Positions 1 to 64,000 of a stretch of 64,000 nucleotides of DNA are shown in pieces (the first letter of the stretch is position 1; each line of letters begins with the position of its first letter). The DNA comes from Pedobacter frigiditerrae (GTDB taxonomy: Bacteria; Bacteroidota; Bacteroidia; Sphingobacteriales; Sphingobacteriaceae), in NCBI RefSeq assembly GCF_004331645.1, contig NZ_SJSK01000002.1:496001-560000 (forward strand), in the 5' to 3' direction. The notes under the pieces are model-generated. The model was not told the origin of the DNA. It saw nothing but the letters and a program-made list of their open reading frames with translations, and ran no database searches. Both the position numbers and the translations under genes were made by a program.

Positions 1-357
1 TTTAAAAACAACCCAATCATCGGTTTTACTGCCATTTAGATATTGATTCAAATCATCCGCCTTTGGCACCAATACTTCAATGTTAAACTCATTAAATAAA
101 ATTTCGGCTTTAGCTACGGCTTCAATTTCAAAAGAATGAAGAGGCAAAATCGCGTCAACACTTTCATCCAAACAATTGTTTAATAATGTATGAGCAATTG
201 TATCTTCATTTTTCACGCCAAGCGTTTTGAAATGATAATTTGTTGATGAAAGGGACGGCACATCGCCATAATCAGCTAGTATAACATTGTCATCTTTAAA
301 AGCTTTAAGCAGCTTTAATGCGGTTGATGAGTTTCCGCCAGTGATTAATATTTTCAA
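1..357 (-). CDS. ATP-grasp-like protein, N-terminal part (runs off the window)
   Basis: The reverse strand encodes about 119 residues open to the window edge, starting KILITGGNSSTALKLLKAF. This is a Rossmann-like nucleotide or pre-ATP-grasp fold: a glycine-rich turn after the first strand, then VILADYGD. It resembles the N-terminal domain of carbamoyl-phosphate-synthase-like ATP-grasp ligases in Bacteroidetes. The catalytic part is outside the window, so the substrate is unknown. No ATG is available: the frame is open up to a stop near 408, and TTG at 357 is the best start, directly before the conserved KILITGG. It lies 61 bases downstream of the LolD-like gene on the same strand. An NAD-dependent epimerase-like fold is an alternative reading. 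Confidence 0.55.
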   Translation of the reverse strand, partial: MKILITGGNSSTALKLLKAFKDDNVILADYGDVPSLSSTNYHFKTLGVKNEDTIAHTLLNNCLDESVDAILPLHSFEIEAVAKAEILFNEFNIEVLVPKADDLNQYLNGSKTDDWVVFK

Positions 358-379
358 ATTTAAATAATTGAATTTGGAA

Positions 380-411
380 TGGACTATTGAACTAATGACA
401 CCAATGAACTA
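380..411. repeat. 8-bp period tandem repeat, four degenerate units
   Basis: Units TGGACTAT, TGAACTAA, TGACACCA and ATGAACTA follow each other without gaps between the ATP-grasp-like gene and the lolD-like gene. The same octamer style (CAATGAAC, CAATGACA) appears at 47861-47876. It looks like a degenerate intergenic microrepeat, not an operator. Confidence 0.5.
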
Positions 412-418
412 CCTACAT

Positions 419-1069
419 TTATACCACCAAACCGTCTTTCATTGTTACTACCCGATCGCTCATTGTGGCCAAATCCTCATTATGTGTTACAATAACAAAT
501 GTTTGCTTAAAATTATCGCGTAGGTTAACAAATAACTGGTGTAAGGCCTTGGCATTAGCTGAATCTAAGTTACCAGAAGGTTCATCTGCTAAAATAATTG
601 CCGGATTGTTAATGAGCGCCCTTGCTACAGCAATTCTTTGTTGCTCGCCACCAGAAAGTTGATTTGGTTTGTGGTCTGCTCTATCTCTTAAACCTAATAA
701 ATCTAACAATTCAAAGGCTCTTAGTTCTGCCTCTTTTTTACTTTTTTTTGCTATAAATGCTGGAATGCAAATATTTTCAAGAGCTGTAAACTCAGGCAAT
801 AAATGATGGAATTGAAAAATAAACCCAATATTTTGATTTCTGAACACACTTAAAAGATCCCCAGAAAGCTTGTTTACCTTTGTTCCTTTTAACTCTACAA
901 CGCCTTCATCTGGTTTATCTAAACTACCTAATATATGCAGCAAAGTACTTTTACCAGCCCCTGACGCCCCCACAATGCTTACAATTTCTCCTTTTGCAAC
1001 TTCAATATCTACCCCTTTTAAAATTGGTAAACTCCCGTAAGCTTTTTTAATTCCTGTGGCTTTTAGCAT
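419..1069 (-). CDS. lolD: LolD-type ABC transporter ATP-binding protein
   Basis: This 216-residue protein is the ATPase of a MacB/LolCDE-class ABC transporter, which in Gram-negatives extracts lipoproteins from the inner membrane. Walker A (GASGAGKST) lies near residue 34, the Q-loop at [10 protein letters not shown], the ABC signature LSGGEQQR near 138, Walker B with catalytic Glu ([12 protein letters not shown]) near 158, and the switch His in VTHNEDL. Length and the [14 protein letters not shown] stretch are typical of LolD rather than metal or amino-acid importers. No permease gene is adjacent, which is common in Bacteroidetes, so the partner must lie elsewhere. The ATG at 1069 leaves no N-terminal extension. 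The symbol is by family; another MacB-class role is possible. Confidence 0.85.
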
Positions 1070-1086
1070 TTGGTAAAGTTACGTAT

Positions 1087-1134
1087 TTGTTAAATTGCTA
1101 CATTGTTAATTTGTTAAATTGTTAAATTGTTTTT
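1087..1134. repeat. 8-bp period tandem repeat (TTGTTAAA), six units
   Basis: Six adjoining octamers (TTGTTAAA, TTGCTACA, TTGTTAAT, TTGTTAAA, TTGTTAAA, TTGTTTTT) fill the gap upstream of the lolD-like gene. Related octamers (TTGTTGAG, CCGTTAAG, TTGTAAAG) recur at 49881-49904. Confidence 0.7.
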
Positions 1135-1200
1135 GGGTTCATTAATAATAAAGCAATCAAACAATATTTAAAAAATATTTGGATATATTAATTTCTTCTA

Positions 1201-1224
1201 TAACTTTGAAGCACAAAGTGCTTT
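1201..1224 (+). promoter_or_regulatory. Promoter -7 element with overlapping palindromic operator
   Basis: TAACTTTG at 1201-1208 matches the Bacteroidetes -7 consensus TAnnTTTG. It overlaps a 22-bp site at 1203-1224 that reads ACTTTGAA, three variable bases, CAAAGT, one base, CTTT. ACTTTG and CAAAGT form an inverted repeat. A near-identical site lies at 2180-2201. Overlap with the -7 box implies repression. The likely binder is the winged-helix protein encoded at 1866-2162, but that is inference. Confidence 0.6.
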
Positions 1225-1227
1225 AAT

Positions 1228-1866
1228 ATGAATAATCAAGAAGAACAATTGAATGCATTGAGCGACATTAGAAAAATGATGGATCGCTCTTCTAGATTTA
1301 TTTCTTTAAGTGGTTTATCTGGTGTTTTTGCTGGAATAACCGGCTTAGTTGGAGCTTATTTGGCACATTTAGAATTAAAAAAGTATGTTGGCAAAACTTA
1401 TGATTACGCAACTAGTACAGATGCAGGTGCTGATATAGAAGCCAATCTGATAAAAATTGCCTTTGGTGTTTTATTTGTTGCTTTAGCAGGAGGTTTTCTA
1501 TTCACGCTTCGTCAGACCAAGAAAAACAATCTTCCATTTTGGGATAAGACCTCTAGAGCTCTTTTAGTTAATCTAGCAATTCCTTTAATTGCGGGCGCAT
1601 TTTTCATCCTTGCCTTATTATTTAACACGACTGGAGGTGCTGCCTTAGTTGCGCCGACCTGTTTAGTATTTTATGGCTTAGCTTTAATTAACGCCAGTAA
1701 ATACACCTATACTGATATTCGTTTTTTAGGCATTTGTGAGGTTATATTGGGAATAATTGCTTTGTTTAACATTGGTTACGGACTCTACTTTTGGGCTTTT
1801 GGATTTGGTGTTTTACACATCATTTATGGCTTTATCATGTATTTTAAATACGAAAGGACAAAGTAA
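1228..1866 (+). CDS. Conserved multi-pass membrane protein of unknown function
   Basis: This 212-residue protein has an N-terminal amphipathic stretch (NNQEEQLNALSDIRKMMDRSS) and about six hydrophobic segments: near residues 27-48, 72-92, 112-132, 137-155, 165-180 and 185-205. I do not recognise a catalytic motif. Its stop overlaps the start of the winged-helix gene (TAATG), so the two are probably translationally coupled. The palindrome at the promoter suggests control by that regulator. This pairing is familiar from Bacteroidetes genomes, but the function of the membrane protein is unknown to me. Confidence 0.8.
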   Translation: MNNQEEQLNALSDIRKMMDRSSRFISLSGLSGVFAGITGLVGAYLAHLELKKYVGKTYDYATSTDAGADIEANLIKIAFGVLFVALAGGFLFTLRQTKKNNLPFWDKTSRALLVNLAIPLIAGAFFILALLFNTTGGAALVAPTCLVFYGLALINASKYTYTDIRFLGICEVILGIIALFNIGYGLYFWAFGFGVLHIIYGFIMYFKYERTK

Positions 1867-2162
1867 TGGTAAATCCAATTGGAGCACTTAATAAGATATT
1901 TGATAGCAGGATAAGACTTGGTGTCATGTCTATCTTAGTCGTAAACGATTCTGTAAGTTTTAACGAATTAAAACAAATGTTAGAATTAACGGATGGCAAC
2001 CTTGCTTCTCACCTAAATACTTTAGAACAAGCAGAATATATTAAAGTGCAAAAGGCATTTATTGGTCGTAAAACCAACACCACTTATCTAATTACAGAGT
2101 TAGGCAAACAAGCTTTTAAAGCACATCTGGATGCTTTAGAAAAAATGATAAAAGGGATTTAA
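1866..2162 (+). CDS. Winged-helix DNA-binding transcriptional regulator
   Basis: The 98-residue protein is a single winged-helix domain of the HTH_34/MarR-ArsR-like type. It has an N-terminal helix (LNKIFDSRIRLGVMSILVV), the pair SFNELKQMLELTDGNLASHLNTLEQAEYI for helix-turn-helix, and a wing (VQKAFIGRKTNTTYLITELGKQAF). There is no ligand domain or metal-binding cysteine. The start codon overlaps the stop of the membrane-protein gene by one base. I infer that it represses its own operon and the next transcription unit through the twin palindromes at 1203-1224 and 2180-2201. Confidence 0.85.
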   Translation: MVNPIGALNKIFDSRIRLGVMSILVVNDSVSFNELKQMLELTDGNLASHLNTLEQAEYIKVQKAFIGRKTNTTYLITELGKQAFKAHLDALEKMIKGI

Positions 2163-2179
2163 TTTTTTTTTAACCTTAT

Positions 2180-2201
2180 ACTTTGAATTTCAAAGTACTT
2201 T
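2180..2201 (+). promoter_or_regulatory. Second copy of the ACTTTGAA-n3-CAAAGT operator
   Basis: The core ACTTTGAATTTCAAAGT is a perfect inverted repeat (ACTTTGA, ATT, TCAAAGT) followed by ACTTT. It matches the site at 1203-1224 in 18 of 22 positions, with identical spacing. It lies 13 bases upstream of the ATG at 2214, in a gap of only 51 bases after the regulator gene, so it probably controls the downstream pair of membrane-protein genes. Confidence 0.6.
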
Positions 2202-2213
2202 TAAAATATCAGA

Positions 2214-2531
2214 ATGGAAAATCAAGAAAACAATTCAATTATTAAATTAGCAATATTTTGCTTTAAATATTCGCTTATTATAGGCACTCTACTCTTCCTA
2301 TCTTCTTTTATAGTAAGAAATGAAATAATCCCTCTCTTCGGCTTCTTCTATGTCTGTTTAGCAGTAGTCATAAATCTATTTGTCTTATTGGCTCTTTTAA
2401 TCACGCTTATTTCCACCTCCGAGAACCGAATCCAGCTGGTTAGAGCAATGGGTTTATTATTAGTAAATATCCCTATTGCCCTATTTTACTTCTGGTTTCT
2501 TATAGAATATCCATCAATCTTTAATCAATAA
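2214..2531 (+). CDS. Small three-helix membrane protein, unknown function
   Basis: The 105-residue protein has three hydrophobic segments (about residues 12-34, 40-66 and 78-98) and a short charged N-terminus. No motif of known function is visible. It lies 4 bases before the DUF4173 gene, so the two are almost certainly co-transcribed from the region of the 2180-2201 palindrome. It may be an accessory subunit of the DUF4173 protein; that is inference from spacing only. Confidence 0.7.
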   Translation: MENQENNSIIKLAIFCFKYSLIIGTLLFLSSFIVRNEIIPLFGFFYVCLAVVINLFVLLALLITLISTSENRIQLVRAMGLLLVNIPIALFYFWFLIEYPSIFNQ

Positions 2532-2535
2532 ATAA

Positions 2536-4197
2536 ATGAAAAAACAAATAGACCTACAACTCATTGCCATATTTGGCGGTGGTTTACTTTTCAACTTCCT
2601 TTTTTGGATGGAGCGTTTAGCTTTGAACCTCCTACTCTACTCTTTATTTATATTTATTGTTTTATTTGTCGATAAGGCAACGCCTAAAAACAAAAGAGTG
2701 CTTTTTGCTGCTGTTTCGCATTTATTGGCAGCATTGCTAGTAGTCTACAATCAATCTGTCTTAACAATTATTTCATATTACTTAAGCTTATTTATATTTA
2801 TCGGCTTTGTCCACATGCAACAATTGAGAAGCGTTTTTACTGCTTTATTTGCTGCAGTCCTGCAATTAACCATAGGCCCAATTAATTTGGTTAAAAAATT
2901 AATTGGTGTAAAACTTGGAAGATTTTCTTTGAAACCAATTATAAGACCCATTAAGTACATCATCATTCCAATTATTGTACTTATTTTCTTTAGCATATTA
3001 TATAGTATAGCAAATCCTGTTTTTGCTAAGTATTTAGAAATTATCGCAAATAATATTGGCAGTTTCATCACTTCCGTGTACACTTTCATTTTTGGCGAAC
3101 TAAGTGTATTAAGATTTATGCACATTGTTTTAGGCATTCTATTTACTGCAGGAATTATCATCAAGTTCAAAGATGATGGCTTAGAAAAAGCTGAATTAAC
3201 TTTAGAAGAAAAAATGATTCGCAAAAAGAGAAATCTCAAAAAATTCTCTTTTGGTTATGAGATAACTGCAATATTTGCGGGCAAATTAATGAAGAAAAAC
3301 ATGGCACTTAAAACCGAAAATATCATCGGGATTATATCCTTTGCTGCGTTAAATCTTTTAATACTATCTCTAAACACCATTGATGTTTCTACACTCTGGC
3401 TAGGCAATGTTTCAAGCATAAAAACAGTGAATTACTCTGCAGAATTACACGAAGGAACCAATGCTTTAATTATGAGCATCGTATTGGCAATGCTTGTGAT
3501 TATTTATTTCTTTAGTGGAAACCTTAACTTTTTTAGTAGAAATAAAACCATAAGGATATTAGCTTATGTCTGGATCATTCAAAATGCATTTTTAGTATCA
3601 TCTGTACTATTAAGAGATTACAATTATGTAGATATGCATGGTTTAACTTATAAAAGGATTGGTGTTTTAGTCTTCCTGATTCTTTGCACCATTGGCTTAA
3701 TAACAGTTTACATTAAAGTTGCACAACAAAAAACATTGTTTTACTTATTTAAAACCAATGGTTTTGTTTGGTATAGCTTATTGTTGATTGCAGGACTAGT
3801 AAACTGGGATGTTTTTATTGTTAACTACAACATTAACAATAGAAATAATATCACTTTAGATTTAGACCATTTGTTAGATATGTCTGATAAGACATTGCCC
3901 TTATTAGATAAGAACAGGAATTTGCTCAAAAAATATGTTTCTCAATCTAGTTACGCAACTAGGTACGATTACACTGAAGTTGTACCAGATACTGCTGCAA
4001 TTGCTCAAGTAAAAACACCTGTAGATACTGTTCAGTTAAATATAGAGAGGACAAAAAGGCAACTTAAAAATTTTGATGATGACCTTGACGGAAGAATTGA
4101 AAGGTTTAATAAACAGTATGAAGAAACATCTTGGCTGTCTTGGAATTATAGGGATTGGCAAACGAGCGAATATTTTAGATTTAAGAAGAAAGATTAG
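2536..4197 (+). CDS. DUF4173 family membrane protein
   Basis: This 553-residue protein has about 12 hydrophobic segments in its first 430 residues and a charged C-terminal tail with predicted helix (QLNIERTKRQLKNFDDDLDGRIERF). The stretch LHEGTNALIMSIVLAMLVI, followed by a helix ending in NLNFFSRNKTIRILAYVWIIQNAFL, is characteristic of DUF4173. The family has no established biochemical role. It is the last gene of the unit with the small membrane protein at 2214, and by the shared palindrome belongs to the same predicted regulon as the winged-helix protein. Confidence 0.75.
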   Translation: MKKQIDLQLIAIFGGGLLFNFLFWMERLALNLLLYSLFIFIVLFVDKATPKNKRVLFAAVSHLLAALLVVYNQSVLTIISYYLSLFIFIGFVHMQQLRSVFTALFAAVLQLTIGPINLVKKLIGVKLGRFSLKPIIRPIKYIIIPIIVLIFFSILYSIANPVFAKYLEIIANNIGSFITSVYTFIFGELSVLRFMHIVLGILFTAGIIIKFKDDGLEKAELTLEEKMIRKKRNLKKFSFGYEITAIFAGKLMKKNMALKTENIIGIISFAALNLLILSLNTIDVSTLWLGNVSSIKTVNYSAELHEGTNALIMSIVLAMLVIIYFFSGNLNFFSRNKTIRILAYVWIIQNAFLVSSVLLRDYNYVDMHGLTYKRIGVLVFLILCTIGLITVYIKVAQQKTLFYLFKTNGFVWYSLLLIAGLVNWDVFIVNYNINNRNNITLDLDHLLDMSDKTLPLLDKNRNLLKKYVSQSSYATRYDYTEVVPDTAAIAQVKTPVDTVQLNIERTKRQLKNFDDDLDGRIERFNKQYEETSWLSWNYRDWQTSEYFRFKKKD

Positions 4198-4232
4198 AAA
4201 AGCTCCATAAGAGTCCATTGGGGACAATGACA

Positions 4233-4269
4233 GTGAAACGATTAGTTTTAGTCTGGCTATTCGTTTCAC
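4233..4269. repeat. Perfect 9-bp inverted repeat, 19-base loop
   Basis: GTGAAACGA (4233-4241) and TCGTTTCAC (4261-4269) are perfect complements, and TAG/CTA can pair inside the loop. No T-tract follows, so it is not an ordinary intrinsic terminator. It sits in the 245-base gap between the convergent DUF4173 and ROK genes, where I see no gene. Confidence 0.5.
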
Positions 4270-4442
4270 CCTATTTATCGAGATCCACTACTATCACGAT
4301 TAAAAAATAAGGACCTACTGCTATATTTAGTATTGATAGTTAAGACGTGATTCATATTTATGAAATAAAACAACCTTCAGATTGACATAAATTAGGTTCT
4401 AGTAATCAATAAGGTATAACCATTTGAAGCCATTCTTATTTA

Positions 4443-5696
4443 TCAACCCATCGGCTTTTTTGCCCTTTTGATTAAGGCCTCTAAAAATTGATCGATTCCA
4501 GATGCTGTATAGCCCAACAGTCTTGAATTTTCGCCAAGTTCAGAAGAGTTAATCATTGTTTTCTCTCTAATTTGGGTCATACAGTACATATTTATAGCTT
4601 GCTGCATGGGTAAAGTAATGTATTGTTTGGCTTCGGCAATTTTGCCACTTAAAATAATCAATTCTGGATTAAACAATTGGATCAGCATGGAGATTCCTTT
4701 ACCCATGTACGTACCCACATTCGACAATAACTGGATGGCATATTGATCGCCCTTATTGGCCGCCTTAATAATTACAGATGGTTCAATCCTTTCCAATTCT
4801 TCGTTAGAAAGTGTGTTTAGCATAGAGTTTTTACCCGATAAAATACCTTCTTTAGCCATTTCTGACAAGGCATTTCCTGAAGCTATTGTTTCTAAACAGC
4901 CATGTTTGCCACAATAACATAATGCGCCGTTTTCAACAAAAGGAATATGTCCTAGTTCTCCAGAAAAGCCACAGGTTCCCTGCCTCAATTTGCCATCCAT
5001 AATAATACCTAAGCCAACTCCCCAATCCATTAATAATACAAGCACATTTTTTTTGTCTTTAGCCATACCATGCGTAAATTCTGCCATAGACGAACCGTTC
5101 ACATCATTTTGTATCACAACAGGTATATTTAACAGTTTTTCGAATGCGGCAGTTAAGGAAATATTCTCGCCATCACTTAAAAAGTAACTGTAATTTTCTC
5201 CCTTTTCAGCATCAATTAAGCCGGGCATCCCTATACTACAACCAATCAACTGCTTCCAATCAATACCTGCCGATTTTAAAATAGCTTGTAGGTTGGCGTG
5301 TAGAATATTAAAAAAATCAGTTCTACTTTTTGAGATCGGTAGCAGAATGGCTTTAACATCTAGTATAAAGTTATAATTATTATCTATAATGGCTATTTTG
5401 GTGTGAAATAACTCAATATCAACACAGAGGATCATGATTTTCTTATCCTTTAGTCGATAAAGTTCAGGTTTTCGACCACCAATGGATACCCCATAACCAT
5501 TTTTTTCAACCCAATCTTCATTAATCAGCGATGTTAAGAGTTTCAATAAACTCGGTGTGCTCATATCCATTGCTTTACATAAAGTAGAAACCGAAGCAGT
5601 CTCTAAGTTAAAAAAATGTTTAATGAGCCTGTGCTTGTGAATTGACTGCTTATTGCTGCTGTCTAAAATTAAGTGATTTAATAGGTTAAGATTCAT
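4443..5696 (-). CDS. ROK-family transcriptional regulator
   Basis: This 417-residue protein has an N-terminal winged helix (about 20-70: VSTLCKAMDMSTPSLLKLLTSLINEDWVEK) and a ROK domain. The zinc site is visible as CYCGKHGC (C260, C262, C267) with GELGHIP upstream. The phosphate-binding motif of ROK kinases (DIGGTK-like) is degenerate here: VDIELFHTK. It is therefore a sugar-responsive regulator of the NagC/Mlc/XylR type, not a kinase. It is divergent from the Gfo/Idh/MocA-DUF1080 operon across 183 bases that hold an AT-rich inverted repeat at 5808-5831. It probably represses that operon until a sugar binds. The ligand cannot be read from sequence. Confidence 0.85.
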   Translation of the reverse strand: MNLNLLNHLILDSSNKQSIHKHRLIKHFFNLETASVSTLCKAMDMSTPSLLKLLTSLINEDWVEKNGYGVSIGGRKPELYRLKDKKIMILCVDIELFHTKIAIIDNNYNFILDVKAILLPISKSRTDFFNILHANLQAILKSAGIDWKQLIGCSIGMPGLIDAEKGENYSYFLSDGENISLTAAFEKLLNIPVVIQNDVNGSSMAEFTHGMAKDKKNVLVLLMDWGVGLGIIMDGKLRQGTCGFSGELGHIPFVENGALCYCGKHGCLETIASGNALSEMAKEGILSGKNSMLNTLSNEELERIEPSVIIKAANKGDQYAIQLLSNVGTYMGKGISMLIQLFNPELIILSGKIAEAKQYITLPMQQAINMYCMTQIREKTMINSSELGENSRLLGYTASGIDQFLEALIKRAKKPMG

Positions 5697-5807
5697 ATTT
5701 ATAACTGTACTATTTTGATAAATATAGATAACTTATATTAAAATTTTATAAAACTTTTTTTAATACATAAATAAATTATTAATGTTTTGTCTTTACAATA
5801 GTTATTT

Positions 5808-5831
5808 CCTAATATTATGTAATTAATTAGG
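5808..5831. promoter_or_regulatory. Candidate operator of the ROK regulator
   Basis: CCTAAT (5808-5813) and ATTAGG (5826-5831) form an inverted repeat with a 12-base AT-rich centre; flanking TTAT and TAA extend the symmetry imperfectly. ROK regulators such as NagC and Mlc bind AT-rich palindromes of about this length. It sits between the divergent ROK gene and the oxidoreductase operon. No clean TAnnTTTG box was seen nearby. Confidence 0.35.
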
Positions 5832-5879
5832 ATAATGTTTTCAAACAACGATTATGCAATTAGATTAAATGAAAACCAA

Positions 5880-7166
5880 ATGAAAACCAAAAAAGAACCA
5901 CAAAAATCACAAAACTCCAGACGAGATTTTATCAAAAAATCTGCAATCGCCCTGGCTACATTTACCATTATCCCTCGGCATGTAATCGGAGGGCAAGGGT
6001 TTATTGCTCCTAGTGATAAACTTACCAAAGCCGTAATAGGTGTTGGAGGTATGGGAAGAGGTCATTTTGCTTACGAAGGCACACAGGTAGTTGCCATTTG
6101 TGATGTTGACCAGAACCACCTTAAACAAGCTGCTTCTATGCTAGATAAAGGCGTAAAAACATTTAGTGATTATAGAGAACTCATACAATTACCCGAAGTA
6201 GACATTGTACACATTGCCACCCCGCCACATTGGCATGGTATTATGGCTGTAGATGCTGCAAATGCAGGAAAAGATATCTGGTGTGAAAAACCAATGACCC
6301 ATACCATAGGTGAAGGGAAAAGAGTTGTGGAAGCCGTAAAGCAACATGGCAGAATGTTTAGACTAAATACGTGGTTTAGGTTTAAAGATACCTTTTACGG
6401 GATGGGTACAACCGTAAAACCAATTAAAAAACTGGTAGATAGCGGTATGTTGGGCTGGCCATTAAAAGTAATAGTAAGTAAACATACAGGCTACGATTGG
6501 AAGTTTTACTGGGTTGGCAAAGATCATTTAGCGCCTCAGCCTGTACCGGCAGAACTAGATTATAACGCATGGTTAGGCCCTGCGCCTTATAAACCTTACA
6601 ATGCACACCGTGTTCACCAAACTTTTAGGGGCTATTGGGATTATGATGGTGGTGGCTTAAGTGATATGGGGCAACATTATATCGACCCGATTCAATACTT
6701 TTTAGGTAAGGATGATACCAATCCAATTTCTGTAGAAGTTGATGCGCCACAACAACATGCTGATGCAGTAGGCATTTGGCGCAGGATTACCTATACCTAT
6801 GCCGATGGGTGCCAGATTATTTTGGATGGTGAAGGTAAAGATGCCAATGTACCTTATATAGAAGGTCCAAAAGGTAAATTGTATCCAGGTTTTAAATCTG
6901 ATATCCCTGATCTGGAACGTAAATTGGCGCAATTCCCCGATCCTGACCCTGAGATTGTAGAGTTTTCAGAATCGGTAAGAACGAGGAAAAAATTCGCTTT
7001 AAATGAAGAGAACGGACATCGTTCATGCAACATTGTAAATATTGGTTTGGCTGCCTTAAGATTAGGAAGATCGTTAAAGTTCGACCCGGTTAAGCAAGAA
7101 TTTGTAGATGACGAGGCTGCTAACAAATTAATTAATCCCGTAATGCGTGCACCATTTTCTATTTAA
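5880..7166 (+). CDS. Gfo/Idh/MocA family oxidoreductase, Tat-exported
   Basis: This 428-residue NAD(P)-dependent oxidoreductase has a twin-arginine signal (SRRDFIKKSAIALATF), a Rossmann domain from about residue 45 (AVIGVGGMGRG), the catalytic EKP motif (WCEKPMTHTIGEGK), and the C-terminal alpha/beta substrate domain (DYDGGGLSDMGQHYIDPIQYF). The frame is open from an ATG at 5835, but I chose the ATG at 5880. From there SRR begins at residue 13, exactly as in the paralogue at 10692, and the 5835 start abuts the inverted repeat at 5808-5831. It is the first gene of the operon. Periplasmic members next to DUF1080 proteins are associated with oxidation of glycosides to 3-keto glycosides; the substrate is unknown. 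Confidence 0.85.
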   Translation: MKTKKEPQKSQNSRRDFIKKSAIALATFTIIPRHVIGGQGFIAPSDKLTKAVIGVGGMGRGHFAYEGTQVVAICDVDQNHLKQAASMLDKGVKTFSDYRELIQLPEVDIVHIATPPHWHGIMAVDAANAGKDIWCEKPMTHTIGEGKRVVEAVKQHGRMFRLNTWFRFKDTFYGMGTTVKPIKKLVDSGMLGWPLKVIVSKHTGYDWKFYWVGKDHLAPQPVPAELDYNAWLGPAPYKPYNAHRVHQTFRGYWDYDGGGLSDMGQHYIDPIQYFLGKDDTNPISVEVDAPQQHADAVGIWRRITYTYADGCQIILDGEGKDANVPYIEGPKGKLYPGFKSDIPDLERKLAQFPDPDPEIVEFSESVRTRKKFALNEENGHRSCNIVNIGLAALRLGRSLKFDPVKQEFVDDEAANKLINPVMRAPFSI

Positions 7167-7188
7167 GACATCCCAAAATACGACGATC

Positions 7189-10100
7189 ATGAATAAAAAA
7201 ATAATATTGGTGCTGTTAACCATAGTAATGCTTTCCAATGCATTATTTACGGTAACGGCCCTAGCTCAAGATAAAAAAGACGAGAGAACTACCACCACAC
7301 GTATTGCTGATTTATTGGCGCAACTGCCCGCCAGAAATGCTGCACAATTTGAACGCAACATGAAAGAAGTTGCCGATTTAGGTGAAGAAGGTTACGTAAC
7401 CTTAATCAGTGGCTTAACGGCTTCTGCAAAAGGGAATAACTCGCTTATTGAGTATGCGGTAGGTGGTTTTACTGCCTATACTACAAAAAGCGGCCAACAA
7501 AACTTAAGGAATATGGCTGTAAGTGCCTATTGCAAATCACTAGCTAAACTATCCGATAAACAGAACAAAGCATTTATTATTAGTCAGTTCGACTTGGTAG
7601 GAAATGATGCTGCGGTATCTTGCTTAACCGGTTATCTTGCTGATGAGCAATTGGCTGACGAAGCATCGAGAGCACTAGCCAAAATTGGTACTGCCTCTGC
7701 TACAAACGCATTAATTAATGCATTAGCTAAGGCCAACGGCAAAGCCAAAATTTCTATTGTAGAAGCATTGGGGCATGCTAATGCTAAAACAGCATCAACC
7801 GCTATTGCACCATTGGTTACTGGAACAGATAAAGAATTAACCAAAGTAAGTTTGTATGCCTTGGCCAATATTGGCGATGCATCTGCTAAAGAAATTTTGG
7901 TAAAAGCTGCTGAACAAGCAGGTTATAAATACGACCAAACCAATGCGGTTGCGGCATTATTGGTTTATGCACAGAAAAATGTAACAACAGATAAAACCGG
8001 AGTAGAAACAATAGCCAAAACAATATTAGAAAAAGCAACGGCAAATGATCAGATAAACGAACGTATTGCGGCCTTAAGATTACTTTCGGCAACACAAACT
8101 GATCAACAAGCCTTGTTAGCTGCCATGGCCGATAAACAGTTCGAGTTCCGCGCTGCCGCGGTTAAATTTGCTGCTAATGGCGTAAATGATGCCAACAGTG
8201 CAGCTTGGGTAAGCCAGTTAAAAAAGGTAGATGCTCCAACTCAGGTTTCTATTTTAGACATGTTGGCTAATAGCAAGGCAAAATCTGTATTACCAACCGT
8301 ACTCAAATTAATTAAAAGTGACGATCAAGAGGTAAAGCTGAGTGCAATTAACACAGCCGTAAAACTAGGGCAGGAAGAGGTTATAGAAGATCTGTTGATG
8401 TTAATGAGCAAAGGAGATGCAGCAGATATTGCAGGTATTTCTAATGGTATCTTAAGAATAAAAGGCGAAAGTGTAGCTACGAAAGTTGGCGCATATATAC
8501 CGAAAGCTAAACCAGAAGTTCAGGTTGCTTTGATTAATATTTTAGCTGCCCGTGCAGCAACAAGCCAAACAGCAGTTATTTATACTGCATTAAACAGTAA
8601 AAAACCTGAAGTGAGAAAGGCCGCATTTCTTTCATTAAAACATATTGCTGTAGCCGAAAATAAAGCGCAATTATTTGACCTTTTAAATAAAATAACCGAT
8701 GCAGGCGAACTTACTGCTGTACAAGATGCCATTATTGCTTCGGTTAAAGGAACAGCAGATAAAGAGGCTCAAACCAATGCTATTCTTCAGCAAATGGGTA
8801 ATACACCTGCCGATAAGAAATTGCTATTTTATAAGGTACTGGGTAGCTTAGGTGGACAGAAGTCATTAAAATCGGTATCAGAAGCTTATGCCACAGGCGA
8901 CGATGCTACGAAGAAAGCTGCAATCGAAGCCCTCTCTTCATGGTCGGATGCAGGCTCAACTGATGCACTGATTAACATTGCCCGTACAACTACAAATCCA
9001 GACTTTTTGAACCAGGCAATTGTGGGTTACTTAACTTTAGTAAGAAATACAAAGTATCCTCCCGAGCAGCGTTTATTACTATTGCGTAATACAATGTCAG
9101 TGGCAAAAACCCCGGCACAACAACAGCAAATCCTTAAAGATACCGAACAGGCCAAATGTTTTAATGCAATAGTATTTGCAGGTAAGTATTTAGATAATAT
9201 TACTTTGCAACAAGCTGCGGCAAACGCGGTGATGAATATTACGATGACTGGCACTTACAATGGCGACATAGTAAAAGGCTTGTTGAATAAAACCATTGCA
9301 GTAATTACCGGAGGTGATGCAGGTTATCAGAAAGAGGGTATGCGTAAGTATATTTCTGAAATGAAAGCTGACGAAGGCTTTGTTCAGCTTTTTAATGGCA
9401 AAGATTTATCTGGTTGGAAAGGGCTTGTGGCCGATCCGATCAAAAGAGCAAAAATGGATGAAAAAATCTTAGCCGAAGCGCAAACAAAAGCTGATGCAGA
9501 AGCAAAGGAAAGCTGGAAAGTAATTAATGGCGAACTACAGTTTCAAAGCCATGGCAATAACCTTGCTACCGTTAAAAAATATGGCGATTTTGAAATGCTG
9601 GTAGATTGGAAAATCATCGACGATAAAAAAGGTGAAGGCGACGCGGGTATTTACCTACGCGGTACGCCGCAGGTACAGATCTGGGATCTTGCTCGCACAA
9701 AAGTCGGTGCTCAGGTTGGTTCTGGTGGTTTGTACAATAATCAGACTAACGAAAGCAAGCCACTTAAAGTAGCTGATAATAAGTTAGATGAATGGAATTC
9801 ATTTAGAATCTTAATGAAAGGCGACCGTGTTACTGTTTATTTGAATGGACAATTGGTTACCGACAATGTAATCTTAGAAAATTATTGGGACAGAGGTTTG
9901 CCAATCTTTGCAGAAGAGCAGATCGAATTGCAGGCACATGGATCGCCGGTAGCCTACCGAGATATCTACATCAAAGAAATTCCTCGTCCAAAACCTTTTG
10001 AGCTAAGTGCACAAGAGAAAAAAGAAGGATACAAAGTATTGTTCGATGGAACCAACATGCATAGCTGGACGGGCAATACCACCGATTATATCATTGAAGA

Positions 10101-10662
10101 CGGAAACATTGCCATCAGACCGAAACCAGGTAAAGGATCAGGTGGGAATTTATTCACCAAAGAAGAATTCAGCGATTTTGTTTATCGTTTCGAATTTCAG
10201 TTAACCCCTGGTGCAAACAATGGCTTAGGCATTAGAGCTCCTTTAGAAGGCGATGCAGCTTATGTAGGTATGGAATTACAGATCCTGGATAATGATGCCC
10301 CAATTTATAAAGACCTGAAAGTGTACCAGTACCATGGTTCTGTTTATGGTACTATCCCTGCCAAAAGAGGATTTTTAAAACCTACCGGCGAGTGGAACTA
10401 CGAAGAGGTAATTGCAAAAGGATCGAAGATTAAAGTGATCTTAAACGGCACCTTAATTTTAGATGGCGATATCGAACCATTTAAGAAAAACGGCACCCCC
10501 GATCACCAACAACACCCTGGTTTATTACGTGAAAGCGGACATATCGGATTTCTGGGCCATGGTTCTCCAGTGCAGTTCCGTAACATCAGGATTAAAGACT
10601 TGAGCACGAAAGCGCCAGCTCAAAAAGAAACAGATACAAAAGCTTCAGATAAAAAGAAATAA
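7189..10662 (+). CDS. Secreted HEAT-repeat protein with two DUF1080 (3-keto-glycoside hydrolase-like) domains
   Basis: The 1157-residue product has a Sec signal peptide (MNKKIILVLLTIVMLSNALF, likely cleaved after ALA), then about 680 residues of alpha-helical HEAT-like repeats (A-L-A-rich, repeating every 30-40 residues). Two DUF1080 jelly-roll domains follow, starting near 726 (FVQLFNGKDLSGWKG) and 946 (YKVLFDGTNMHSW). Some DUF1080 members cleave 3-keto glycosides. An in-frame ATG at 7147 lies inside the upstream gene; 7189 starts the signal peptide directly, so I use it. The two DUF1080 copies are diverged and both keep the GS-rich QAHGSPV / GHGSPVQFRNI end. The HEAT region may bind a partner or a large substrate (inference). 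Confidence 0.85.
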   Translation: MNKKIILVLLTIVMLSNALFTVTALAQDKKDERTTTTRIADLLAQLPARNAAQFERNMKEVADLGEEGYVTLISGLTASAKGNNSLIEYAVGGFTAYTTKSGQQNLRNMAVSAYCKSLAKLSDKQNKAFIISQFDLVGNDAAVSCLTGYLADEQLADEASRALAKIGTASATNALINALAKANGKAKISIVEALGHANAKTASTAIAPLVTGTDKELTKVSLYALANIGDASAKEILVKAAEQAGYKYDQTNAVAALLVYAQKNVTTDKTGVETIAKTILEKATANDQINERIAALRLLSATQTDQQALLAAMADKQFEFRAAAVKFAANGVNDANSAAWVSQLKKVDAPTQVSILDMLANSKAKSVLPTVLKLIKSDDQEVKLSAINTAVKLGQEEVIEDLLMLMSKGDAADIAGISNGILRIKGESVATKVGAYIPKAKPEVQVALINILAARAATSQTAVIYTALNSKKPEVRKAAFLSLKHIAVAENKAQLFDLLNKITDAGELTAVQDAIIASVKGTADKEAQTNAILQQMGNTPADKKLLFYKVLGSLGGQKSLKSVSEAYATGDDATKKAAIEALSSWSDAGSTDALINIARTTTNPDFLNQAIVGYLTLVRNTKYPPEQRLLLLRNTMSVAKTPAQQQQILKDTEQAKCFNAIVFAGKYLDNITLQQAAANAVMNITMTGTYNGDIVKGLLNKTIAVITGGDAGYQKEGMRKYISEMKADEGFVQLFNGKDLSGWKGLVADPIKRAKMDEKILAEAQTKADAEAKESWKVINGELQFQSHGNNLATVKKYGDFEMLVDWKIIDDKKGEGDAGIYLRGTPQVQIWDLARTKVGAQVGSGGLYNNQTNESKPLKVADNKLDEWNSFRILMKGDRVTVYLNGQLVTDNVILENYWDRGLPIFAEEQIELQAHGSPVAYRDIYIKEIPRPKPFELSAQEKKEGYKVLFDGTNMHSWTGNTTDYIIEDGNIAIRPKPGKGSGGNLFTKEEFSDFVYRFEFQLTPGANNGLGIRAPLEGDAAYVGMELQILDNDAPIYKDLKVYQYHGSVYGTIPAKRGFLKPTGEWNYEEVIAKGSKIKVILNGTLILDGDIEPFKKNGTPDHQQHPGLLRESGHIGFLGHGSPVQFRNIRIKDLSTKAPAQKETDTKASDKKK

Positions 10663-10691
10663 GTATAATTTAGCATTATAATAAATTAATA

Positions 10692-12146
10692 ATGATAGAA
10701 GATAAAGCAAATTCGAAAACCGAAAATTCAAGAAGAAACTTTATTAAAACAACAGCACTTGCCACCGCTGGATTTATGATTGTACCTCGACATGTACTAG
10801 GTGGGCCAGGTTTTCTGGCACCAAGTAATCGTTTACAATTGGCTGGAATAGGTGCAGGCGGAAAAGGAGAAAGCGATATTGCCAGTATTGTTAGAGGAGG
10901 CAAAACTGATGTTGCATTTTTATGCGATGTAGATGATAGAAGGGCTGCAAATTCTTTAAAAAACTTCCCAAAGGCAAAATATTATAAAGACTACCGTGAG
11001 TTATTGGATAAAGAAGGCAAAAATATTGACGCTGTAACGGTATCCACACCCGATCATACCCATGCGCAAATTGCCATGGCAGCCATGCAGTTAGGTAAAC
11101 ATGTATATGTTCAAAAACCCTTAACGCACGATATTTATGAAGCCAGGATGTTAACCGAAGCAGCAAACCGATATAAAGTGGTTACACAAATGGGTAATCA
11201 GGGAGCTTCGGGAGATGGGGTAAGAAGACTACAGGAATGGTATGATGCAGGCAGGATAGGTAAAGTACATACCGTTTACTGTTGGACTAACAGGCCGGTA
11301 TGGCCACAGGGAATTTCGTGGCCAACAGGAAAGGCAGAAATACCGAAAGAACTCGATTGGGATTTGTGGTTAGGTAGCGCTCCATACAAAGAATATGTAA
11401 ATAAACTGGTTCCCTTTAATTGGAGGGGATGGTGGGATTATGGTACAGGCGCCATAGGCGATATGGGCTGCCATTTAGTAGAACCGCCATTTAGGGTATT
11501 AGGTTTAGATACGCCCATTAGCGTAGAGTGTAGTGTGGGTAGTGTATATGTAGATGAATTTAAAAGAGCCTATTTACCAGAAAGCTGTCCACCATCTAGC
11601 CATGTAATTCTCACTTTTGCCAAAACGCCAAAAACCAAACATGAGGTTCAAGTACATTGGATGGATGGAGGTATTAAACCAGAACGTCCAGAAGAATTAG
11701 GTGCAAACGAAAAATTTGGCGATAATGGTGTACTTTTTATAGGTACAAAAGGAAAAATGATCTGCGAAACCTACGGCAAGAACCCAAGGTTACTGCCGTT
11801 ATCACACAATAATTCTGATCATACTAAAATTACCATTCCACGTATCCTTAATCAAGAAGAAGGACATTACACCCAATTTGCTGAAGCTGCAATTGCCGGT
11901 TACGGAAAAATACAACTCAGTTCGCCATTTGAAATAGCAGGCCCACTTACAGAAACTTTACTCATTGCCAATTTGGCCATTAGAGGTACAGATGTGCAGC
12001 GGAGAGATGCGGCAGGTAAAATCAATTACCCCGGCAGAGATATCAAGATGCTTTGGGATAAAGTAAACATGAAGGTAACCAACTTTGATGAAGTAAATCA
12101 ATTTGTAAAACGCGAATACCGAAAAGGTTGGACTTTGGGCATTTAA
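10692..12146 (+). CDS. Gfo/Idh/MocA family oxidoreductase, Tat-exported
   Basis: The 484-residue protein has a Tat signal (SRRNFIKTTALATAGF) at residues 13-28, a nucleotide-binding turn (LAGIGAGGKGESD), and the EKP position reads QKP (YVQKPLTHDIYEA), a known substitution in this clade. The substrate domain has WWDYGTGAIGDMGCHLVEPPF with the conserved metal- or substrate-binding Asp and His. It lies 29 bases after the DUF1080 gene. It is a paralogue, not a duplicate, of the first gene: length and C-terminal domain differ, which suggests a second step or another sugar configuration. Confidence 0.85.
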   Translation: MIEDKANSKTENSRRNFIKTTALATAGFMIVPRHVLGGPGFLAPSNRLQLAGIGAGGKGESDIASIVRGGKTDVAFLCDVDDRRAANSLKNFPKAKYYKDYRELLDKEGKNIDAVTVSTPDHTHAQIAMAAMQLGKHVYVQKPLTHDIYEARMLTEAANRYKVVTQMGNQGASGDGVRRLQEWYDAGRIGKVHTVYCWTNRPVWPQGISWPTGKAEIPKELDWDLWLGSAPYKEYVNKLVPFNWRGWWDYGTGAIGDMGCHLVEPPFRVLGLDTPISVECSVGSVYVDEFKRAYLPESCPPSSHVILTFAKTPKTKHEVQVHWMDGGIKPERPEELGANEKFGDNGVLFIGTKGKMICETYGKNPRLLPLSHNNSDHTKITIPRILNQEEGHYTQFAEAAIAGYGKIQLSSPFEIAGPLTETLLIANLAIRGTDVQRRDAAGKINYPGRDIKMLWDKVNMKVTNFDEVNQFVKREYRKGWTLGI

Positions 12147-12153
12147 GAGACTG

Positions 12154-13239
12154 ATGGAAACAACAAAAAAGAATTTAAGGGTATTAGTGGCAGGCTGTGG
12201 CAATATGGGTGCATCCCATGCCACAGCTTATCATACCTTGCCAGGTTTTGAAATATGCGGATTGGTTTCTACTGGAGAAAGTAAAAAAAATCTCAATGAA
12301 AAACTTGGTGGTCAATACCATTTGTATAGCGATTTTGATGAAGCTCTTTCCGTTACCAAGCCAGATGCAGTTTGCATTTCTACCTACCCCGATACACATG
12401 AAGCGTATGCAATTAAAGCTTTAGAGAATGGTTGCCACGTATTTATAGAAAAGCCATTGGCAGATAGTGTAAACGGTGCAATAAGAGTAGCCGAAGCTGC
12501 AAAAAAAGCTAACAAAAAATTATTGGTGGGCTATATATTACGCTATCATCCATCTTGGCAAAAATTTACAGATCTGGCTCAAACAATGGGAAAACCATTG
12601 GTAATGCGTATGAATTTAAACCAGCAAAGCCATGGCGCAAAGTGGACGGTACACCGTAACCTGATGAAAAGTTTAAGCCCAATTGTAGACTGTGCTGTGC
12701 ATTATATCGATATCATGTGCCAAATGACAAAATCTATGCCCATACAAGTGAGTGCCATTGGTGCTAAACTAACCGATGATATACCCGAATGGAATTATAA
12801 TTACGGACAGTTGCAGATACGCTTTGCAGACGGTTCTATTGGTTGGTATGAAGCTGGCTGGGGACCAATGATCAGCGATAATGCTTTCTTTATCAAGGAT
12901 GTTTTTGGCCCAAAGGGATCAGTATCCATTGTAGCTAAAAATGCTGGAAACGTAGGACAATCTGCTAACATTGAAGCCCACACCAAAACCGAATCAATTA
13001 AAGTACACCATGCCGCTTTAGATTGTCAATACGAATTTAGCAAAGCTGATGAATGGATAGACCTTACAGATGAACCTAACCATCAAGAACTCTGTAACCG
13101 CGAACAACGGCATTTTTTAAAGGCCATTGTTGAAGACCTTGATTTAACCAATCCTACCAATGATGCAGTAAATAGCTTAAGGATTGCTTTCGCTTGTGAT
13201 GAATCGGTGAAAACTGGCAAAATGATTAGGCTAAACTAA
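12154..13239 (+). CDS. Gfo/Idh/MocA family oxidoreductase, cytoplasmic
   Basis: The 361-residue protein has no signal peptide. It starts directly with the Rossmann fold (LRVLVAGCGNMGASHATAYH) and has the catalytic EKP (FIEKPLADSVNGA) near residue 106. It follows the previous gene by 7 bases. With two exported and one cytoplasmic oxidoreductase, the operon could oxidise a glycoside outside the membrane and reduce or isomerise the imported keto sugar inside; this is inference. It is the last gene of the operon. Confidence 0.85.
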   Translation: METTKKNLRVLVAGCGNMGASHATAYHTLPGFEICGLVSTGESKKNLNEKLGGQYHLYSDFDEALSVTKPDAVCISTYPDTHEAYAIKALENGCHVFIEKPLADSVNGAIRVAEAAKKANKKLLVGYILRYHPSWQKFTDLAQTMGKPLVMRMNLNQQSHGAKWTVHRNLMKSLSPIVDCAVHYIDIMCQMTKSMPIQVSAIGAKLTDDIPEWNYNYGQLQIRFADGSIGWYEAGWGPMISDNAFFIKDVFGPKGSVSIVAKNAGNVGQSANIEAHTKTESIKVHHAALDCQYEFSKADEWIDLTDEPNHQELCNREQRHFLKAIVEDLDLTNPTNDAVNSLRIAFACDESVKTGKMIRLN

Positions 13240-13657
13240 AATTTTTCCCTGTACCTTGTAGCATTATTGGGTGGTATATCTCCTTAACACATATTTGTTT
13301 GCAGAACATGAAATAAATTCAGGGTGACGTTTAGTCCAAGCTGATGAAGTGATGTAGATGCTCTTTTCTTAACAATTTAACATATGTATGGGGCGGCTTG
13401 CAACCTATCCTATTTTCACAACCTTCTTTCTCTAAACCCGGTTACAGCGAGCACGAAGCTGAAGAATGAGGCCAGTAAAGCGAAAGACTTGACTATCGTT
13501 AAAAAGAACATCTGACCTTGCTTTTCTAATAAAGGTGATTAAATTTTAACTAGGAATTTTGTGTGTTTAGCTAATATACTAAATACTTTCATTTTTAATA
13601 GATTTAGGCTTTGTATAAAGGTTTTGAAATTGTAGATTTGAGCAAATTTTTGAACAG
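13240..13657. repeat. Gene-free stretch with REP-like remnants
   Basis: No credible gene lies in these 418 bases. TGAAATAAATTCAGGGTGACG at 13309-13329 is the right part of the REP-like hairpin seen complete at 18775-18799. CTAAACCCGGTTACAG near 13433 resembles TTAAACCCGATTGAACC near 18853. Both loci therefore carry the same two repeats in the same order, as degraded intergenic elements. The sucC promoter is at the right end. Confidence 0.5.
13610..13640 (+). promoter_or_regulatory. sucC promoter
   Basis: TTTG (13610-13613), a 19-base spacer, then TAGATTTG (13633-13640) match the Bacteroidetes housekeeping consensus TTTG-N17/19-TAnnTTTG exactly. The sucC ATG is at 13658, giving a 5' leader of about 10 bases. 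Confidence 0.65.
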
Positions 13658-14851
13658 ATGAATATCCACGAATATCAAGGTAAACAAATTTTAAAGAGTT
13701 TTGGCGTTGCTATACAAGAAGGCATTGTAGCTGAAACTGTTGAACAAGCTGTAGAAGCAGCTAAAAAAATGAAAACTGACTATAACTCTGACTGGGTTGT
13801 GATTAAAGCACAAGTTCATGCAGGTGGTAGAGGAAAAGGTGGAGGCGTAAAGCTTGCTAAAAACTTGGATGAGGTTAAACAAAGAGCTACCGATATTTTA
13901 GGTATGCAATTGGTTACACCACAAACTAGTGCTGAAGGTAAAAAAGTACATAAAATTTTAGTTGCTCAGGATGTTTATTATCCAGGTGCATCTGAAACTA
14001 AGGAGTTTTACGTTTCTGTTTTATTGGACCGTGCAAATGGAACAAACATTATCATGTACAGTACCGAAGGTGGTATGGATATTGAAGAAGTTGCTGAACA
14101 TACTCCACACTTAATTTTCAAAGAATCTATTGATCCAAAAGTTGGCTTACAAGGTTTCCAAGCTCGTAAAATTGCTTTTAACTTAGGTTTAACTGGTGCA
14201 GCTCATAAAGAAATGGTAAAATTTGTTACCGCTCTTTATAAAGCGTATGATGCTACTGATTCTGCGATGTTTGAGATTAACCCAGTTTTAAAAACTAGCG
14301 ATGATAAAATTATAGCTGTTGATGCTAAAGTTGATTTAGATGAGAACGCTTTGTTCCGTCACCCAGATTATGCAGCAATGCGTGATAAATTGGAAGAAGA
14401 CCCAACTGATGTTGAAGCTAGCGAAAGCAACTTAAACTATGTTAAATTAGATGGTAATGTTGGCTGTATGGTTAACGGCGCTGGTTTAGCAATGGCCACA
14501 ATGGATATTATTAAAATTGCTGGTGGTGAACCTGCTAACTTTTTAGACGTTGGTGGAACTGCAAATGCAACTACAGTTAAAGCTGGTTTTAATATCATTT
14601 TAAAAGACCCTAATGTAAAAGCAATCTTCATTAATATTTTTGGTGGTATTGTTCGTTGCGATAGAGTTGCACAAGGTGTTATTGATGCTTATAAAGAAAT
14701 TGGAAATGTTCCAGTTCCTATTATTTGCCGTTTACAAGGAACTAACGCTGCAGAAGCTAAAAAATTAATTGACGATTCTGGCTTGAAAGTTTTCTCTGCA
14801 ATTCAATTAAAAGAAGCTGCTGATTTAGTTACTCAAGTTTTAGCTAGTTAG
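13658..14851 (+). CDS. sucC: Succinyl-CoA synthetase beta subunit (ADP-forming)
   Basis: The 397-residue protein catalyses, with SucD, the TCA-cycle step succinyl-CoA to succinate with ATP formation. It begins [17 protein letters not shown], has the ATP-grasp domain ([21 protein letters not shown]), and ends with the CoA-ligase domain ([17 protein letters not shown] and [19 protein letters not shown]). Length is the family standard. sucD is not adjacent; the gene stands alone with its own promoter and terminator, as in other Bacteroidetes. Codon use is biased toward frequent codons, consistent with high expression. Confidence 0.97.
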
Positions 14852-14894
14852 TCAGGAAGTTTTTAGTCCGCAAGTCGGAAAGATATATAATATT

Positions 14895-14931
14895 AAAAAA
14901 GACCAGCCGTAAAACGAGCTGGTCTTTTTTT
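14895..14931 (+). terminator. Intrinsic terminator of sucC
   Basis: GACCAGC (14901-14907) pairs with GCTGGTC (14918-14924) across a 10-base loop. It is preceded by six A and followed by seven T, so it can work in both directions. Confidence 0.9.
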
Positions 14932-15176
14932 GTTCCTAACCTTGCTTCAGTACAACCTTAAAAGTTGCACCAATTCAACACTCGCTATACCTTAATCAGC
15001 CTGTATAAATTTACATATGTAACAGGGTTCAAGTAGGCATCAAGTAGGTATCATATAACCTCAATAGCTATGTGACGCCTAGATCATATTTACTTGGTTA
15101 CTATTTCCTACAAGAAGAGTATAACTAACAATAAGAAAAAATCAGGAATGTAAATAATATATTCTTATTAAAAACA

Positions 15177-15205
15177 AAGGCCAGTCGCTTGAACGAACTG
15201 GCCTT
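15177..15205. terminator. Second sucC-downstream hairpin
   Basis: AAGGCCAGT (15177-15185) pairs with ACTGGCCTT (15197-15205). Loop length and sequence (CGCTTGAACGA) resemble those of the first hairpin (CGTAAAACGA). The T-tract is weak (TTCTATAG), so it may be a stable RNA element or a decayed terminator. The 270 bases between this and the first hairpin hold no gene that I can support. Confidence 0.55.
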
Positions 15206-15290
15206 CTATAGTTTGGTTGGTTGTTAAGTTCTATTATAATTCTGTTCACTCCTATTTAGAGAGTTTTTAACCTGGTTTAATTTAAATGAA

Positions 15291-15318
15291 AAAGCTCTGG
15301 CCATCCAACCAGAGCTTT
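15291..15318. terminator. Third sucC-downstream hairpin
   Basis: AAAGCTCTGG (15291-15300) pairs perfectly with CCAGAGCTTT (15309-15318) across an 8-base loop. The sequence between hairpins two and three (15206-15290) could be a short RNA, but no promoter box was identified. Confidence 0.55.
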
Positions 15319-15701
15319 AATCAAACCAAATATAAATGTACTTTTTTGTATGAACACAACAAATATAAGGATTTATTTCACATAAAATAGATTAAAAAGA
15401 AAAATTATTTAATTTTTTTTACAGAAAATTAAATAATAAGTATAAAATTCTGCTAATCAGTGATTTTTTACCTTAATAACACACAAAAAAATATATGAAA
15501 TTGATATAAATTAAAATATAACTCAAATTTAAAGGCATATTTTAATATTTAATGATTTTAAAAAGCACTTTTATTCAATTTTTTAACATAAAAACCTAAA
15601 AACACTTAAATATTTTAGTAAAATAGAAAATATCTATAAATTCAATCTAAAACAAAAGTTCATTCTATTAGATTATATTTGATACCTCAAACAAATTATT
15701 G
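15319..15701. other. AT-rich gene-free stretch
   Basis: About 380 bases, very AT-rich, with stop codons in all frames and no convincing hairpin or promoter box. It presumably holds the histidine kinase promoter, but I cannot place it. Confidence 0.5.
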
Positions 15702-16901
15702 ATGAACAATTTTCAGATCCCTAATTCATTAATTCCAGACAATGATGCAGAGCGAATTAATAAGCTACACGCCTACGATATATTAGACACCCCTGAAGAA
15801 GATACATTTAATAAGATTGCCATATTAGCTGCTCAAATTTTTAACACCCCAATAGCTCAAGTAACTTTTGTAGATGAAGAACGAGTATTCTTTAAAAGCA
15901 ATATAAGCCCGTTACAAGCAACACAAATAGACAGGAAAGATAGTTTTTGTTCTATTGCTATATTAAATAGCAATGTAACCTTGTTTGAGAATATGCTTAA
16001 CGTACCTGAACTGGCAGACAATCCTTTTGTGTTAATGGAAAATGGTGTAAGGTTTTATGCTGGCGCACCTTTAAAAACCCCTGAAGGTCTTCAATTAGGC
16101 ACAGTATGCGTTTTAGATGTAGAACCAAAAGAAGTAACAGCGCAGCAACTCCAGATGCTGGAAACATTATCGTCTATAGCAATGGATGAACTTGAACTAA
16201 GGCTTGCTACAAGAAAGGCGATAAGAACTCAAACGGACATGATGAACAGAATTGTTCACGACCTAAAAAATCCAAATACAACCATTTCACTTTCTGCAGA
16301 GTTAATCAAAAAAAAGGCAGATGACCCGAAAATTGTTGCCGACTTTGCAGATAGGATTAAAAGGGCTGCCACTAGTGTTTTGGGTAGTTTAAATAATTTA
16401 TTAGACTTGTCGCAAAGTGAGAATGCAAGTTTCAGGTTAAATTCTCAAGAAATAGATGTTGCTGGAATATTGGAAACTATCAAAAAGAATTTTGAATTAA
16501 TCGCTTCTCAAAAACAACAAACGGTAGAAATATCTTGTAATTGCTCTACTGTAATTTTAGCAGACACAATAAGATTACAAGAAGCTTTCGAAAATTTATT
16601 AAGTAATGCTTTAAAATATGCTTATCCCAATACTACTATTTTTATCAATGTAAGCACAATAGATAACCAAATCATAATTGAATTTAAAGACCAAGGGCAA
16701 GGATTATTAGAAGAAGATATGAGTAAACTATTTACAAAGTTTGCCAGATTAAGTGCCATCCCAACAGGAAAGGAACATTCTAATGGTCTAGGTCTATCAA
16801 TTGTTAAAATGCTAGTGGAGCTACACCATGGAAAAGTGTGGGCAGAAAGCGATGGAAAAGATAAAGGAGCTTCCTTTTTTATTGCGTTACCAGTCTCTTA
16901 A
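15702..16901 (+). CDS. GAF-domain sensor histidine kinase
   Basis: The 399-residue soluble kinase has a GAF domain (about 20-165, with FVDEERVFFKSN and FYAGAPLKTPEGLQLGTVCVLD), a dimerisation domain with the phosphorylated His in NRIVHDLKNP (about 186), and a HATPase_c domain (N-box FENLLSNALKYA, G1 FKDQGQGL, G2 NGLGLSIVK). It has no membrane segment, so it senses a cytoplasmic signal. There is no response regulator nearby, so its partner is unknown. The frame is open from a TTG at 15699, but ATG at 15702 is the natural start. Confidence 0.9.
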   Translation: MNNFQIPNSLIPDNDAERINKLHAYDILDTPEEDTFNKIAILAAQIFNTPIAQVTFVDEERVFFKSNISPLQATQIDRKDSFCSIAILNSNVTLFENMLNVPELADNPFVLMENGVRFYAGAPLKTPEGLQLGTVCVLDVEPKEVTAQQLQMLETLSSIAMDELELRLATRKAIRTQTDMMNRIVHDLKNPNTTISLSAELIKKKADDPKIVADFADRIKRAATSVLGSLNNLLDLSQSENASFRLNSQEIDVAGILETIKKNFELIASQKQQTVEISCNCSTVILADTIRLQEAFENLLSNALKYAYPNTTIFINVSTIDNQIIIEFKDQGQGLLEEDMSKLFTKFARLSAIPTGKEHSNGLGLSIVKMLVELHHGKVWAESDGKDKGASFFIALPVS

Positions 16902-16971
16902 CCAATCTTCAAACTTTTAAAATTTAAGAAAACTTACCTCAAACAAATAGGAAATTTTAGGTTTAAATCCT

Positions 16972-16979
16972 TATTTTTG
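16972..16979 (+). promoter_or_regulatory. asnS promoter -7 element
   Basis: TATTTTTG fits TAnnTTTG and lies 23 bases before the asnS ATG. No clear -33 TTTG was found at the expected distance. Confidence 0.45.
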
Positions 16980-17002
16980 ACGCCCTTATAGAGCATAGCC
17001 TA

Positions 17003-18439
17003 ATGATAAAGAGAGAAAAAATTAAAGACCTGCTGAATTCTACAGCATTTGACACGGAAGTTAAGGTAATGGGTTGGGTTAGAACCTTTCGCAACAACCA
17101 ATTTATAGCATTGAATGATGGTTCGTGCATGGGCAACATTCAAATAGTTGTTGACTTTACCAATACACCTGAAGAATTATTAAAAAGAATTACAACTGGC
17201 GCTGCAATTTCTGTTGAAGGAACTTTAGTTGAATCTTTAGGTAAAGGTCAAAAGGTAGATGTTAAAGCAAAAACTATCGAAATTCTTGGAGATAGCAATG
17301 CTGATGAATATCCTTTGCAACCTAAAAAACATAGCCTAGAGTTTTTGAGAGAAAAAGCGCATTTGCGTTTCCGCACCAATACTTTTAATGCTGTTTTCAA
17401 GGTTCGTCACGCTTTAGCATTTGCGATACACCAGTTTTACAACGAACGTGGTTTTGTTTACATGCATACACCAGTAATTACTGCAAGTGATGCAGAAGGT
17501 GCTGGAGAAATGTTTAAGGTTACTACTTTAGATTTCGATAAAACTCCTCGCACAGATGATGGAAAAGTAGATTTTTCTGAAGATTTCTTTGGAAAAGCAA
17601 CAAATCTAACTGTTTCTGGTCAGCTAGAAGGCGAATTAGCAGCAATGGCTTTTGGCCAGATTTATACCTTCGGACCAACCTTCAGGGCTGAGAATTCGAA
17701 CACTACTCGTCACTTAGCAGAATTTTGGATGATTGAACCTGAAGTTGCATTTGCAGATTTAGAGAACAACATGCAATTGGCCGAAGATATGATGAAATAT
17801 GTAATCGGTTATGCATTAGAAAACTGCAAAGACGAAATTGCATTCTTAAATGACCGTTTATTAGAAGAAGAAAAAACAAAACCGCAGCAAGAAAGAAGTG
17901 AGCTATCATTAATTGAAAAACTTGATTTTTGCTTGGCAAATGAATTTGAACGTTTAACTTATACCGAAGCTATACAGATATTAAAACATTCTAAACCTAA
18001 TCAGAAAAAACAGTTTAAATACTTAATTGACGAATGGGGCGCTGATTTACAAAGTGAGCATGAGCGTTATTTGGTTGAGAAACATTTTAAAAAACCAGTT
18101 ATTTTAACTGATTACCCTAAAGACATCAAATCGTTTTACATGAGAATGAACGATGATGGTAAAACGGTTGCTGCAATGGATATTTTATTCCCAGGTATTG
18201 GTGAGATGATTGGTGGTTCGCAACGAGAAGAGCGTATGGATATGCTTACTAAGCGCATGGAAGAAATGCACATTCCGCAAGAAGAACTTTGGTGGTATTT
18301 AGATACCCGCCGTTTTGGTTCTGCCCCTCACGCTGGGTTTGGTTTAGGTTTTGAACGTTTAGTTTTGTTCGTAACCGGAATGACAAACATCAGAGATGTA
18401 ATTGCTTTCCCAAGATTTCCAAAAAGCGCTGAGTTTTAA
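17003..18439 (+). CDS. asnS: Asparaginyl-tRNA synthetase
   Basis: The 478-residue class IIb synthetase charges tRNA-Asn. An N-terminal OB fold ([21 protein letters not shown]) is followed by the class II core: motif 1 around [23 protein letters not shown], motif 2 [25 protein letters not shown], and motif 3 [15 protein letters not shown]. The Asn-specific form is preferred over Asp by the length and the AENSNT stretch. It is monocistronic with a strong terminator at 18477-18510. Confidence 0.97.
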
Positions 18440-18440
18440 A

Positions 18441-18468
18441 CCCCTAAATCCCCTAAAGGGGACTTTTA
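18441..18468. repeat. CCCCTAAA-type intergenic repeat
   Basis: Directly after the asnS stop, CCCCTAAATCCCCTAAAGGG is a small near-palindrome of a kind that I remember as frequent after stop codons in Bacteroidetes genomes. No function is known to me. Confidence 0.4.
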
Positions 18469-18476
18469 GTGAATAG

Positions 18477-18516
18477 AAAAGTCGCTTATCAGAAATGTTA
18501 AGCGACTTTTTTATTG
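18477..18516 (+). terminator. asnS intrinsic terminator
   Basis: AAAAGTCGCTTA (18477-18488) pairs over 12 bp with TAAGCGACTTTT (18499-18510), followed by more T. Confidence 0.9.
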
Positions 18517-18548
18517 TTCTAATTCGTCATTACTAACTTACTGAAGTA

Positions 18549-18731
18549 TTATGGCTTTCTCAAGTATAGAAAAAGTATTAGTAAAGCAAGAAACAGGCTT
18601 ATTAATCCAAATGTTAAATCTGTTTGTAGAGGAATTTTATGAGCACTAGCGTGGTACAACATCCAAAAAAATAGATTTACACCTAGAAATAGAATTAAGA
18701 TAGGTTTAATGATAGAGATTAGTTGCTTCAT
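18549..18731 (-). CDS. Small two-helix membrane protein
   Basis: The 60-residue product starts MKQLISIIKPILILFLGVNL, has two hydrophobic helices (about 9-28 and 40-57) joined by a polar loop with AHKIPLQTDL, and ends in a positively charged LRKP. The topology and start codon look genuine rather than a shadow: nothing overlaps it on the other strand. I do not recognise a family. Confidence 0.55.
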   Translation of the reverse strand: MKQLISIIKPILILFLGVNLFFWMLYHASAHKIPLQTDLTFGLISLFLALLILFLYLRKP

Positions 18732-19004
18732 TTATTTTATTTCAGTTTATTAGTTTTTAATCCCTCAGCCCAGACCCTGAAATAAATTCAGGGTGACGGA
18801 CCTTTCTGTATTTATGCTCCCAACACCTTAATAATTGCACAATCCTTGCATCTTAAACCCGATTGAACCGACAGCCCGACAGCCAATTTTTCATTGGCTT
18901 AGGCTACAGGGAAAAGCGGGACTAACTTTAATAGCTACAATAGCTTGCTTTTCAAAAACAAAATCACTCAGTCCTTAGACAAGGTCAGGATGACAGTTTT
19001 TCAT
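18732..19004. repeat. REP-like and structured intergenic repeats
   Basis: A perfect hairpin CCCTGAA-ATAAA-TTCAGGG (18775-18793) is followed by TGACGG. After it, AGCCAAT (18881-18887) pairs with ATTGGCT (18893-18899) inside a segment bounded by CCCG and CGGG. GGTCAGGATGACAG (18983-18996) is another REP-like end. The combination suggests a mosaic of mobile intergenic repeats. No gene is seen here. Confidence 0.6.
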
Positions 19005-20642
19005 TTAATTATTAGAACTTGCTGTTTGATAATCTATTGCCGAAACTTTATAATCTGTTGGAGCAAAACTAGCTGAAGTACTTAATGCCATTCCTAACTC
19101 ATGCTGTGAAGGATAAGGCGTTTGCACTAAACTTCCTTCAGGAATATAAGGAAAAGTTTCCATGTAAGATTGCATTACATTTTGCCCGATTCTACGGTTA
19201 ATATATGCCCTAGTTAATTGATAAGGATGGCGTAAACCCGCAGCACCCAGCAATTCCACCGCACTTTGAACGGTTAATCTATGGAAGTTAAACACACGAA
19301 CAGTTTTATCTTCGACTACCAAGCCTTTCATTAAACTTTCGTCTTGCGTGGCCACCCCTGTTGGGCAAGTATTGCTATTACATTCTAATGCTTGAATGCA
19401 ACCTAAGGCAAACATCATTCCGCGAGCAGAATTACATAAATCTGCACCAAGGGCAATGTTTTTAACCAAATCAAACCCTGATGAAATTTTACCAGAAGCT
19501 ATAATCTTGATGTGCTTTTTTAAACCAAAACCACTTAAAACATCATAAACAAATGCAACACCCTCTCTTAAAGGCATCCCAACAGCATTTGAAAACTCTT
19601 GTGGCGCAGCGCCTGTTCCACCTTCTCCCCCATCAACCGTGATAAAGTCTACGTAAATTCCAGTTTCCACCATCGCCTTACAAAGCGCAAAAAATTCTGT
19701 CCGTCTGCCAATACAAAGCTTAAATCCTATAGGCTTTCCGTTAGACAATTCTCTAAGCTGTTTTACAAATGCCATCATTTCTAAAGGAGTTGAAAAAGCT
19801 GAGTGAGCTGGAGGAGAATTAACGTCAAAGCCTTCTTTTACTAAACGTATCCTTGCAACTTCTGGCGTTACTTTCTTGGCGGGCAACATACCCCCATGAC
19901 CAGGTTTTGCACCTTGAGATAATTTAATCTCAATCATTTTTACATTTTCTGTCTTTGACCTTTCTGCAAAAGCATTGGGATTAAAAGTACCGTCCTGATT
20001 TCTACAGCCAAAATAACCAGTTCCAATTTGCCAAATTAAATCGCCACCAGGACCAGCGTGATAATCGCTTATTCCCCCTTCGCCGGTATTATGGGCAAAG
20101 CCACCCATTTTTGCACCCCCATTTAAAGCTAGAATAGCATTCTTGCTCAACGAACCAAAGCTCATTGCCGAAATGTTATAAATACTCGCAGAATAGGGCT
20201 GCTTGCAATCTGGACCGCCAACTATTACTCTTGGGTTAACATCTAATTCATGGTGACTAATTGCTGCAATGCTATGACTTAACCATTCGTAACCATTTTC
20301 ATAAACATCTAACTGTGTACCAAATGGAATGGTATCGTTATCTTTTTTAGCACGTTGATATATTAATGACCTATTAAGCCTGCTGAATGGTTTTCCGTTG
20401 GTATCGCTTTCTACAAAATATTGATAAACCTTTGGCCTCAATTCTTCCATAAAATAACGAAGTCTACCAAAAACTGGATAATTTCTTACAATGCTATGTT
20501 TAGGCTGATATAAATCATATAGACCTAGTAAAACAAATGGTCCGGTAAAAATAAATGACCACCATAAAAATGGATGATACAAACCTAACATAATTGTTAG
20601 GGCAACTAAAAACGCGGCAATGGCAACAAATGCTTTTCTCAT
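19005..20642 (-). CDS. FMN-binding glutamate synthase family protein (GltB-like domain)
   Basis: The 545-residue protein has an N-terminal membrane hairpin (about 5-50) followed by a glutamate-synthase-type FMN barrel. Diagnostic stretches are MSFGSLSKNAILALNGGAKMGGFAHNTGEGGISDYH, GGMLPAKKVTPEVARIR, FITVDGGEGGTGAAPQEF, and the Fe-S cysteine-bearing CNSNTCPTGVATQ. It lacks the amidotransferase domain of true GltB, so glutamate synthesis from glutamine is not expected. Stand-alone forms are widespread and of unclear substrate. It is divergent from the Sua5 gene. Confidence 0.88.
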   Translation of the reverse strand: MRKAFVAIAAFLVALTIMLGLYHPFLWWSFIFTGPFVLLGLYDLYQPKHSIVRNYPVFGRLRYFMEELRPKVYQYFVESDTNGKPFSRLNRSLIYQRAKKDNDTIPFGTQLDVYENGYEWLSHSIAAISHHELDVNPRVIVGGPDCKQPYSASIYNISAMSFGSLSKNAILALNGGAKMGGFAHNTGEGGISDYHAGPGGDLIWQIGTGYFGCRNQDGTFNPNAFAERSKTENVKMIEIKLSQGAKPGHGGMLPAKKVTPEVARIRLVKEGFDVNSPPAHSAFSTPLEMMAFVKQLRELSNGKPIGFKLCIGRRTEFFALCKAMVETGIYVDFITVDGGEGGTGAAPQEFSNAVGMPLREGVAFVYDVLSGFGLKKHIKIIASGKISSGFDLVKNIALGADLCNSARGMMFALGCIQALECNSNTCPTGVATQDESLMKGLVVEDKTVRVFNFHRLTVQSAVELLGAAGLRHPYQLTRAYINRRIGQNVMQSYMETFPYIPEGSLVQTPYPSQHELGMALSTSASFAPTDYKVSAIDYQTASSNN

Positions 20643-20788
20643 ATCTCAAAATTTAGCTTCGGAAGATTTCGATTGACAACCTTATCAAAAATAAGAAAAC
20701 ACTTCCCCATTTCCGATTATCAATACTTATTAAATGTAATTATCTAATCATATTAAACAAAGGCAATTTAATATTGTTATTTTTGAGT

Positions 20789-21409
20789 ATGCTAATTAAG
20801 ATATATCCTGAAAATCCGAATGAAAGAGCTATTGAGCAAGTAGTTGAAGTCTTAAAAAAAGGAGGCTTAATAATTTACCCAACAGACACTGTTTATGGAT
20901 TAGGTTGTGATATTACCAATCAAAAAGCAATAGAAAAGATTTGTCGCATTCGTGGAATAAAACCCGAGAAGGCAAATTTCTCATTCATTTGTTCAGATTT
21001 AAGGCATATTTCTGATTTTATTAAACCAATAGATACAACAGTTTTTAGGGTATTAAAAAAGGCCTTACCTGGTCCATTCACCTTTATTTTTAATGCCAAC
21101 AATAATGTGCCTAAATTATTGAGTTCTAATAAAAAAACGGTTGGTATTCGTGTGCCAGATAATGATATTGCAAGAGCAATTGTTGAAGCTTTGGGTAATC
21201 CTATTTTATCTACTTCCATTAAAGATGATGACGAATTGATTGAATATTCAACAGACCCGGAGTTGATTGATGAGAAGTATCAAGAATTGGTGGATATTGT
21301 TATTGATGGAGGTTATGGAGACAATGAACCATCAACAGTTGTTGATTGTACTTCTGGAGATTTTGAAGTTATTCGTGAAGGCAAAGGGAACATTGAGGAT
21401 TACCTTTAA
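20789..21409 (+). CDS. L-threonylcarbamoyladenylate synthase (Sua5/YciO/YrdC family)
   Basis: The 206-residue protein has the YrdC fold: GGLIIYPTDTVYGLGCDITNQKAIEKICRIRGIKPEKANFSFI, the KKALPGPFTFIF segment, and GIRVPDN. True TsaC/Sua5 makes threonylcarbamoyl-AMP for t6A in tRNA. The KPEKANFSFIC variant and short length without a C-terminal Sua5 domain place it nearer the YciO branch, so the tRNA role is likely but not certain. The frame is open from a TTG at 20774; I use the ATG at 20789. TATTTTTG at 20778-20785 resembles a -7 box only three bases before this ATG, so the mRNA may be almost leaderless, or the box may be chance. Confidence 0.85.
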   Translation: MLIKIYPENPNERAIEQVVEVLKKGGLIIYPTDTVYGLGCDITNQKAIEKICRIRGIKPEKANFSFICSDLRHISDFIKPIDTTVFRVLKKALPGPFTFIFNANNNVPKLLSSNKKTVGIRVPDNDIARAIVEALGNPILSTSIKDDDELIEYSTDPELIDEKYQELVDIVIDGGYGDNEPSTVVDCTSGDFEVIREGKGNIEDYL

Positions 21410-21579
21410 CCATTAGAAACATCGCCGCTCAACTAAAATACCATACTCAATTTCAATTTCCCAAGTCAAACCTTGCTTTTCACCATTAAAAGTTAACCAC
21501 AACGAAATAAATGTTAAATTATTTTTCCACAATAGGAATAATTTAACCACAAATTAATACTAGCGTTCTCATTTACGTA

Positions 21580-21602
21580 TACATTTGTTCGTTCAAACAA
21601 AT
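21580..21602 (+). promoter_or_regulatory. Promoter -7 element and inverted repeat before the type IX cargo gene
   Basis: TACATTTG (21580-21587) matches TAnnTTTG. ATTTGTT (21583-21589) and AACAAAT (21596-21602) form a perfect inverted repeat around the expected transcription start, which could be an operator or a 5' mRNA hairpin. Confidence 0.5.
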
Positions 21603-21607
21603 TGTAT

Positions 21608-24600
21608 ATGAAAAAACATTTACTCCTTTTATTTCTTTTTGCCATTTCATTCCAATCATATTCACAGGTTTCTATAACAGCACTAAATACTGCTAAAACA
21701 GAAAACTTTGATGGAATGGCTCCTACCGCAACCGCACCTGTTTCAGGCTGGTTTGCAGTTAAAGCTTCTGGCTCAAGTGGCGTAGCAGTTGGCGCAACAA
21801 TTCCCCTTGTAGTTTATGTAACTTCTGCAAATGCAGGTGCTGCCTACAATACAGGTACACCTTCAGCTATTGATAGAGCAATTGGAAGCTTAGCTTCTGG
21901 ATCATTAGTTCCAAGATTTGGTGCGGGTTACACCAACAACACTGGTTCTACTGTAACAGCTATTGATTTAAGTGGCGTAATGGAACAATGGAGAAGTGGA
22001 AGTAATGCGATAGTAGAAACCTTACCATTTGAATATAGTTTAAACGCAACTAGTATTGGAGACGCAACAGCAACTTGGGTTCCGTTAACAGCTTTGGATT
22101 TAGCAGAAAAATTAACTACAACTATCGTTAGTGCAGGTGTAGATGGTAATCTTACTGCAAATCAAACAGCAATATCAGGAAGTATTTCATCAATTTCTTT
22201 AACTAATGGTAGTACAATTTATATCAGGTGGACTGATAAAGACGATACTGGAAGTGACGGTATTTATGCTATAGACAACTTTAGTATTACTTTTAAAGGT
22301 GGGGCTGCAAGCAATCCACTTTTAGTTACAAACCCTACTTCACTAGCTTTCGGAAATCAATCAGTAAATGTTGCTTCAACATCTAAAACATATGCTTTAA
22401 CTGGCACAGATTTAACCTCAGCTGTTAATGTTTCTGTTCCAGTTCCTTTTTCAGTTTCAAAAGATAATTCAACTTTTAGTGGGGCAATTAGTTATACAAT
22501 TACTGAAGCTGCAGCAGCCCCTACTGTTTATGTTCGTTATACACCAATAGCAACAGGCGTATCAAACGAGAACGTTTTAAATACAAGTACTGGTGCAACA
22601 TCGGTTAATATTGCCTTAACTGGAACAGGTGTGATTGGGGATGTAACGCCACCAGCAAATACAGCCACCTATCCAAAAACTAGCAATGTTACCATTACCT
22701 CGTTTGATTTAATAAGTAATATCACAGAGGCGGGAAAATCATATTATGTTGTTATTCCAGCAAGTGGAACTGCTCCAATAACAGCTGCACAAGTTAAGGC
22801 TGGACAAGATGGAAATGGAAATGCAGCTCTTAAAGCTGGTTCAATTACCAATTTGGCCAATGCCGATGCAACGGCAAACATTACTGGTTTAACTGGCGCA
22901 ACAGCTTATAATGTTTATGTAGTGGCAGAAGACAATGTGCCAAATTTACAAACAACAGTAAGCTCACTAAATGTTACAACAGCAAATTTACCGCTTGTTG
23001 TATCTCCTTTAATTATTAGTCAATATTACGAAGGTGCTTCAGTTAATAAATGGATTGAATTAACCAATTTAAGTAATGCCCCACTGAATACAGCAGCTCT
23101 AAATTTAAAATTAGCTTTATATAATATTTCCGGAGATGCTGGCAATATCAATATCACTGGCAATCCTTCTCAAACTGTTAGCTTAACAGTTACTATCCCA
23201 GCTAGAGGAACTGTAATTATTGGCAATACAGGTAATGGAAATGAAGTTCCTTATTTAACTTCTACTACTGCAGTTCAAAATAGCAATACAGTTATTAATT
23301 TTAATGGTAATGATGGTGTTGCAATTTTAGATGCAAACGGAAACATTTTAGATGCTTTTGGGCAGGGTGTTAATGCTAAAGATGTTTCTTATGTTAGAAG
23401 TATCACTGTAACCGACCCAAGCCCAACATTTATTGTAGATGATTGGCAAAGGGTTACTTTACCCGTAGTTCAAAATGCAATTGATGGGGATGATGCAGAC
23501 CAATTAGGCGTTCACTTCCCTCCAAACCTTCCAGTTTGTGCCGGACCAACTGTTTCCGCTACAGCATTAACTTTTAGCAATGTAACCACAGGAAGTATTA
23601 CAGGAACATTTAATAAATCTACGGATGCTAATGAATATTTAATCATTCGTAGTTTAAATAGTACTTTATCTGCAACACCTGTTGATGGAATTTCATATAC
23701 AGTAGGCGCTTCATTTGGTGGTGGAATTGTAGCCAACAAAATTGTAAGCAATACTTTTACTGATAACAATTTAACAAGTGCTACAAAATACTATTATTTC
23801 ATTTTCCCATTAAATAACCTTTCTTGTACTGGCGGGCCAAAATATTTAACCACAAATATTTTAACTGCAGATCAAACTACAAAAACATTATTGCCTTGCG
23901 CTGCACCTACTGCTCAGCCAACCAATTTTAATGTTACTGCCTCAAATTACAATTTTGTTCAAGGTACATTTACAGTTAGCACAGCTGATGAATTCTTGGT
24001 AGTGATGAGTACTTCAACCTCATTAACAGCATCGCCAGTTAATACAACAGTTTATAATGTTGGTGATGCAATTGGCGGTGGTATTGTTGTAAAAAGAGGT
24101 GTTGGAAATACATTCATTAGAAATGGATTATCTCAAAACACAACTTATAACTTCTTTATTTATGCATTAAACAGTGCTTGTAGTGGCGGTCCGCTTTACC
24201 TTTCTACCAATCCATTAAAAGGAAGTCACAAAACTGGTATTTTAGATGTAAATAACCTTAACTGGTATTTTGGAAACTTACACAGCCATAGTAGTTATTC
24301 TGATGGAAATAAAGATGATTTAACCAAAAAACCTGAAGATGATTATGCTTTTGCGAAGAACTCCATGAATTTAGATTTCTTGGGTTTATCAGAACATAAC
24401 CACACACAAGCAGGTATGTCATTAGCTAATTGGCAACCTGGAATTACTGCTGCTAAAAATGCAACTACTTCTAATTTTGTTGCCTTACACGGCATGGAAT
24501 GGGGCGTAATTAGTGGCGGTGGTCACGTAATTGTTTATGGTATCGATTCGTTAATTGGATGGGAACCGGGAGAAAATCAAATCTATGTTCCGAAAAGTGT

Positions 24601-26584
24601 TTATACTGGTACAACTGGATTATTCAGAATCATCAACCGCCATGGTTTAAATGCAGTAGCTACTTTGGCTCACCCAAATACTACAGACTATAATAATATC
24701 TCAGCTACTTATGATTTAGGCGCAGATAGCGCAATTGTTGGAACTGCTTTAGAAAGTGGACCTGCTTTCTCTACCAATCTTACCTATTCAGACCCTGCAA
24801 GTTCAATGAGTTACATCAGTTACTATAACCGAATGTTGGCAAAAGGATATCATCTTGGGGCATCAATTGACCATGATAACCATAATTTAACTTTTGGTAG
24901 GCACACCAGAGCTCGACTTGTAGTTATGGCTCCTGCATTAACTGAAAACGATTTATTAGATGCGATTAAAAAGATGCGTTTTTATGCATCACAAGACTCA
25001 GCAGCGAAAATTACCTACACCATCAACAAACAACCAGTTGGAAGTATGTTTACGAATGCTGCCGGGCCAGAAATATCAATCACCTCAAAAACTACTAGTC
25101 CTGTAACCAGCATTAAAATAATGTACGGAACACCAGGAAGTGGTGTTAATCCTGTTGAAATAACCAGCAGTACAACTGGCACTTTAAGTTTCACTCATAC
25201 AGGTCTTGCTAATTTGGCAACAGGTTATTACTACGCAGATATAGTAGAAAGTGATGGAAGTAGAATCATCACATCGCCTATTTGGTATACTAGAGACGAT
25301 GCTTATGTAAAGAAAAATCAAACCATCACGTTAGCTCCAACTAAAATGGTTACTTATGGCGACCCAGATTTCCCAATAGGTGCAACAAGTGATAACACTG
25401 AGATTAATCTAACTTATACTAGTAGTGATACCAATATTGCAACCATCAGCAATAATGATATTCATATCTTAAAAGCCGGAACGGTTACAATAACTGCTAA
25501 TCAGATTGGAAATGCTTTTTATAATGCAGCAACTCCAAAGACTCAGGTTTTAACTATTTCTCCAAAACAAATTGCAGTAACCGCTGCAGCGAAAAGTAAA
25601 ATTCAAGGCGCAACAGACCCAGCTTTAACTTATACCTTTAATCCTGCCCTATTAGGTAGCGATGTATTTACAGGAACCCAAACTCGTCCTGCTGGCGAAA
25701 CCCCAGGTGATTATACAATTGGTCAAGGTACTTTAGCCATCAATGCTAATTACCAGATTAATTATACTTCAGCCATCTTCAAAATCATTCCAAAACCTGC
25801 CGGAACCATAAGCGGAACAACTGGTATTTGTATTAACTCAACTTCACCTAACATTACTTTTACCGCAACTGTTGGTACAGCTCCATTTACCTTTACTTAT
25901 AACATTAATGGAGGTGCAAACAGGACCGTTGTAGCAAACTCTCTAAATACATCTGTAACGGTAGCTGCTCCTACAAATGCCGTTGGTACTTTTGCATATA
26001 ACTTGGTAAATATTGCCGATGCAAATACAAATCAAGCGCTTACTGGTTCGGCAACTGTTACCATAAATGCTTTGCCAGTAATTAGTATTACAAAGAACAA
26101 CACTTCAACTTCTATTTCTAAAGGAACTCCAGTTGTACTTTCTGCAACAGGTGGTGTTACGTACACTTGGTTACCAAGTACTGATGTAGTTGCAGGACAA
26201 GGAACAGCTACATTAACAGTTAGACCGAAGCAAACTACAACTTATACAGTTACAGTAACTAATGCGTCGGGTTGTACAAGTAATCAATCAATTACAATAG
26301 CCGTAGAAGAAGATTATAAAATTAAACCATTAAACATTTTAACACCTAACGGTGATGGTAAGAACGATAAGTTTACAATAGAGAACATCGATTATTATCC
26401 AAATAATACCTTAAAGATATTTGATAGATCTGGTAGAATTGTATATACCAAAAAAGGTTATGCCAACGAATGGGATGGAACTTACAACGGTGCCGCTTTG
26501 GCCTCAGACACCTATTATTACATTTTAGACTTTGGCACAAACATTAGCCAGTTTAAAGGTTACATCACAATTATTAGAAACTAA
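21608..26584 (+). CDS. Secreted multidomain PHP-type metallohydrolase with type IX (type B) sorting domain
   Basis: The 1658-residue protein has a signal peptide (MKKHLLLLFLFAISFQSYSQ), beta-rich N-terminal and Ig-like domains, a lamin-tail-like domain near 470-640 (LIISQYYEGASVNKWIELTN), repeated fibronectin-like parts, then a CehA/PHP metal-dependent domain from about 890. Its metal motif is HSHSSYSDG, with SEHNH and DHDNHN further on. An MBG-like domain and an Ig-like domain follow, and the last 85 residues are the type B gliding-motility C-terminal domain (NILTPNGDGKNDKFTIENID, WDGTYNG). It should be exported by the type IX system to the surface; the substrate of the PHP domain is unknown. 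Its partner PorP/SprF gene is 14 bases downstream. The ATG at 21608 is preferred over TTG at 21602. Confidence 0.88.
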   Translation: MKKHLLLLFLFAISFQSYSQVSITALNTAKTENFDGMAPTATAPVSGWFAVKASGSSGVAVGATIPLVVYVTSANAGAAYNTGTPSAIDRAIGSLASGSLVPRFGAGYTNNTGSTVTAIDLSGVMEQWRSGSNAIVETLPFEYSLNATSIGDATATWVPLTALDLAEKLTTTIVSAGVDGNLTANQTAISGSISSISLTNGSTIYIRWTDKDDTGSDGIYAIDNFSITFKGGAASNPLLVTNPTSLAFGNQSVNVASTSKTYALTGTDLTSAVNVSVPVPFSVSKDNSTFSGAISYTITEAAAAPTVYVRYTPIATGVSNENVLNTSTGATSVNIALTGTGVIGDVTPPANTATYPKTSNVTITSFDLISNITEAGKSYYVVIPASGTAPITAAQVKAGQDGNGNAALKAGSITNLANADATANITGLTGATAYNVYVVAEDNVPNLQTTVSSLNVTTANLPLVVSPLIISQYYEGASVNKWIELTNLSNAPLNTAALNLKLALYNISGDAGNINITGNPSQTVSLTVTIPARGTVIIGNTGNGNEVPYLTSTTAVQNSNTVINFNGNDGVAILDANGNILDAFGQGVNAKDVSYVRSITVTDPSPTFIVDDWQRVTLPVVQNAIDGDDADQLGVHFPPNLPVCAGPTVSATALTFSNVTTGSITGTFNKSTDANEYLIIRSLNSTLSATPVDGISYTVGASFGGGIVANKIVSNTFTDNNLTSATKYYYFIFPLNNLSCTGGPKYLTTNILTADQTTKTLLPCAAPTAQPTNFNVTASNYNFVQGTFTVSTADEFLVVMSTSTSLTASPVNTTVYNVGDAIGGGIVVKRGVGNTFIRNGLSQNTTYNFFIYALNSACSGGPLYLSTNPLKGSHKTGILDVNNLNWYFGNLHSHSSYSDGNKDDLTKKPEDDYAFAKNSMNLDFLGLSEHNHTQAGMSLANWQPGITAAKNATTSNFVALHGMEWGVISGGGHVIVYGIDSLIGWEPGENQIYVPKSVYTGTTGLFRIINRHGLNAVATLAHPNTTDYNNISATYDLGADSAIVGTALESGPAFSTNLTYSDPASSMSYISYYNRMLAKGYHLGASIDHDNHNLTFGRHTRARLVVMAPALTENDLLDAIKKMRFYASQDSAAKITYTINKQPVGSMFTNAAGPEISITSKTTSPVTSIKIMYGTPGSGVNPVEITSSTTGTLSFTHTGLANLATGYYYADIVESDGSRIITSPIWYTRDDAYVKKNQTITLAPTKMVTYGDPDFPIGATSDNTEINLTYTSSDTNIATISNNDIHILKAGTVTITANQIGNAFYNAATPKTQVLTISPKQIAVTAAAKSKIQGATDPALTYTFNPALLGSDVFTGTQTRPAGETPGDYTIGQGTLAINANYQINYTSAIFKIIPKPAGTISGTTGICINSTSPNITFTATVGTAPFTFTYNINGGANRTVVANSLNTSVTVAAPTNAVGTFAYNLVNIADANTNQALTGSATVTINALPVISITKNNTSTSISKGTPVVLSATGGVTYTWLPSTDVVAGQGTATLTVRPKQTTTYTVTVTNASGCTSNQSITIAVEEDYKIKPLNILTPNGDGKNDKFTIENIDYYPNNTLKIFDRSGRIVYTKKGYANEWDGTYNGAALASDTYYYILDFGTNISQFKGYITIIRN

Positions 26585-26598
26585 ATTGTATTAAACAG

Positions 26599-27522
26599 AT
26601 GAAGATTATCAATAAAACATATCAAATGCTACGCCATACAGTTTGGTCACTTTTGCTAATAACAACAGTTTTATCCTTAACAAGGATTGAGACAAAAGCG
26701 CAGCTTAATCCTTTAAGTTCGATGTATTTCTTAAACCAATATCAGGCAAATCCAGCATATGCTGGATTAATTGATGGCTTAAACGTAAATATTAACTACC
26801 GCAAGCAATGGAGTAATATTCCTGGCGCACCAAGCACACAAGGCATTACTGCAGATTATAAAATGAACAAGGTTGGCGTAGGTGTTAACTTTTACAACGA
26901 AAAGGCTGGTTCTTTACAACGCACAAAAGCGGTAGCTACCTATGCTTATCATTTGCCATTAAATGGAGATAACCAGAAGTTAAACTTCGGCGCTTCTATT
27001 GGAATAGTGAATGAGCAAGTAGATTATAGTGATGTAAATGGTGATATTACAGACCCAAACATTACACAGTTTAACAACAAAGGTTCTTTATTTGATGGAG
27101 ATTTTGGAATTGCTTATACCAGCAATAAGTTGAATATTGAAGCTGCCATCCCAAACATTAGAAGCTTTATTAAACAAGAAAATGATAATGTAGTAGATCG
27201 TTCCCGTTTTTATGCTGCAGCTAGTTATAAAATCAGCACTGGAAGTGGAGCAAATGCATTAGAAATTGAGCCTAAAGTTGCTTTCAGGGAAATTGAAGGC
27301 TATGATAGCATTTTTGATGCTGGGGCAAACTTTAATTTTACCAATAAGCTTTTCATCATGGGGATGTACCATAGTTCAAAAAGTGCATCTTTTGGTGCAG
27401 GTATTAACTATAGGTCATCTTTAGCCATAATGGGTTATTATACTACTGAAACATCTGCATTGCAGGGCTCGGCAAATGGTACTTTTGAAATTAGCTTGAA
27501 AGCAACATTGTTTGGGAAATAA
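26599..27522 (+). CDS. PorP/SprF family type IX secretion outer-membrane protein
   Basis: The 307-residue protein has a signal sequence (ending ETKAQ) and the hallmark QLNPLSSMYFLNQYQANPAYAGLIDGLNVNINYRKQW. Alternating beta-strand stretches and a C-terminal strand (GTFEISLKATLFGK) fit an outer-membrane beta-barrel. In Flavobacterium, SprF-like proteins act as dedicated outer-membrane partners for type B cargo encoded next door, which is exactly the arrangement here. It is followed by a strong terminator, so the two genes form one transcription unit. Confidence 0.92.
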   Translation: MKIINKTYQMLRHTVWSLLLITTVLSLTRIETKAQLNPLSSMYFLNQYQANPAYAGLIDGLNVNINYRKQWSNIPGAPSTQGITADYKMNKVGVGVNFYNEKAGSLQRTKAVATYAYHLPLNGDNQKLNFGASIGIVNEQVDYSDVNGDITDPNITQFNNKGSLFDGDFGIAYTSNKLNIEAAIPNIRSFIKQENDNVVDRSRFYAAASYKISTGSGANALEIEPKVAFREIEGYDSIFDAGANFNFTNKLFIMGMYHSSKSASFGAGINYRSSLAIMGYYTTETSALQGSANGTFEISLKATLFGK

Positions 27523-27541
27523 AGCTCTCCTAAAAAATTCT

Positions 27542-27572
27542 AAGCCGCTCTGTAAAATAGAGCGGCTTTTTT
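27542..27572 (+). terminator. Terminator after the PorP/SprF gene
   Basis: AAGCCGCTCT (27542-27551) pairs with AGAGCGGCTT (27559-27568) around a 7-base loop, with a run of T to 27572. Confidence 0.92.
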
Positions 27573-27583
27573 ATTCTATGGGC

Positions 27584-27655
27584 TTGTCATTCTGAGCAAA
27601 GCGAAGAATCTCATTTTATAATCACTAAGAGATCCTTCGTTCCTCAGGATGACAA
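27584..27655. repeat. REP-like long inverted repeat
   Basis: TTGTCATTCTGAG (27584-27596) pairs with CTCAGGATGACAA (27643-27655) at 12 of 13 positions, and GAAGAATCTC pairs with GAGATCCTTC inside. This is the TCATTCTGAGCGAAGCGAAGAATCT-type element found in many Bacteroidetes. The ATG inside its right arm (27649) is in frame with nhaA but belongs to the repeat. Confidence 0.8.
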
Positions 27656-27693
27656 AATTGATTAAAAGACAAATTTGTTGCTTACTTTTAACC

Positions 27694-28893
27694 ATGGCAA
27701 AAACAATTAACCTATCCATATTTCAAAAGTTTTTTCAATCGGGAAAAGTAGGTGGAATCATCCTTTTAGTTTGCGTAGTTATTTCTTTATGCATTGCTAA
27801 TTTTGGAGATGCTGTTTATTTCAATAATTTTCTAGCACGAGACTTAGGTTTCAATTTAGGCTCTTTTGAAGTAAAATACAGCATCTCTGCTTGGGTTAAT
27901 GATGGCTTAATGGCCATATTTTTCTTATTAGTTGGCTTAGAAATAAAACGAGAGTTGCTAGAAGGAGAATTATCTACCTTAAAAAAAGCATCCCTACCTG
28001 TTTTAGCAGCGATAGGCGGAATGATTGTTCCTTCCTTAATATTCTTCTTCTTTAATAAGGGTGCAGCAACAGCATCTGGCTGGGGAATACCCATGGCTAC
28101 TGACATTGCTTTTGCATTAGCTATTATTGCCATGTTGGGTAAAAACGTACCTGCATCTTTAAAGATTTTTTTAGCTGCTTTGGCAATTGCCGATGATTTA
28201 GGCGCTATTTTGGTGATTGCCGTCTTTTACACTGCACAAATTCATTGGAACTATTTATTAATGGCTGGTGGAGTTTTCGCTTTCCTCCTAGCGTTAAATT
28301 ATTTCAAGGTTAAATCCCTTTGGTTCTATTTGATCCCTGGAGTTTTCTTATGGTATTTCGTTCATCATTCAGGTATACATGCAACCATTGCTGGTGTTTT
28401 ATTGGCATTTACCATTCCAACTAATGATACAGATATAGAATCTCCCTTAGAGAAATTAGAGCATTTTTTAACCACACCTGTTAATTTCATCATCATGCCA
28501 ATTTTCGCTTTGGCAAATACCAATATCACCTTTCAAAAAGAAATGATTAATGGTTTAACATCGCCTTTGGGTTTGGGCATAATTGTAGGCTTATTTGTAG
28601 GTAAAACTTTAGGTGTTTCTTTATTCTCTTGGTTTGCAGTTAAAATGAAATTTGCCACTCTACCTGATGATGCTAATTGGAAACATATTATTGGCGTTGG
28701 TATGTTGGCTGGCATTGGTTTTACAATGTCTATATTTATTTCATTATTATCCTTTAACAATCCCTTATATGTAGTTGAAGCTAAGTTTTCAATTTTATGC
28801 GCTTCAATTATAGCTGGTGTTTTCGGTTTTGTTTATTTAAAAAGTATCAAACAAAAAAACTTAATTTTAAAGAAACCAAATTATATACTATGA
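27694..28893 (+). CDS. nhaA: Na+/H+ antiporter NhaA
   Basis: The 399-residue inner-membrane antiporter has about 12 helices and the NhaA hallmarks: MAIFFLLVGLEIKRELLEGEL, the interrupted-helix region GWGIPMATDIAFALAIIAMLG, the paired aspartates in AIADDLGAILVIAVFY, and MLAGIGFTMSIFISLLSF. It handles Na+ export and pH homeostasis. An ATG at 27649 would add 15 residues from the REP-like repeat; the ATG at 27694 fits the family start. Its stop overlaps the start of the GH2 gene (ATGA), so the two are translationally coupled. Confidence 0.93.
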   Translation: MAKTINLSIFQKFFQSGKVGGIILLVCVVISLCIANFGDAVYFNNFLARDLGFNLGSFEVKYSISAWVNDGLMAIFFLLVGLEIKRELLEGELSTLKKASLPVLAAIGGMIVPSLIFFFFNKGAATASGWGIPMATDIAFALAIIAMLGKNVPASLKIFLAALAIADDLGAILVIAVFYTAQIHWNYLLMAGGVFAFLLALNYFKVKSLWFYLIPGVFLWYFVHHSGIHATIAGVLLAFTIPTNDTDIESPLEKLEHFLTTPVNFIIMPIFALANTNITFQKEMINGLTSPLGLGIIVGLFVGKTLGVSLFSWFAVKMKFATLPDDANWKHIIGVGMLAGIGFTMSIFISLLSFNNPLYVVEAKFSILCASIIAGVFGFVYLKSIKQKNLILKKPNYIL

Positions 28894-30716
28894 ACAAGAA
28901 AGCGTTAATCATCCTTTTACTTTCCTTGGTAGTTAATGAGTTATATGCTCAAAATCAATGGGCATTTAAAAAAGATAAAATTTATACTTCTTGGGCAAAT
29001 GATTTAAATCCGAGTGCTCCTTTACCAGAATACCCGCGACCACAATTGGTAAGGGATAACAATTGGAAGAACTTAAATGGGCTTTGGGATTATACCATTA
29101 CCCCGAAAACAGAAGCTAACCCAACAAGGTTTGAAGGCAAAATATTAGTGCCTTTTGCTGTAGAATCTGCTTTGTCTGGTGTAAAAAGAACCGTTGGTAA
29201 AGACAGTACTTTATGGTATAGAAACAATATTACCATTCCAGCTGAGATGAAAGGAAAACAAATCCTTTTACATTTTGGCGCAGTAGATTGGCAAACGGAA
29301 GTTTTTGTAAATGGTAAAAGTGTTGGAACCCATGAAGGCGGTTTTGATCCTTTTAGTTTTGACATTACCTTATTTTTGAACAAAAAAAATAATCAAGAAA
29401 TTAAAATAAGGGTTTGGGATCCTACTGAGGACGGACCACAACCAAGAGGAAAACAGGTTAAAAGACCTCGTGGGATTTGGTACACCCCTGTTACTGGTAT
29501 TTGGCAAACGGTTTGGCTAGAAGCTTTGCCGGGAACTTATATCGTAAACACCAAACAAACACCAGATATTGATACGCATACTATTAAAGTTGCTATCGCT
29601 TTAAATAAAACTAGCGAAACCGATAAAGTGAAAGTAGAAGTACTTGACGGTGCAAACGTAATTACATCTGAATTTTTAGGAACTGATGGTTCAGCAACAT
29701 TAAAGTTGACCGACGAGAAATTATGGTCGCCAAGTAGCCCTTTTTTATATGATTTACGAATTAGCTTAATCAGGAACAATAAAACGGTTGACCAAGTGAT
29801 GAGTTACTTCGCCATGCGAAAAATCTCTATGGGTAAGGATGAAAATGGTATTCAACGAATGTTGTTGAACAATAAATTCTTATTCCAATACGGACCATTA
29901 GACCAAGGTTGGTGGCCAGATGGTTTGTACACACCTGCAACGGAAGCAGCAATGAAATTTGATGTGGACCAATTAAAGGCAATGGGCTTTAACATGATTA
30001 GGAAGCACATTAAGGTAGAGTCTGCCCGCTATTATAATTATTGCGACAAGATGGGAATGTTGATTTGGCAAGATATGCCAAGTGGCGATTTAGGCAATAG
30101 CTGGAATCCTAACCCCGGAACAGTGAATAACGAAACAGAGAAAAATCGCAGTGCGGATTCTGAGGCTTATTATCGCAAGGAATGGACAGCAATAATGGAT
30201 GATCTTCACAATTTTCCGAGCATTGTTGTTTGGACACCATTTAACGAAGCTTGGGGACAATTTAAAACAGTAGAAATTACAGAATGGACAATGAAAAAAG
30301 ACCCATCAAGATTGGTTAATAGTGCCAGTGGTGGTAATTTCTTTAATACCGGTCACTTTGTAGATTTACACAACTACCCACAACCTGCTATGCCTAGACC
30401 CGATTTATTTGGCAAAGATAGGATATTAGTATTAGGAGAATTTGGTGGTTTAGGTTTACCTGTTGATGGACATACTTGGCAACAAAAAGACAATTGGGGA
30501 TACCAAAGTTTTAAAACTAAAGAAGAGTTATTTGCCAAATATGCTTTATTCATTAAGCGTTTGGAAGAATTAATCCCATTGGGTCTATCTGCTGCTGTTT
30601 ATACACAAACAACTGATGTAGAAATAGAAACAAATGGAATTATGACTTATGATAGAGCAATTATAAAAATGCCCATTCCAGAACTTCGTCAAATACACAC
30701 TAAACTATACAAGTAA
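28890..30716 (+). CDS. Glycoside hydrolase family 2 protein, secreted
   Basis: The 608-residue enzyme has a signal peptide (MNKKALIILLLSLVVNELYAQ), an N-terminal GH2 sugar-binding jelly roll (LHFGAVDWQTEVFVNGKSVGTHEGGFDPFSFDIT), an Ig-like domain and a TIM barrel. The acid/base Glu is in PFNEAWGQF (about residue 453); the nucleophile Glu is probably in LGEFGG (about 517). GH2 enzymes include beta-galactosidases, glucuronidases and mannosidases; the exact specificity cannot be read here. The frame runs further upstream inside nhaA, but the signal peptide fixes the start at 28890, overlapping the nhaA stop by 4 bases. Confidence 0.9.
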   Translation: MNKKALIILLLSLVVNELYAQNQWAFKKDKIYTSWANDLNPSAPLPEYPRPQLVRDNNWKNLNGLWDYTITPKTEANPTRFEGKILVPFAVESALSGVKRTVGKDSTLWYRNNITIPAEMKGKQILLHFGAVDWQTEVFVNGKSVGTHEGGFDPFSFDITLFLNKKNNQEIKIRVWDPTEDGPQPRGKQVKRPRGIWYTPVTGIWQTVWLEALPGTYIVNTKQTPDIDTHTIKVAIALNKTSETDKVKVEVLDGANVITSEFLGTDGSATLKLTDEKLWSPSSPFLYDLRISLIRNNKTVDQVMSYFAMRKISMGKDENGIQRMLLNNKFLFQYGPLDQGWWPDGLYTPATEAAMKFDVDQLKAMGFNMIRKHIKVESARYYNYCDKMGMLIWQDMPSGDLGNSWNPNPGTVNNETEKNRSADSEAYYRKEWTAIMDDLHNFPSIVVWTPFNEAWGQFKTVEITEWTMKKDPSRLVNSASGGNFFNTGHFVDLHNYPQPAMPRPDLFGKDRILVLGEFGGLGLPVDGHTWQQKDNWGYQSFKTKEELFAKYALFIKRLEELIPLGLSAAVYTQTTDVEIETNGIMTYDRAIIKMPIPELRQIHTKLYK

Positions 30717-30725
30717 TATTTACAC

Positions 30726-31109
30726 ATGACACCTCATAATAAAGAAGAAATCATAAAAAATTACATTACTGCCTATAATAGTTTTGACCTTGAGGGAATG
30801 TGCTCACAATTACATGCTGAAATCGAGTTCATTTATATTAATAAAGGAGAAACCAATTTGACTTTAAATGGTATTGATGCCTTTAAAGTTCAAGCTGAAC
30901 AGACCGCTGCTATGTTTAAGGCCAGAAAACAAGAGATAATTAGTATTGTTTATGGCGATAACCACGTAGAGGTTGATATTCATTATACTGGAACTTTGGC
31001 AGTTGAGTTTCCTAATGGTTTAAAAGTAGGTGATGATATTGAGTTGAAAGGGAAATCTGTTTTTCAGTTTTATGATGGGTTGATTTTGAAGTTGGTTGAT
31101 ATGAGTTAG
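30726..31109 (+). CDS. SnoaL-like / NTF2-like fold protein
   Basis: The 127-residue protein begins EEIIKNYITAYNSFDLEGMCSQLHAEIEFIYINKG and ends LKGKSVFQFYDGLILKLVDMS, the helix-then-sheet pattern of the NTF2/SnoaL fold. Such proteins are small ligand-binding domains or isomerases; no catalytic pair can be fixed. It lies 9 bases after the GH2 gene and is probably in the same transcript. Confidence 0.8.
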   Translation: MTPHNKEEIIKNYITAYNSFDLEGMCSQLHAEIEFIYINKGETNLTLNGIDAFKVQAEQTAAMFKARKQEIISIVYGDNHVEVDIHYTGTLAVEFPNGLKVGDDIELKGKSVFQFYDGLILKLVDMS

Positions 31110-31419
31110 GGTGTTGTAAGAGAAATATATTTAATTACGAGAAAATACTAAACTTGTTTTGGTTTACCGTCGGTATAGGCTCGGTATATCGTCCATTGAC
31201 CGTCGAAATAGGCTTTTCGACGACCATGCGACACAGGATTGACGGTGAAGCGACGGTGAAAACTTAATATTTGGAACACATATAGCCGCTAGCACCGCAT
31301 TAATGGCAGATTATATAGTATTAAATATGAATATTAACTGAAAAATCAGTCAAATTTTCATATCTCTTCATTCAAATTTTTATCTTCGGTTAATCAAAAA
31401 AATTAACAAACTCGAAAAA
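31110..31419. repeat. Gene-free region with nine degenerate 11-bp tandem units
   Basis: Positions 31166-31264 split into nine consecutive 11-mers starting ACCGTCGGTAT, AGGCTCGGTAT, ATCGTCCATTG, ACCGTCGAAAT. Units 1 and 2 share CGGTAT, units 1 and 4 share ACCGTCG, units 2 and 5 share AGGCT, and the last units share CGGTGAA. It is much more GC-rich than its surroundings. TATCTTCG at 31381-31388 is a possible -7 box for the rhomboid gene. Confidence 0.65.
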
Positions 31420-33000
31420 ATGGCATTTGGTTTAACTCCCAAGCATACTGAAGAAATTTATTTAACAGACCTTAGCCCTGAACAATTTTTAGCCTTAGCA
31501 ATAGAAACTGCTAATCAGTTGAAATGGCAAATCAATTATGTTAGTGAAACGGGAATAATTGCATATACCAACAAAGGTTTATTTAGTTGGAATGCTGACA
31601 TTAAAATTCTGATGCAATATGGAAATACAATTTTCATTACGAGTGAATCTGCAGGGAATGAAATGATAGATTGGGGCAAAAACAAGAAAACCGTCAACCA
31701 GTTTTTAGATACGTTTGAAATTGCTAAGCTTTCTTTTACTCCAGAAGAACTTACTTTAAAACATATAGAACTCGAAGCAGAATTACCGCCTCCAGAACAA
31801 GATTACTTACAACTTCCTCCTCAAACTTTTAAAGAACAAATAAAAGATTTCTTTTCCATGTTTGTCCCAACAAAGGAATACTTCATCACACCTATTTTGG
31901 TAAATCTAAATCTCCTAGTTTTCATTTTGATGCTAATTAGTGGGGTGGATATTATAGCACCAACGGGTGAAGCTTTATTAAGTTGGGGTGCAAATTTTCG
32001 CCCTTACACATTGAATGACCAACCTTGGCGCCTAATTACAAATTGCTTTTTACATATAGGCATTATCCATTTGGTAATGAATATATTTGCGTTATTATAC
32101 ATTGGTGCGCTTTTAGAACCTATATTAGGAAAAGTAAGATTTTTTGCAGCTTATCTCTTAACTGGATTAATTGCGAGCATCACTAGTATGTGTTGGCATG
32201 AGTTAAGTATAAGTGCTGGAGCATCTGGTGCTATTTTTGGTATGTACGGCGTTTTCCTAGCATTATTAACCACTAGCTTGATTGAAAAAAATACTCGAAA
32301 AGCCTTATTATCCAGCATCGCATTTTTTGTAGTTTACAACTTAATTTATGGATTAAAGGGCCAGATTGATAATGCTGCACACATTGGAGGATTGTTTTCT
32401 GGCATATTGATTGGCTATGCATTTTTACCTAGCATAATACGCTTTGAAGAAACTGGCGTTAAATCTATTACTATTGGATTTGTTTCATTAGTTGTGATTT
32501 CTTCTTGTACTGTTATTTATACCATGCTGCCTAACAATGGCATTACTAACCAAGAGATAATGAATGGAGCAATAAATAATCAGACACAATCAAATCCTGA
32601 GCGATCAATTTTTTTTATTGAATCAGATAAGGACCGAAGTGAATATCAATCTATCATGAAAGATTTCGCATCAATTGAAAGTATGGCATTAGATATTTAT
32701 CCACTTGACACTACTGTAGCGGGCAAAGAACAAGCTCTTGGACAAATTAAGAACAGAGGGATTTATTATTGGAACAGAAGCCTAGAAGTATTAGCACCCC
32801 TAAATCAACTTAAGCTTCCACCTGCCATAATTAAGCAAAACAAATTGTTAAATGAGTACTGTTTATTATATATCGAGTTGTATAATTTGATGTACGTTGC
32901 ATTAGAAAAACATTCTAAGGCCTATGACAAACAAATAGATGAGTTACACCAAAAGATAAATGTGAAACTTGAACAACTAAAAGCTGGGCTTCCCAAATAA
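31420..33000 (+). CDS. Rhomboid intramembrane serine protease with extra C-terminal domain
   Basis: The 526-residue protein has a soluble N-terminal domain (1-150), a rhomboid core of about 155-360 and a soluble tail. Catalytic Ser269 lies in GASGAIFG, catalytic His321 in AAHIGG, and the oxyanion His/Asn are in HIGIIHLVMN (217-221). It cleaves membrane proteins within or near the bilayer. The tail (385-526) follows a last membrane helix and contains IYPLDTTVAGKEQAL and GIYYWNRSLEVL. It is closely similar to the whole soluble part of the next protein, so the tail is an independent domain. Confidence 0.9.
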   Translation: MAFGLTPKHTEEIYLTDLSPEQFLALAIETANQLKWQINYVSETGIIAYTNKGLFSWNADIKILMQYGNTIFITSESAGNEMIDWGKNKKTVNQFLDTFEIAKLSFTPEELTLKHIELEAELPPPEQDYLQLPPQTFKEQIKDFFSMFVPTKEYFITPILVNLNLLVFILMLISGVDIIAPTGEALLSWGANFRPYTLNDQPWRLITNCFLHIGIIHLVMNIFALLYIGALLEPILGKVRFFAAYLLTGLIASITSMCWHELSISAGASGAIFGMYGVFLALLTTSLIEKNTRKALLSSIAFFVVYNLIYGLKGQIDNAAHIGGLFSGILIGYAFLPSIIRFEETGVKSITIGFVSLVVISSCTVIYTMLPNNGITNQEIMNGAINNQTQSNPERSIFFIESDKDRSEYQSIMKDFASIESMALDIYPLDTTVAGKEQALGQIKNRGIYYWNRSLEVLAPLNQLKLPPAIIKQNKLLNEYCLLYIELYNLMYVALEKHSKAYDKQIDELHQKINVKLEQLKAGLPK

Positions 33001-33012
33001 TTAACCACAAAA

Positions 33013-33549
33013 ATGTCATCCATTATCCCTAAACCTGTAATTTATTTAACCATTGGTTGTATTGTCTTATTCTCCATTGCCATAGGTGTTTTTGTTTATT
33101 CGGTAAAAGGAAAAAGAGCAAATTCGGGCATATTTAATTCTACTTTATATGGCAAATCTGATGAAGTGGAGCCGTTTAACAAAGATGCCGACAAAAAAGA
33201 ATACGAAAGGGTAATGACCGAATACCTTTCATTAACTACTATGGCAAATGGCATATATCCTGTCGATACAACTTTGGTCGGTAGAGAAAAGGCAATGTCT
33301 GATGTTAAAGACATTGGCATTTATTATTGGACTAGGAATTTGGAGATTTTAGATGAACTAAAACAAATTGATTTACCTAAACAATTGGTTGCTCGTGTTC
33401 AATTATTTAAAGAGTATTGCCAATTAAACAAGGAATGTTGCGAACTGATATATAAAGCTGTTGATGAACATTCTACCGCTTATGATGAGAAGATTGAAGC
33501 TTATTTTACACGGATTGACGCGAAAGTAAAGGTGATAAATGGGGGTTAG
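33013..33549 (+). CDS. Membrane-anchored paralogue of the rhomboid C-terminal domain
   Basis: The 178-residue protein has one N-terminal membrane helix (VIYLTIGCIVLFSIAIGVFVY) and a soluble domain with IYPVDTTLVGREKAM, GIYYWTRNLEIL, LFKEYCQLNKECCELIYKAVDEHSTAYDEKI. Each matches a stretch in the same order in the rhomboid tail encoded 12 bases upstream (IYPLDTTVAGKEQAL, GIYYWNRSLEVL, HSKAYDKQI). It therefore arose by local duplication of helix plus tail, or the rhomboid gained the domain by fusion. It may be a partner or substrate of the protease (inference). Confidence 0.8.
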   Translation: MSSIIPKPVIYLTIGCIVLFSIAIGVFVYSVKGKRANSGIFNSTLYGKSDEVEPFNKDADKKEYERVMTEYLSLTTMANGIYPVDTTLVGREKAMSDVKDIGIYYWTRNLEILDELKQIDLPKQLVARVQLFKEYCQLNKECCELIYKAVDEHSTAYDEKIEAYFTRIDAKVKVINGG

Positions 33550-33580
33550 AGTGTTTAAATTAAATTAAGAAATCTAAGAG

Positions 33581-33620
33581 GAGATTGCCACGTCGTTCCT
33601 CCTCGCAATGACGTACGAGG
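33581..33620. repeat. REP-like element
   Basis: GAGATTGCCACGTCGTTCCT followed by CCTCGCAATGACG is a dispersed intergenic repeat type that I recognise from many bacterial genomes. It lies between the convergent end of the rhomboid pair and trpA. Confidence 0.55.
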
Positions 33621-33637
33621 AAGAATGAACTAATATA

Positions 33638-34408
33638 TTATCCTCTAAATTGTTTCATAAATGTTTTCACACTTCCTTCTACATCATTCTCATTTAGGCT
33701 CTTTACAAATGCGCTACCGATGATGGCCCCGCTTGCATATTCATTGGCAGAATCGAATGTTTTTTTATCGGAGATACCAAAACCTATCATTAAAGGATTG
33801 CTTAAATTCATAGCTTGAATACGAGCGAAATAATCTCTTGCTGTGGTAGAAACATCTAGGTTTTTTCCAGTAGTTGCTGCAGAAGATAACAAGTAAATAA
33901 AGGCATTACTCAAGCCATCAATTTTGCGAATACGTTCTTCAGAAGTTTGTGGCGTAACCAAGAAGATATTGCTTATGCCGTGTTCAGCAAAACAGGTGTG
34001 GTACATTTCTTCGTACTCGTACATTGGTAAATCTGGAATAATACAGCCATCCACCCCTACTTCTTGACATTTTTCGCAAAAATTTGCGACTCCATATTGC
34101 AATACCACGTTTACATATCCCATCAATAAAATAGGGATAGTTACAATTTTGCGTAAGTCTTTCAGTTGGTCGAATAAAATTTCTAGTGTCATTCCGTTAT
34201 CCAAAGCTTGTTTGCTGCTTCCTTGGATAACTTCTCCATCGGCTACTGGGTCTGAATACGGAAATCCGATTTCCATAAAATCTGCACCAGAAGCTTCTAA
34301 AGCCTGTGCAATTTTTAAGGTATCGTTTAAGTTGGGATAGCCTGCTGTATAATAGATGGAAAGAATATCTTTCTTTTTATTTTGAAAAAGTTGTTGTAAT
34401 CGGTTCAT
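33638..34408 (-). CDS. trpA: Tryptophan synthase alpha subunit
   Basis: The 256-residue TIM barrel cleaves indole-3-glycerol phosphate to indole and glyceraldehyde 3-phosphate. Catalytic Glu is in FMEIGFPYSDPVADG, with catalytic Asp in GVDGCIIPDLPMYEYEE. The phosphate site is GFGISDKKTF and GAIIGSAFV. Length is standard. It is the last gene of the leftward trp operon, downstream of trpB by 84 bases that hold an inverted heptamer repeat. Confidence 0.96.
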   Translation of the reverse strand: MNRLQQLFQNKKKDILSIYYTAGYPNLNDTLKIAQALEASGADFMEIGFPYSDPVADGEVIQGSSKQALDNGMTLEILFDQLKDLRKIVTIPILLMGYVNVVLQYGVANFCEKCQEVGVDGCIIPDLPMYEYEEMYHTCFAEHGISNIFLVTPQTSEERIRKIDGLSNAFIYLLSSAATTGKNLDVSTTARDYFARIQAMNLSNPLMIGFGISDKKTFDSANEYASGAIIGSAFVKSLNENDVEGSVKTFMKQFRG

Positions 34409-34413
34409 ATCTT

Positions 34414-34491
34414 GAGATGTGAGATATGAGATGTGAGATATGAGATCCCTGAGCTTTAAAAAGTCTCAAATCTCAAATCTAATGTCTCAAA
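34414..34491. repeat. 7-bp tandem repeats facing each other
   Basis: Five heptamers (GAGATGT, GAGATAT, GAGATGT, GAGATAT, GAGATCC; 34414-34448) are followed by four heptamers of the opposite sense (TCTCAAA, TCTCAAA, TCTAATG, TCTCAAA; 34464-34491). The two blocks can fold into a long imperfect hairpin in the trpB-trpA spacer. The same heptamers occur at 43787-43814. Confidence 0.75.
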
Positions 34492-34492
34492 T

Positions 34493-35674
34493 CTATAAGT
34501 TAAAATGTTTCATATAAGTTTCCATATCTTTGTCGCCCCTACCGGATAAACAAACGACCACGTTTTCGCCCCCTTTAAATTCCATATATTCTAGGTATGC
34601 TAAAGCGTGTGCACTTTCAATTGCCGGAATAATTCCTTCTAGCTGCGTTAATAACAAACCTGCATCTAAAGATTCATCGTCTGTGATAGACACATATTTA
34701 ACGCGACCGGTTTTAAATAAATGGGCGTGTTGCGGACCAATGCCAGGATAATCCAGCCCTGCAGACACCGAATGTGGTTCTACTACTTGTCCGTCTGGTG
34801 TTTGCATTAAAATACTTCTGCTCCCATGCAAAACACCTTCTTTACCAAGGTAGGTTGTGGCTGCAGAAAGACCAGAAGCTACACCTTTACCAGCAGCTTC
34901 AACGGCAATCAGTTTTACGTTTTCATCATCAATAAAATGATAGAACATACCTGCAGCATTGCTTCCGCCGCCTACACAAGCCATTACATAATCCGGTTGG
35001 TCTTTGCCTGTTTGTTCTATTAATTGCTTCTTTGTTTCTTCAGAAATTACCGATTGAAAAATAGAAACCATATCTGGATAAGGGTGCGGACCGACCACAG
35101 AGCCAATGATGTAATGCGTATCAACAGGATTATTAATCCAGTCTCTCATTGCCTCATTGGTGGCATCTTTTAGTGTTTTGCTACCTGATGTTGCAGGAAC
35201 AACTTTTGCACCTAACATTTTCATACGAGCCACATTTGGAGCCTGACGTTTAATATCAATCTCTCCCATGTAAACTACGCATTCTAATCCGCGTAAGGCA
35301 CAAACGGTTGCTGTTGCTACACCGTGCTGACCAGCACCTGTTTCGGCGATGATTCGTTTTTTACCTAAGCTTTCTGCCAATAGAATCTGACCGATGGTAT
35401 TGTTGATTTTGTGTGCGCCAGTATGGTTTAAATCTTCGCGTTTAAGGAAGATGTTTGCTCCATATTTTTCAGATAATCGCTTAGCCAAATATAATGGCGA
35501 AGGGCGTCCAACGTAATCCTTCAAAAGTGCTTTAAACTCTTCTTGAAAGCTTGGCTCGTTTATGATACCTAAGTATTGTTGCCTTAATTCTTCTACATTT
35601 GGATATAACATTTCTGGAATGTATGCTCCTCCAAAATCTCCGTAATAACCTCTTTCGTTTACAAAATAGCTCAT
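34493..35674 (-). CDS. trpB: Tryptophan synthase beta subunit
   Basis: The 393-residue PLP enzyme joins indole and serine. The PLP lysine is in HTGAHKINN; the phosphate loop is GGGSNAAG; it begins [23 protein letters not shown]. It channels indole from TrpA. The frame is open to a GTG at 35698, but those 8 residues come from the adjacent repeat; ATG at 35674 matches the family start. It is the catalytic TrpB1 type. Confidence 0.97.
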
Positions 35675-35690
35675 ATTTTTATTTATTATA

Positions 35691-35782
35691 ACCGTCACTT
35701 CGTGTGAGTGAAACTACGAGAAGTCTATTTGTGTAGTACTTTTGCAGAACAGATACCTACTCGCGCCTCGTTCGATATGACG
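35691..35782. repeat. REP-like element in the trpF-trpB spacer
   Basis: ACCGTCACTTCGTGTGAGTG at the left and CTCGTTCGATATGACG at the right have complementary outer ends (CGTCA/TGACG) and the CGAGAAGTCT core of the TCATTTCGAGC family. It interrupts the operon without a visible T-tract. Confidence 0.6.
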
Positions 35783-35837
35783 ATTTATTTTATTTTATTT
35801 TTTCCTCCACCAACCCCATCCAGGGGGACAATCGCGT

Positions 35838-36464
35838 TCAAGAATTCATCTCTTTAAAAAACTCTCTTAACTTTTCTACATCCTTTAATCCTGGTTCTAG
35901 CTCAAACTTGCTATTTACATCTACGGCGTATAGTCTTGGGTCGTTTATATTTTTTATTGTTGTTGTATGTGTTAAATCAATTCCACCACTTAAAAAATAA
36001 GGTTTATTGAAAGTATAATTTGTTAATAATTTCCAATCGAATATTTTACCTGAACCTCCATGATCAGGTGTTTGAGTATCAAACAAGAAATAATCAACCA
36101 CATTTAAATAAGCCTCTAATTTAGAAAAATCAAAGTTTTCATCTATTCCAAATGCTTTTATTATTTCAACCCCTGTGGGTTTTAACGCCTCACAATAGAC
36201 AACATCTTCCTGTCCGTGTAATTGCACTGCTTTTAAATTGTATTTGAAAATATATGCCTTAACTCTTTCTAAATCTTCGTTAACAAAAACGCCTGTAGTT
36301 TTAATGGTTGATGGCACATATTTAATCAGCTCTGCTGAAACCCCACTAATAAAACGCGGTGATTTTTGGTAGAATATAAAACCCAAATAGTCAGGTTGTA
36401 ATTCTGCTACCGCAGCGATGTTACTCGCTTGCCTCATTCCACATACTTTTAGTTTCAATTTCAT
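35838..36464 (-). CDS. trpF: Phosphoribosylanthranilate isomerase
   Basis: The 208-residue TIM barrel performs the Amadori rearrangement of the tryptophan pathway. The catalytic Cys lies in KLKVCGMRQ at the N-terminus, catalytic Asp in FLFDTQTPDHGGSGKIFDW, and phosphate-binding residues in FLSGGIDL. Length is normal. It sits between trpD and trpB; no trpC precedes it, although that is the usual neighbour. Confidence 0.94.
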   Translation of the reverse strand: MKLKLKVCGMRQASNIAAVAELQPDYLGFIFYQKSPRFISGVSAELIKYVPSTIKTTGVFVNEDLERVKAYIFKYNLKAVQLHGQEDVVYCEALKPTGVEIIKAFGIDENFDFSKLEAYLNVVDYFLFDTQTPDHGGSGKIFDWKLLTNYTFNKPYFLSGGIDLTHTTTIKNINDPRLYAVDVNSKFELEPGLKDVEKLREFFKEMNS

Positions 36465-36496
36465 CTTTTATGTTTGAATCATTTAAGGAATACCTT

Positions 36497-36511
36497 CCTG
36501 CGATAGGCAGG
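36497..36511. repeat. Small hairpin repeat CCTGC-GATAG-GCAGG
   Basis: A perfect 5-bp stem with a 5-base loop in the trpD-trpF spacer. It resembles the CCTGCCTATCGCAGG-type dispersed repeat of sphingobacteria (from memory). Confidence 0.4.
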
Positions 36512-36574
36512 TAAGTTCATTTAAGTTTAGTGCAATGGCTTATATTATCTTAAATGCCTTATATGGTTTATTCG

Positions 36575-37564
36575 TTAAACGATTATCAATTTTTTAAAAC
36601 TCTCTAAAGCTTTTTTATTCATTAAAGATTCTTCTGCTTCGTAATAACAATCGGCAAAAGCTACATCTTGTTTAATAGTTTGGATGGCTAATGCTGCATT
36701 ACTTAACACTACATTCATTTGCGCATCAGTTCCTTTCCCGTTTAAAATATTCGTAAAAATTTCTGCTGATGATTCTACCGTATCACCACCTTGAATATCC
36801 TTTTCGCTGATTTCTTGAAAACCTAAATCTGAAACCTTATTTAAAGCCTCCCCCTTTTTACTGAAAGTTTTAAAGTCACAGGTTAACGACACTTCATCAA
36901 ACCCATCCACTGCGTGAATAATGGTATAATTCTTATCTGTCTGTTGATATAAATACGCGTACAAACGAGCTAACTCTAAGCTAAACACACCAACAATTTG
37001 GTTTTTTGGCTGCGCCGGATTTACCATTGGTCCGAGCATATTGAAGAATGTTTTTACACCCAATTCTTTGCGTATTGGCGCTACGGTTTTCATTGCCGGA
37101 TTAAATAGTGGCGCATGTAAAAAGCAAATACCTGCTTTGTCTAGGCTACGTTTTAATTTGTCTTCATCGTTGGTAAAAGTGTAACCTAAATACTCCATCA
37201 CATTTGATGAACCACAACCAGAAGAGACACCATAGTTACCGTGTTTAGCTACTTTATGACCTGCACCGGCAACCACAAACGAAGCCAATGTTGAGATATT
37301 AAAAGTGTCTTTTCCATCGCCACCAGTACCACAAAGGTCTACCAATTCGAATTCTGAAAGGTTAATTTTTAAGCATAAATCTAACATCGCATCACGGAAG
37401 CCTTGCAATTCATCAACCGTAATGTTTCTCATTCCATAAGCAGTAATAAAAGCAGCAATTTGCGAGCTGTTAAATTCTCCTAACGCAATTGAAGTTAGAA
37501 TTCTTTGTGCTTCTTCTTTGCTAAAGGTTTTATTTTCGAAAAGGTGGTTTAGTATTTTCTTCAT
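36575..37564 (-). CDS. trpD: Anthranilate phosphoribosyltransferase
   Basis: The 329-residue enzyme transfers phosphoribosyl from PRPP to anthranilate. Visible marks are the PRPP loop LVDLCGTGGDGKDTFNISTLASFVVAGAG, the KHGNYGVSSGCGSSNVMEYLG stretch, and FNMLGPMVNPAQP. The frame is open from a TTG at 37600, but that would start inside the attenuator hairpin. The ATG at 37564 gives MKKILNHLFENKTFSKEEAQ, the usual start. It is the first structural gene after the trp leader, 7 bases from the end of the terminator T-tract. Confidence 0.95.
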   Translation of the reverse strand: MKKILNHLFENKTFSKEEAQRILTSIALGEFNSSQIAAFITAYGMRNITVDELQGFRDAMLDLCLKINLSEFELVDLCGTGGDGKDTFNISTLASFVVAGAGHKVAKHGNYGVSSGCGSSNVMEYLGYTFTNDEDKLKRSLDKAGICFLHAPLFNPAMKTVAPIRKELGVKTFFNMLGPMVNPAQPKNQIVGVFSLELARLYAYLYQQTDKNYTIIHAVDGFDEVSLTCDFKTFSKKGEALNKVSDLGFQEISEKDIQGGDTVESSAEIFTNILNGKGTDAQMNVVLSNAALAIQTIKQDVAFADCYYEAEESLMNKKALESFKKLIIV

Positions 37565-37570
37565 GGGTTT

Positions 37571-37602
37571 AAAACAAAAAAGGTTGCCTTTTACAAGCAA
37601 CC
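37571..37602 (-). terminator. trp attenuator: intrinsic terminator before trpD
   Basis: On the reverse strand GGTTGC (37602-37597) pairs with GCAACC (37587-37582) around a 9-base loop and is followed at once by TTTTTTGTTTT (37581-37571). This is a complete intrinsic terminator placed between the leader peptide and the trpD ATG at 37564. A terminator here can only make sense if it is conditional. Confidence 0.8.
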
Positions 37603-37647
37603 CTTCAAAATATTTTTATAAAAAAATAAACGTATAAATAAGGATCA

Positions 37648-37667
37648 CATCACGCTGTTGCGTTATG
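37648..37667 (-). promoter_or_regulatory. Leader pause hairpin overlapping the trpL stop codon
   Basis: CATAACGC (37667-37660) pairs with GCGTGATG (37655-37648) with one mismatch and an AACA loop. It starts right after the three Trp codons and contains the leader stop codon, the position of the 1:2 pause hairpin in enterobacterial attenuators. A GCAAC sequence inside it can also pair with GTTGC in the terminator, a possible but short antiterminator. Confidence 0.5.
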
Positions 37668-37703
37668 CCACCACCAATTTTTATTTGTGTTTATCTGTAT
37701 CAT
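37650..37703 (-). CDS. trpL: trp operon leader peptide, three consecutive Trp codons
   Basis: The reverse strand holds ATG at 37703 followed by 16 codons and TGA: MIQINTNKNWWWHNATA. Codons 10-12 are TGG TGG TGG (37676-37668). Trp is the rarest residue, and three in a row in a 17-codon frame immediately upstream of a terminator and of trpD is very unlikely by chance. When charged tRNA-Trp is scarce the ribosome should stall here and prevent the terminator from forming, as in E. coli trpL. It lies in the 190-base gap between the tricorn gene and trpD. No Shine-Dalgarno sequence is visible, as usual in this phylum. Confidence 0.8.
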   Translation of the reverse strand: MIQINTNKNWWWHNATA

Positions 37704-37711
37704 TCTGTTGG

Positions 37712-37745
37712 CAAATATGTAATAGTTTTTGTTTAAATGCAAAAA
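37712..37745 (-). promoter_or_regulatory. Candidate trp operon promoter
   Basis: On the reverse strand TTTTTG (37745-37740), a 20-base spacer, and CATATTTG (37719-37712, one mismatch to TAnnTTTG) would start transcription just before trpL. The 5' leader would be very short, so the real start may be elsewhere. Confidence 0.35.
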
Positions 37746-37754
37746 GTTTTTGAA

Positions 37755-40700
37755 TTATTTAGGTTTTACCTCTGTTAGCAACTCTTTAATAGCTGCCAAT
37801 AACTGCTCATCTTTGCCTTGATCAATCATTCCTGGCATATTTTTAACCTGTATGTCTGGTTTGGTTTCATTGTTTTCTAACCATTCTCCAGCTTTATTTT
37901 TGGCACTAATAGGAATAGATCCCCATCTTGTACCATCAATTAATGTTTCCCAACCTGCAAAACTACAAGTGCCTGGCACTGGCATACCAACTGTTTTTCC
38001 GATTTTTAAATCTTTATAACCACAAGAGAAACAATGTCCGTCGCTATAATTTGCCTCATTAAACATTGCTAAGGTTGGTTTAGTCCACCTAAAAGTTGGC
38101 TCACCACCAACCGAACGTTTATCCGTAGCGTAATCTAAAAACTTCTGACCAGTGAAGAACATCGCCAAATCTGACACTAAATCGCCTCCACCATTAAATC
38201 GAGTATCTACAATAACCGCTTTTTTGTCGGCATATTTACCCATCATTTCTTCGTATACGTTACGATAAGGGCCATCACTCATTCCGGGAATGTGAACATA
38301 ACCTAGCTGACCTTTACTTAAACTATCTACCTCGGCCTGATTAGTTTTAACCCATCTTCTGTAAAGCAATTGATTTTCTAGTGCTAATGGAATTGGCTTC
38401 ATTGTTAATTGCTGTCTTTCTCCGTTTTTAGGATTTAATATTTCCAATAAAGTAAGTTGACCCGCTTTTCTATTCAAGTATTTAGCAATATCTTGATTAG
38501 ATTCTATTAGCTGACCATCTATTTTTTCGATGATCATTCCTTTTTTAGCAACTGTATTCGCAGCCCTATCTAATGGCCCGCCAGCTAAAATTTCATCAAT
38601 TAATATTCCATCTCCTTTGTGTGAATAATTTAATAAAACACCTAGAGAAGCTGTAGCATCATCGCCTGGAGCACTGCTTCCATATCTTGCACCGGAGTGA
38701 GATACATTAAGCTCACCTAATAGCTCAGACAACATTTCTGCAAATTCGTAGCTATTGCCAATAGATGGAAGATATTTTTTGTAGGCTGGCTTTAAGGCAT
38801 TCCAATCCGCACCATGCATATCTGCAGTGTAAAACATCCCTTTATTTCTTAGCCAAACGTGTTCAAACATATACTCACGTTCTGCTTCAGCATTAACTTG
38901 CACTTCACCCTCAATAGTAATTGGTTCTCTCTTATTATTTTCAGTATTGATTTTAGAAACTCGACCACCACTTAACAAATACAAATTCTTTTGCGCTTTA
39001 TCCCACATTAAACTTCCCCCCATTCCATCTAAAGCAATTTCCATTTTTGTTTCTTTTGTACGAAGGTTCGTACTCCAAAGGTTAGTGCCTTTTTCGAAAC
39101 TCGCCAAATAGAAAAGTTTTTCACCATCTTTTGTAATTACAGCATCGCTTAATGAAGAAGAATGAATTGTTAACCTAGCTTTTCTCATTTCCATTCCATC
39201 CCAATCAAATTTAATGGTAGAATCTGGCTTAACAGGTTTAGTTCCTTTTTCTTTTTCAGCTTTTTTATCAGCTTCATCTTTAGCTTTCTTTTGCGTTGTC
39301 TCCATTTCTTTTAACAAGGCAAAATCTTCCTTATCTAGGTTAAAACGATCCCAAGCATCTTTAGTGAAAAACATTCCATAAACATCACGTTGTGAAGAGC
39401 CTGAATTCGCCTGAGATTTCATTCCATCTCTATTACTAAACCACAACATTTGTTTACCACCGTTTACCCATTTTGCATTGCCATCTCCAAAACCACTTTT
39501 GGTTAAATTTCTCATTGGCAATTTGCCTTTAGCATCCAATAAAACTACTTCTCCGTTGGACATAGTCGGACGATAAGTTGCTAAAAGCCATTGACTATCT
39601 GGACTCCAAGTGAAATACTGGTCGCCATCTTGCATATAGAATAATTCATCTGGAGACAATAGCGTAACTGCTTGCTTGGTGCCGATTTCCATAACCCTTA
39701 AAGCTCTTCTATCTTCTATGTAAGCTATTCTTTTGCCATCTGGCGATATACTCGGCATGTAATTATCCTTATCATTACTTACCAAAGGTTTTTCTTCCAA
39801 CACTGTTGAAGCGAAAAAATAAGGTTCTTCTTTCCGAGCTTTTTTCACTTCATAAATACGCCATTTGCCATTTCTTTCACTAGAATAAATAATTGATTTG
39901 CCATCTGGCGCAAAATCAACAAATCTTTCTTGCTCTGAAGTATTAGTTACTCTTTTAGTCATTTTGCCATCAGCAGATGTTACAAAAACTTCGCCCCTAG
40001 CTATAAAAGCAACTTCTTTTCCATCTGGAGAAACCGCCATCTCCCTTACCCCTCCATTTATGGCAATGAAGCTTTCATTATTGTTTTTATCTTGAGTGGT
40101 AATCGCTACTTCCACTTTTTTAGGTTGTTGCCCTGGTTTTAAGGTAAAAATCTCTCCATCATAACCAAAACTTAACAAGCCATCATTAGAAGAACTTAAA
40201 AACCTAACAGGGAAAGTTTTAAAATTGGTTATTTGCTGATTTTTAGCATTAGCTGATAAAGGCATTTTATGGATATTAAAGTTTCCACTTTGCTCACTTA
40301 AATAATAAATGCTTTTTTCTTGGTCAGCAAATACTGGATTTCTATTTTCTCCATAAAAACTACTGATTTGTTGATGTTTATTTGTCTTTTTATCATACAA
40401 CCAAACTGCTCTAGCCACTGAAGATTTATGGTGTTTACGCCACTCATTTTCGCCACCTTTTTTATCATGGTAAATCATTTTTGCCCCATCACTTGAAGAT
40501 TGAACATATTCTGCAGGAATAGTGAATATTTGATTTATCCTACTTCCTTCGGTGGCCACGCTATAAAGTTCAGGTTGTGAGCCAGTGGGAAATTGACGAT
40601 GGATTGCTTCATCCTGTCTAACGCCACCAAAAACTACAGCTTTATTGTCGAAAGTAAAACTATACGGAAATTCATCAGCAGAGTGATAAGTTAATCTTTT

Positions 40701-41000
40701 TGCAGAACCACCATTAGCATTCATGATAAAAATATCGAAGTTGCCATAACGATTTGACGCAAACGCAATCTGTTTCCCATCTTTACTCCATACTGGCATA
40801 AAATCATGGGCATCATGAAATGTAATTTGTTGAGCTGTTCCGCCAGCACTAGAAATTTTATATAAATCACCTTTAAAAGTAAATATAATGGCACTTCCAT
40901 CTGGTGAAATTGATGGGTAACGCATCCATTGAGGTTTGGTTTCTGCATTTGCGGTGATTGCAAATAGGGAGCATAAAAATAGCGTAAAAATTTTCTTCAT
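37755..41000 (-). CDS. Tricorn-like S41 family protease with beta-propeller
   Basis: The 1081-residue secreted protein has a signal peptide (MKKIFTLFLCSLFAITANAE), an N-terminal WD40/TolB-like propeller (SPDGSAIIFTFKGDLYKI, WSKDGKQIAFASNR), a second propeller, a linker rich in Lys and Glu near 565-590, a PDZ domain near 800-850 (GPLDRAANTVAKKGMIIEKIDGQLI) and a C-terminal S41 peptidase core (AVIVDTRFNGGGDLVSDLAMFF; likely nucleophile Ser in FAGWE region context GTCSFAGWETL). It degrades peptides in the periplasm by analogy with tricorn homologues. It lies upstream of trpL on the same strand but ends 52 bases before it and is functionally unrelated. Confidence 0.9.
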   Translation of the reverse strand: MKKIFTLFLCSLFAITANAETKPQWMRYPSISPDGSAIIFTFKGDLYKISSAGGTAQQITFHDAHDFMPVWSKDGKQIAFASNRYGNFDIFIMNANGGSAKRLTYHSADEFPYSFTFDNKAVVFGGVRQDEAIHRQFPTGSQPELYSVATEGSRINQIFTIPAEYVQSSSDGAKMIYHDKKGGENEWRKHHKSSVARAVWLYDKKTNKHQQISSFYGENRNPVFADQEKSIYYLSEQSGNFNIHKMPLSANAKNQQITNFKTFPVRFLSSSNDGLLSFGYDGEIFTLKPGQQPKKVEVAITTQDKNNNESFIAINGGVREMAVSPDGKEVAFIARGEVFVTSADGKMTKRVTNTSEQERFVDFAPDGKSIIYSSERNGKWRIYEVKKARKEEPYFFASTVLEEKPLVSNDKDNYMPSISPDGKRIAYIEDRRALRVMEIGTKQAVTLLSPDELFYMQDGDQYFTWSPDSQWLLATYRPTMSNGEVVLLDAKGKLPMRNLTKSGFGDGNAKWVNGGKQMLWFSNRDGMKSQANSGSSQRDVYGMFFTKDAWDRFNLDKEDFALLKEMETTQKKAKDEADKKAEKEKGTKPVKPDSTIKFDWDGMEMRKARLTIHSSSLSDAVITKDGEKLFYLASFEKGTNLWSTNLRTKETKMEIALDGMGGSLMWDKAQKNLYLLSGGRVSKINTENNKREPITIEGEVQVNAEAEREYMFEHVWLRNKGMFYTADMHGADWNALKPAYKKYLPSIGNSYEFAEMLSELLGELNVSHSGARYGSSAPGDDATASLGVLLNYSHKGDGILIDEILAGGPLDRAANTVAKKGMIIEKIDGQLIESNQDIAKYLNRKAGQLTLLEILNPKNGERQQLTMKPIPLALENQLLYRRWVKTNQAEVDSLSKGQLGYVHIPGMSDGPYRNVYEEMMGKYADKKAVIVDTRFNGGGDLVSDLAMFFTGQKFLDYATDKRSVGGEPTFRWTKPTLAMFNEANYSDGHCFSCGYKDLKIGKTVGMPVPGTCSFAGWETLIDGTRWGSIPISAKNKAGEWLENNETKPDIQVKNMPGMIDQGKDEQLLAAIKELLTEVKPK

Positions 41001-41125
41001 TTTATGGGATTTAGGTTAGCTAAAATACTTTCAAAATATTTATTATTAACTATTATTGGGTAACATTTAGGCGAGCCTATTAATAGGCTTATTTTGCAAA
41101 ATCTTTCTCAAAATAATTTAGAAAT

Positions 41126-42064
41126 ATGGCTTTTATTAAAAGAAAACACCACGAAGAAGACGATTTAGGCTTTGGGAAACGACCAATGGGCAAAGATCAA
41201 AGGATGATGAATGCCGATGGAACTTCGAATGTTAAAAGAATCGGGCTCCCAATATTTAGTTCTAACGACACTTATAACTGGCTAATTTCTATGTCGTGGC
41301 GAAAGTTTATGTTTATCATTTTGACGGCCTATCTTGCAATTAACATTCTTTTCGCTACAGTTTATGTAATAATTGGAATTGAGAATTTACATGGAGCACC
41401 TGGAATTACTACTCGTGACCATTTTTTTGATGCCTTCTTCTTCTCTGCGCAAACTATTTCTACTGTTGGTTACGGGCACATTAGTCCGGTTGGATTTTTA
41501 ACGAGTTGTGTTGCCGCTTTCGAATCAATGTTAGGTCTGTTAGCCTTCGCCTTAGCAACGGGTTTATTGTATGGTAGGTTTTCTAGACCGAATGCAAAAA
41601 TTCTATACAGCAACAATATGGTGGTAGCGCCTTATAAAGACATTACGGGCTTAATGTTTAGGCTAGCCAACGGGCGAAATAATCAATTAATTGAGATCGA
41701 AGTTCAAATGGTTTTTACAATAAACCAAGTGGTTGATGGCAAAAGAACGAGACGATTTTTTCCTTTGAATCTAGAAAGAAATAAAATAGGATTGCTATCA
41801 TTGAGTTGGACTGTTGTTCATCCGATAGATGAAAAAAGCCCACTGTTTGGAATGACAAAAGAAGAGATGATGGAGGGAGAAACTGAAGTTTTAATACTTC
41901 TAAACGCATTTGATGACATTTTTTCTCAAACGGTACATAGCAGGGCGTCTTATTTAGATGAGCATATTCTCTTTAAACATCGCTTTTCGCCTATCTTGTC
42001 TCAAGATGAGGAAGGCATAACCACACTAGATTTATCGAAACTTAGTAATACTGTTTTAGCTTAA
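41126..42064 (+). CDS. Inward-rectifier (Kir-type) potassium channel
   Basis: The 312-residue protein has two membrane helices flanking a pore loop with the K+ selectivity filter TVGYGH (113-118), and a C-terminal immunoglobulin-like Kir cytoplasmic domain (about 160-305: VVAPYKDITGLMFRLANGRNNQLIEIEVQMVFTI). The N-terminal slide-helix region (KRIGLPIFSSNDTYNWLISMSWRKFM) is typical of KirBac. It conducts K+ inward; the ligand is unknown. It is divergent from the tricorn gene and has its own terminator. Confidence 0.92.
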   Translation: MAFIKRKHHEEDDLGFGKRPMGKDQRMMNADGTSNVKRIGLPIFSSNDTYNWLISMSWRKFMFIILTAYLAINILFATVYVIIGIENLHGAPGITTRDHFFDAFFFSAQTISTVGYGHISPVGFLTSCVAAFESMLGLLAFALATGLLYGRFSRPNAKILYSNNMVVAPYKDITGLMFRLANGRNNQLIEIEVQMVFTINQVVDGKRTRRFFPLNLERNKIGLLSLSWTVVHPIDEKSPLFGMTKEEMMEGETEVLILLNAFDDIFSQTVHSRASYLDEHILFKHRFSPILSQDEEGITTLDLSKLSNTVLA

Positions 42065-42215
42065 TTCTAGAATCGAAACTCTTTTAGGAATACGTCAAAC
42101 AAAGGCTTCAATTCTCTGTTCTGTGCTTGAATTATTCACGTAATTCAATAGGATGAAGTGTTATTTATCGGATGATAGTAAGAACTTTATATAAACATCT
42201 ACCAATGTTTAGCAC

Positions 42216-42246
42216 AACCCTTGCCATTGATTTGGCAAGGGTTTCT
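42216..42246 (+). terminator. Terminator between the Kir channel and the lipoprotein gene
   Basis: AACCCTTGCCA (42216-42226) pairs with TGGCAAGGGTT (42233-42243) across 6 bases. The T-run is short. The rest of the 313-base gap 42065-42377 shows no gene. Confidence 0.7.
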
Positions 42247-42377
42247 GCTTATATACATTTTTTAAACCACTAACACATTCAAAACGAGCTTTGCAAATAA
42301 AAAATTACTAAACACTTAGTTGTAACTAATAGTTTAATTTTTATATTTGAACTTAACAACGCTCGATCCTATTTTTT

Positions 42378-42950
42378 ATGAAAAAAACCATCTCTCAAGC
42401 TAGAAACTTAGTTTTTCTAGCAATTTTAGCTATCTCAACTATTTTTATTTCATCTTGTGAAAAAACAGAAAATCAAATTAAAATAAGAATAAACCAGTTT
42501 AAACAAACAGCAGTTGCTCCTTACGGGCCTGTAATAACACTATCTGCCCAGCAAGGAGATGAGATTGGAAGTGCTAACTGGTCTGCATTTTACGATCAAA
42601 TAGTTGGCTTCGATTATGAAATAGGCTACGTTTACGATCTTCTAGTTGTAGAGACAGAGATTCTTAATCCGCCAGCAGATGGTAGCTCTAAAGCTTATCA
42701 GCTGAAACAAATTCTTTCTAAAACTAAGGTAGATGAAAGTATAACGTTTAATTTGATGTTAAAAAACGACTTAATTAATTACGTTAAGGGCGATGCAGTT
42801 TCAGGTTATACACTATTAGACGAAGCTGACATCGATTGTGGTAATCTATGTAATGAATTTGCAAACGCATTGCAATCAAATTCAAAATTAATTAACGGCA
42901 AGTTTGTTTTAAATTCGGATGGCTCGATCAAACTAGTTGAACTTCTATAA
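42378..42950 (+). CDS. Lipoprotein of unknown function
   Basis: The 190-residue protein has a signal peptide with lipobox (IFISSC, Cys at about 27), followed by EKTENQIKIRINQFKQTAVAPYGPVITLSAQQGDEIGS. The mature part is about 160 residues, acidic, with an exposed CGNLC pair (DCGNLCNEF). I do not recognise a domain; DUF4377-like small secreted proteins have a similar look. It ends 2 bases from the convergent esterase gene. Confidence 0.7.
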   Translation: MKKTISQARNLVFLAILAISTIFISSCEKTENQIKIRINQFKQTAVAPYGPVITLSAQQGDEIGSANWSAFYDQIVGFDYEIGYVYDLLVVETEILNPPADGSSKAYQLKQILSKTKVDESITFNLMLKNDLINYVKGDAVSGYTLLDEADIDCGNLCNEFANALQSNSKLINGKFVLNSDGSIKLVELL

Positions 42951-42952
42951 GT

Positions 42953-43774
42953 CTATCTGGTTTCTTTTAAAAAATCAAGAATACTTTTGTATAGATTATT
43001 ATTTCCCCAAATCATTTGGCTAATCATTGGAACGTGCTTTTTGCCGTCTATTTTTATTAGTTTAACTGGAGTTTGTTGCTCTTGTAATATTTTACAAATC
43101 CGTTCAGATTGGATTTGTATAGCTTCATAAGTCTTTGTGCCGTAGAAAATAAGGTGTGGATTTTTAATATTTTTTACATAAAACAGTGGTGACCCTGCTT
43201 GCCAATTTTTTGATTCGTTGCTAAACGTTCTTAGGAAATCTGTATAGTAATGGTCTTTTGCTGCCTTAGTTAAATATTCTTCCATATCTAAACCAAAGGG
43301 ATCATTCAAAATCACTCCTTTTAGTGGATTTGCTATCCCTGCATTTTGAAAAAATTGAGGATCAGAATTAATTAACTCAGCTAAATGTGCGCCCGCTGAA
43401 TGCCCCATTATAAAAATACGATCAGCATTACCACCATAAGCTGCAATGCTATCCTTTACCCATTTAACAGCCTGTGCTGTAGCCGCAGCCATTTCTTTAT
43501 AGGTAACACTTGGAGCTAATGGATAATTGATGATGACACTTACCACATTATTTTTAGCCAAATTTCTACCAAGCCACCAATAAGTTTCCTTTTTACCACT
43601 ACTCCATGAGCCCCCGTGTACAAAAATAATTACATCTCTATTTTGAATGCTGTCTTTTTTATGGTAAATATTTAATGTGTTTGCTTGATAAGTATTACCT
43701 GCATAGTTGATGTTTTTCTCAACACGAATTTGAGCTGAGCCAGTAAAAACCTGACTAAGGAAAGCGAAGAGCAT
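42953..43774 (-). CDS. Secreted alpha/beta-hydrolase (esterase-like)
   Basis: The 273-residue enzyme has a signal peptide (MLFAFLSQVFTGSAQ), oxyanion motif FVHGGSWSSGKKETYWW, nucleophile Ser in GHSAGAH, and a late His in GKKHVPM, matching the BD-FAE/HSL-like esterase clade. The substrate is unknown. The frame continues upstream to an ATG at 43858, but those extra 28 residues (LTSHVSHL) are the translation of the heptamer repeat at 43787-43814. I take the ATG at 43774, which starts the signal peptide. Confidence 0.8.
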   Translation of the reverse strand: MLFAFLSQVFTGSAQIRVEKNINYAGNTYQANTLNIYHKKDSIQNRDVIIFVHGGSWSSGKKETYWWLGRNLAKNNVVSVIINYPLAPSVTYKEMAAATAQAVKWVKDSIAAYGGNADRIFIMGHSAGAHLAELINSDPQFFQNAGIANPLKGVILNDPFGLDMEEYLTKAAKDHYYTDFLRTFSNESKNWQAGSPLFYVKNIKNPHLIFYGTKTYEAIQIQSERICKILQEQQTPVKLIKIDGKKHVPMISQMIWGNNNLYKSILDFLKETR

Positions 43775-43786
43775 TACTATAGTTTT

Positions 43787-43814
43787 GAGATGTGAGACAT
43801 GAGATGTGAGATAA
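43787..43814. repeat. 7-bp tandem repeat, four units
   Basis: GAGATGT, GAGACAT, GAGATGT and GAGATAA in a row, the same family as 34414-34448. It lies in the spacer upstream of the esterase start. Confidence 0.7.
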
Positions 43815-43861
43815 GAAAACAGCTGTCCATTTTCCATTTTACTTCTTACATTTTCCATATT

Positions 43862-44677
43862 CTATTTAATCAACGGATTTTTCTCTTTTGCAAACAAGTC
43901 GAACACTTTTTTATCAGCGAATGCTGGAAATAATTTATTAACCCAAACCGCTAACTTGCCTTGTCCTGTCATGATCAAGGTGCGCTTTCTTTCTGCAATT
44001 CCATCGCTAATAATAGCTGCAACAGCTTCCGATGTCATCATTTTACCTTCTTCCATACTTGTTTCTCCATGAGCCGAGCCATCTTTCGCCAATGCGGCAA
44101 CACGGATGTTAGAAGTGGTAAATCCTGGGCAAGCCACCATCACGTGGACACCCGTTTTTAATAACTCAGTACGTAAAGATTCCATGAAACCATTCATCGC
44201 AAATTTGGAAGAAGAATAACCAGTTCTTCCGGGCAAACCCCTATAACCTGCAATTGAAGATATGGCAACCACACTACCTTTGGTTTTTAAAATTTCTGGT
44301 AAAGCATATTTTGTACAGTAAACTGTTCCCCAAAAATTAACATCCATCAGGTTTTTCAAAACCGATAAATCTACATCGTTAAATAAAGCACGCATAGAAA
44401 GTCCGGCGTTGTTTATTAAAACATCAATTTTACCAAAGGTGATTAACGTTTGTTTAACTAGCATTTCACAATCACTTTCTATACTTACATCACATTGTAC
44501 AGCTAATGCCTTTACAGCATATTTTGCTTCCAACTCTGCTGTGATTTCGCAAAGCGTTACATATTGGCGAGCGCCTAAAACAACATTAGCACCACGTTTT
44601 GCTAGTTCTTCGGCCAATGCCTTACCAATACCAGAAGATGCACCAGTAATTACGACAACTTTATTCTTAAAATCCAT
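43862..44677 (-). CDS. Short-chain dehydrogenase/reductase
   Basis: The 271-residue SDR has the NAD(P) motif TGASSGIGKALAEELAKRGANVVLGAR, the NNAGLS stretch, and the catalytic tetrad with Ser in VVAISSIAGYRG and YSSSK (Tyr-X3-Lys). The substrate is unknown; similar proteins reduce acyl or steroid carbonyls. Its ATG overlaps the stop of the upstream phosphodiesterase gene by one base (TAATG), so translation is coupled. It lies 87 bases before the esterase gene. Confidence 0.9.
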   Translation of the reverse strand: MDFKNKVVVITGASSGIGKALAEELAKRGANVVLGARQYVTLCEITAELEAKYAVKALAVQCDVSIESDCEMLVKQTLITFGKIDVLINNAGLSMRALFNDVDLSVLKNLMDVNFWGTVYCTKYALPEILKTKGSVVAISSIAGYRGLPGRTGYSSSKFAMNGFMESLRTELLKTGVHVMVACPGFTTSNIRVAALAKDGSAHGETSMEEGKMMTSEAVAAIISDGIAERKRTLIMTGQGKLAVWVNKLFPAFADKKVFDLFAKEKNPLIK

Positions 44678-45441
44678 TATTTATGTTCGAAGTAAGTTTT
44701 ACACTCCACTATTTTATCTGTGTTTATAATTACCACACCCATTTCGTTTAATTGTCGCCAACAATCTTGAGTATCTGGAGCACCCCAAAATCGGAACGGT
44801 CTATGTAATTTATTAGCTTGCTTAACAGCAGCTAGTAGTTTTATCTTATCAGCTTCTGGAATCTCGCCAACACCTCTCCATTTAGAATAAGAAGCAAAAT
44901 TATCGCTAATCATGGTTACTCTTTTTAAATCTGCTTTAGCATAGCTGATGTTTGGTAAACCATCAAAATATACCCAACCTGGAAAAGTGTGATACAATGA
45001 ATCTGCAGGTCTGTTACCGCTAATTACAACTTGAACTGCATTCTTGTTCTTGCTCCTGTCTAAAATTTCGCCAAACGTTTCTAAATGTTTTTGCAAAGCA
45101 GGAAAGGTTAAATCCCAACTTGTCTTAAAATCTATCATCAAGGTAAAAGTGTATTTTTTATCTGCGCTTACTTTTCCATTATTTAACTTAAACAATGAAT
45201 CTATCTTATTTAAGTATAGTTTTTCTAAAGTTTGTTTAACCTCTATTTCTTTCTTACTATGCGCAACGATTAACTCGCCATTAACCTCAAAAATATCTGC
45301 TTCTATCTGATACACCTTATTGTTGTAAGCTAAACTAAATTGCTGTTTTTGCACATAATCGTTATGCGAATGGATTTTAACTTGTGCAAAACCAGTTGTT
45401 GCAATTAGAACAAAAAGGATAAAAGCAGTTATTTTTCTCAT
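44677..45441 (-). CDS. Secreted PI-PLC/GDPD-like phosphodiesterase
   Basis: The 254-residue protein has a signal peptide (MRKITAFILFVLIATTGFAQ) and a TIM-barrel phosphodiesterase fold starting VKIHSHNDYVQKQQFSLAYNNKVYQIEADIFEVNGELIVAHSKKE. The HSHND and EADIFEVNGEL..AHS motifs match the AIM6/GDPD-like branch that uses two His and acidic residues. Glycerophosphodiesters are a plausible substrate class; not proven. It follows recR by 6 bases on the same strand. Confidence 0.78.
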   Translation of the reverse strand: MRKITAFILFVLIATTGFAQVKIHSHNDYVQKQQFSLAYNNKVYQIEADIFEVNGELIVAHSKKEIEVKQTLEKLYLNKIDSLFKLNNGKVSADKKYTFTLMIDFKTSWDLTFPALQKHLETFGEILDRSKNKNAVQVVISGNRPADSLYHTFPGWVYFDGLPNISYAKADLKRVTMISDNFASYSKWRGVGEIPEADKIKLLAAVKQANKLHRPFRFWGAPDTQDCWRQLNEMGVVIINTDKIVECKTYFEHK

Positions 45442-45447
45442 TGTTAA

Positions 45448-46065
45448 TTATTTAAGGAAAGAACCTTCATAAGGCACTCTGGTAATAATTGATCGGCCAA
45501 GTGTGATTTCATCCGCATACTCTAATTCTCCGCCAAAGGCGATACCCCTAGCAATGGTTGTAATCGGAATTTGAAAATCTTTGAGCCTTTTGTGAAGATA
45601 AAACAAGGTAGTATCTCCTTCCATATTAGCACTTAAAGCCAATATAATTTCCTTTACAGGTGTTGTGGCTACTCTTTGCACCAAGCTATCGATATATAAA
45701 TCAGATGGACCTACCCCATCCATAGGAGAGATTAATCCGCCTAAAACGTGGTATACTCCAAAAAACTGATTGGTATTTTCAATGGCCATTACATCACGTG
45801 TATCTTCAACCACGCAAATAATTTCTTTTTCTCTTTTTGCAGCGGTACAAATACTACAGGTATGATGATCGGAAATATTATGGCAAACATTGCAATGTTT
45901 AATTTCCGCTTTAAGTCTAATTAAGGTATTGCCAAAATGAGAAACCTCTTCTTGTTCTTTATTTAACAAATGTAAAACCAAACGCAAAGCTGTTTTTTGC
46001 CCTACACCAGGTAATTTAGAAAATTCGTTTACTGCGTCTTCAAGCAGTTGAGAAGAAAAGTTCAT
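45448..46065 (-). CDS. recR: Recombination mediator RecR
   Basis: The 205-residue protein acts with RecF and RecO to load RecA on gapped DNA. It has an HhH motif (FSKLPGVGQKTALRLVLHLL), a four-Cys zinc finger (CNVCHNISDHHTCSIC), and a Toprim domain (IICVVEDTRDVMAIENT and ILALSANMEGDTT). Length is standard. It is the first gene of the leftward run. Confidence 0.97.
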   Translation of the reverse strand: MNFSSQLLEDAVNEFSKLPGVGQKTALRLVLHLLNKEQEEVSHFGNTLIRLKAEIKHCNVCHNISDHHTCSICTAAKREKEIICVVEDTRDVMAIENTNQFFGVYHVLGGLISPMDGVGPSDLYIDSLVQRVATTPVKEIILALSANMEGDTTLFYLHKRLKDFQIPITTIARGIAFGGELEYADEITLGRSIITRVPYEGSFLK

Positions 46066-46202
46066 TCTACAAATTTAATTAAAATGATGTGGATTGATAG
46101 GCAAGATATAAAATATTACAAAAACTGAATGATGTTATTTTTAACCATTTAAGATAATCTTAGCTATTCGTAAAAAAGTATTTTTTTGTGTTACTGAGAT
46201 GT

Positions 46203-46218
46203 TCTTAGATTTCTAAGA
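46203..46218. promoter_or_regulatory. 16-bp palindrome upstream of the symporter gene
   Basis: TCTTAGA, TT, TCTAAGA form a perfect palindrome just upstream of the candidate promoter at 46227-46257. It could be an operator or a copy of a short intergenic repeat. Confidence 0.35.
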
Positions 46219-46226
46219 TGGTTGAC

Positions 46227-46257
46227 ATTGGGCTATTGCCAAGAATAATTATCTTCG
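46227..46257 (+). promoter_or_regulatory. Candidate promoter of the symporter gene
   Basis: ATTG (46227-46230), 19 bases, then TATCTTCG (46250-46257), a close variant of TAnnTTTG. ATG follows at 46312. Confidence 0.4.
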
Positions 46258-46311
46258 TTGTATATGAGATTAAAATTGTAAATTCTTACATTTAAAAACT
46301 AAATATTAAAT

Positions 46312-47820
46312 ATGAGTCCAACCATACTATTGTGTTTCTTAATTGGGTATTTTACTCTCTTAATTATCATCGCTTTTGCGACATCAAAAAAATCATCAGA
46401 TAATTCTACTTTTTTCTTGGCAAACAAAAATTCTAAATGGTATTTAGTTGCTTTTGGGATGATTGGAACAGCACTTTCTGGCGTAACCTTTATTTCCGTA
46501 CCTGGAGAAGTGGGAGCTCCCGGTGGTAATCAGTTTCAGTATTTTCAGTTTGTTTTAGGAAATGCTGTTGGATTTATCATTATAGCTACCGTGCTTTTGC
46601 CCTTGTATTATAGGATGAATTTAACGTCCATTTATAGTTACATTGAACAACGACTTGGTCATTACAGTTATAAAACCGCAGCATCTATATTTTTATTGAG
46701 CCGCACGTTGGGTTCGGCAGCAAGATTATACCTTGTGGTATTGGTACTACAACGTTTTATATTTGATAGTTATGGAATTCCATTTTGGGCAACTGTATTA
46801 ATATCATTAGGACTAATATGGTCATACACTTTTAAGGGAGGCTTGAAAACCATCATCATTACAGATACCTTGCAAACATTTTTCTTGGTATTATCTGTAT
46901 TCTTAACCATTTATTTTGTTTGCAGCAGTTTAGACTTAAACATACCGCAGGCTTTTGAAACGATTAAAAACAGCAGTTATTCTAAAATTTTCTTTTTAGA
47001 TGATTTTGTATCAAGTAAGTTTCATCTGAGTAAACAGTTTATTGGAGGTATTTTTGTAACCATCGCCATGACTGGGTTGGATCAAGATCTAATGCAGAAA
47101 AATCTAAGCATGAAAACCATTGGTGAAGCAAAAAAAAATATGTTCACCTTTACAGGAATATTTGTGGTATTGAATATATTCTTTTTAAGTGTTGGAGCTC
47201 TTCTTTATATTTTTGCAGCAAAAAATGGCATAGAAATTCCTTTAGATCAAGTTACTGGAAAACCAAGAACAGATATCCTTTTTCCATTAATTGCATTAAA
47301 TCATTTAACTACAGTACCTGCAATTGTATTTATGCTAGGGCTAACTGCCGCTACTTTTGCTACTACAGATAGCGCTCTAACAGCATTAACTACATCTTTT
47401 TGTGTAGACTTTTTAGGGATGAACAAAAAAGAAAACCTCGAAAAGAAAGATGCCGTAAAAAAAAGGCATATGGTGCATATTGGTTTTTCTGTTTTAATGT
47501 TTTTAGTCATATTGGTTATTAATGCTTTAAATAGTTCTTCTGTTGTAAGTTTAATTTTCACAATAGCATCATATACTTATGGCCCACTGTTAGGTTTGTA
47601 TTCATTTGGTTTATTTGTTAAAAATAGAGGCCTACATGATAAATTAGTTCCTATTGTTTGTATTGTGGCTCCAATTTTATGCTACCTATTTGCTACAAAT
47701 TCTAAAGAATTGCTTGGTGGATATGTTTTTAGTGTAGAACTGATTTTGGTAAATGGATTGATTACATTTGTTGGCTTATTACTGATCAGTAAAAAAACAG
47801 ATCAACAAACGAAGTTTTAG
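46312..47820 (+). CDS. Sodium:solute symporter family protein
   Basis: The 502-residue transporter has about 13 hydrophobic segments and SSS-family marks: FLANKNSKWYLVAFGMIGTALSGVTFISVPGEVG, SRTLGSAARLYLVVLVLQRF, and the Na2-site region ATFATTDSALTALTTSFCVDFLG. The substrate (sugar, sialic acid or amino acid) cannot be told from sequence. It is a single gene with its own promoter and a repeat-derived hairpin after it. Confidence 0.9.
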   Translation: MSPTILLCFLIGYFTLLIIIAFATSKKSSDNSTFFLANKNSKWYLVAFGMIGTALSGVTFISVPGEVGAPGGNQFQYFQFVLGNAVGFIIIATVLLPLYYRMNLTSIYSYIEQRLGHYSYKTAASIFLLSRTLGSAARLYLVVLVLQRFIFDSYGIPFWATVLISLGLIWSYTFKGGLKTIIITDTLQTFFLVLSVFLTIYFVCSSLDLNIPQAFETIKNSSYSKIFFLDDFVSSKFHLSKQFIGGIFVTIAMTGLDQDLMQKNLSMKTIGEAKKNMFTFTGIFVVLNIFFLSVGALLYIFAAKNGIEIPLDQVTGKPRTDILFPLIALNHLTTVPAIVFMLGLTAATFATTDSALTALTTSFCVDFLGMNKKENLEKKDAVKKRHMVHIGFSVLMFLVILVINALNSSSVVSLIFTIASYTYGPLLGLYSFGLFVKNRGLHDKLVPIVCIVAPILCYLFATNSKELLGGYVFSVELILVNGLITFVGLLLISKKTDQQTKF

Positions 47821-47823
47821 AAT

Positions 47824-47887
47824 AGTTCATTTGCTCATTAGTTTAGGTGCCTTTTACACCCAATGAACCAATGACACTAACGAACTT
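47824..47887. repeat. 8-bp-period inverted repeat
   Basis: AGTTCATTTGCTCATTAG leftward and CAATGAAC, CAATGACA, CTAACGAA rightward flank GGTG-CCTTTTA-CACC. The halves are complementary with interruptions, so the spacer before the LOG gene can fold into a long imperfect hairpin. Similar octamers occur at 380-411. Confidence 0.6.
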
Positions 47888-47907
47888 ATGATATAAAATA
47901 ATAGAAA

Positions 47908-48615
47908 ATGACAAGTGAAGAAAAGATAAGAAGTGCCTTTGCGAATAAAGATTGGCAAGAAATAAAAGTAACAGATAGCTGGCAGATTTTTAAAATCATG
48001 GCAGAGTTTGTAGATGGATTTGAGAAGTTGGCTAAAATTGGCCCTTGTGTAAGTATTTTTGGTTCTGCTCGTACTGCAGAAACTAATCCATATTATGAGA
48101 TTGCAGTAGAATGCGGTCGTTTATTAACAGATAGAGGTTATGGTGTAATTACTGGTGGTGGACCGGGTATCATGGAAGCTGGTAATAAAGGAGCGCACAT
48201 GAATGGCGGTAAATCTGTGGGTTTAAATATCGATTTACCATTTGAACAGTTCCACAATAAATATATTGACCATAATAAATTGCTAGAGTTCGATTACTTT
48301 TTTATTAGAAAAGTAATGTTCATGAAATACTCACAAGGCTTTGTGGTATTACCTGGCGGGATGGGGACAATGGATGAATTATTTGAAGCAATAACATTAA
48401 TTCAGACTGGCAAGATTGCCCGTTTCCCAATTGTTTTGGTTGGTAAGGCATATTGGGGTGGTTTAGTTGATTGGATTAAATCAACTATGTTAGAAAAAGA
48501 GCACAACATTCATGCAGAAGATTTAAATTTATTTAGATTGGTTGATACAGCCGAAGAAGCTGCAGAACATATTTTTAGATTCTATGATAAATATGTATTG
48601 AAACCGAATTTCTAA
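47908..48615 (+). CDS. LOG family protein (TIGR00730), nucleotide 5'-monophosphate phosphoribohydrolase-like
   Basis: The 235-residue Rossmann-like protein has both LOG signatures: GGGPGIMEAGNKGAH and PGGMGTMDELFEAITLIQTGK. Characterised members release a free base from cytokinin or purine nucleoside monophosphates; the bacterial role is nucleotide turnover. An N-terminal helical extension (residues 1-45) precedes VSIFGSART. Confidence 0.92.
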   Translation: MTSEEKIRSAFANKDWQEIKVTDSWQIFKIMAEFVDGFEKLAKIGPCVSIFGSARTAETNPYYEIAVECGRLLTDRGYGVITGGGPGIMEAGNKGAHMNGGKSVGLNIDLPFEQFHNKYIDHNKLLEFDYFFIRKVMFMKYSQGFVVLPGGMGTMDELFEAITLIQTGKIARFPIVLVGKAYWGGLVDWIKSTMLEKEHNIHAEDLNLFRLVDTAEEAAEHIFRFYDKYVLKPNF

Positions 48616-48623
48616 ACCATAAT

Positions 48624-48657
48624 CGTCATTTCGAGCGAGCGCAGCGACGAGAAATCT
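48624..48657. repeat. REP-like element
   Basis: CGTCATTTCGAGCGAGCGCA, then GCGACGAGAAATCT: the TCATTTCGAGCGAAGCGAGAAATCT-type repeat, between the LOG gene and its terminator. Confidence 0.7.
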
Positions 48658-48674
48658 GTTTTAAATTTACTTTA

Positions 48675-48702
48675 TAGCCAACTTTTAGTTGGCTATTTTT
48701 TT
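48675..48702 (+). terminator. Intrinsic terminator after the LOG gene
   Basis: TAGCCAACT (48675-48683) and AGTTGGCTA (48687-48695) with a 3-base loop and seven T. Confidence 0.9.
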
Positions 48703-48758
48703 GCCTGTTTGTAACGAAATAAAACAATCATAGTCTATAATTTATAAAAGCATACGCC

Positions 48759-49256
48759 ATGGAACGCTACCTAACTTGGAATAAAGGAATATTTGAAAGC
48801 AATTATCAGATTTTTGAAAGTGGGAAAATCAAGTGTACGCTATTTTTTGACACTTGGAGAAGTGAAGCCAAAGCCATTAGCCAAAGCAAAAATTATAGGT
48901 TTAAAGATGATGGGCTTTATGGCACCACTACCCAAATATTTGATGGGAACAATGAATTAATTGGTTTTATTAGCTACAGTGATTGGAAATCAAAAGCTAC
49001 CATAACGCTAAATTCTGGAGAGAAATATGCCTTTGAATTTACCAATACTTGGCATTCTCAATGGAGAATTACAAATTTTAACGATAAGCAAATCAACTAC
49101 GATTCTTCAACATCTTCAGGAACTGTTGTATCAAACAATGATGATGAACTAATGCTATTGATAGGATTTTATGCAAGGGAGCATTTCACTAAGATGATTA
49201 TGCTCATTATATTTATTATTATTTTCTTGCCAATGATTTCGCGGGGTATTTTTTAG
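48759..49256 (+). CDS. C-tail-anchored protein with beta-rich domain, unknown function
   Basis: The 165-residue protein is rich in short beta strands (KGIFESNYQIFESGKIKCTLFF, GLYGTTTQIFDGNNELIGFISY, WKSKATITLNSGEKYAFEF), a pattern like the tubby/LURP-one fold, and ends in a single hydrophobic helix (MIMLIIFIIIFLPMISRGIF). The fold guess is weak. It overlaps the convergent DUF502 gene by 4 bases at the stop codons. Confidence 0.65.
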   Translation: MERYLTWNKGIFESNYQIFESGKIKCTLFFDTWRSEAKAISQSKNYRFKDDGLYGTTTQIFDGNNELIGFISYSDWKSKATITLNSGEKYAFEFTNTWHSQWRITNFNDKQINYDSSTSSGTVVSNNDDELMLLIGFYAREHFTKMIMLIIFIIIFLPMISRGIF

Positions 49257-49843
49257 AAATGACTAACACCACCGCTAACTACTAATTTCATTGCATCGGC
49301 GGCACTCATATTTAATGGCTTAATTTTTTCTTTGCTAACTACATAGACTTGTCCGGCAAATGAATAAGAGAAAGGGAAATATACAATCGCATCTCCGGGT
49401 AAATCAAGCTTAGTTAAGTCGTTTTGTGTTAAAAACCCAATTCTTTTCATTCCTCCTTCTGCCTCAACCAACACAGGGTGATTAAATTTCTTTTCATCGC
49501 CAACAAAAGCTTCTGTTAAATCTTTAATGGAAGAAAAAATAAAATTTAAGAGTGGTAACCTATTCATTGTACGTTGAAACCAATTGTACATTGGCTCGGT
49601 TACAAAGTTGGTTACAAAAATACCAGCAGTTAGTATAATAAAAATCACCAATGCTAACCCTAAGCCAGGTATATTTCTATTTGTACCAGTAAGTGGATTT
49701 ACACCTAAAATATTATTAATGTTTAACCAACTATCAACAGTTGTTACCGCCCAAACCACTATAAAAATGCTTAGGGCAATTGGCACAACAATCAATAATC
49801 CTTTAATCAGGTAATTTAAAAGCGCTCTTCCTATCCTATTCAT
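49253..49843 (-). CDS. DUF502 family membrane protein
   Basis: The 196-residue protein has two N-terminal membrane helices (LLNYLIKGLLIVVPIALSIFIVVW and LALVIFIILTAGIFVTNFV) and a soluble part with FIFSSIKDLTEAFVGDEKKFNHPVLVE, GFLTQND and VYFPFSYSFAGQVYVV, which are diagnostic of DUF502. No activity is established. It is the last gene before the spacer to murF-alr on the same strand. Confidence 0.88.
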   Translation of the reverse strand: MNRIGRALLNYLIKGLLIVVPIALSIFIVVWAVTTVDSWLNINNILGVNPLTGTNRNIPGLGLALVIFIILTAGIFVTNFVTEPMYNWFQRTMNRLPLLNFIFSSIKDLTEAFVGDEKKFNHPVLVEAEGGMKRIGFLTQNDLTKLDLPGDAIVYFPFSYSFAGQVYVVSKEKIKPLNMSAADAMKLVVSGGVSHF

Positions 49844-49894
49844 AGTGCGAAATTAGGTAAAAATAGTTGAGTTGTTTAGATTGTTGAGCCGTTA

Positions 49895-49956
49895 AGTTGT
49901 AAAGTCCGTTAAGAAGTTGACATTCATTCGACTCACCAACAAACAACTTTACAACT
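49895..49956. repeat. Octamer repeats with an 11-bp perfect inverted repeat
   Basis: AGTTGTAAAGT (49895-49905) and ACTTTACAACT (49946-49956) are perfect complements. They are embedded in octamers TTGTTGAG, CCGTTAAG, TTGTAAAG of the same family as 1087-1134. Confidence 0.65.
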
Positions 49957-49966
49957 CACCCCTTAT

Positions 49967-52426
49967 CTATTCGTAAAAATAAACTCTTTTAACTCTTTGA
50001 GAAACGTTGGTTAATATTTCATAAGGAATAGTTCCTATCTGCTCAGCCAAGTCTACAATTGTATGTTTGTCATTAAAAACGATAACTTCATCGCCTGTCT
50101 TTACGTTTAAACCAGTTACATCTAACATACACATATCCATACAAATAGACCCAACCGTAGGAACCAGTTTACCCTTTACCAGCATTTTACCTACACCATT
50201 TCCAAATTTGCGACTGTACCCATCGGCATAACCAATTTTTACAGTGGCAATTCTTCCGCCCGTTGGCATGATGCCTTTTCTACTGTAACCAACGGTTTCC
50301 CCAGCATTTAAATTTTTAACTTGCGTAACTGTGGTTTTAAGAATAGCCACAGTCTGTAAACCCTTATTGTTATTTAACGCCCCATCAAAGCCATACAGGC
50401 CAATGCCAATTCTTACCATATCCAATTGTGCTTGTGGCCAACGTATAACGCCAGAAGTGTTTAAAATATGTCTTATAGGCATATAACCAAGTGTGCTAAC
50501 TAAAGTGGCATATAACCTTTCAAACTCATCCAACTGGTGTTGCGTAAAACCATCATGTTCAGCTTCTGCACTTGCCACTAAGTGAGAAAATATGGAGACC
50601 ACTTTTAATTGTTCATTGTCCTTTAAAATTTCCAATAAATCAGGTAAATCAACTGCCTCAAAACCCAAACGATGCATTCCTGTATCTAGCTTTAAATGTA
50701 TTGGAAAATCTTTTTCATGGGCTGGCAAGAAATTGAGGAAGCTCTTTAGAATATTGGCGTTATATATCTCAGGCTCTAAATGATTTTTCACCATTGCCTC
50801 AAAAGCAGAAGGCTCTGGACTCATTACCATAATTGGCAAAGTTATTCCAGCTTTACGAAGGGCGATGCCTTCATCAGCATACGCTACCGCCAAATAATCT
50901 ACCTTGTGATACTGTAATAAATTGGCGATTTCGAAACTCCCACTTCCATAAGAAAAGGCCTTAACCATTGCCATTACCTTTACACCTTGGTTTAATTTAG
51001 AACGATAAAATTGCAGATTACTAGCTAAAGCATTTAGGTTGATTTCTAGAACAGTATCATGGATTTTTTGTGTAAGTAACTTACTAATTCTGCCAAATTC
51101 AAATCGCCTTGCGCCTTTAACCAAAATGGTTTCATTAGCAAAATGAATGGCTGGCAACTTTTCAATAAAATCTTGTGTGCTTGCGTAAAACGATGATTCA
51201 ATCGTAATTAAACCAGCAAATGCTGAAATATTTGGACCAATGCCAATTAAGCGGTTTAAATTCTTCTGTGCAAGCAAAGCTGAAATCTCTGCATACAATA
51301 CTTCATTAGTTTTACCAGTTTCGTAAATGTCTGATAAGATCAATGTCTTTTTAGGGTGTTGGTTTTGCAGGTTTAAAAAATCTAAGGCGATAGCCAATGA
51401 TGAAATATCTGCACTGTAAGAATCATCAATTACTGAACAGTTTTCAATACCATTGATTAACTCTAAACGCATACTCACTTGCGTTAATTTCTCTAAACGT
51501 AAATCTGCCTCTTCTGGAGTATAACCCATTGCTAACAATGTAGCCCAGCAAATTATGCCATTTTCTACTGATGCTTTATCACTAAATGGAATTAAACATT
51601 CTATTTCCTTTTCTTTATAAGTAGCCCTGATATAGTTTTTACCTTCAATTGGTTCTATAAACGAAACCTTTAAATCTGCTGGAAGATGTAGGCTCCAAGT
51701 AAACTTCCGTTTTCCTGGCAAATCTGCTTCAGCCACATCACTTACATATTCTGGTGCATAAACAAAAAGCTCAACATCTTTAAAAAGCTTTAATTTTTCT
51801 GTTAATTTTTCAGCTTTGCTTTCGAAGCCCTCAGCGTGTGCCTCGCCAATATTAGTTAAAACACCAATGGATGGCGAAATGATATCTGCCAAAATTTCCA
51901 TTTCATTCTTAGTCGAGATACCAGCTTCAAAAATGGCCAGATTATGTTCAGCATTAATTTGCCACACAGATAAAGGCACACCAATTTGAGAATTAAAGCT
52001 CTTTGGGCTACGAATGATGTTAAAATCTGAGGCCAATAATTGATATAGCCATTCTTTAACAATGGTTTTTCCGTTACTACCTGTTATACCAATTACTTTT
52101 AAATCGTTTGCTTTTCTATTATAGGTTGCTAAAGCCTGTAAAGCTTGTAAAACATCATTTACCAATAAAAAATTGGCATCTTTAAATTTTTCCGTATAGG
52201 CGGAATCAACAATTACAAAATTGCGAACCCCATTTTCGTAAGCATCTTTGATAAATTGATGACCATCTCTCTGCGCATTCACCGCAAAAAACAGAGAACC
52301 TTCGGGGTCTATTACTGTTCTGCTATCAGTTAATAGCTTTCTAATACCCGCTTCAGGAGTAGTTAAAACTGCCTTTGCCTTTAAGATTTCGGAAATTTGT
52401 GAAATAGAATATTGGTCTGCGATCAT
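49967..52426 (-). CDS. Bifunctional MurF ligase / alanine racemase
   Basis: The 819-residue fusion makes D-alanine and uses D-Ala-D-Ala: residues 1-450 are MurF (ATP loop GITGSNGKTIVKEW near 114, NIGEAHAEGF, and DDSYSADISSLAIALDFL) and residues 455-819 are PLP alanine racemase (PLP Lys in VMAMVKAFSYGSGSFEIAN, catalytic Tyr near SICMDMCMLDVTG and YADGYSRKFGNG). The fusion is usual in Bacteroidetes. It sits in the cytoplasmic stage of peptidoglycan synthesis. It ends the conserved chromosomal block; the next gene rightward opens the defence island. Confidence 0.95.
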   Translation of the reverse strand: MIADQYSISQISEILKAKAVLTTPEAGIRKLLTDSRTVIDPEGSLFFAVNAQRDGHQFIKDAYENGVRNFVIVDSAYTEKFKDANFLLVNDVLQALQALATYNRKANDLKVIGITGSNGKTIVKEWLYQLLASDFNIIRSPKSFNSQIGVPLSVWQINAEHNLAIFEAGISTKNEMEILADIISPSIGVLTNIGEAHAEGFESKAEKLTEKLKLFKDVELFVYAPEYVSDVAEADLPGKRKFTWSLHLPADLKVSFIEPIEGKNYIRATYKEKEIECLIPFSDKASVENGIICWATLLAMGYTPEEADLRLEKLTQVSMRLELINGIENCSVIDDSYSADISSLAIALDFLNLQNQHPKKTLILSDIYETGKTNEVLYAEISALLAQKNLNRLIGIGPNISAFAGLITIESSFYASTQDFIEKLPAIHFANETILVKGARRFEFGRISKLLTQKIHDTVLEINLNALASNLQFYRSKLNQGVKVMAMVKAFSYGSGSFEIANLLQYHKVDYLAVAYADEGIALRKAGITLPIMVMSPEPSAFEAMVKNHLEPEIYNANILKSFLNFLPAHEKDFPIHLKLDTGMHRLGFEAVDLPDLLEILKDNEQLKVVSIFSHLVASAEAEHDGFTQHQLDEFERLYATLVSTLGYMPIRHILNTSGVIRWPQAQLDMVRIGIGLYGFDGALNNNKGLQTVAILKTTVTQVKNLNAGETVGYSRKGIMPTGGRIATVKIGYADGYSRKFGNGVGKMLVKGKLVPTVGSICMDMCMLDVTGLNVKTGDEVIVFNDKHTIVDLAEQIGTIPYEILTNVSQRVKRVYFYE

Positions 52427-52554
52427 TATGAAACGAATTTATGAAAATAGCAGACATAAAAAAAGGGATGATTTGCTGGAATTCGATTGAATGTAAATGA
52501 AGAAGCTACCGAGCGTTAATTGAATTATAGCATTAGCATAGTGAAACAGTACCC

Positions 52555-52598
52555 ATCCTACGTTCATCTTTCGTTCATCCTACGTTTATCCTACGTTT
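52555..52598. repeat. Four 11-bp tandem units (CATCCTACGTT)
   Basis: CATCCTACGTT, CATCTTTCGTT, CATCCTACGTT, TATCCTACGTT in a row. The unit length equals that of the degenerate array at 31166-31264, though the sequence is different. Confidence 0.85.
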
Positions 52599-52742
52599 AA
52601 TCAATCTTCAAGTTGGCCTTATGCTAGTGGTCGAAGCAGTTGATTATCCGATTTAATATTTTTCCACTTTTGATTAACGGACTGTACACGTCATGACCAT
52701 GGGTTAAATTTTCAGTTTCACAAAAAGAATAGGGATAAACAA

Positions 52743-52770
52743 AAAAACCTTTCGTTTCTGAAAGGTTTTT
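52743..52770. terminator. Bidirectional intrinsic terminator
   Basis: AAAAACCTTTC (52743-52753) and GAAAGGTTTTT (52760-52770) pair over 11 bp around GTTTCT. The flanking A and T runs allow use on both strands. It isolates the island from murF-alr. Confidence 0.88.
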
Positions 52771-53046
52771 GTTCGATTTGTTCTGTACTGAGGATGGGAG
52801 ATTTCTTGAACACATTTATGGGTTTCTAATGGTTGTAGAGCGAATTCTAGAAAAGAAAAAGGCATTAGAAAATCCATCAAAAGACTAAAAACATCGTATT
52901 TCATCTTTTTTAATTACTTAATTTTTTGTGGGGATGGTAATTTTTTCGAACACTAAGGACTATGTTGTAATAATAGCGCAAGTTTTTCAAATGACAGGGT
53001 GATTTAATAAATTTTTCTTACGCGGAAATACTATTATCTTTAGAGA

Positions 53047-53054
53047 TAACTTTG
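53047..53054 (+). promoter_or_regulatory. -7 element of the nuclease-helicase operon
   Basis: TAACTTTG matches TAnnTTTG exactly and ends 7 bases before the ATG at 53062, so the transcript would be leaderless or nearly so. No -33 TTTG at 17-21 bases was found. Confidence 0.5.
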
Positions 53055-53061
53055 TAGATAA

Positions 53062-53865
53062 ATGCCAATATCAAGTTCAACAGTTGAAGTCTCAGATGAT
53101 TGCGTAGGAAATCGTTGGGAAATCAATGATGAAAACGAGTTAGCCAATCTGGTTGCTTTTGTTACAAAGGCACAGGCTATCCATGCACAAAATATTTTAG
53201 CTGGCATTGTATCCGATTCAATTGTTTTTGAAGCAGCTCAAGAGCAACAAATTAAACAGTCAGCAATAGACGCTTTAACGGTTCCAAAAGATGCACATGG
53301 CAAAGAAATAAGAGGAACTGCATTATGGCATCGTGATGGTATATTATTTGAAGCAATATCTTGGATTGTTGCTAGAAAACACTTCCCAGATGCAATAATG
53401 CGAGATCCTCATATTTCACCAACCACTCAAGGTTTAGATGGGTTGATGATTGTTCTTAGCCCAGATATGGATGAGGTTCTTTCTACAATAATATTCGAAG
53501 ATAAATGTGTAGAAGATCCTACTCATACTTTTAGATATGAAACTTTACCCGCATTATTGCGCTTTCATGTGGATAGTAGAAAAGTTTTAGAAAGCGCAAG
53601 TACAATTTTGCAAACAGTAATACCACTAGCCCAAAGACCTTCTATGGCAGCAAAATCAATTTCATCCACGGTGAGGGCGTATCGTGCGAGTTTCCCAATC
53701 CCTCCTTCAATGGATAATGTACCGGGAAGGGCAGGGATTTTTGATCGATATAATCAAATTGTAGGTATTGCGAAAGAACGCAGAATCGGTGGAATGTTTC
53801 TTGCTACAGAAGACATAAGGGCTTGGTTTGAGCAATTTGCAATTAAAGTTATAGGCAAGCTCTAG
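53062..53865 (+). CDS. HamA-like PD-(D/E)xK nuclease of a Hachiman-type defence system
   Basis: The 267-residue protein has the spacing of a PD-(D/E)xK nuclease: Glu97 (ILFEAISWIVARKHF), Asp126 (TTQGLDGLMIVLS) and Glu146-Asp-Lys148 (STIIFEDKCVEDP). In Hachiman, HamA (DUF1837) is a nuclease held inactive by the helicase HamB and released on DNA damage. The gene ends one base before the helicase gene. HamA membership is inferred from this fold plus the partner, not from a match; a related two-gene system such as AbpAB would look the same here. Confidence 0.55.
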   Translation: MPISSSTVEVSDDCVGNRWEINDENELANLVAFVTKAQAIHAQNILAGIVSDSIVFEAAQEQQIKQSAIDALTVPKDAHGKEIRGTALWHRDGILFEAISWIVARKHFPDAIMRDPHISPTTQGLDGLMIVLSPDMDEVLSTIIFEDKCVEDPTHTFRYETLPALLRFHVDSRKVLESASTILQTVIPLAQRPSMAAKSISSTVRAYRASFPIPPSMDNVPGRAGIFDRYNQIVGIAKERRIGGMFLATEDIRAWFEQFAIKVIGKL

Positions 53866-53866
53866 A

Positions 53867-56800
53867 ATGTTCGACGCTCAATCTGCCAACTTATTGCGCT
53901 TAGCGCCTGAGATTCCTGGAATTACTCCAGATGAATTGCCTCGAATACTTACTGATGTTTATACAGAAATTGTAGTAAATAGACTTAAAAGTAATAATCA
54001 AGCACAGAATTTAGAACCTGTTTTCAGATTAATTGAGATAGCTAATACTTATGAAGCAATCACTGTATTAATTGGCGACGAACAAGTAAGGAAGGCCTCA
54101 GCTTTTGTGGCTGGTAGTGCATATCAAATATTAGCTAAAAGTGCAGAGATAAATTCCGTAGCCGAAACAATACCACTTTCTAGAGATCACATTAACGGTC
54201 GACTCGCAAGTGCATTACTTTTCTTAATTGCCGAGCAATATCCAGATTCGAAAGAAGCAATCAATGGTTTTAATATACCAAATGAAAACTATTCACTTAT
54301 ATTGCAAATGCTTTGTGAAAGTCTTCGTGACCTAATACAAGAACGATTTGAATCCATAATTGAACGTGGGACAAGACGTGGTATTTATAATATTCAAGGC
54401 GGAAATTTGCAAGTGCAAGCTACCAATAAATTATATGAAACAATTTTACAGGGGGTTGAATTTTTAGCTTCTAGAATATTAACTAAAGCACCTCCAGTGT
54501 CAGTTGTGTTCCAATACGAAACTGCTAATCAGTTTTTTAACTCCGTTATTCAATTATGTACTTTAAATCATCAAGGTGCTGTAATGGAAACGGATTTTAT
54601 AACTACATATCCTGGCCCCGCTCATCTTGCTAAATTACTTATTTCAACTGCCACAACTCTTGAAGCAGCTTCCATTATGAATATTGAAGTTCCAGGTAAT
54701 GCGAATGAGGAAAAGTGGTCACAATGGCTCGCACATCGAGCTCAATCAAAGCCCATCCTTTGGCCAAATCATCGTATTGCCATCGATCAAAATTTTCATT
54801 TGCAGGGAAATTCTGCAGTGATTGTCCTTCCTACAGGTGCTGGAAAAACTACTATGGCAGAATTTAAGATCGCAGGAGTTTTAGCTACTGGTAAAAAAAT
54901 TATTTTTTTAGCCCCAACTAATGCTCTCGTTGAACAGCTTAAGAATGATCTGCGTGACGGTTTACCAGAAGAAATATTTGGCGAAAGTGATCCTTTTGAA
55001 AGCGATTTCTTTTTTACTGGGGACGATGCGCTTACTACTTTAGAGGTGATGACACCTGAGAAATGTCTTGCCTTTCTAAATTTTAATCCAAGTGCATTTT
55101 CTGAAGTTGGCTTACTGGTTTTTGATGAATGCCATATGCTTAGTCCTTCTTCGGGGAGCTTAAGGCGTGCAATAGACTCGATGTTAACGATCTTAACTTT
55201 CCAAAAATATGCCCCCAATGCGGATTTTCTATTTCTATCAGCAATGGTCAAAAATGTAGATGACTTTGCAAAATGGATTTCAAGCATTACTACTAAGCCC
55301 TGCATACCGATTAACATGGTTTGGAAACCTAGTAGACAATCAAGAGGAATTTTAATCTATGACAAGGCAGAGCTAGATGCTGCGATTGAGGCTTCCACAA
55401 ATGCACAAATAGCGGCGGATGACGATGCGGTTGCTAATGGAAGAGCGAAATCAGGGGGTGTAAGGGCTGCCCCAGGTCGGTTACTTAAAGTCAAACCTCA
55501 TGCCTTATTTGGGCTTGTTCATAATTGGAATCATGGAGCACCAGAGGATATACGTATAAGAAAGGTAGCAGAGGAAGAATACCAGCTTGACCCAAAATTT
55601 GTCGATAACTATGGAAGACAAATTTATCCAGCTTCTAACGGTACAGAAATTGCAAAAAAACTTGCTATTGCAAGTGTAAAGTCTGGCTACAAAACAATTG
55701 TCTTCATAAATACAGCTCCTTCAACGTACACTTCTGCATTAGATATCCAAGCTAGTCTACCAGATACAGTAAACTATACCTCTCACGAACAATTACTTTT
55801 ATCGGCGATTGAAACTGAACTTGGCAATCTTGATGCTTCAATGCTACAGAACATGAAATCTGCTGTTCCTCATAACGCTCGGCTTGTAGGCTTTGAAAGG
55901 CGACTTGCTGAATCATTATATAAACGTGCTGACGGCGCAAGTGTAATTTTTGCAACAACAACACTGTCACAGGGTATGAATTTACCTGCACAGGTTGCTA
56001 TACTTTCTGCCGATCAAAGAGCTATGCAGGATGAGGATGGAGATGGTTACAGTCAGGATAACTTACAAGCACATGAATTATTAAATGCGGCAGGTCGTGC
56101 AGGAAGAGCCGGATTTTTAGCCAATGGACTTGTGTTCTTAATTCCTAGAAGGGTGCTTACTTTTACCGATTATCAACCTGTCGAAGAAGCCTTACCTATT
56201 CTAGAATCAATAATTCCTGAAGATGAACGTTGTGTCATTATAACAGACCCTTTGGAAAAGATATTAGATCAGATTCAAACTGGTGCTGAGCCTGGTGAAG
56301 ATGTTGTCTATATGTTTCATCGCTTACTATCAGATACCCCGGAATCAGATGCTGTTGAGACAATTATGAACAAATCATTCGGTCGATTTATGGCGGAAAA
56401 AGGAAATGAGGTCAATAACTACGATGAAAAAATTGCAGAATTTAAAGCTGCTATATTGCAGATCCCGCGACTGGATAATACTCCAGATTGGCTTTCGCGA
56501 CTTACAATTCAGTCTGGCGTTTCCCCTAATGTGATAATTAGTCTGCATGATGCCATTAAAAGTCAATTTCAACAATTACCAGAAACCATACAAGGTTGGG
56601 TCGATTGGCTTATTGTTTATTTAAAAGCTAACCCAGAAGCCGGTCGATATTGTTTTGGAAAATTATTATCACCTCTCGAAAAAGTCAGTGGAATTACAAT
56701 ATCAAGTCTTGACCATTACGATGCAGCTTTGGAGCAACTCTCTTTAGGTCTTAAAAGTTGGATTCACGGAAAAACCATTAAAGAAATCAATGATAATATT

Positions 56801-57169
56801 GGTGGTACAGGTATTGGCCGAGATAAAGTGTGCCCTAGGGCCAGGGAGCTGGTTACAAACATTGCACCTCGCCAATTATCTTACTTTACGAGTCTAATTG
56901 TGCAAATAGTGAGCTATTTAGCTGATGAATCAGAAACATTAATTTCAAAATTAGCAGTTCTAGAATGTTTGCCTAATGCTATTAGATATGGTTTTGATAG
57001 ACCCGAAAAGTTAGCATTCTTTTCTATTGAGACCAAAACGAACCCATATTTAGGTAGAGTGGCCTCACATCTAAGTTATGATATTAGATTAGGGAATGTA
57101 GAGCTAGTTGAAGATAATGATGATTATAAAACTGTATTCTTAACTGTGAAAAGCCTACTTGAGGGTTGA
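53867..57169 (+). CDS. HamB-like Ski2-type DEAD/H helicase
   Basis: The 1100-residue SF2 helicase has an N-terminal domain of about 310 residues, then Walker A (VLPTGAGKTTMAEFKIA, near 325), motif Ia (LAPTNALVEQL), DECH (LLVFDECHMLSP, near 419), motif III (FLSAM), motif V (ATTTLSQGMNLPAQVAIL, near 700) and motif VI (ELLNAAGRAGRAGF, near 743). A C-terminal helical domain of 300 residues follows. SQGMNLP and the GRAGR spacing place it in the Ski2-like group, to which HamB belongs. It is co-transcribed with the nuclease gene (1-base gap). Confidence 0.85.
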   Translation: MFDAQSANLLRLAPEIPGITPDELPRILTDVYTEIVVNRLKSNNQAQNLEPVFRLIEIANTYEAITVLIGDEQVRKASAFVAGSAYQILAKSAEINSVAETIPLSRDHINGRLASALLFLIAEQYPDSKEAINGFNIPNENYSLILQMLCESLRDLIQERFESIIERGTRRGIYNIQGGNLQVQATNKLYETILQGVEFLASRILTKAPPVSVVFQYETANQFFNSVIQLCTLNHQGAVMETDFITTYPGPAHLAKLLISTATTLEAASIMNIEVPGNANEEKWSQWLAHRAQSKPILWPNHRIAIDQNFHLQGNSAVIVLPTGAGKTTMAEFKIAGVLATGKKIIFLAPTNALVEQLKNDLRDGLPEEIFGESDPFESDFFFTGDDALTTLEVMTPEKCLAFLNFNPSAFSEVGLLVFDECHMLSPSSGSLRRAIDSMLTILTFQKYAPNADFLFLSAMVKNVDDFAKWISSITTKPCIPINMVWKPSRQSRGILIYDKAELDAAIEASTNAQIAADDDAVANGRAKSGGVRAAPGRLLKVKPHALFGLVHNWNHGAPEDIRIRKVAEEEYQLDPKFVDNYGRQIYPASNGTEIAKKLAIASVKSGYKTIVFINTAPSTYTSALDIQASLPDTVNYTSHEQLLLSAIETELGNLDASMLQNMKSAVPHNARLVGFERRLAESLYKRADGASVIFATTTLSQGMNLPAQVAILSADQRAMQDEDGDGYSQDNLQAHELLNAAGRAGRAGFLANGLVFLIPRRVLTFTDYQPVEEALPILESIIPEDERCVIITDPLEKILDQIQTGAEPGEDVVYMFHRLLSDTPESDAVETIMNKSFGRFMAEKGNEVNNYDEKIAEFKAAILQIPRLDNTPDWLSRLTIQSGVSPNVIISLHDAIKSQFQQLPETIQGWVDWLIVYLKANPEAGRYCFGKLLSPLEKVSGITISSLDHYDAALEQLSLGLKSWIHGKTIKEINDNIGGTGIGRDKVCPRARELVTNIAPRQLSYFTSLIVQIVSYLADESETLISKLAVLECLPNAIRYGFDRPEKLAFFSIETKTNPYLGRVASHLSYDIRLGNVELVEDNDDYKTVFLTVKSLLEG

Positions 57170-57255
57170 TAATCTTTAACCCAATATATATCCAATCATT
57201 TTCTCTAAGGGGCTAATAGTAAGATCTACAAGGGTTTATCTTGATGGATTTGTTT

Positions 57256-57744
57256 TCAGGTTTCAGTATTTCTGAAGGCATGGTTCAGCATATAGTCTAT
57301 TTTGTTAATCCTTGCTAGTATATATTCCAATTCATCTACCTTAAACCTGATTGCGTTGGGTTTGTCACGGAACTTGGCCAGTGCAATTCCAGTTTCCTGG
57401 TCCCAGTCGGCAATCGTGGGGATTAGTGGATAATGTGCGAACTGGTTTCTCAGGTCGTTAAGCTCGGAGAGCTCTTTGAAAATATGTTTGTACTTTGTCC
57501 TGTTTTCTGCTGCCCGTCCATAGATGATGACTTGAAAACTAGCCCGTTTATTTTCAAAGGTCATTCTTTCCAGCAGGGTGTGATACATTTGGTTGCCCAG
57601 TTCCCGATCAGAGATAAATGATTCGGTAATGATCATGCTCATGGTCATTTCCAGAAAACAGAATTGACTGATTATCTTTCCCCTATAATAATGTGCTCGA
57701 TCGATGTAGCTTTCGTCAATGATCCAATTAATATTGTCTTCCAT
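57256..57744 (-). CDS. Small HEPN-like protein
   Basis: The 162-residue protein is mostly helical: Phe/Leu-rich helix 20-45 (YYRGKIISQFCFLEMTMSMIITESF), then helix 83-105 containing LNDLRNQFAHYPL. R99 and H104 give the RX4H motif of HEPN ribonuclease domains, with the preceding Asn/Asp typical of the family. It is encoded alone, opposite to the helicase, with no antitoxin gene beside it. It may be an RNA-cleaving effector or a non-catalytic HEPN; a hydrolysis role is inference. Confidence 0.6.
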   Translation of the reverse strand: MEDNINWIIDESYIDRAHYYRGKIISQFCFLEMTMSMIITESFISDRELGNQMYHTLLERMTFENKRASFQVIIYGRAAENRTKYKHIFKELSELNDLRNQFAHYPLIPTIADWDQETGIALAKFRDKPNAIRFKVDELEYILARINKIDYMLNHAFRNTET

Positions 57745-57935
57745 AACAATAAATCTACAAAACTAATCCAGCAGTTTCATCGCGCTAGGCTGTCAAATAC
57801 CAAAAACATATTTTCTCCTGGTCAGGATAAAATTTAATCATACAAGAATGTGCTAACTTTTCCATATTTGACAGGTAACAAAAAAACTGCCTTGGAACGC
57901 TTCAAAAGCTGTATCTTTCCTTGAACAACTTACCA

Positions 57936-58937
57936 ATGGATAAAGTAATTCAATTAAAAACACAGCTTGCAGAAGCTGCCAAACTAGGACTATCTAACAA
58001 CTTCGGGCACCAACGCCTATCGGTAATTCTACTTGATAATTTTGTGGAAATTCAGTTAGCAGCTTTAATGGAAAATGTATTCATGTATGATAGTGGATGG
58101 TATAATAGTCCCAAGAAATATAGCTATGGTTTAAGGAAAAAAATCAAATTTCAGCATGCAGATTTATTAAAGGCTTGTAAGAATGAAGATATCATAAATG
58201 AGGAGGAAAGAAAACAATTAGAATTTTGCCACGAAATCAGGAACAATTTATACCATGTTGGAAAAGAGGATCATCTGTTAACTAACATTGCGCTTCTAAT
58301 TCTGTTCAAAATCATATCTACTCGACAACCAACATGGAAATCAGCAAGAAATGTAATGGTTATGAGTGGCGATTTAATTGACCCTTATGTATCAAAGTCT
58401 AAACAGGAGGGTTTTATGAGTTCAAATAGTCAGAGTGAATGGGAGAATTTTTTAGCTGTACATTTCAATTTTCTTGAAGAGAACCATAAAACGGTACCTA
58501 GCCTGATTTATGAACATCTTATGGGAAAGCTTGATAAAAGCCAAGACTTTTTAAGCTTCTTAAAAGAAGAACATCCTAATTTCAACAAGTCATCGGAAAA
58601 CTGGGAGCTAAACGAATATATGCTCGAATATTCTTTTTTCAGCATGAAATCAAAAGCTCTTTCAGAAATTGAAGATCGTCAGGAACGAAATGAGAAATAT
58701 CGACAGCAATACACTAATCACAAAAAAAATTGGAAGTTTATTAAAGCTAATCGAATAGAAACACTAGAAAATAGCATAAGAGCTTTACAAGGGAAGACTG
58801 CACATAGAGCATTAGAAATTTACATTTCAAAAAAATCGGAAATATATTTAATTTTTGATACGTTATCAGATGCCGTTTCTGATTTGGAGAGTCAAATCGA
58901 TGGGGCGATTGAAGATATGAAATTAAGTAAAATTTAG
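57936..58937 (+). CDS. HEPN-domain protein with helical C-terminal region
   Basis: The 333-residue protein has helices with LDNFVEIQLAALMENVFMY and then CHEIRNNLYHVGKEDHLL, whose R102 and H107 form an RX4H motif (N-N-L-Y between). The C-terminal half is charged and helical (NEYMLEYSFFSMKSKALSEIEDRQERNEKYRQQY) and may be a coiled coil. It matches the HEPN-like families common in abortive-infection islands but no specific family is recognised. ATG at 57936 is chosen over TTG at 57921. It converges on the RT operon, leaving 214 bases between stops. Confidence 0.6.
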   Translation: MDKVIQLKTQLAEAAKLGLSNNFGHQRLSVILLDNFVEIQLAALMENVFMYDSGWYNSPKKYSYGLRKKIKFQHADLLKACKNEDIINEEERKQLEFCHEIRNNLYHVGKEDHLLTNIALLILFKIISTRQPTWKSARNVMVMSGDLIDPYVSKSKQEGFMSSNSQSEWENFLAVHFNFLEENHKTVPSLIYEHLMGKLDKSQDFLSFLKEEHPNFNKSSENWELNEYMLEYSFFSMKSKALSEIEDRQERNEKYRQQYTNHKKNWKFIKANRIETLENSIRALQGKTAHRALEIYISKKSEIYLIFDTLSDAVSDLESQIDGAIEDMKLSKI

Positions 58938-58969
58938 TAACAGAAAGGCCATTGAATACATACAAGCAA

Positions 58970-59150
58970 TAAAAAAGAATGAGCATCTGTATTAACACTT
59001 GAAGAAATCGTGTGTGGTCACTTGCGTGACTATCATTCTTAATAAACTACATAATATTATTAGCAGCTCATTAAGTTGTATTAACAGTTCAGTCTTGCTA
59101 TAGCGCAACTAAACCCTTGTTCTTCTCCTATTAATCCTACCAATACAAGT
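58970..59150 (-). ncRNA. Candidate structured RNA downstream of the two RT genes
   Basis: On the reverse strand, AAGAATGA (59040-59033) pairs with TCATTCTT (58982-58975), which runs into TTTTATT, a terminator-like 3' end near 58970. Inside, GTCAC-GCAA-GTGAC is a perfect hairpin with a GNRA tetraloop, followed immediately by CACACACG. Upstream, TTGC and GCAA flank GCTATA in a second small hairpin. A 10-base direct repeat (TGTATTAACA on the plus strand) occurs at 58988-58997 and 59077-59086. No coding frame fits. Location, strand and CACACAC suggest the RNA partner of the RT pair. The 5' end is uncertain; the core is 58970-59040. Confidence 0.5.
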
Positions 59151-59151
59151 A

Positions 59152-61089
59152 TTAGTAGGTAGATGCCCATTCTTTCTTTTTTAGAACTACTTCTAAATCA
59201 ATTTCTTGATCCCATTCAAAAAACCAAGTTTTTTGATCTTGAATAGTTTTAACTTCGTTAACAAAATTACCTGTGCGAAGATAACTACTATGAACCATGA
59301 TAGCTTTTTTATTTTTGAAGTCAACATAAGGACAGCTAATGAAGTCAAAAAATAATAAAGTCAATTCAGATTTAGTAAAATGATCGGTTGCTTCCTCAAA
59401 CTTTTTAACAACAGCTTTTTCCAGTAAGCTTTTAATGATTTTAAAATCAGTATTATTATCAAAATAATAGAGTAAAGTCACGATCTGAAAGTAGTTCAGC
59501 TTTTTCAGTTGCGAAATATCATTTGTCTTTGTCAACCCTTGGTCGAGATTGAAATATTCTCTTAATTTTTTTTCAGTAAAAATATATTCTTTGCCCAATC
59601 CTTTTAGAGATATAAGCAAATTAAGAGTCTCGATATTGGTTTCGTTTTTATTTTGTCTTCTATGATAAGTTGTCATCACAAATTCTGCTTCCTTCAATAT
59701 TTTCGAAAACACTGTATGTTTATAATCATCAGCTTTTTCAGATAGAAGCTTAGATATTAGTACAATAATTTGAGAAATCTTGAAAGTGGCATTAGCTGTG
59801 ATATTGAGAGAATAGTAATAGAAAACTACCTCGATGAACATAAGTAAAAAATTCTCAAAACCGTCTTGCTCCTTATCAATGTCTTCATTTTTGAGATATC
59901 CTACTAATTTGCGCTTAAATAGCCTTATGATATCCCGATTAATTACATCATAAGTCAAATTATTTAACCTCACTACACACTGAACATCTTTGATAAAATG
60001 TTGTGATATAGAGTATGGTCGACTAATTGGCACCATTTTTTTAGAAGTAGAATCTATTAAGCTGTCAAAAAGTTCCCCTACCAGTTTTTTTACCTGTCTT
60101 TTACCTACGGCGATATTAGAAACAAATGGTGAAGCAGTTTTTTTTGTTTTATTTGTATTCAGGTAAAGTTTATAGAATCTAAGCTCTTCTTTATATGCCT
60201 TAAATATTGCCTCTTGTATCTTTTCTTCATTGGAAAATACAAAGATATCATCAACATATCTTCTGACTTCATAATCAACGCCCATCTTAAAATTTTGCAT
60301 TAAAACTCGATTGATAACGTTAATATCTACTTGTTGTAATAGTATTTCAGCAAAAATCCTAGAAATTTCAGGTCCCACCACAATGCCATTAGTTTCATTA
60401 TAGTTTGCCTGCTGCATCAATTTATCAAACTTGTTTTCGAATAGATTTTCAAACTTATGGTTACGTTTGGCACTTTCCTTATCTTTTATTGCCCAAGTTA
60501 TCGAATGTGTGTATATATGGTAAAAGCATTTGCTTATGTCAAACTCCCACAATAAGTTAAAACGTTGTTCAAGTCTTTGATAATCATGCCTGTCATAGAA
60601 CTTATAAATTAGGTCGACCGGCTTATAAATAAAATAGGATTTTAAATATTGAGGATCATATTCCTTAATTTCAGGTTCTGTCTCAACTTCCGCATCTTTA
60701 TGGCCATCTTCTGGAAATACTAATTCTGAAATGGAGCTGAATTTAGCGACCTTTTTAATGCTTCTTAAAGAAAATGGACTTTTTGAGCAGAGGTGAAGCA
60801 TTATTGAATCATACTTCTTGTAAAAGTCTATAAAATTGTATTGATTAAATGGATGTATTACACTTAAAGTTCTTGTATCAGAATCATTTGACTTAGCGAT
60901 TTCATAGTTAAAAGGGATTCCGTAAATTTCCCTCAATGGTCGAAGCTTTGATATAAAATATTCAATATTCCCCTCACTGACGATTTGATAGAATCCGTCA
61001 TTTGAGAACAACATCGGCACTTCATAGGGCAATAATTCAGTGAGCAAAATCCTATTTGCATCGTTTTTATCAATTTTAACCCTACTCAT
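59152..61089 (-). CDS. Reverse transcriptase, Drt3b-like (second RT of a DRT3-type pair)
   Basis: The 645-residue protein has an N-terminal domain starting RVKIDKNDANRILLTELLPYEVPMLFSNDGFY, then RT motifs: A in WEFDISKCFYHIYTHSITWA (Asp near 184), B around NGIVVGPEISRIFAEILLQQVD, and C YVDD at 278-281 (YEVRRYVDDIFVFSN). About 360 further residues follow that have no maturase or endonuclease signature, so it is not a group II intron RT. Its start overlaps the stop of the first RT gene by 8 bases. A pair of unlike RTs of about 400 and 650 residues is the architecture of DRT3 (UG3 plus UG8). Confidence 0.7.
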   Translation of the reverse strand: MSRVKIDKNDANRILLTELLPYEVPMLFSNDGFYQIVSEGNIEYFISKLRPLREIYGIPFNYEIAKSNDSDTRTLSVIHPFNQYNFIDFYKKYDSIMLHLCSKSPFSLRSIKKVAKFSSISELVFPEDGHKDAEVETEPEIKEYDPQYLKSYFIYKPVDLIYKFYDRHDYQRLEQRFNLLWEFDISKCFYHIYTHSITWAIKDKESAKRNHKFENLFENKFDKLMQQANYNETNGIVVGPEISRIFAEILLQQVDINVINRVLMQNFKMGVDYEVRRYVDDIFVFSNEEKIQEAIFKAYKEELRFYKLYLNTNKTKKTASPFVSNIAVGKRQVKKLVGELFDSLIDSTSKKMVPISRPYSISQHFIKDVQCVVRLNNLTYDVINRDIIRLFKRKLVGYLKNEDIDKEQDGFENFLLMFIEVVFYYYSLNITANATFKISQIIVLISKLLSEKADDYKHTVFSKILKEAEFVMTTYHRRQNKNETNIETLNLLISLKGLGKEYIFTEKKLREYFNLDQGLTKTNDISQLKKLNYFQIVTLLYYFDNNTDFKIIKSLLEKAVVKKFEEATDHFTKSELTLLFFDFISCPYVDFKNKKAIMVHSSYLRTGNFVNEVKTIQDQKTWFFEWDQEIDLEVVLKKKEWASTY

Positions 61090-62269
61090 ATTTCCAACAT
61101 TCTTTTATTTTTTTCATATCAGCAAAGGTAAACCTATGATAAATCTTTTGCTTGAACCCCTGTTTGAAAGAATATTTCATAAGCCTTATTTTATCTGCAA
61201 CTGGAAGTTTTGCAGTTAGTTTAGTTCCGAAAGAACCTGCTTTTGAATTTAATAACTGATGGTAAAAGCCATTTAATTCCTTTAACGGAGATAAATCGTT
61301 AATATGCAAATAATTATAGTATATCCCCGCCTTTAAATCATGTCCACTTTCTGAAGAGCTTTTAATGCTGTAATTCCCCGTTAAAAACCTCAACCTTTTT
61401 TCCAACATAGCAATATCAGAATCATTCAAAAAGGTTACGAAGGACAACACCAGTCTCGTTTTTATTTTTTTTACTTTCGTTTCGGCGATAGATATATTGA
61501 CACTCTTTGTATCGCCCTTGAGTCTCTGAATCAAAAATTTATAACCTAAATATTCAAGTGGGTTTTTTTCAGTAATTGAACTTCCATTATATATCTGGGT
61601 CTTCGATATATTTTGTGTGAGTCCAGTTTCTAAATTTTTATCCATGTGGTCACGGATTTCCTTAAGCGAGTCCTCACTGTTGCTAAAAATTAAAATGTCA
61701 TCTACAAACCTTGAATAATAATATACCCCCCTACATCCGCGGATATATCTATCAAATTTACGCATATAAATTTCTGAAAGAGTAGCGCTAATGCCTATTC
61801 CTCTAGGCAATCCGTTATAAGCAGCGATCACACTGTTTGTGAAAATTCTTTTGATTGCCCACAATGAAAAATACGAAAGTCTAGCATCGTTGTGAAGCTT
61901 TGAGTATATTCTATCTCTATCTACACTCTCATAAAATTTTGAAATATCTGTTCTTAAAATCCAAAAAGGACAGCCATCTGGCAAAAGAGTTGTAACCTGG
62001 TTAATTATAACACGCCTATTAGACTGTTCATCTTTATAAATGCGTTTTATATTATCATTCAGCTTTCTTAAAATGAGAATGTCTACAAGATTACCCGTAT
62101 AAAAAATCAATCCATTTTTATGGATGCTAAAATCAAAATTACCTTCGGTAATTGCCTTACTAGCAATTTCCAGCTTGGCTACCAAATCCTCTTTAGTAAT
62201 TTTATGTTCCTTTAAATCGGCAAGCCTCAGATATCGAAGTAATTCTTTTGCAGAGAAATTTTGGTTCAT
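61082..62269 (-). CDS. Reverse transcriptase, Drt3a-like (first RT of a DRT3-type pair)
   Basis: The 395-residue RT has motif A in CPFWILRTDISKFYESVDRDRI (Asp near 108), motif B in NGLPRGIGISATLSEIYMRKFD, motif C FVDD at 188-191 (YSRFVDDILIFSN), and a thumb-start LEYLGYKFLIQRLK near 250. It lacks maturase X and endonuclease domains. It is transcribed leftward ahead of the second RT gene with 8 bases of overlap, so both are made in step. The upstream gap (62270-62420) has a TGGGT-AAAA-ACCCA hairpin and no gene. Confidence 0.7.
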   Translation of the reverse strand: MNQNFSAKELLRYLRLADLKEHKITKEDLVAKLEIASKAITEGNFDFSIHKNGLIFYTGNLVDILILRKLNDNIKRIYKDEQSNRRVIINQVTTLLPDGCPFWILRTDISKFYESVDRDRIYSKLHNDARLSYFSLWAIKRIFTNSVIAAYNGLPRGIGISATLSEIYMRKFDRYIRGCRGVYYYSRFVDDILIFSNSEDSLKEIRDHMDKNLETGLTQNISKTQIYNGSSITEKNPLEYLGYKFLIQRLKGDTKSVNISIAETKVKKIKTRLVLSFVTFLNDSDIAMLEKRLRFLTGNYSIKSSSESGHDLKAGIYYNYLHINDLSPLKELNGFYHQLLNSKAGSFGTKLTAKLPVADKIRLMKYSFKQGFKQKIYHRFTFADMKKIKECWKYE

Positions 62270-62420
62270 TTAAGGTTGGCATTTCTTATCAATTCCTCGT
62301 TGATTGATTTCGCAGTTTCATGGGTTTTTACCCAACACTATACTTGCCTTGTCGACCTTGAGCTGATTAATTTATCTAAAGCTAGTTATATTTTTGCAAT
62401 ATCGGTACTCGACGACTTCT

Positions 62421-63257
62421 TTACCTAATTTTATGTGCTTTATCCAACTTGCGATGACAAAGTGATGCTATAGTCATAATTTCTAATGCGTCCTGTTCAG
62501 TCATTATCCAATTGGTTTTGGGCACATGAGCGGTAGTATTTCTAAACATCCCGAAAAATCCAATCAAGAGATTTGAAAAACCTTTATGTTCACTAATATC
62601 TGTTTCATCCGTGAAGTTATTGATTATAAGAATTGGTTCTTTTGAGGAAAATGCCTCAGAAACTAGTGCCGCACCATCAATTTTTAAATCTGACAAGTAT
62701 CTTAGCCTATCAGCAACTCCCTTTGTGGTTTCAAATACCGCATGAAAATAATTGTCCATTAAAAGCTCAGGCTTGCAATATTTGAAAATGTCTGTGTGTA
62801 CATTGCGTTGTTCAAGCTTATGCATCAAAGTATTTGCCCTAGTTTGCGCATCACTTATTGTTTTTGATGCAGTTTTATTTCTAAATACTCCATCTATTCC
62901 ATATTCAAGACCTATAAAAGAAAGTGGTTCATTAATCGAGGCTACAATTGAAGAAAAGTAGTTATCTCCATAAATTACGAAACGAGCTGGATGGATAGCT
63001 GTCTGGATAAATTTCAGAATGTCGTTCGAGTTTTTGGCATAAAATTGTTTTTGATCTAACGCATTCACCAGACGTTTCCATTTGGTTATATCTGGTGTAG
63101 GGTTATCAATTTTACAATCATTGAGATATTTATTAATGTCGGTCCCAGATAAGCCTTCGCTTATATTCCCTATTGCCCTACATACAGCCTCCAATACATT
63201 TGGAGGAATTTTATCAAACGCTTTTCCCATTAATTTTATAAGTGTTATTAATTTCAC
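62421..63257 (-). CDS. TIGR02391/Ymh-like protein with HEPN RX4H motif
   Basis: The 278-residue protein has an N-terminal helical part and a C-terminal domain with YFHAVFETTKGVADRLRYLSD, GAALVSEAFSSKEPILIINNF, and GFFGMFRNTTAHVPKTNW, typical of the TIGR02391 (Ymh) family. R239 and H244 give RX4H, placing it in the HEPN superfamily. Such proteins recur in defence islands as putative abortive-infection effectors. ATG at 63257 is used; ATG at 63230 is a possible alternative start. Confidence 0.75.
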   Translation of the reverse strand: MKLITLIKLMGKAFDKIPPNVLEAVCRAIGNISEGLSGTDINKYLNDCKIDNPTPDITKWKRLVNALDQKQFYAKNSNDILKFIQTAIHPARFVIYGDNYFSSIVASINEPLSFIGLEYGIDGVFRNKTASKTISDAQTRANTLMHKLEQRNVHTDIFKYCKPELLMDNYFHAVFETTKGVADRLRYLSDLKIDGAALVSEAFSSKEPILIINNFTDETDISEHKGFSNLLIGFFGMFRNTTAHVPKTNWIMTEQDALEIMTIASLCHRKLDKAHKIR

Positions 63258-63314
63258 CTAATATATCACAAAACAAACTTATTAGAACATTAAAAGCACT
63301 TAAGGCGCTGACAA

Positions 63315-63353
63315 AAAAATGCCCTCTCCATTGACTATGAAGTGGGCATTTTT
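63315..63353 (-). terminator. Terminator of the DUF932 gene
   Basis: AAAAATGCCC (63315-63324) pairs with GGGCATTTTT (63344-63353). On the reverse strand it ends in TTTTTTT, just after the DUF932 stop at 63367. Confidence 0.88.
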
Positions 63354-63366
63354 ATTTAGGATTTAC

Positions 63367-64000
63367 TCAATTAAGCGCCTCTACGCCAGTTTTAGCAAAA
63401 TTACTGCACAAATCAAATGCGGTCTGGCTTCTCTGCAAACCTGCTCCGTACATAATAGATTTAAACTTGCTTTCTTCATCCTTGTAATTACGCACATTCT
63501 GGAAGTAACCCGTGACCGCATTATATGCCCCAAACAAAGTGCCTTTAGTTGTGGCTTCCTGTTGGGTAGGATTTGTTAAAGCATATTCCATTACGCTACT
63601 TACCATGTTATTGTAGGCACTTGAAAATTCATCCTGTTTACCAATTTTTAGATTAGCTAACGTTTCCTTGTTAGGTGCCACTGAGAGCTGAACCAAACGT
63701 TTTACCGCCCTATCGGTAATCTTAACCTTAGACCATTGGTTAAAAACCTCCTCCAATTCATTTGCTAATTGGTTGGTAATCCCCAAAAGTTTATTTGCCT
63801 GTTTTAACCTTTCCTGTGCGGTTGCGGTGTGGCGTATCTTAATGCAATTAGTATGGTTTTTCAATGCTGCATTTAAGGTATTTTGGCAACAAACACGAAC
63901 AGGCGTGAAAGATGCCATAATGCTCCCAAAACCATCGTGTGAAGATGTAAGAAAAAGATATTTCTCAATACAATCGTTTCTGCCAACACGGATAAAATCG
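63367..64000 (-). CDS. DUF932 domain protein, C-terminal part (runs off the window)
   Basis: The frame is open to the window edge: DFIRVGRNDCIEKYLFLTSSHDGFGSIM precedes ASFTPVRVCCQNTLNAAL. This is the phage/plasmid-type DUF932 (TIGR03299-like) family, with HTATAQERLKQANKLLGI and LFGAYNAVTGYFQNVRNYKDEE following. The internal ATG at 63918 is not the start. Such genes travel on plasmids and integrative elements, which supports the island being mobile or plasmid-derived. The role is unknown. Confidence 0.8.
   Translation of the reverse strand, partial: DFIRVGRNDCIEKYLFLTSSHDGFGSIMASFTPVRVCCQNTLNAALKNHTNCIKIRHTATAQERLKQANKLLGITNQLANELEEVFNQWSKVKITDRAVKRLVQLSVAPNKETLANLKIGKQDEFSSAYNNMVSSVMEYALTNPTQQEATTKGTLFGAYNAVTGYFQNVRNYKDEESKFKSIMYGAGLQRSQTAFDLCSNFAKTGVEALN

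What the first reader, a model, noticed from the sequence alone, without database searches (positions are those of the whole stretch)
58970..59150. Candidate template RNA with a CACACAC run beside a GNRA hairpin
On the RT strand, just after the second RT stop, a GTCAC-GCAA-GTGAC hairpin sits next to CACACAC inside an 8-bp closing stem that ends in a T-tract. No protein frame fits. From memory, recent work on DRT3 describes an associated ncRNA with an ACACAC template used to make GT-repeat DNA; this needs checking. A matching run in a structured RNA at this place would be a strong hint that the mechanism is conserved here.
Basis: partly seen in the sequence, partly recalled or inferred. Interest (0 to 1): 0.85.

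Follow-up and report, generated by a model that had tools for sequence, protein, structure and literature searches.

The report
Template RNA of a DRT3 defence system
Next to two reverse-transcriptase genes sits a small structured RNA whose CACACAC stretch very probably serves as the template for making repetitive anti-phage DNA, as has been shown in E. coli; this is a distant but ordinary-looking member of a recently explained defence system.

Summary
The two reverse transcriptases are Drt3a and Drt3b (PADLOC E 1e-122 and 2e-198; homologous to PDB 9z6y and 26cz). On their strand, 136 nt after the drt3b stop, lies CACACAC (59010-59016), directly after a GTCAC-GCAA-GTGAC hairpin. At every Drt3b locus I fetched and counted (38 of 38, Bacteroidota and Pseudomonadota) a CA run of at least 6 lies on the same strand within 230 nt of the drt3b stop; shuffles average 3.6 of 38 and control stretches 0-2 of 31-38. 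Published work (PMC13174585) shows that the E. coli counterpart templates poly(dTdG), while Drt3b makes poly(dCdA) with protein side chains as template; the residues involved are present in the window.

One part is corrected: the 8-bp closing stem is not the likely fold (probability at most 0.02). The same 3' arm pairs over 15-18 bp with the last coding bases of drt3b, giving a predicted ~208-nt RNA (58971-59178; 203 nt of it fold at -71.5 kcal/mol, z -8.7) that overlaps the gene's end. Relatives tend to share a core of closing stem, hairpin, CA template and closing stem. The mechanism is known; this is a new, divergent member.

The parts
61082..62269 (-). Drt3a (395 aa, UG3-type reverse transcriptase, FVDD active site); expected to copy the RNA template
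   Evidence: PADLOC PDLC02174 E 1.2e-122; PDB 9z6y Drt3a E 8.1e-43; FVDD
59152..61089 (-). Drt3b (645 aa, UG8-type); expected protein-templated poly(dCdA) synthase with C-terminal priming Tyr645
   Evidence: PADLOC PDLC02176 E 2.4e-198; PDB 26cz E 3.3e-107, 9z6y E 5.4e-83; E23, R73, D184, F189, R244, YVDD 278-281, Y645 match the published E22, R71, D182, F187, R241, YVDD, Y666
58971..59178 (-). DRT3 ncRNA as predicted by folding (about 208 nt); its 5' part overlaps the last codons of drt3b; ends inferred from folding only
   Evidence: 203 nt of it fold at -71.5 kcal/mol, z -8.66, 0 of 500 shuffles as low; 18-bp outer stem
59161..59178 (-). 5' arm of outer stem, inside the drt3b codons for K-K-E-W-A-S
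   Evidence: pairs with 58971-58988; duplex -24.6 kcal/mol, 0 of 5000 shuffles as low
58971..58988 (-). 3' arm of outer stem, running into the T-tract; candidate 3' end of the RNA
59136..59159 (-). Stem-loop 1, 10 bp, contains the drt3b stop codon
   Evidence: MFE fold
59120..59135 (-). 5' arm of the inner closing stem (7 + 6 bp with a 3 x 3 internal loop), partner 58991-59006
   Evidence: MFE fold; mean pair probability of the 6-bp part 0.54-0.91 by transcript ends assumed; the equivalent stem in relatives passes a matched-arm test
59087..59114 (-). Stem-loop 2
   Evidence: mean pair probability 0.94
59038..59075 (-). Stem-loop 3 (13 bp plus top stem)
   Evidence: mean pair probability 1.00
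59017..59030 (-). Hairpin GTCAC-GCAA-GTGAC, abutting the template on its 5' side; candidate template boundary
   Evidence: mean pair probability 1.00; likely counterpart of the stem-loop next to the template in E. coli DRT3 (PMC13174585)
59010..59016 (-). Template CACACAC
   Evidence: CA run present in 38 of 38 loci; predicted mean unpaired probability 0.88-0.90
58991..59006 (-). 3' arm of the inner closing stem, starting after 3 nt (GAT) behind the template

Best explanation
The window holds a DRT3 anti-phage system: drt3a, drt3b and a downstream ncRNA. The RNA folds so that CACACAC lies single-stranded between a GNRA hairpin on its 5' side and the 3' arm of a closing stem on its 3' side. Drt3a binds the RNA and copies the CA run over and over, resetting by two-base microhomology, into poly(dTdG); the hairpin marks where copying must stop. 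Drt3b, primed on its C-terminal tyrosine and using Glu23 and Arg244 in place of a template strand, makes the complementary poly(dCdA). The strands pair into repeat duplex DNA that arrests infected cells. Shown here: identity of the RTs, position and conservation of the run, conservation of the Drt3b template and priming residues, and a strongly structured sequence. Inferred by homology to E. coli DRT3: transcription, copying, product and defence.
For: RT identity. CA run of at least 6 within 230 nt after drt3b, same strand: 38 of 38 loci; opposite strand 1 of 38; control stretches further downstream 0-2 of 31-38 per strand; shuffles mean 3.6, maximum 8 of 38. Closing stem: real arm pairs bind better than arms swapped between loci, 0 of 20000 permutations as low, in each of two groups (14 and 19 loci). 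Template free, hairpin on the 5' side and closing helix on the 3' side all at once: 13 of 33 loci against a shuffle mean of 1.4, maximum 5 in 40 shuffles. Window RNA z -8.66. Residues equal to E. coli E22, R71, R241, YVDD and Y666 are all present in the window; across 36 loci R241 and Y666 equivalents are 36 of 36. Mechanism in E. coli: PMC13174585.
Against: No transcript, product or phage data for this organism. The window's own closing stem ranks only 4th of 14 against swapped arms and is not better than shuffled arms (z -0.40); within its four-member clade the swap test is weak (834 of 20000 permutations as low). RNA ends are assumed. No Rfam family matches. In the 34 nt before the template, hairpin energy over the 17 loci with a distant template is no better than shuffles (mean z 0.006). 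For the 14 distant-template loci, single criteria (hairpin before 10, closing helix after 12) are reached by some of 40 shuffles (maxima 13 and 12). L020 shows no closing stem.
Confidence: 0.93

Rival explanations
1. The structure is merely the 3' untranslated region and terminator of the drt3 operon; the CA run is a chance match.
For: The predicted RNA ends in a T-tract behind a long stem, and the run alone arises by chance in about 2% of shuffles (108 of 5000).
Against: 38 of 38 loci carry a run on the same strand near the drt3b stop; the E. coli counterpart is an experimentally shown template (PMC13174585).
Confidence: 0.03
2. The RNA is a DRT3 ncRNA, but this copy is inactive or decayed in this genome.
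For: No expression data; damaged relatives exist (L017, one in-frame stop; L018 lacks a recognisable Drt3b start).
Against: Both RTs are intact with all tested catalytic, template and priming residues; the RNA is strongly folded.
Confidence: 0.05
3. One reading: the functional unit is a short RNA of about 70 nt closed by the 8-bp stem AAGAATGA/TCATTCTT.
For: This stem is in the minimum-energy fold when only 81 nt are folded.
Against: In longer transcripts its probability is 0.00-0.02 because both arms have better partners; such an 8-bp pair turns up in 961 of 5000 shuffles. I found no equivalent when reading the folds of L008, L003 and L018, though I did not test this formally.
Confidence: 0.03

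Closest known systems
E. coli DRT3 (drt3a/drt3b/ncRNA; 667-aa Drt3b as in PMC13174585; loci L030, L031; PDB 26cz)
   Same: Gene order, both RTs, ncRNA after drt3b, template about 130 nt after the stop (129 against 136), a hairpin reaching the template on its 5' side, a closing stem on its 3' side, same Drt3b gate and priming residues
   Different: About 34% identity in Drt3b; template CACACAC rather than ACACAC; the hairpin spans 14 nt here but 57 nt in the E. coli folds, where it also takes in the first A of the run; E. coli has a separate terminator-like hairpin, whereas here the outer stem reaches into the drt3b coding end and runs into the T-tract
DRT3 complex of PDB 9z6y (Drt3a, Drt3b)
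   Same: Homologous over nearly the full length of both proteins
DRT10 and DRT9 (ncRNA-templated repeat DNA)
   Same: Confined ncRNA template copied repeatedly, as stated in PMC13174585
   Different: Templates for other repeats, no second protein-templating RT (from the papers seen and recall); not tested here
DRT3 loci with the template 28-76 nt after the stop (L004, L025, L036 and others; 21 of the 38)
   Same: CA run; as a group a closing stem that pairs bases after the stop with bases after the template
   Different: Shorter stretch before the template, so no room for stem-loops 2 and 3; longer Drt3b open frames (694-772 codons read from the preceding stop, in the 19 that are unbroken)

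Membership tests
DRT3 | Drt3a (UG3) and Drt3b (UG8) encoded side by side | tested here: met
   Genes overlap by 8 bp; PADLOC Drt3a 1.2e-122 and Drt3b 2.4e-198
DRT3 | ncRNA downstream of drt3b with conserved ACACAC template | tested here: met
   CACACAC 136 nt after the stop, same strand; 38 of 38 loci have a run. Whether the RNA is made is not testable here
DRT3 | Structured loop: template next to a stem-loop | tested here: met
   By prediction: mean pair probability of the hairpin 1.00; template mostly unpaired
DRT3 | Drt3b dA and dC gate residues (E22, R241 in E. coli) and R71 | tested here: met
   E23, R244, R73 in the window
DRT3 | Priming tyrosine at the Drt3b C-terminus (Y666) | tested here: met
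   Y645, the last residue
DRT3 | Active-site YVDD (Drt3b) and xxDD (Drt3a) | tested here: met
   YVDD 278-281; FVDD in Drt3a
DRT3 | Makes poly(dTdG)/poly(dCdA) and stops phage | not testable with these tools
   needs the bench
Published DRT3 ncRNA covariance model (41 systems, Fig. 1 legend of PMC13174585) | Match to that model | not testable with these tools
   The model was not at hand; Rfam 15 gives no match in the window nor at the ncRNA of L030

The most novel reading that the evidence does not exclude
In this lineage the template RNA and the protein-templating enzyme share DNA: the 5' arm of the RNA's outer stem is the coding sequence of Drt3b's C-terminal tail just before the priming tyrosine, and the stop codon sits in stem-loop 1. 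Excising the RNA would then destroy that drt3b message, so each transcript yields either RNA or enzyme, setting their ratio. More generally, the RNA template cannot drift because the partner strand's repeat is fixed by Drt3b side chains, which would explain why all 38 templates are CA.
Probability: 0.3. Interest if true: 0.55.

Novelty: new member of a known kind. Interest (0 to 1): 0.42.

Why it matters
It indicates that the RNA half of DRT3, worked out in E. coli, is kept in a distant Bacteroidota lineage and at every locus compared, as expected if RNA template and protein template must specify complementary repeats. It suggests a small shared RNA core and offers a divergent system for testing how much RNA Drt3a needs.

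Tried and rejected
Chance match: rejected by conservation. The 8-bp closing stem: rejected by ensemble probabilities. A general overlap of the RNA with the drt3b coding end: last 36 coding bases against bases 14-50 after the template gives 78 of 20000 permutations as low for the 14 distant-template loci, with the window, L009 and L022 ranking first both ways, and nothing for the 19 near-template loci (6549 of 20000); against bases 0-26 nothing in either group (6871 and 7094 of 20000). Two control pairings per group gave 1120-15987 of 20000. So I treat the overlap as special to the window and perhaps a few others. Codon choice tuned for that stem: not supported, since 856 of 5000 synonymous recodings pair as well. 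Hairpin energy in the 34 nt before the template: no general signal (mean z 0.006 in 17 distant, -0.35 in 21 near loci). MAFFT alignment of the four clade RNAs: too divergent for base-by-base covariation outside the template region, so no covariance model was built. RNAalifold on seven near-template groups (16 of 21 near loci): by my reading a closing stem just after the template in five groups and a hairpin before it in four; the L029 group and L025/L033 are folded otherwise there. Viral contigs: no relatives in two scans. Phage records: no match covering 80% of Drt3b. Rfam: no match in the window. Structure prediction was not run because solved homologues exist.

I had also put the missing glutamate of L018 down to a contig edge; the frame before its residue ~52 is simply not recognisable as Drt3b. 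An earlier count gave outer-stem coordinates off by one or two bases; those in 'parts' are right.

Rows dropped: L001, L002 (own genome), L010 (same contig as L008) and L032 (near-copy of L025) before the count of 38. Near-copies L015, L016, L031, L033, L039 stayed in the 38 but were dropped for (33 loci). drt3a was seen beside drt3b in 37 of 38 (not in L018, whose contig begins 346 bases before the match; only parts in L017 and L034). Residue counts use 36 loci (L017 broken and L025 split left out). Profile matches weaker than E 1e-60 were not examined. Of the plasmid records with a Drt3b match, only the 8 of 195 covering at least 80% of the query were fetched. Of the E. coli hits (22 records in each, overlapping) 4 were fetched.

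Full report
What is there. On the minus strand, after the stop of the second RT gene, the sequence reads GTCAC-GCAA-GTGAC-CACACAC (59030-59010) and reaches TTTTTT at 58976-58971. By itself the arrangement is only mildly unlikely: 41 of 5000 shuffles hold a 5-bp GNRA hairpin and 961 of 5000 an 8-bp pair; 108 of 5000 hold a CA run of 7 or more.

The neighbours. 61082-62269 is Drt3a and 59152-61089 is Drt3b by PADLOC profiles (E 1.2e-122 and 2.4e-198). Both match the solved DRT3 complex 9z6y, and Drt3b also matches 26cz. The genome has one Drt3b; the second, weak match of that search is drt3a.

Published mechanism. In PMC13174585 (preprint; I read abstract, outline, parts 1 and 2 of 3 of the results, section 37, and passages) DRT3a uses a 5'-ACACAC-3' motif in a loop of a ncRNA encoded downstream of drt3b to make poly(dTdG). 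Mutating the motif abolished product and defence. DRT3b makes poly(dCdA) without nucleic-acid template, with E22 and R241 as gates and Y666 as primer. Read-through into the stem-loop next to the template is held to truncate the products. Its Figure 1 legend speaks of a covariance model from 41 systems and its methods of 32 unique hits; no word beginning 'bacteroid' occurs in its main text. Deng et al. 2026 is not held; I saw it only as cited in PMC13174585, PMC13314766 (abstract, outline, section 4 part 1 of 2) and PMC13213688 (passages). PMC8934634 (passages) reports that about 97% of UG3 RTs are adjacent to a UG8 RT.

Conservation. I collected Drt3b loci by profile search at E up to 1e-60: 6 of 395 genomes of the class, 9 of 400 of the order, 6 of 395 of the phylum, 1 of 3 and 2 of 296 in two further orders, 3 of 145 of the genus, 9 of 249 of another family. 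The searches overlap, and the class, order, phylum and genus counts include the window's genome. To these I added 2 genome contigs, 8 plasmids and 4 E. coli chromosomes. After removing duplicates, 38 loci including the window were examined: all 38 have a CA run of at least 6 within 230 nt after the drt3b stop on the same strand. On the opposite strand 1 of 38 has one. Stretches further downstream have 0-2 of 31-38 per strand. Shuffles average 3.6 of 38 with a maximum of 8. The L020 run (CACACA, no closing stem found) may be chance; its Drt3b sits on a very long branch.

Fold. With the last codons of drt3b included, the minimum-energy fold of 203 nt is -71.5 kcal/mol against -37.9 +/- 3.9 for shuffles (z -8.66; 0 of 500 as low). 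Without them the z-score is modest (-1.67 for 213 nt). The outer stem's duplex energy of -24.6 is reached by 0 of 5000 shuffles but by 856 of 5000 synonymous recodings, so the amino-acid sequence already implies most of it.

A shared core. Across loci of unlike sequence, the first bases after the drt3b stop pair with bases just after the template. Real arm pairs beat swapped ones in 14 loci with a distant template and in 19 with a near template, 0 of 20000 permutations as low in each. The window itself ranks 4th of 14 both ways and is no better than shuffled arms (z -0.40), so its own inner stem is weak evidence taken alone. Free template with hairpin before and closing helix after occurs together in 13 of 33 loci against a shuffle mean of 1.4 and maximum of 5; hairpin before alone in 26 (shuffles 15.2, maximum 23), closing helix after alone in 28 (16.6, maximum 21). 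Among the 14 distant-template loci the single criteria are reached by some shuffles. RNAalifold on seven near-template groups shows the closing stem in five and the hairpin in four, and a terminator-like hairpin behind in most, all by my reading. In a quick tree of 36 Drt3b the window falls with L008, L003 and L018 (support 100), in a larger group (96) that holds E. coli L030/L031 and has only distant templates. In the E. coli folds a 57-nt hairpin reaches the first base of the run, as the 14-nt hairpin abuts it here.

Enzyme residues. The published E. coli positions E22, R71, D182, F187, R241, YVDD and Y666 correspond to E23, R73, D184, F189, R244, Y278-D281 and Y645 in the window. Over 36 loci: R241 36, Y666 36, D182 36, F187 36, E22 34 (one D in L021; L018 has no recognisable start), R71 34. 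All 35 Drt3a long enough to judge have a motif of the xxDD kind (34 by the pattern, L009 with YSDD).

Conclusion. This is a DRT3 system with a well-formed template RNA. Identity, position, conservation and predicted fold are shown; expression, product and defence are inferred from E. coli. It is a new, divergent member of a known kind. The overlap of the RNA with the drt3b coding end is the one unusual feature, seen clearly in the window only. In the searches I made I saw no description of it or of the near and distant template layouts, but the Deng paper, figures and supplements were not visible to me.

Noticed in passing
window 53062-57169 (+): Two adjacent genes, 267 aa (no PADLOC or Pfam match) and a 1100-aa DEAD-box helicase with likeness to HamB and PDC-M23B over part of its length: perhaps a Hachiman-like or candidate two-gene defence system.
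   Followed up: partly
window 62421-63257 (-): Gene just upstream of drt3a matches PD-Lambda-3_B (E 1.5e-77) and Pfam Hypoth_Ymh; no check was made whether its usual partner is present.
   Followed up: partly
window 63367-63999 (-): DUF932 gene running off the window end, next in the same direction.
   Followed up: no
L004-L007, L011-L013, L017, L019, L023, L025, L026, L029, L033, L035-L041: 21 of 38 loci have the CA template only 28-76 nt after the drt3b stop and a longer Drt3b; their RNA has no room for the long 5' domain, and the two layouts need only 2 changes on the Drt3b tree.
   Followed up: partly
L014, L015, L016: ACACACACA template 134-140 nt after the stop although their Drt3b falls among the near-template group: a separate gain of a 5' domain?
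   Followed up: no
L018: Closest-clade Drt3b without a recognisable first ~50 residues and without drt3a in the 346 bases held before the match, yet with CACACAC 184 nt after the stop: perhaps a decayed copy or an assembly fault.
   Followed up: partly
L025 (CP083496.1): Drt3b annotated as two hypothetical proteins on an E. coli plasmid; near-identical chromosomal records are annotated with one drt3b gene.
   Followed up: no
L030, L031: E. coli DRT3 sits between a tyrosine recombinase and ogr/Delta-like and polarity-suppression genes, as in a P4-like satellite (P4 likeness recalled).
   Followed up: no
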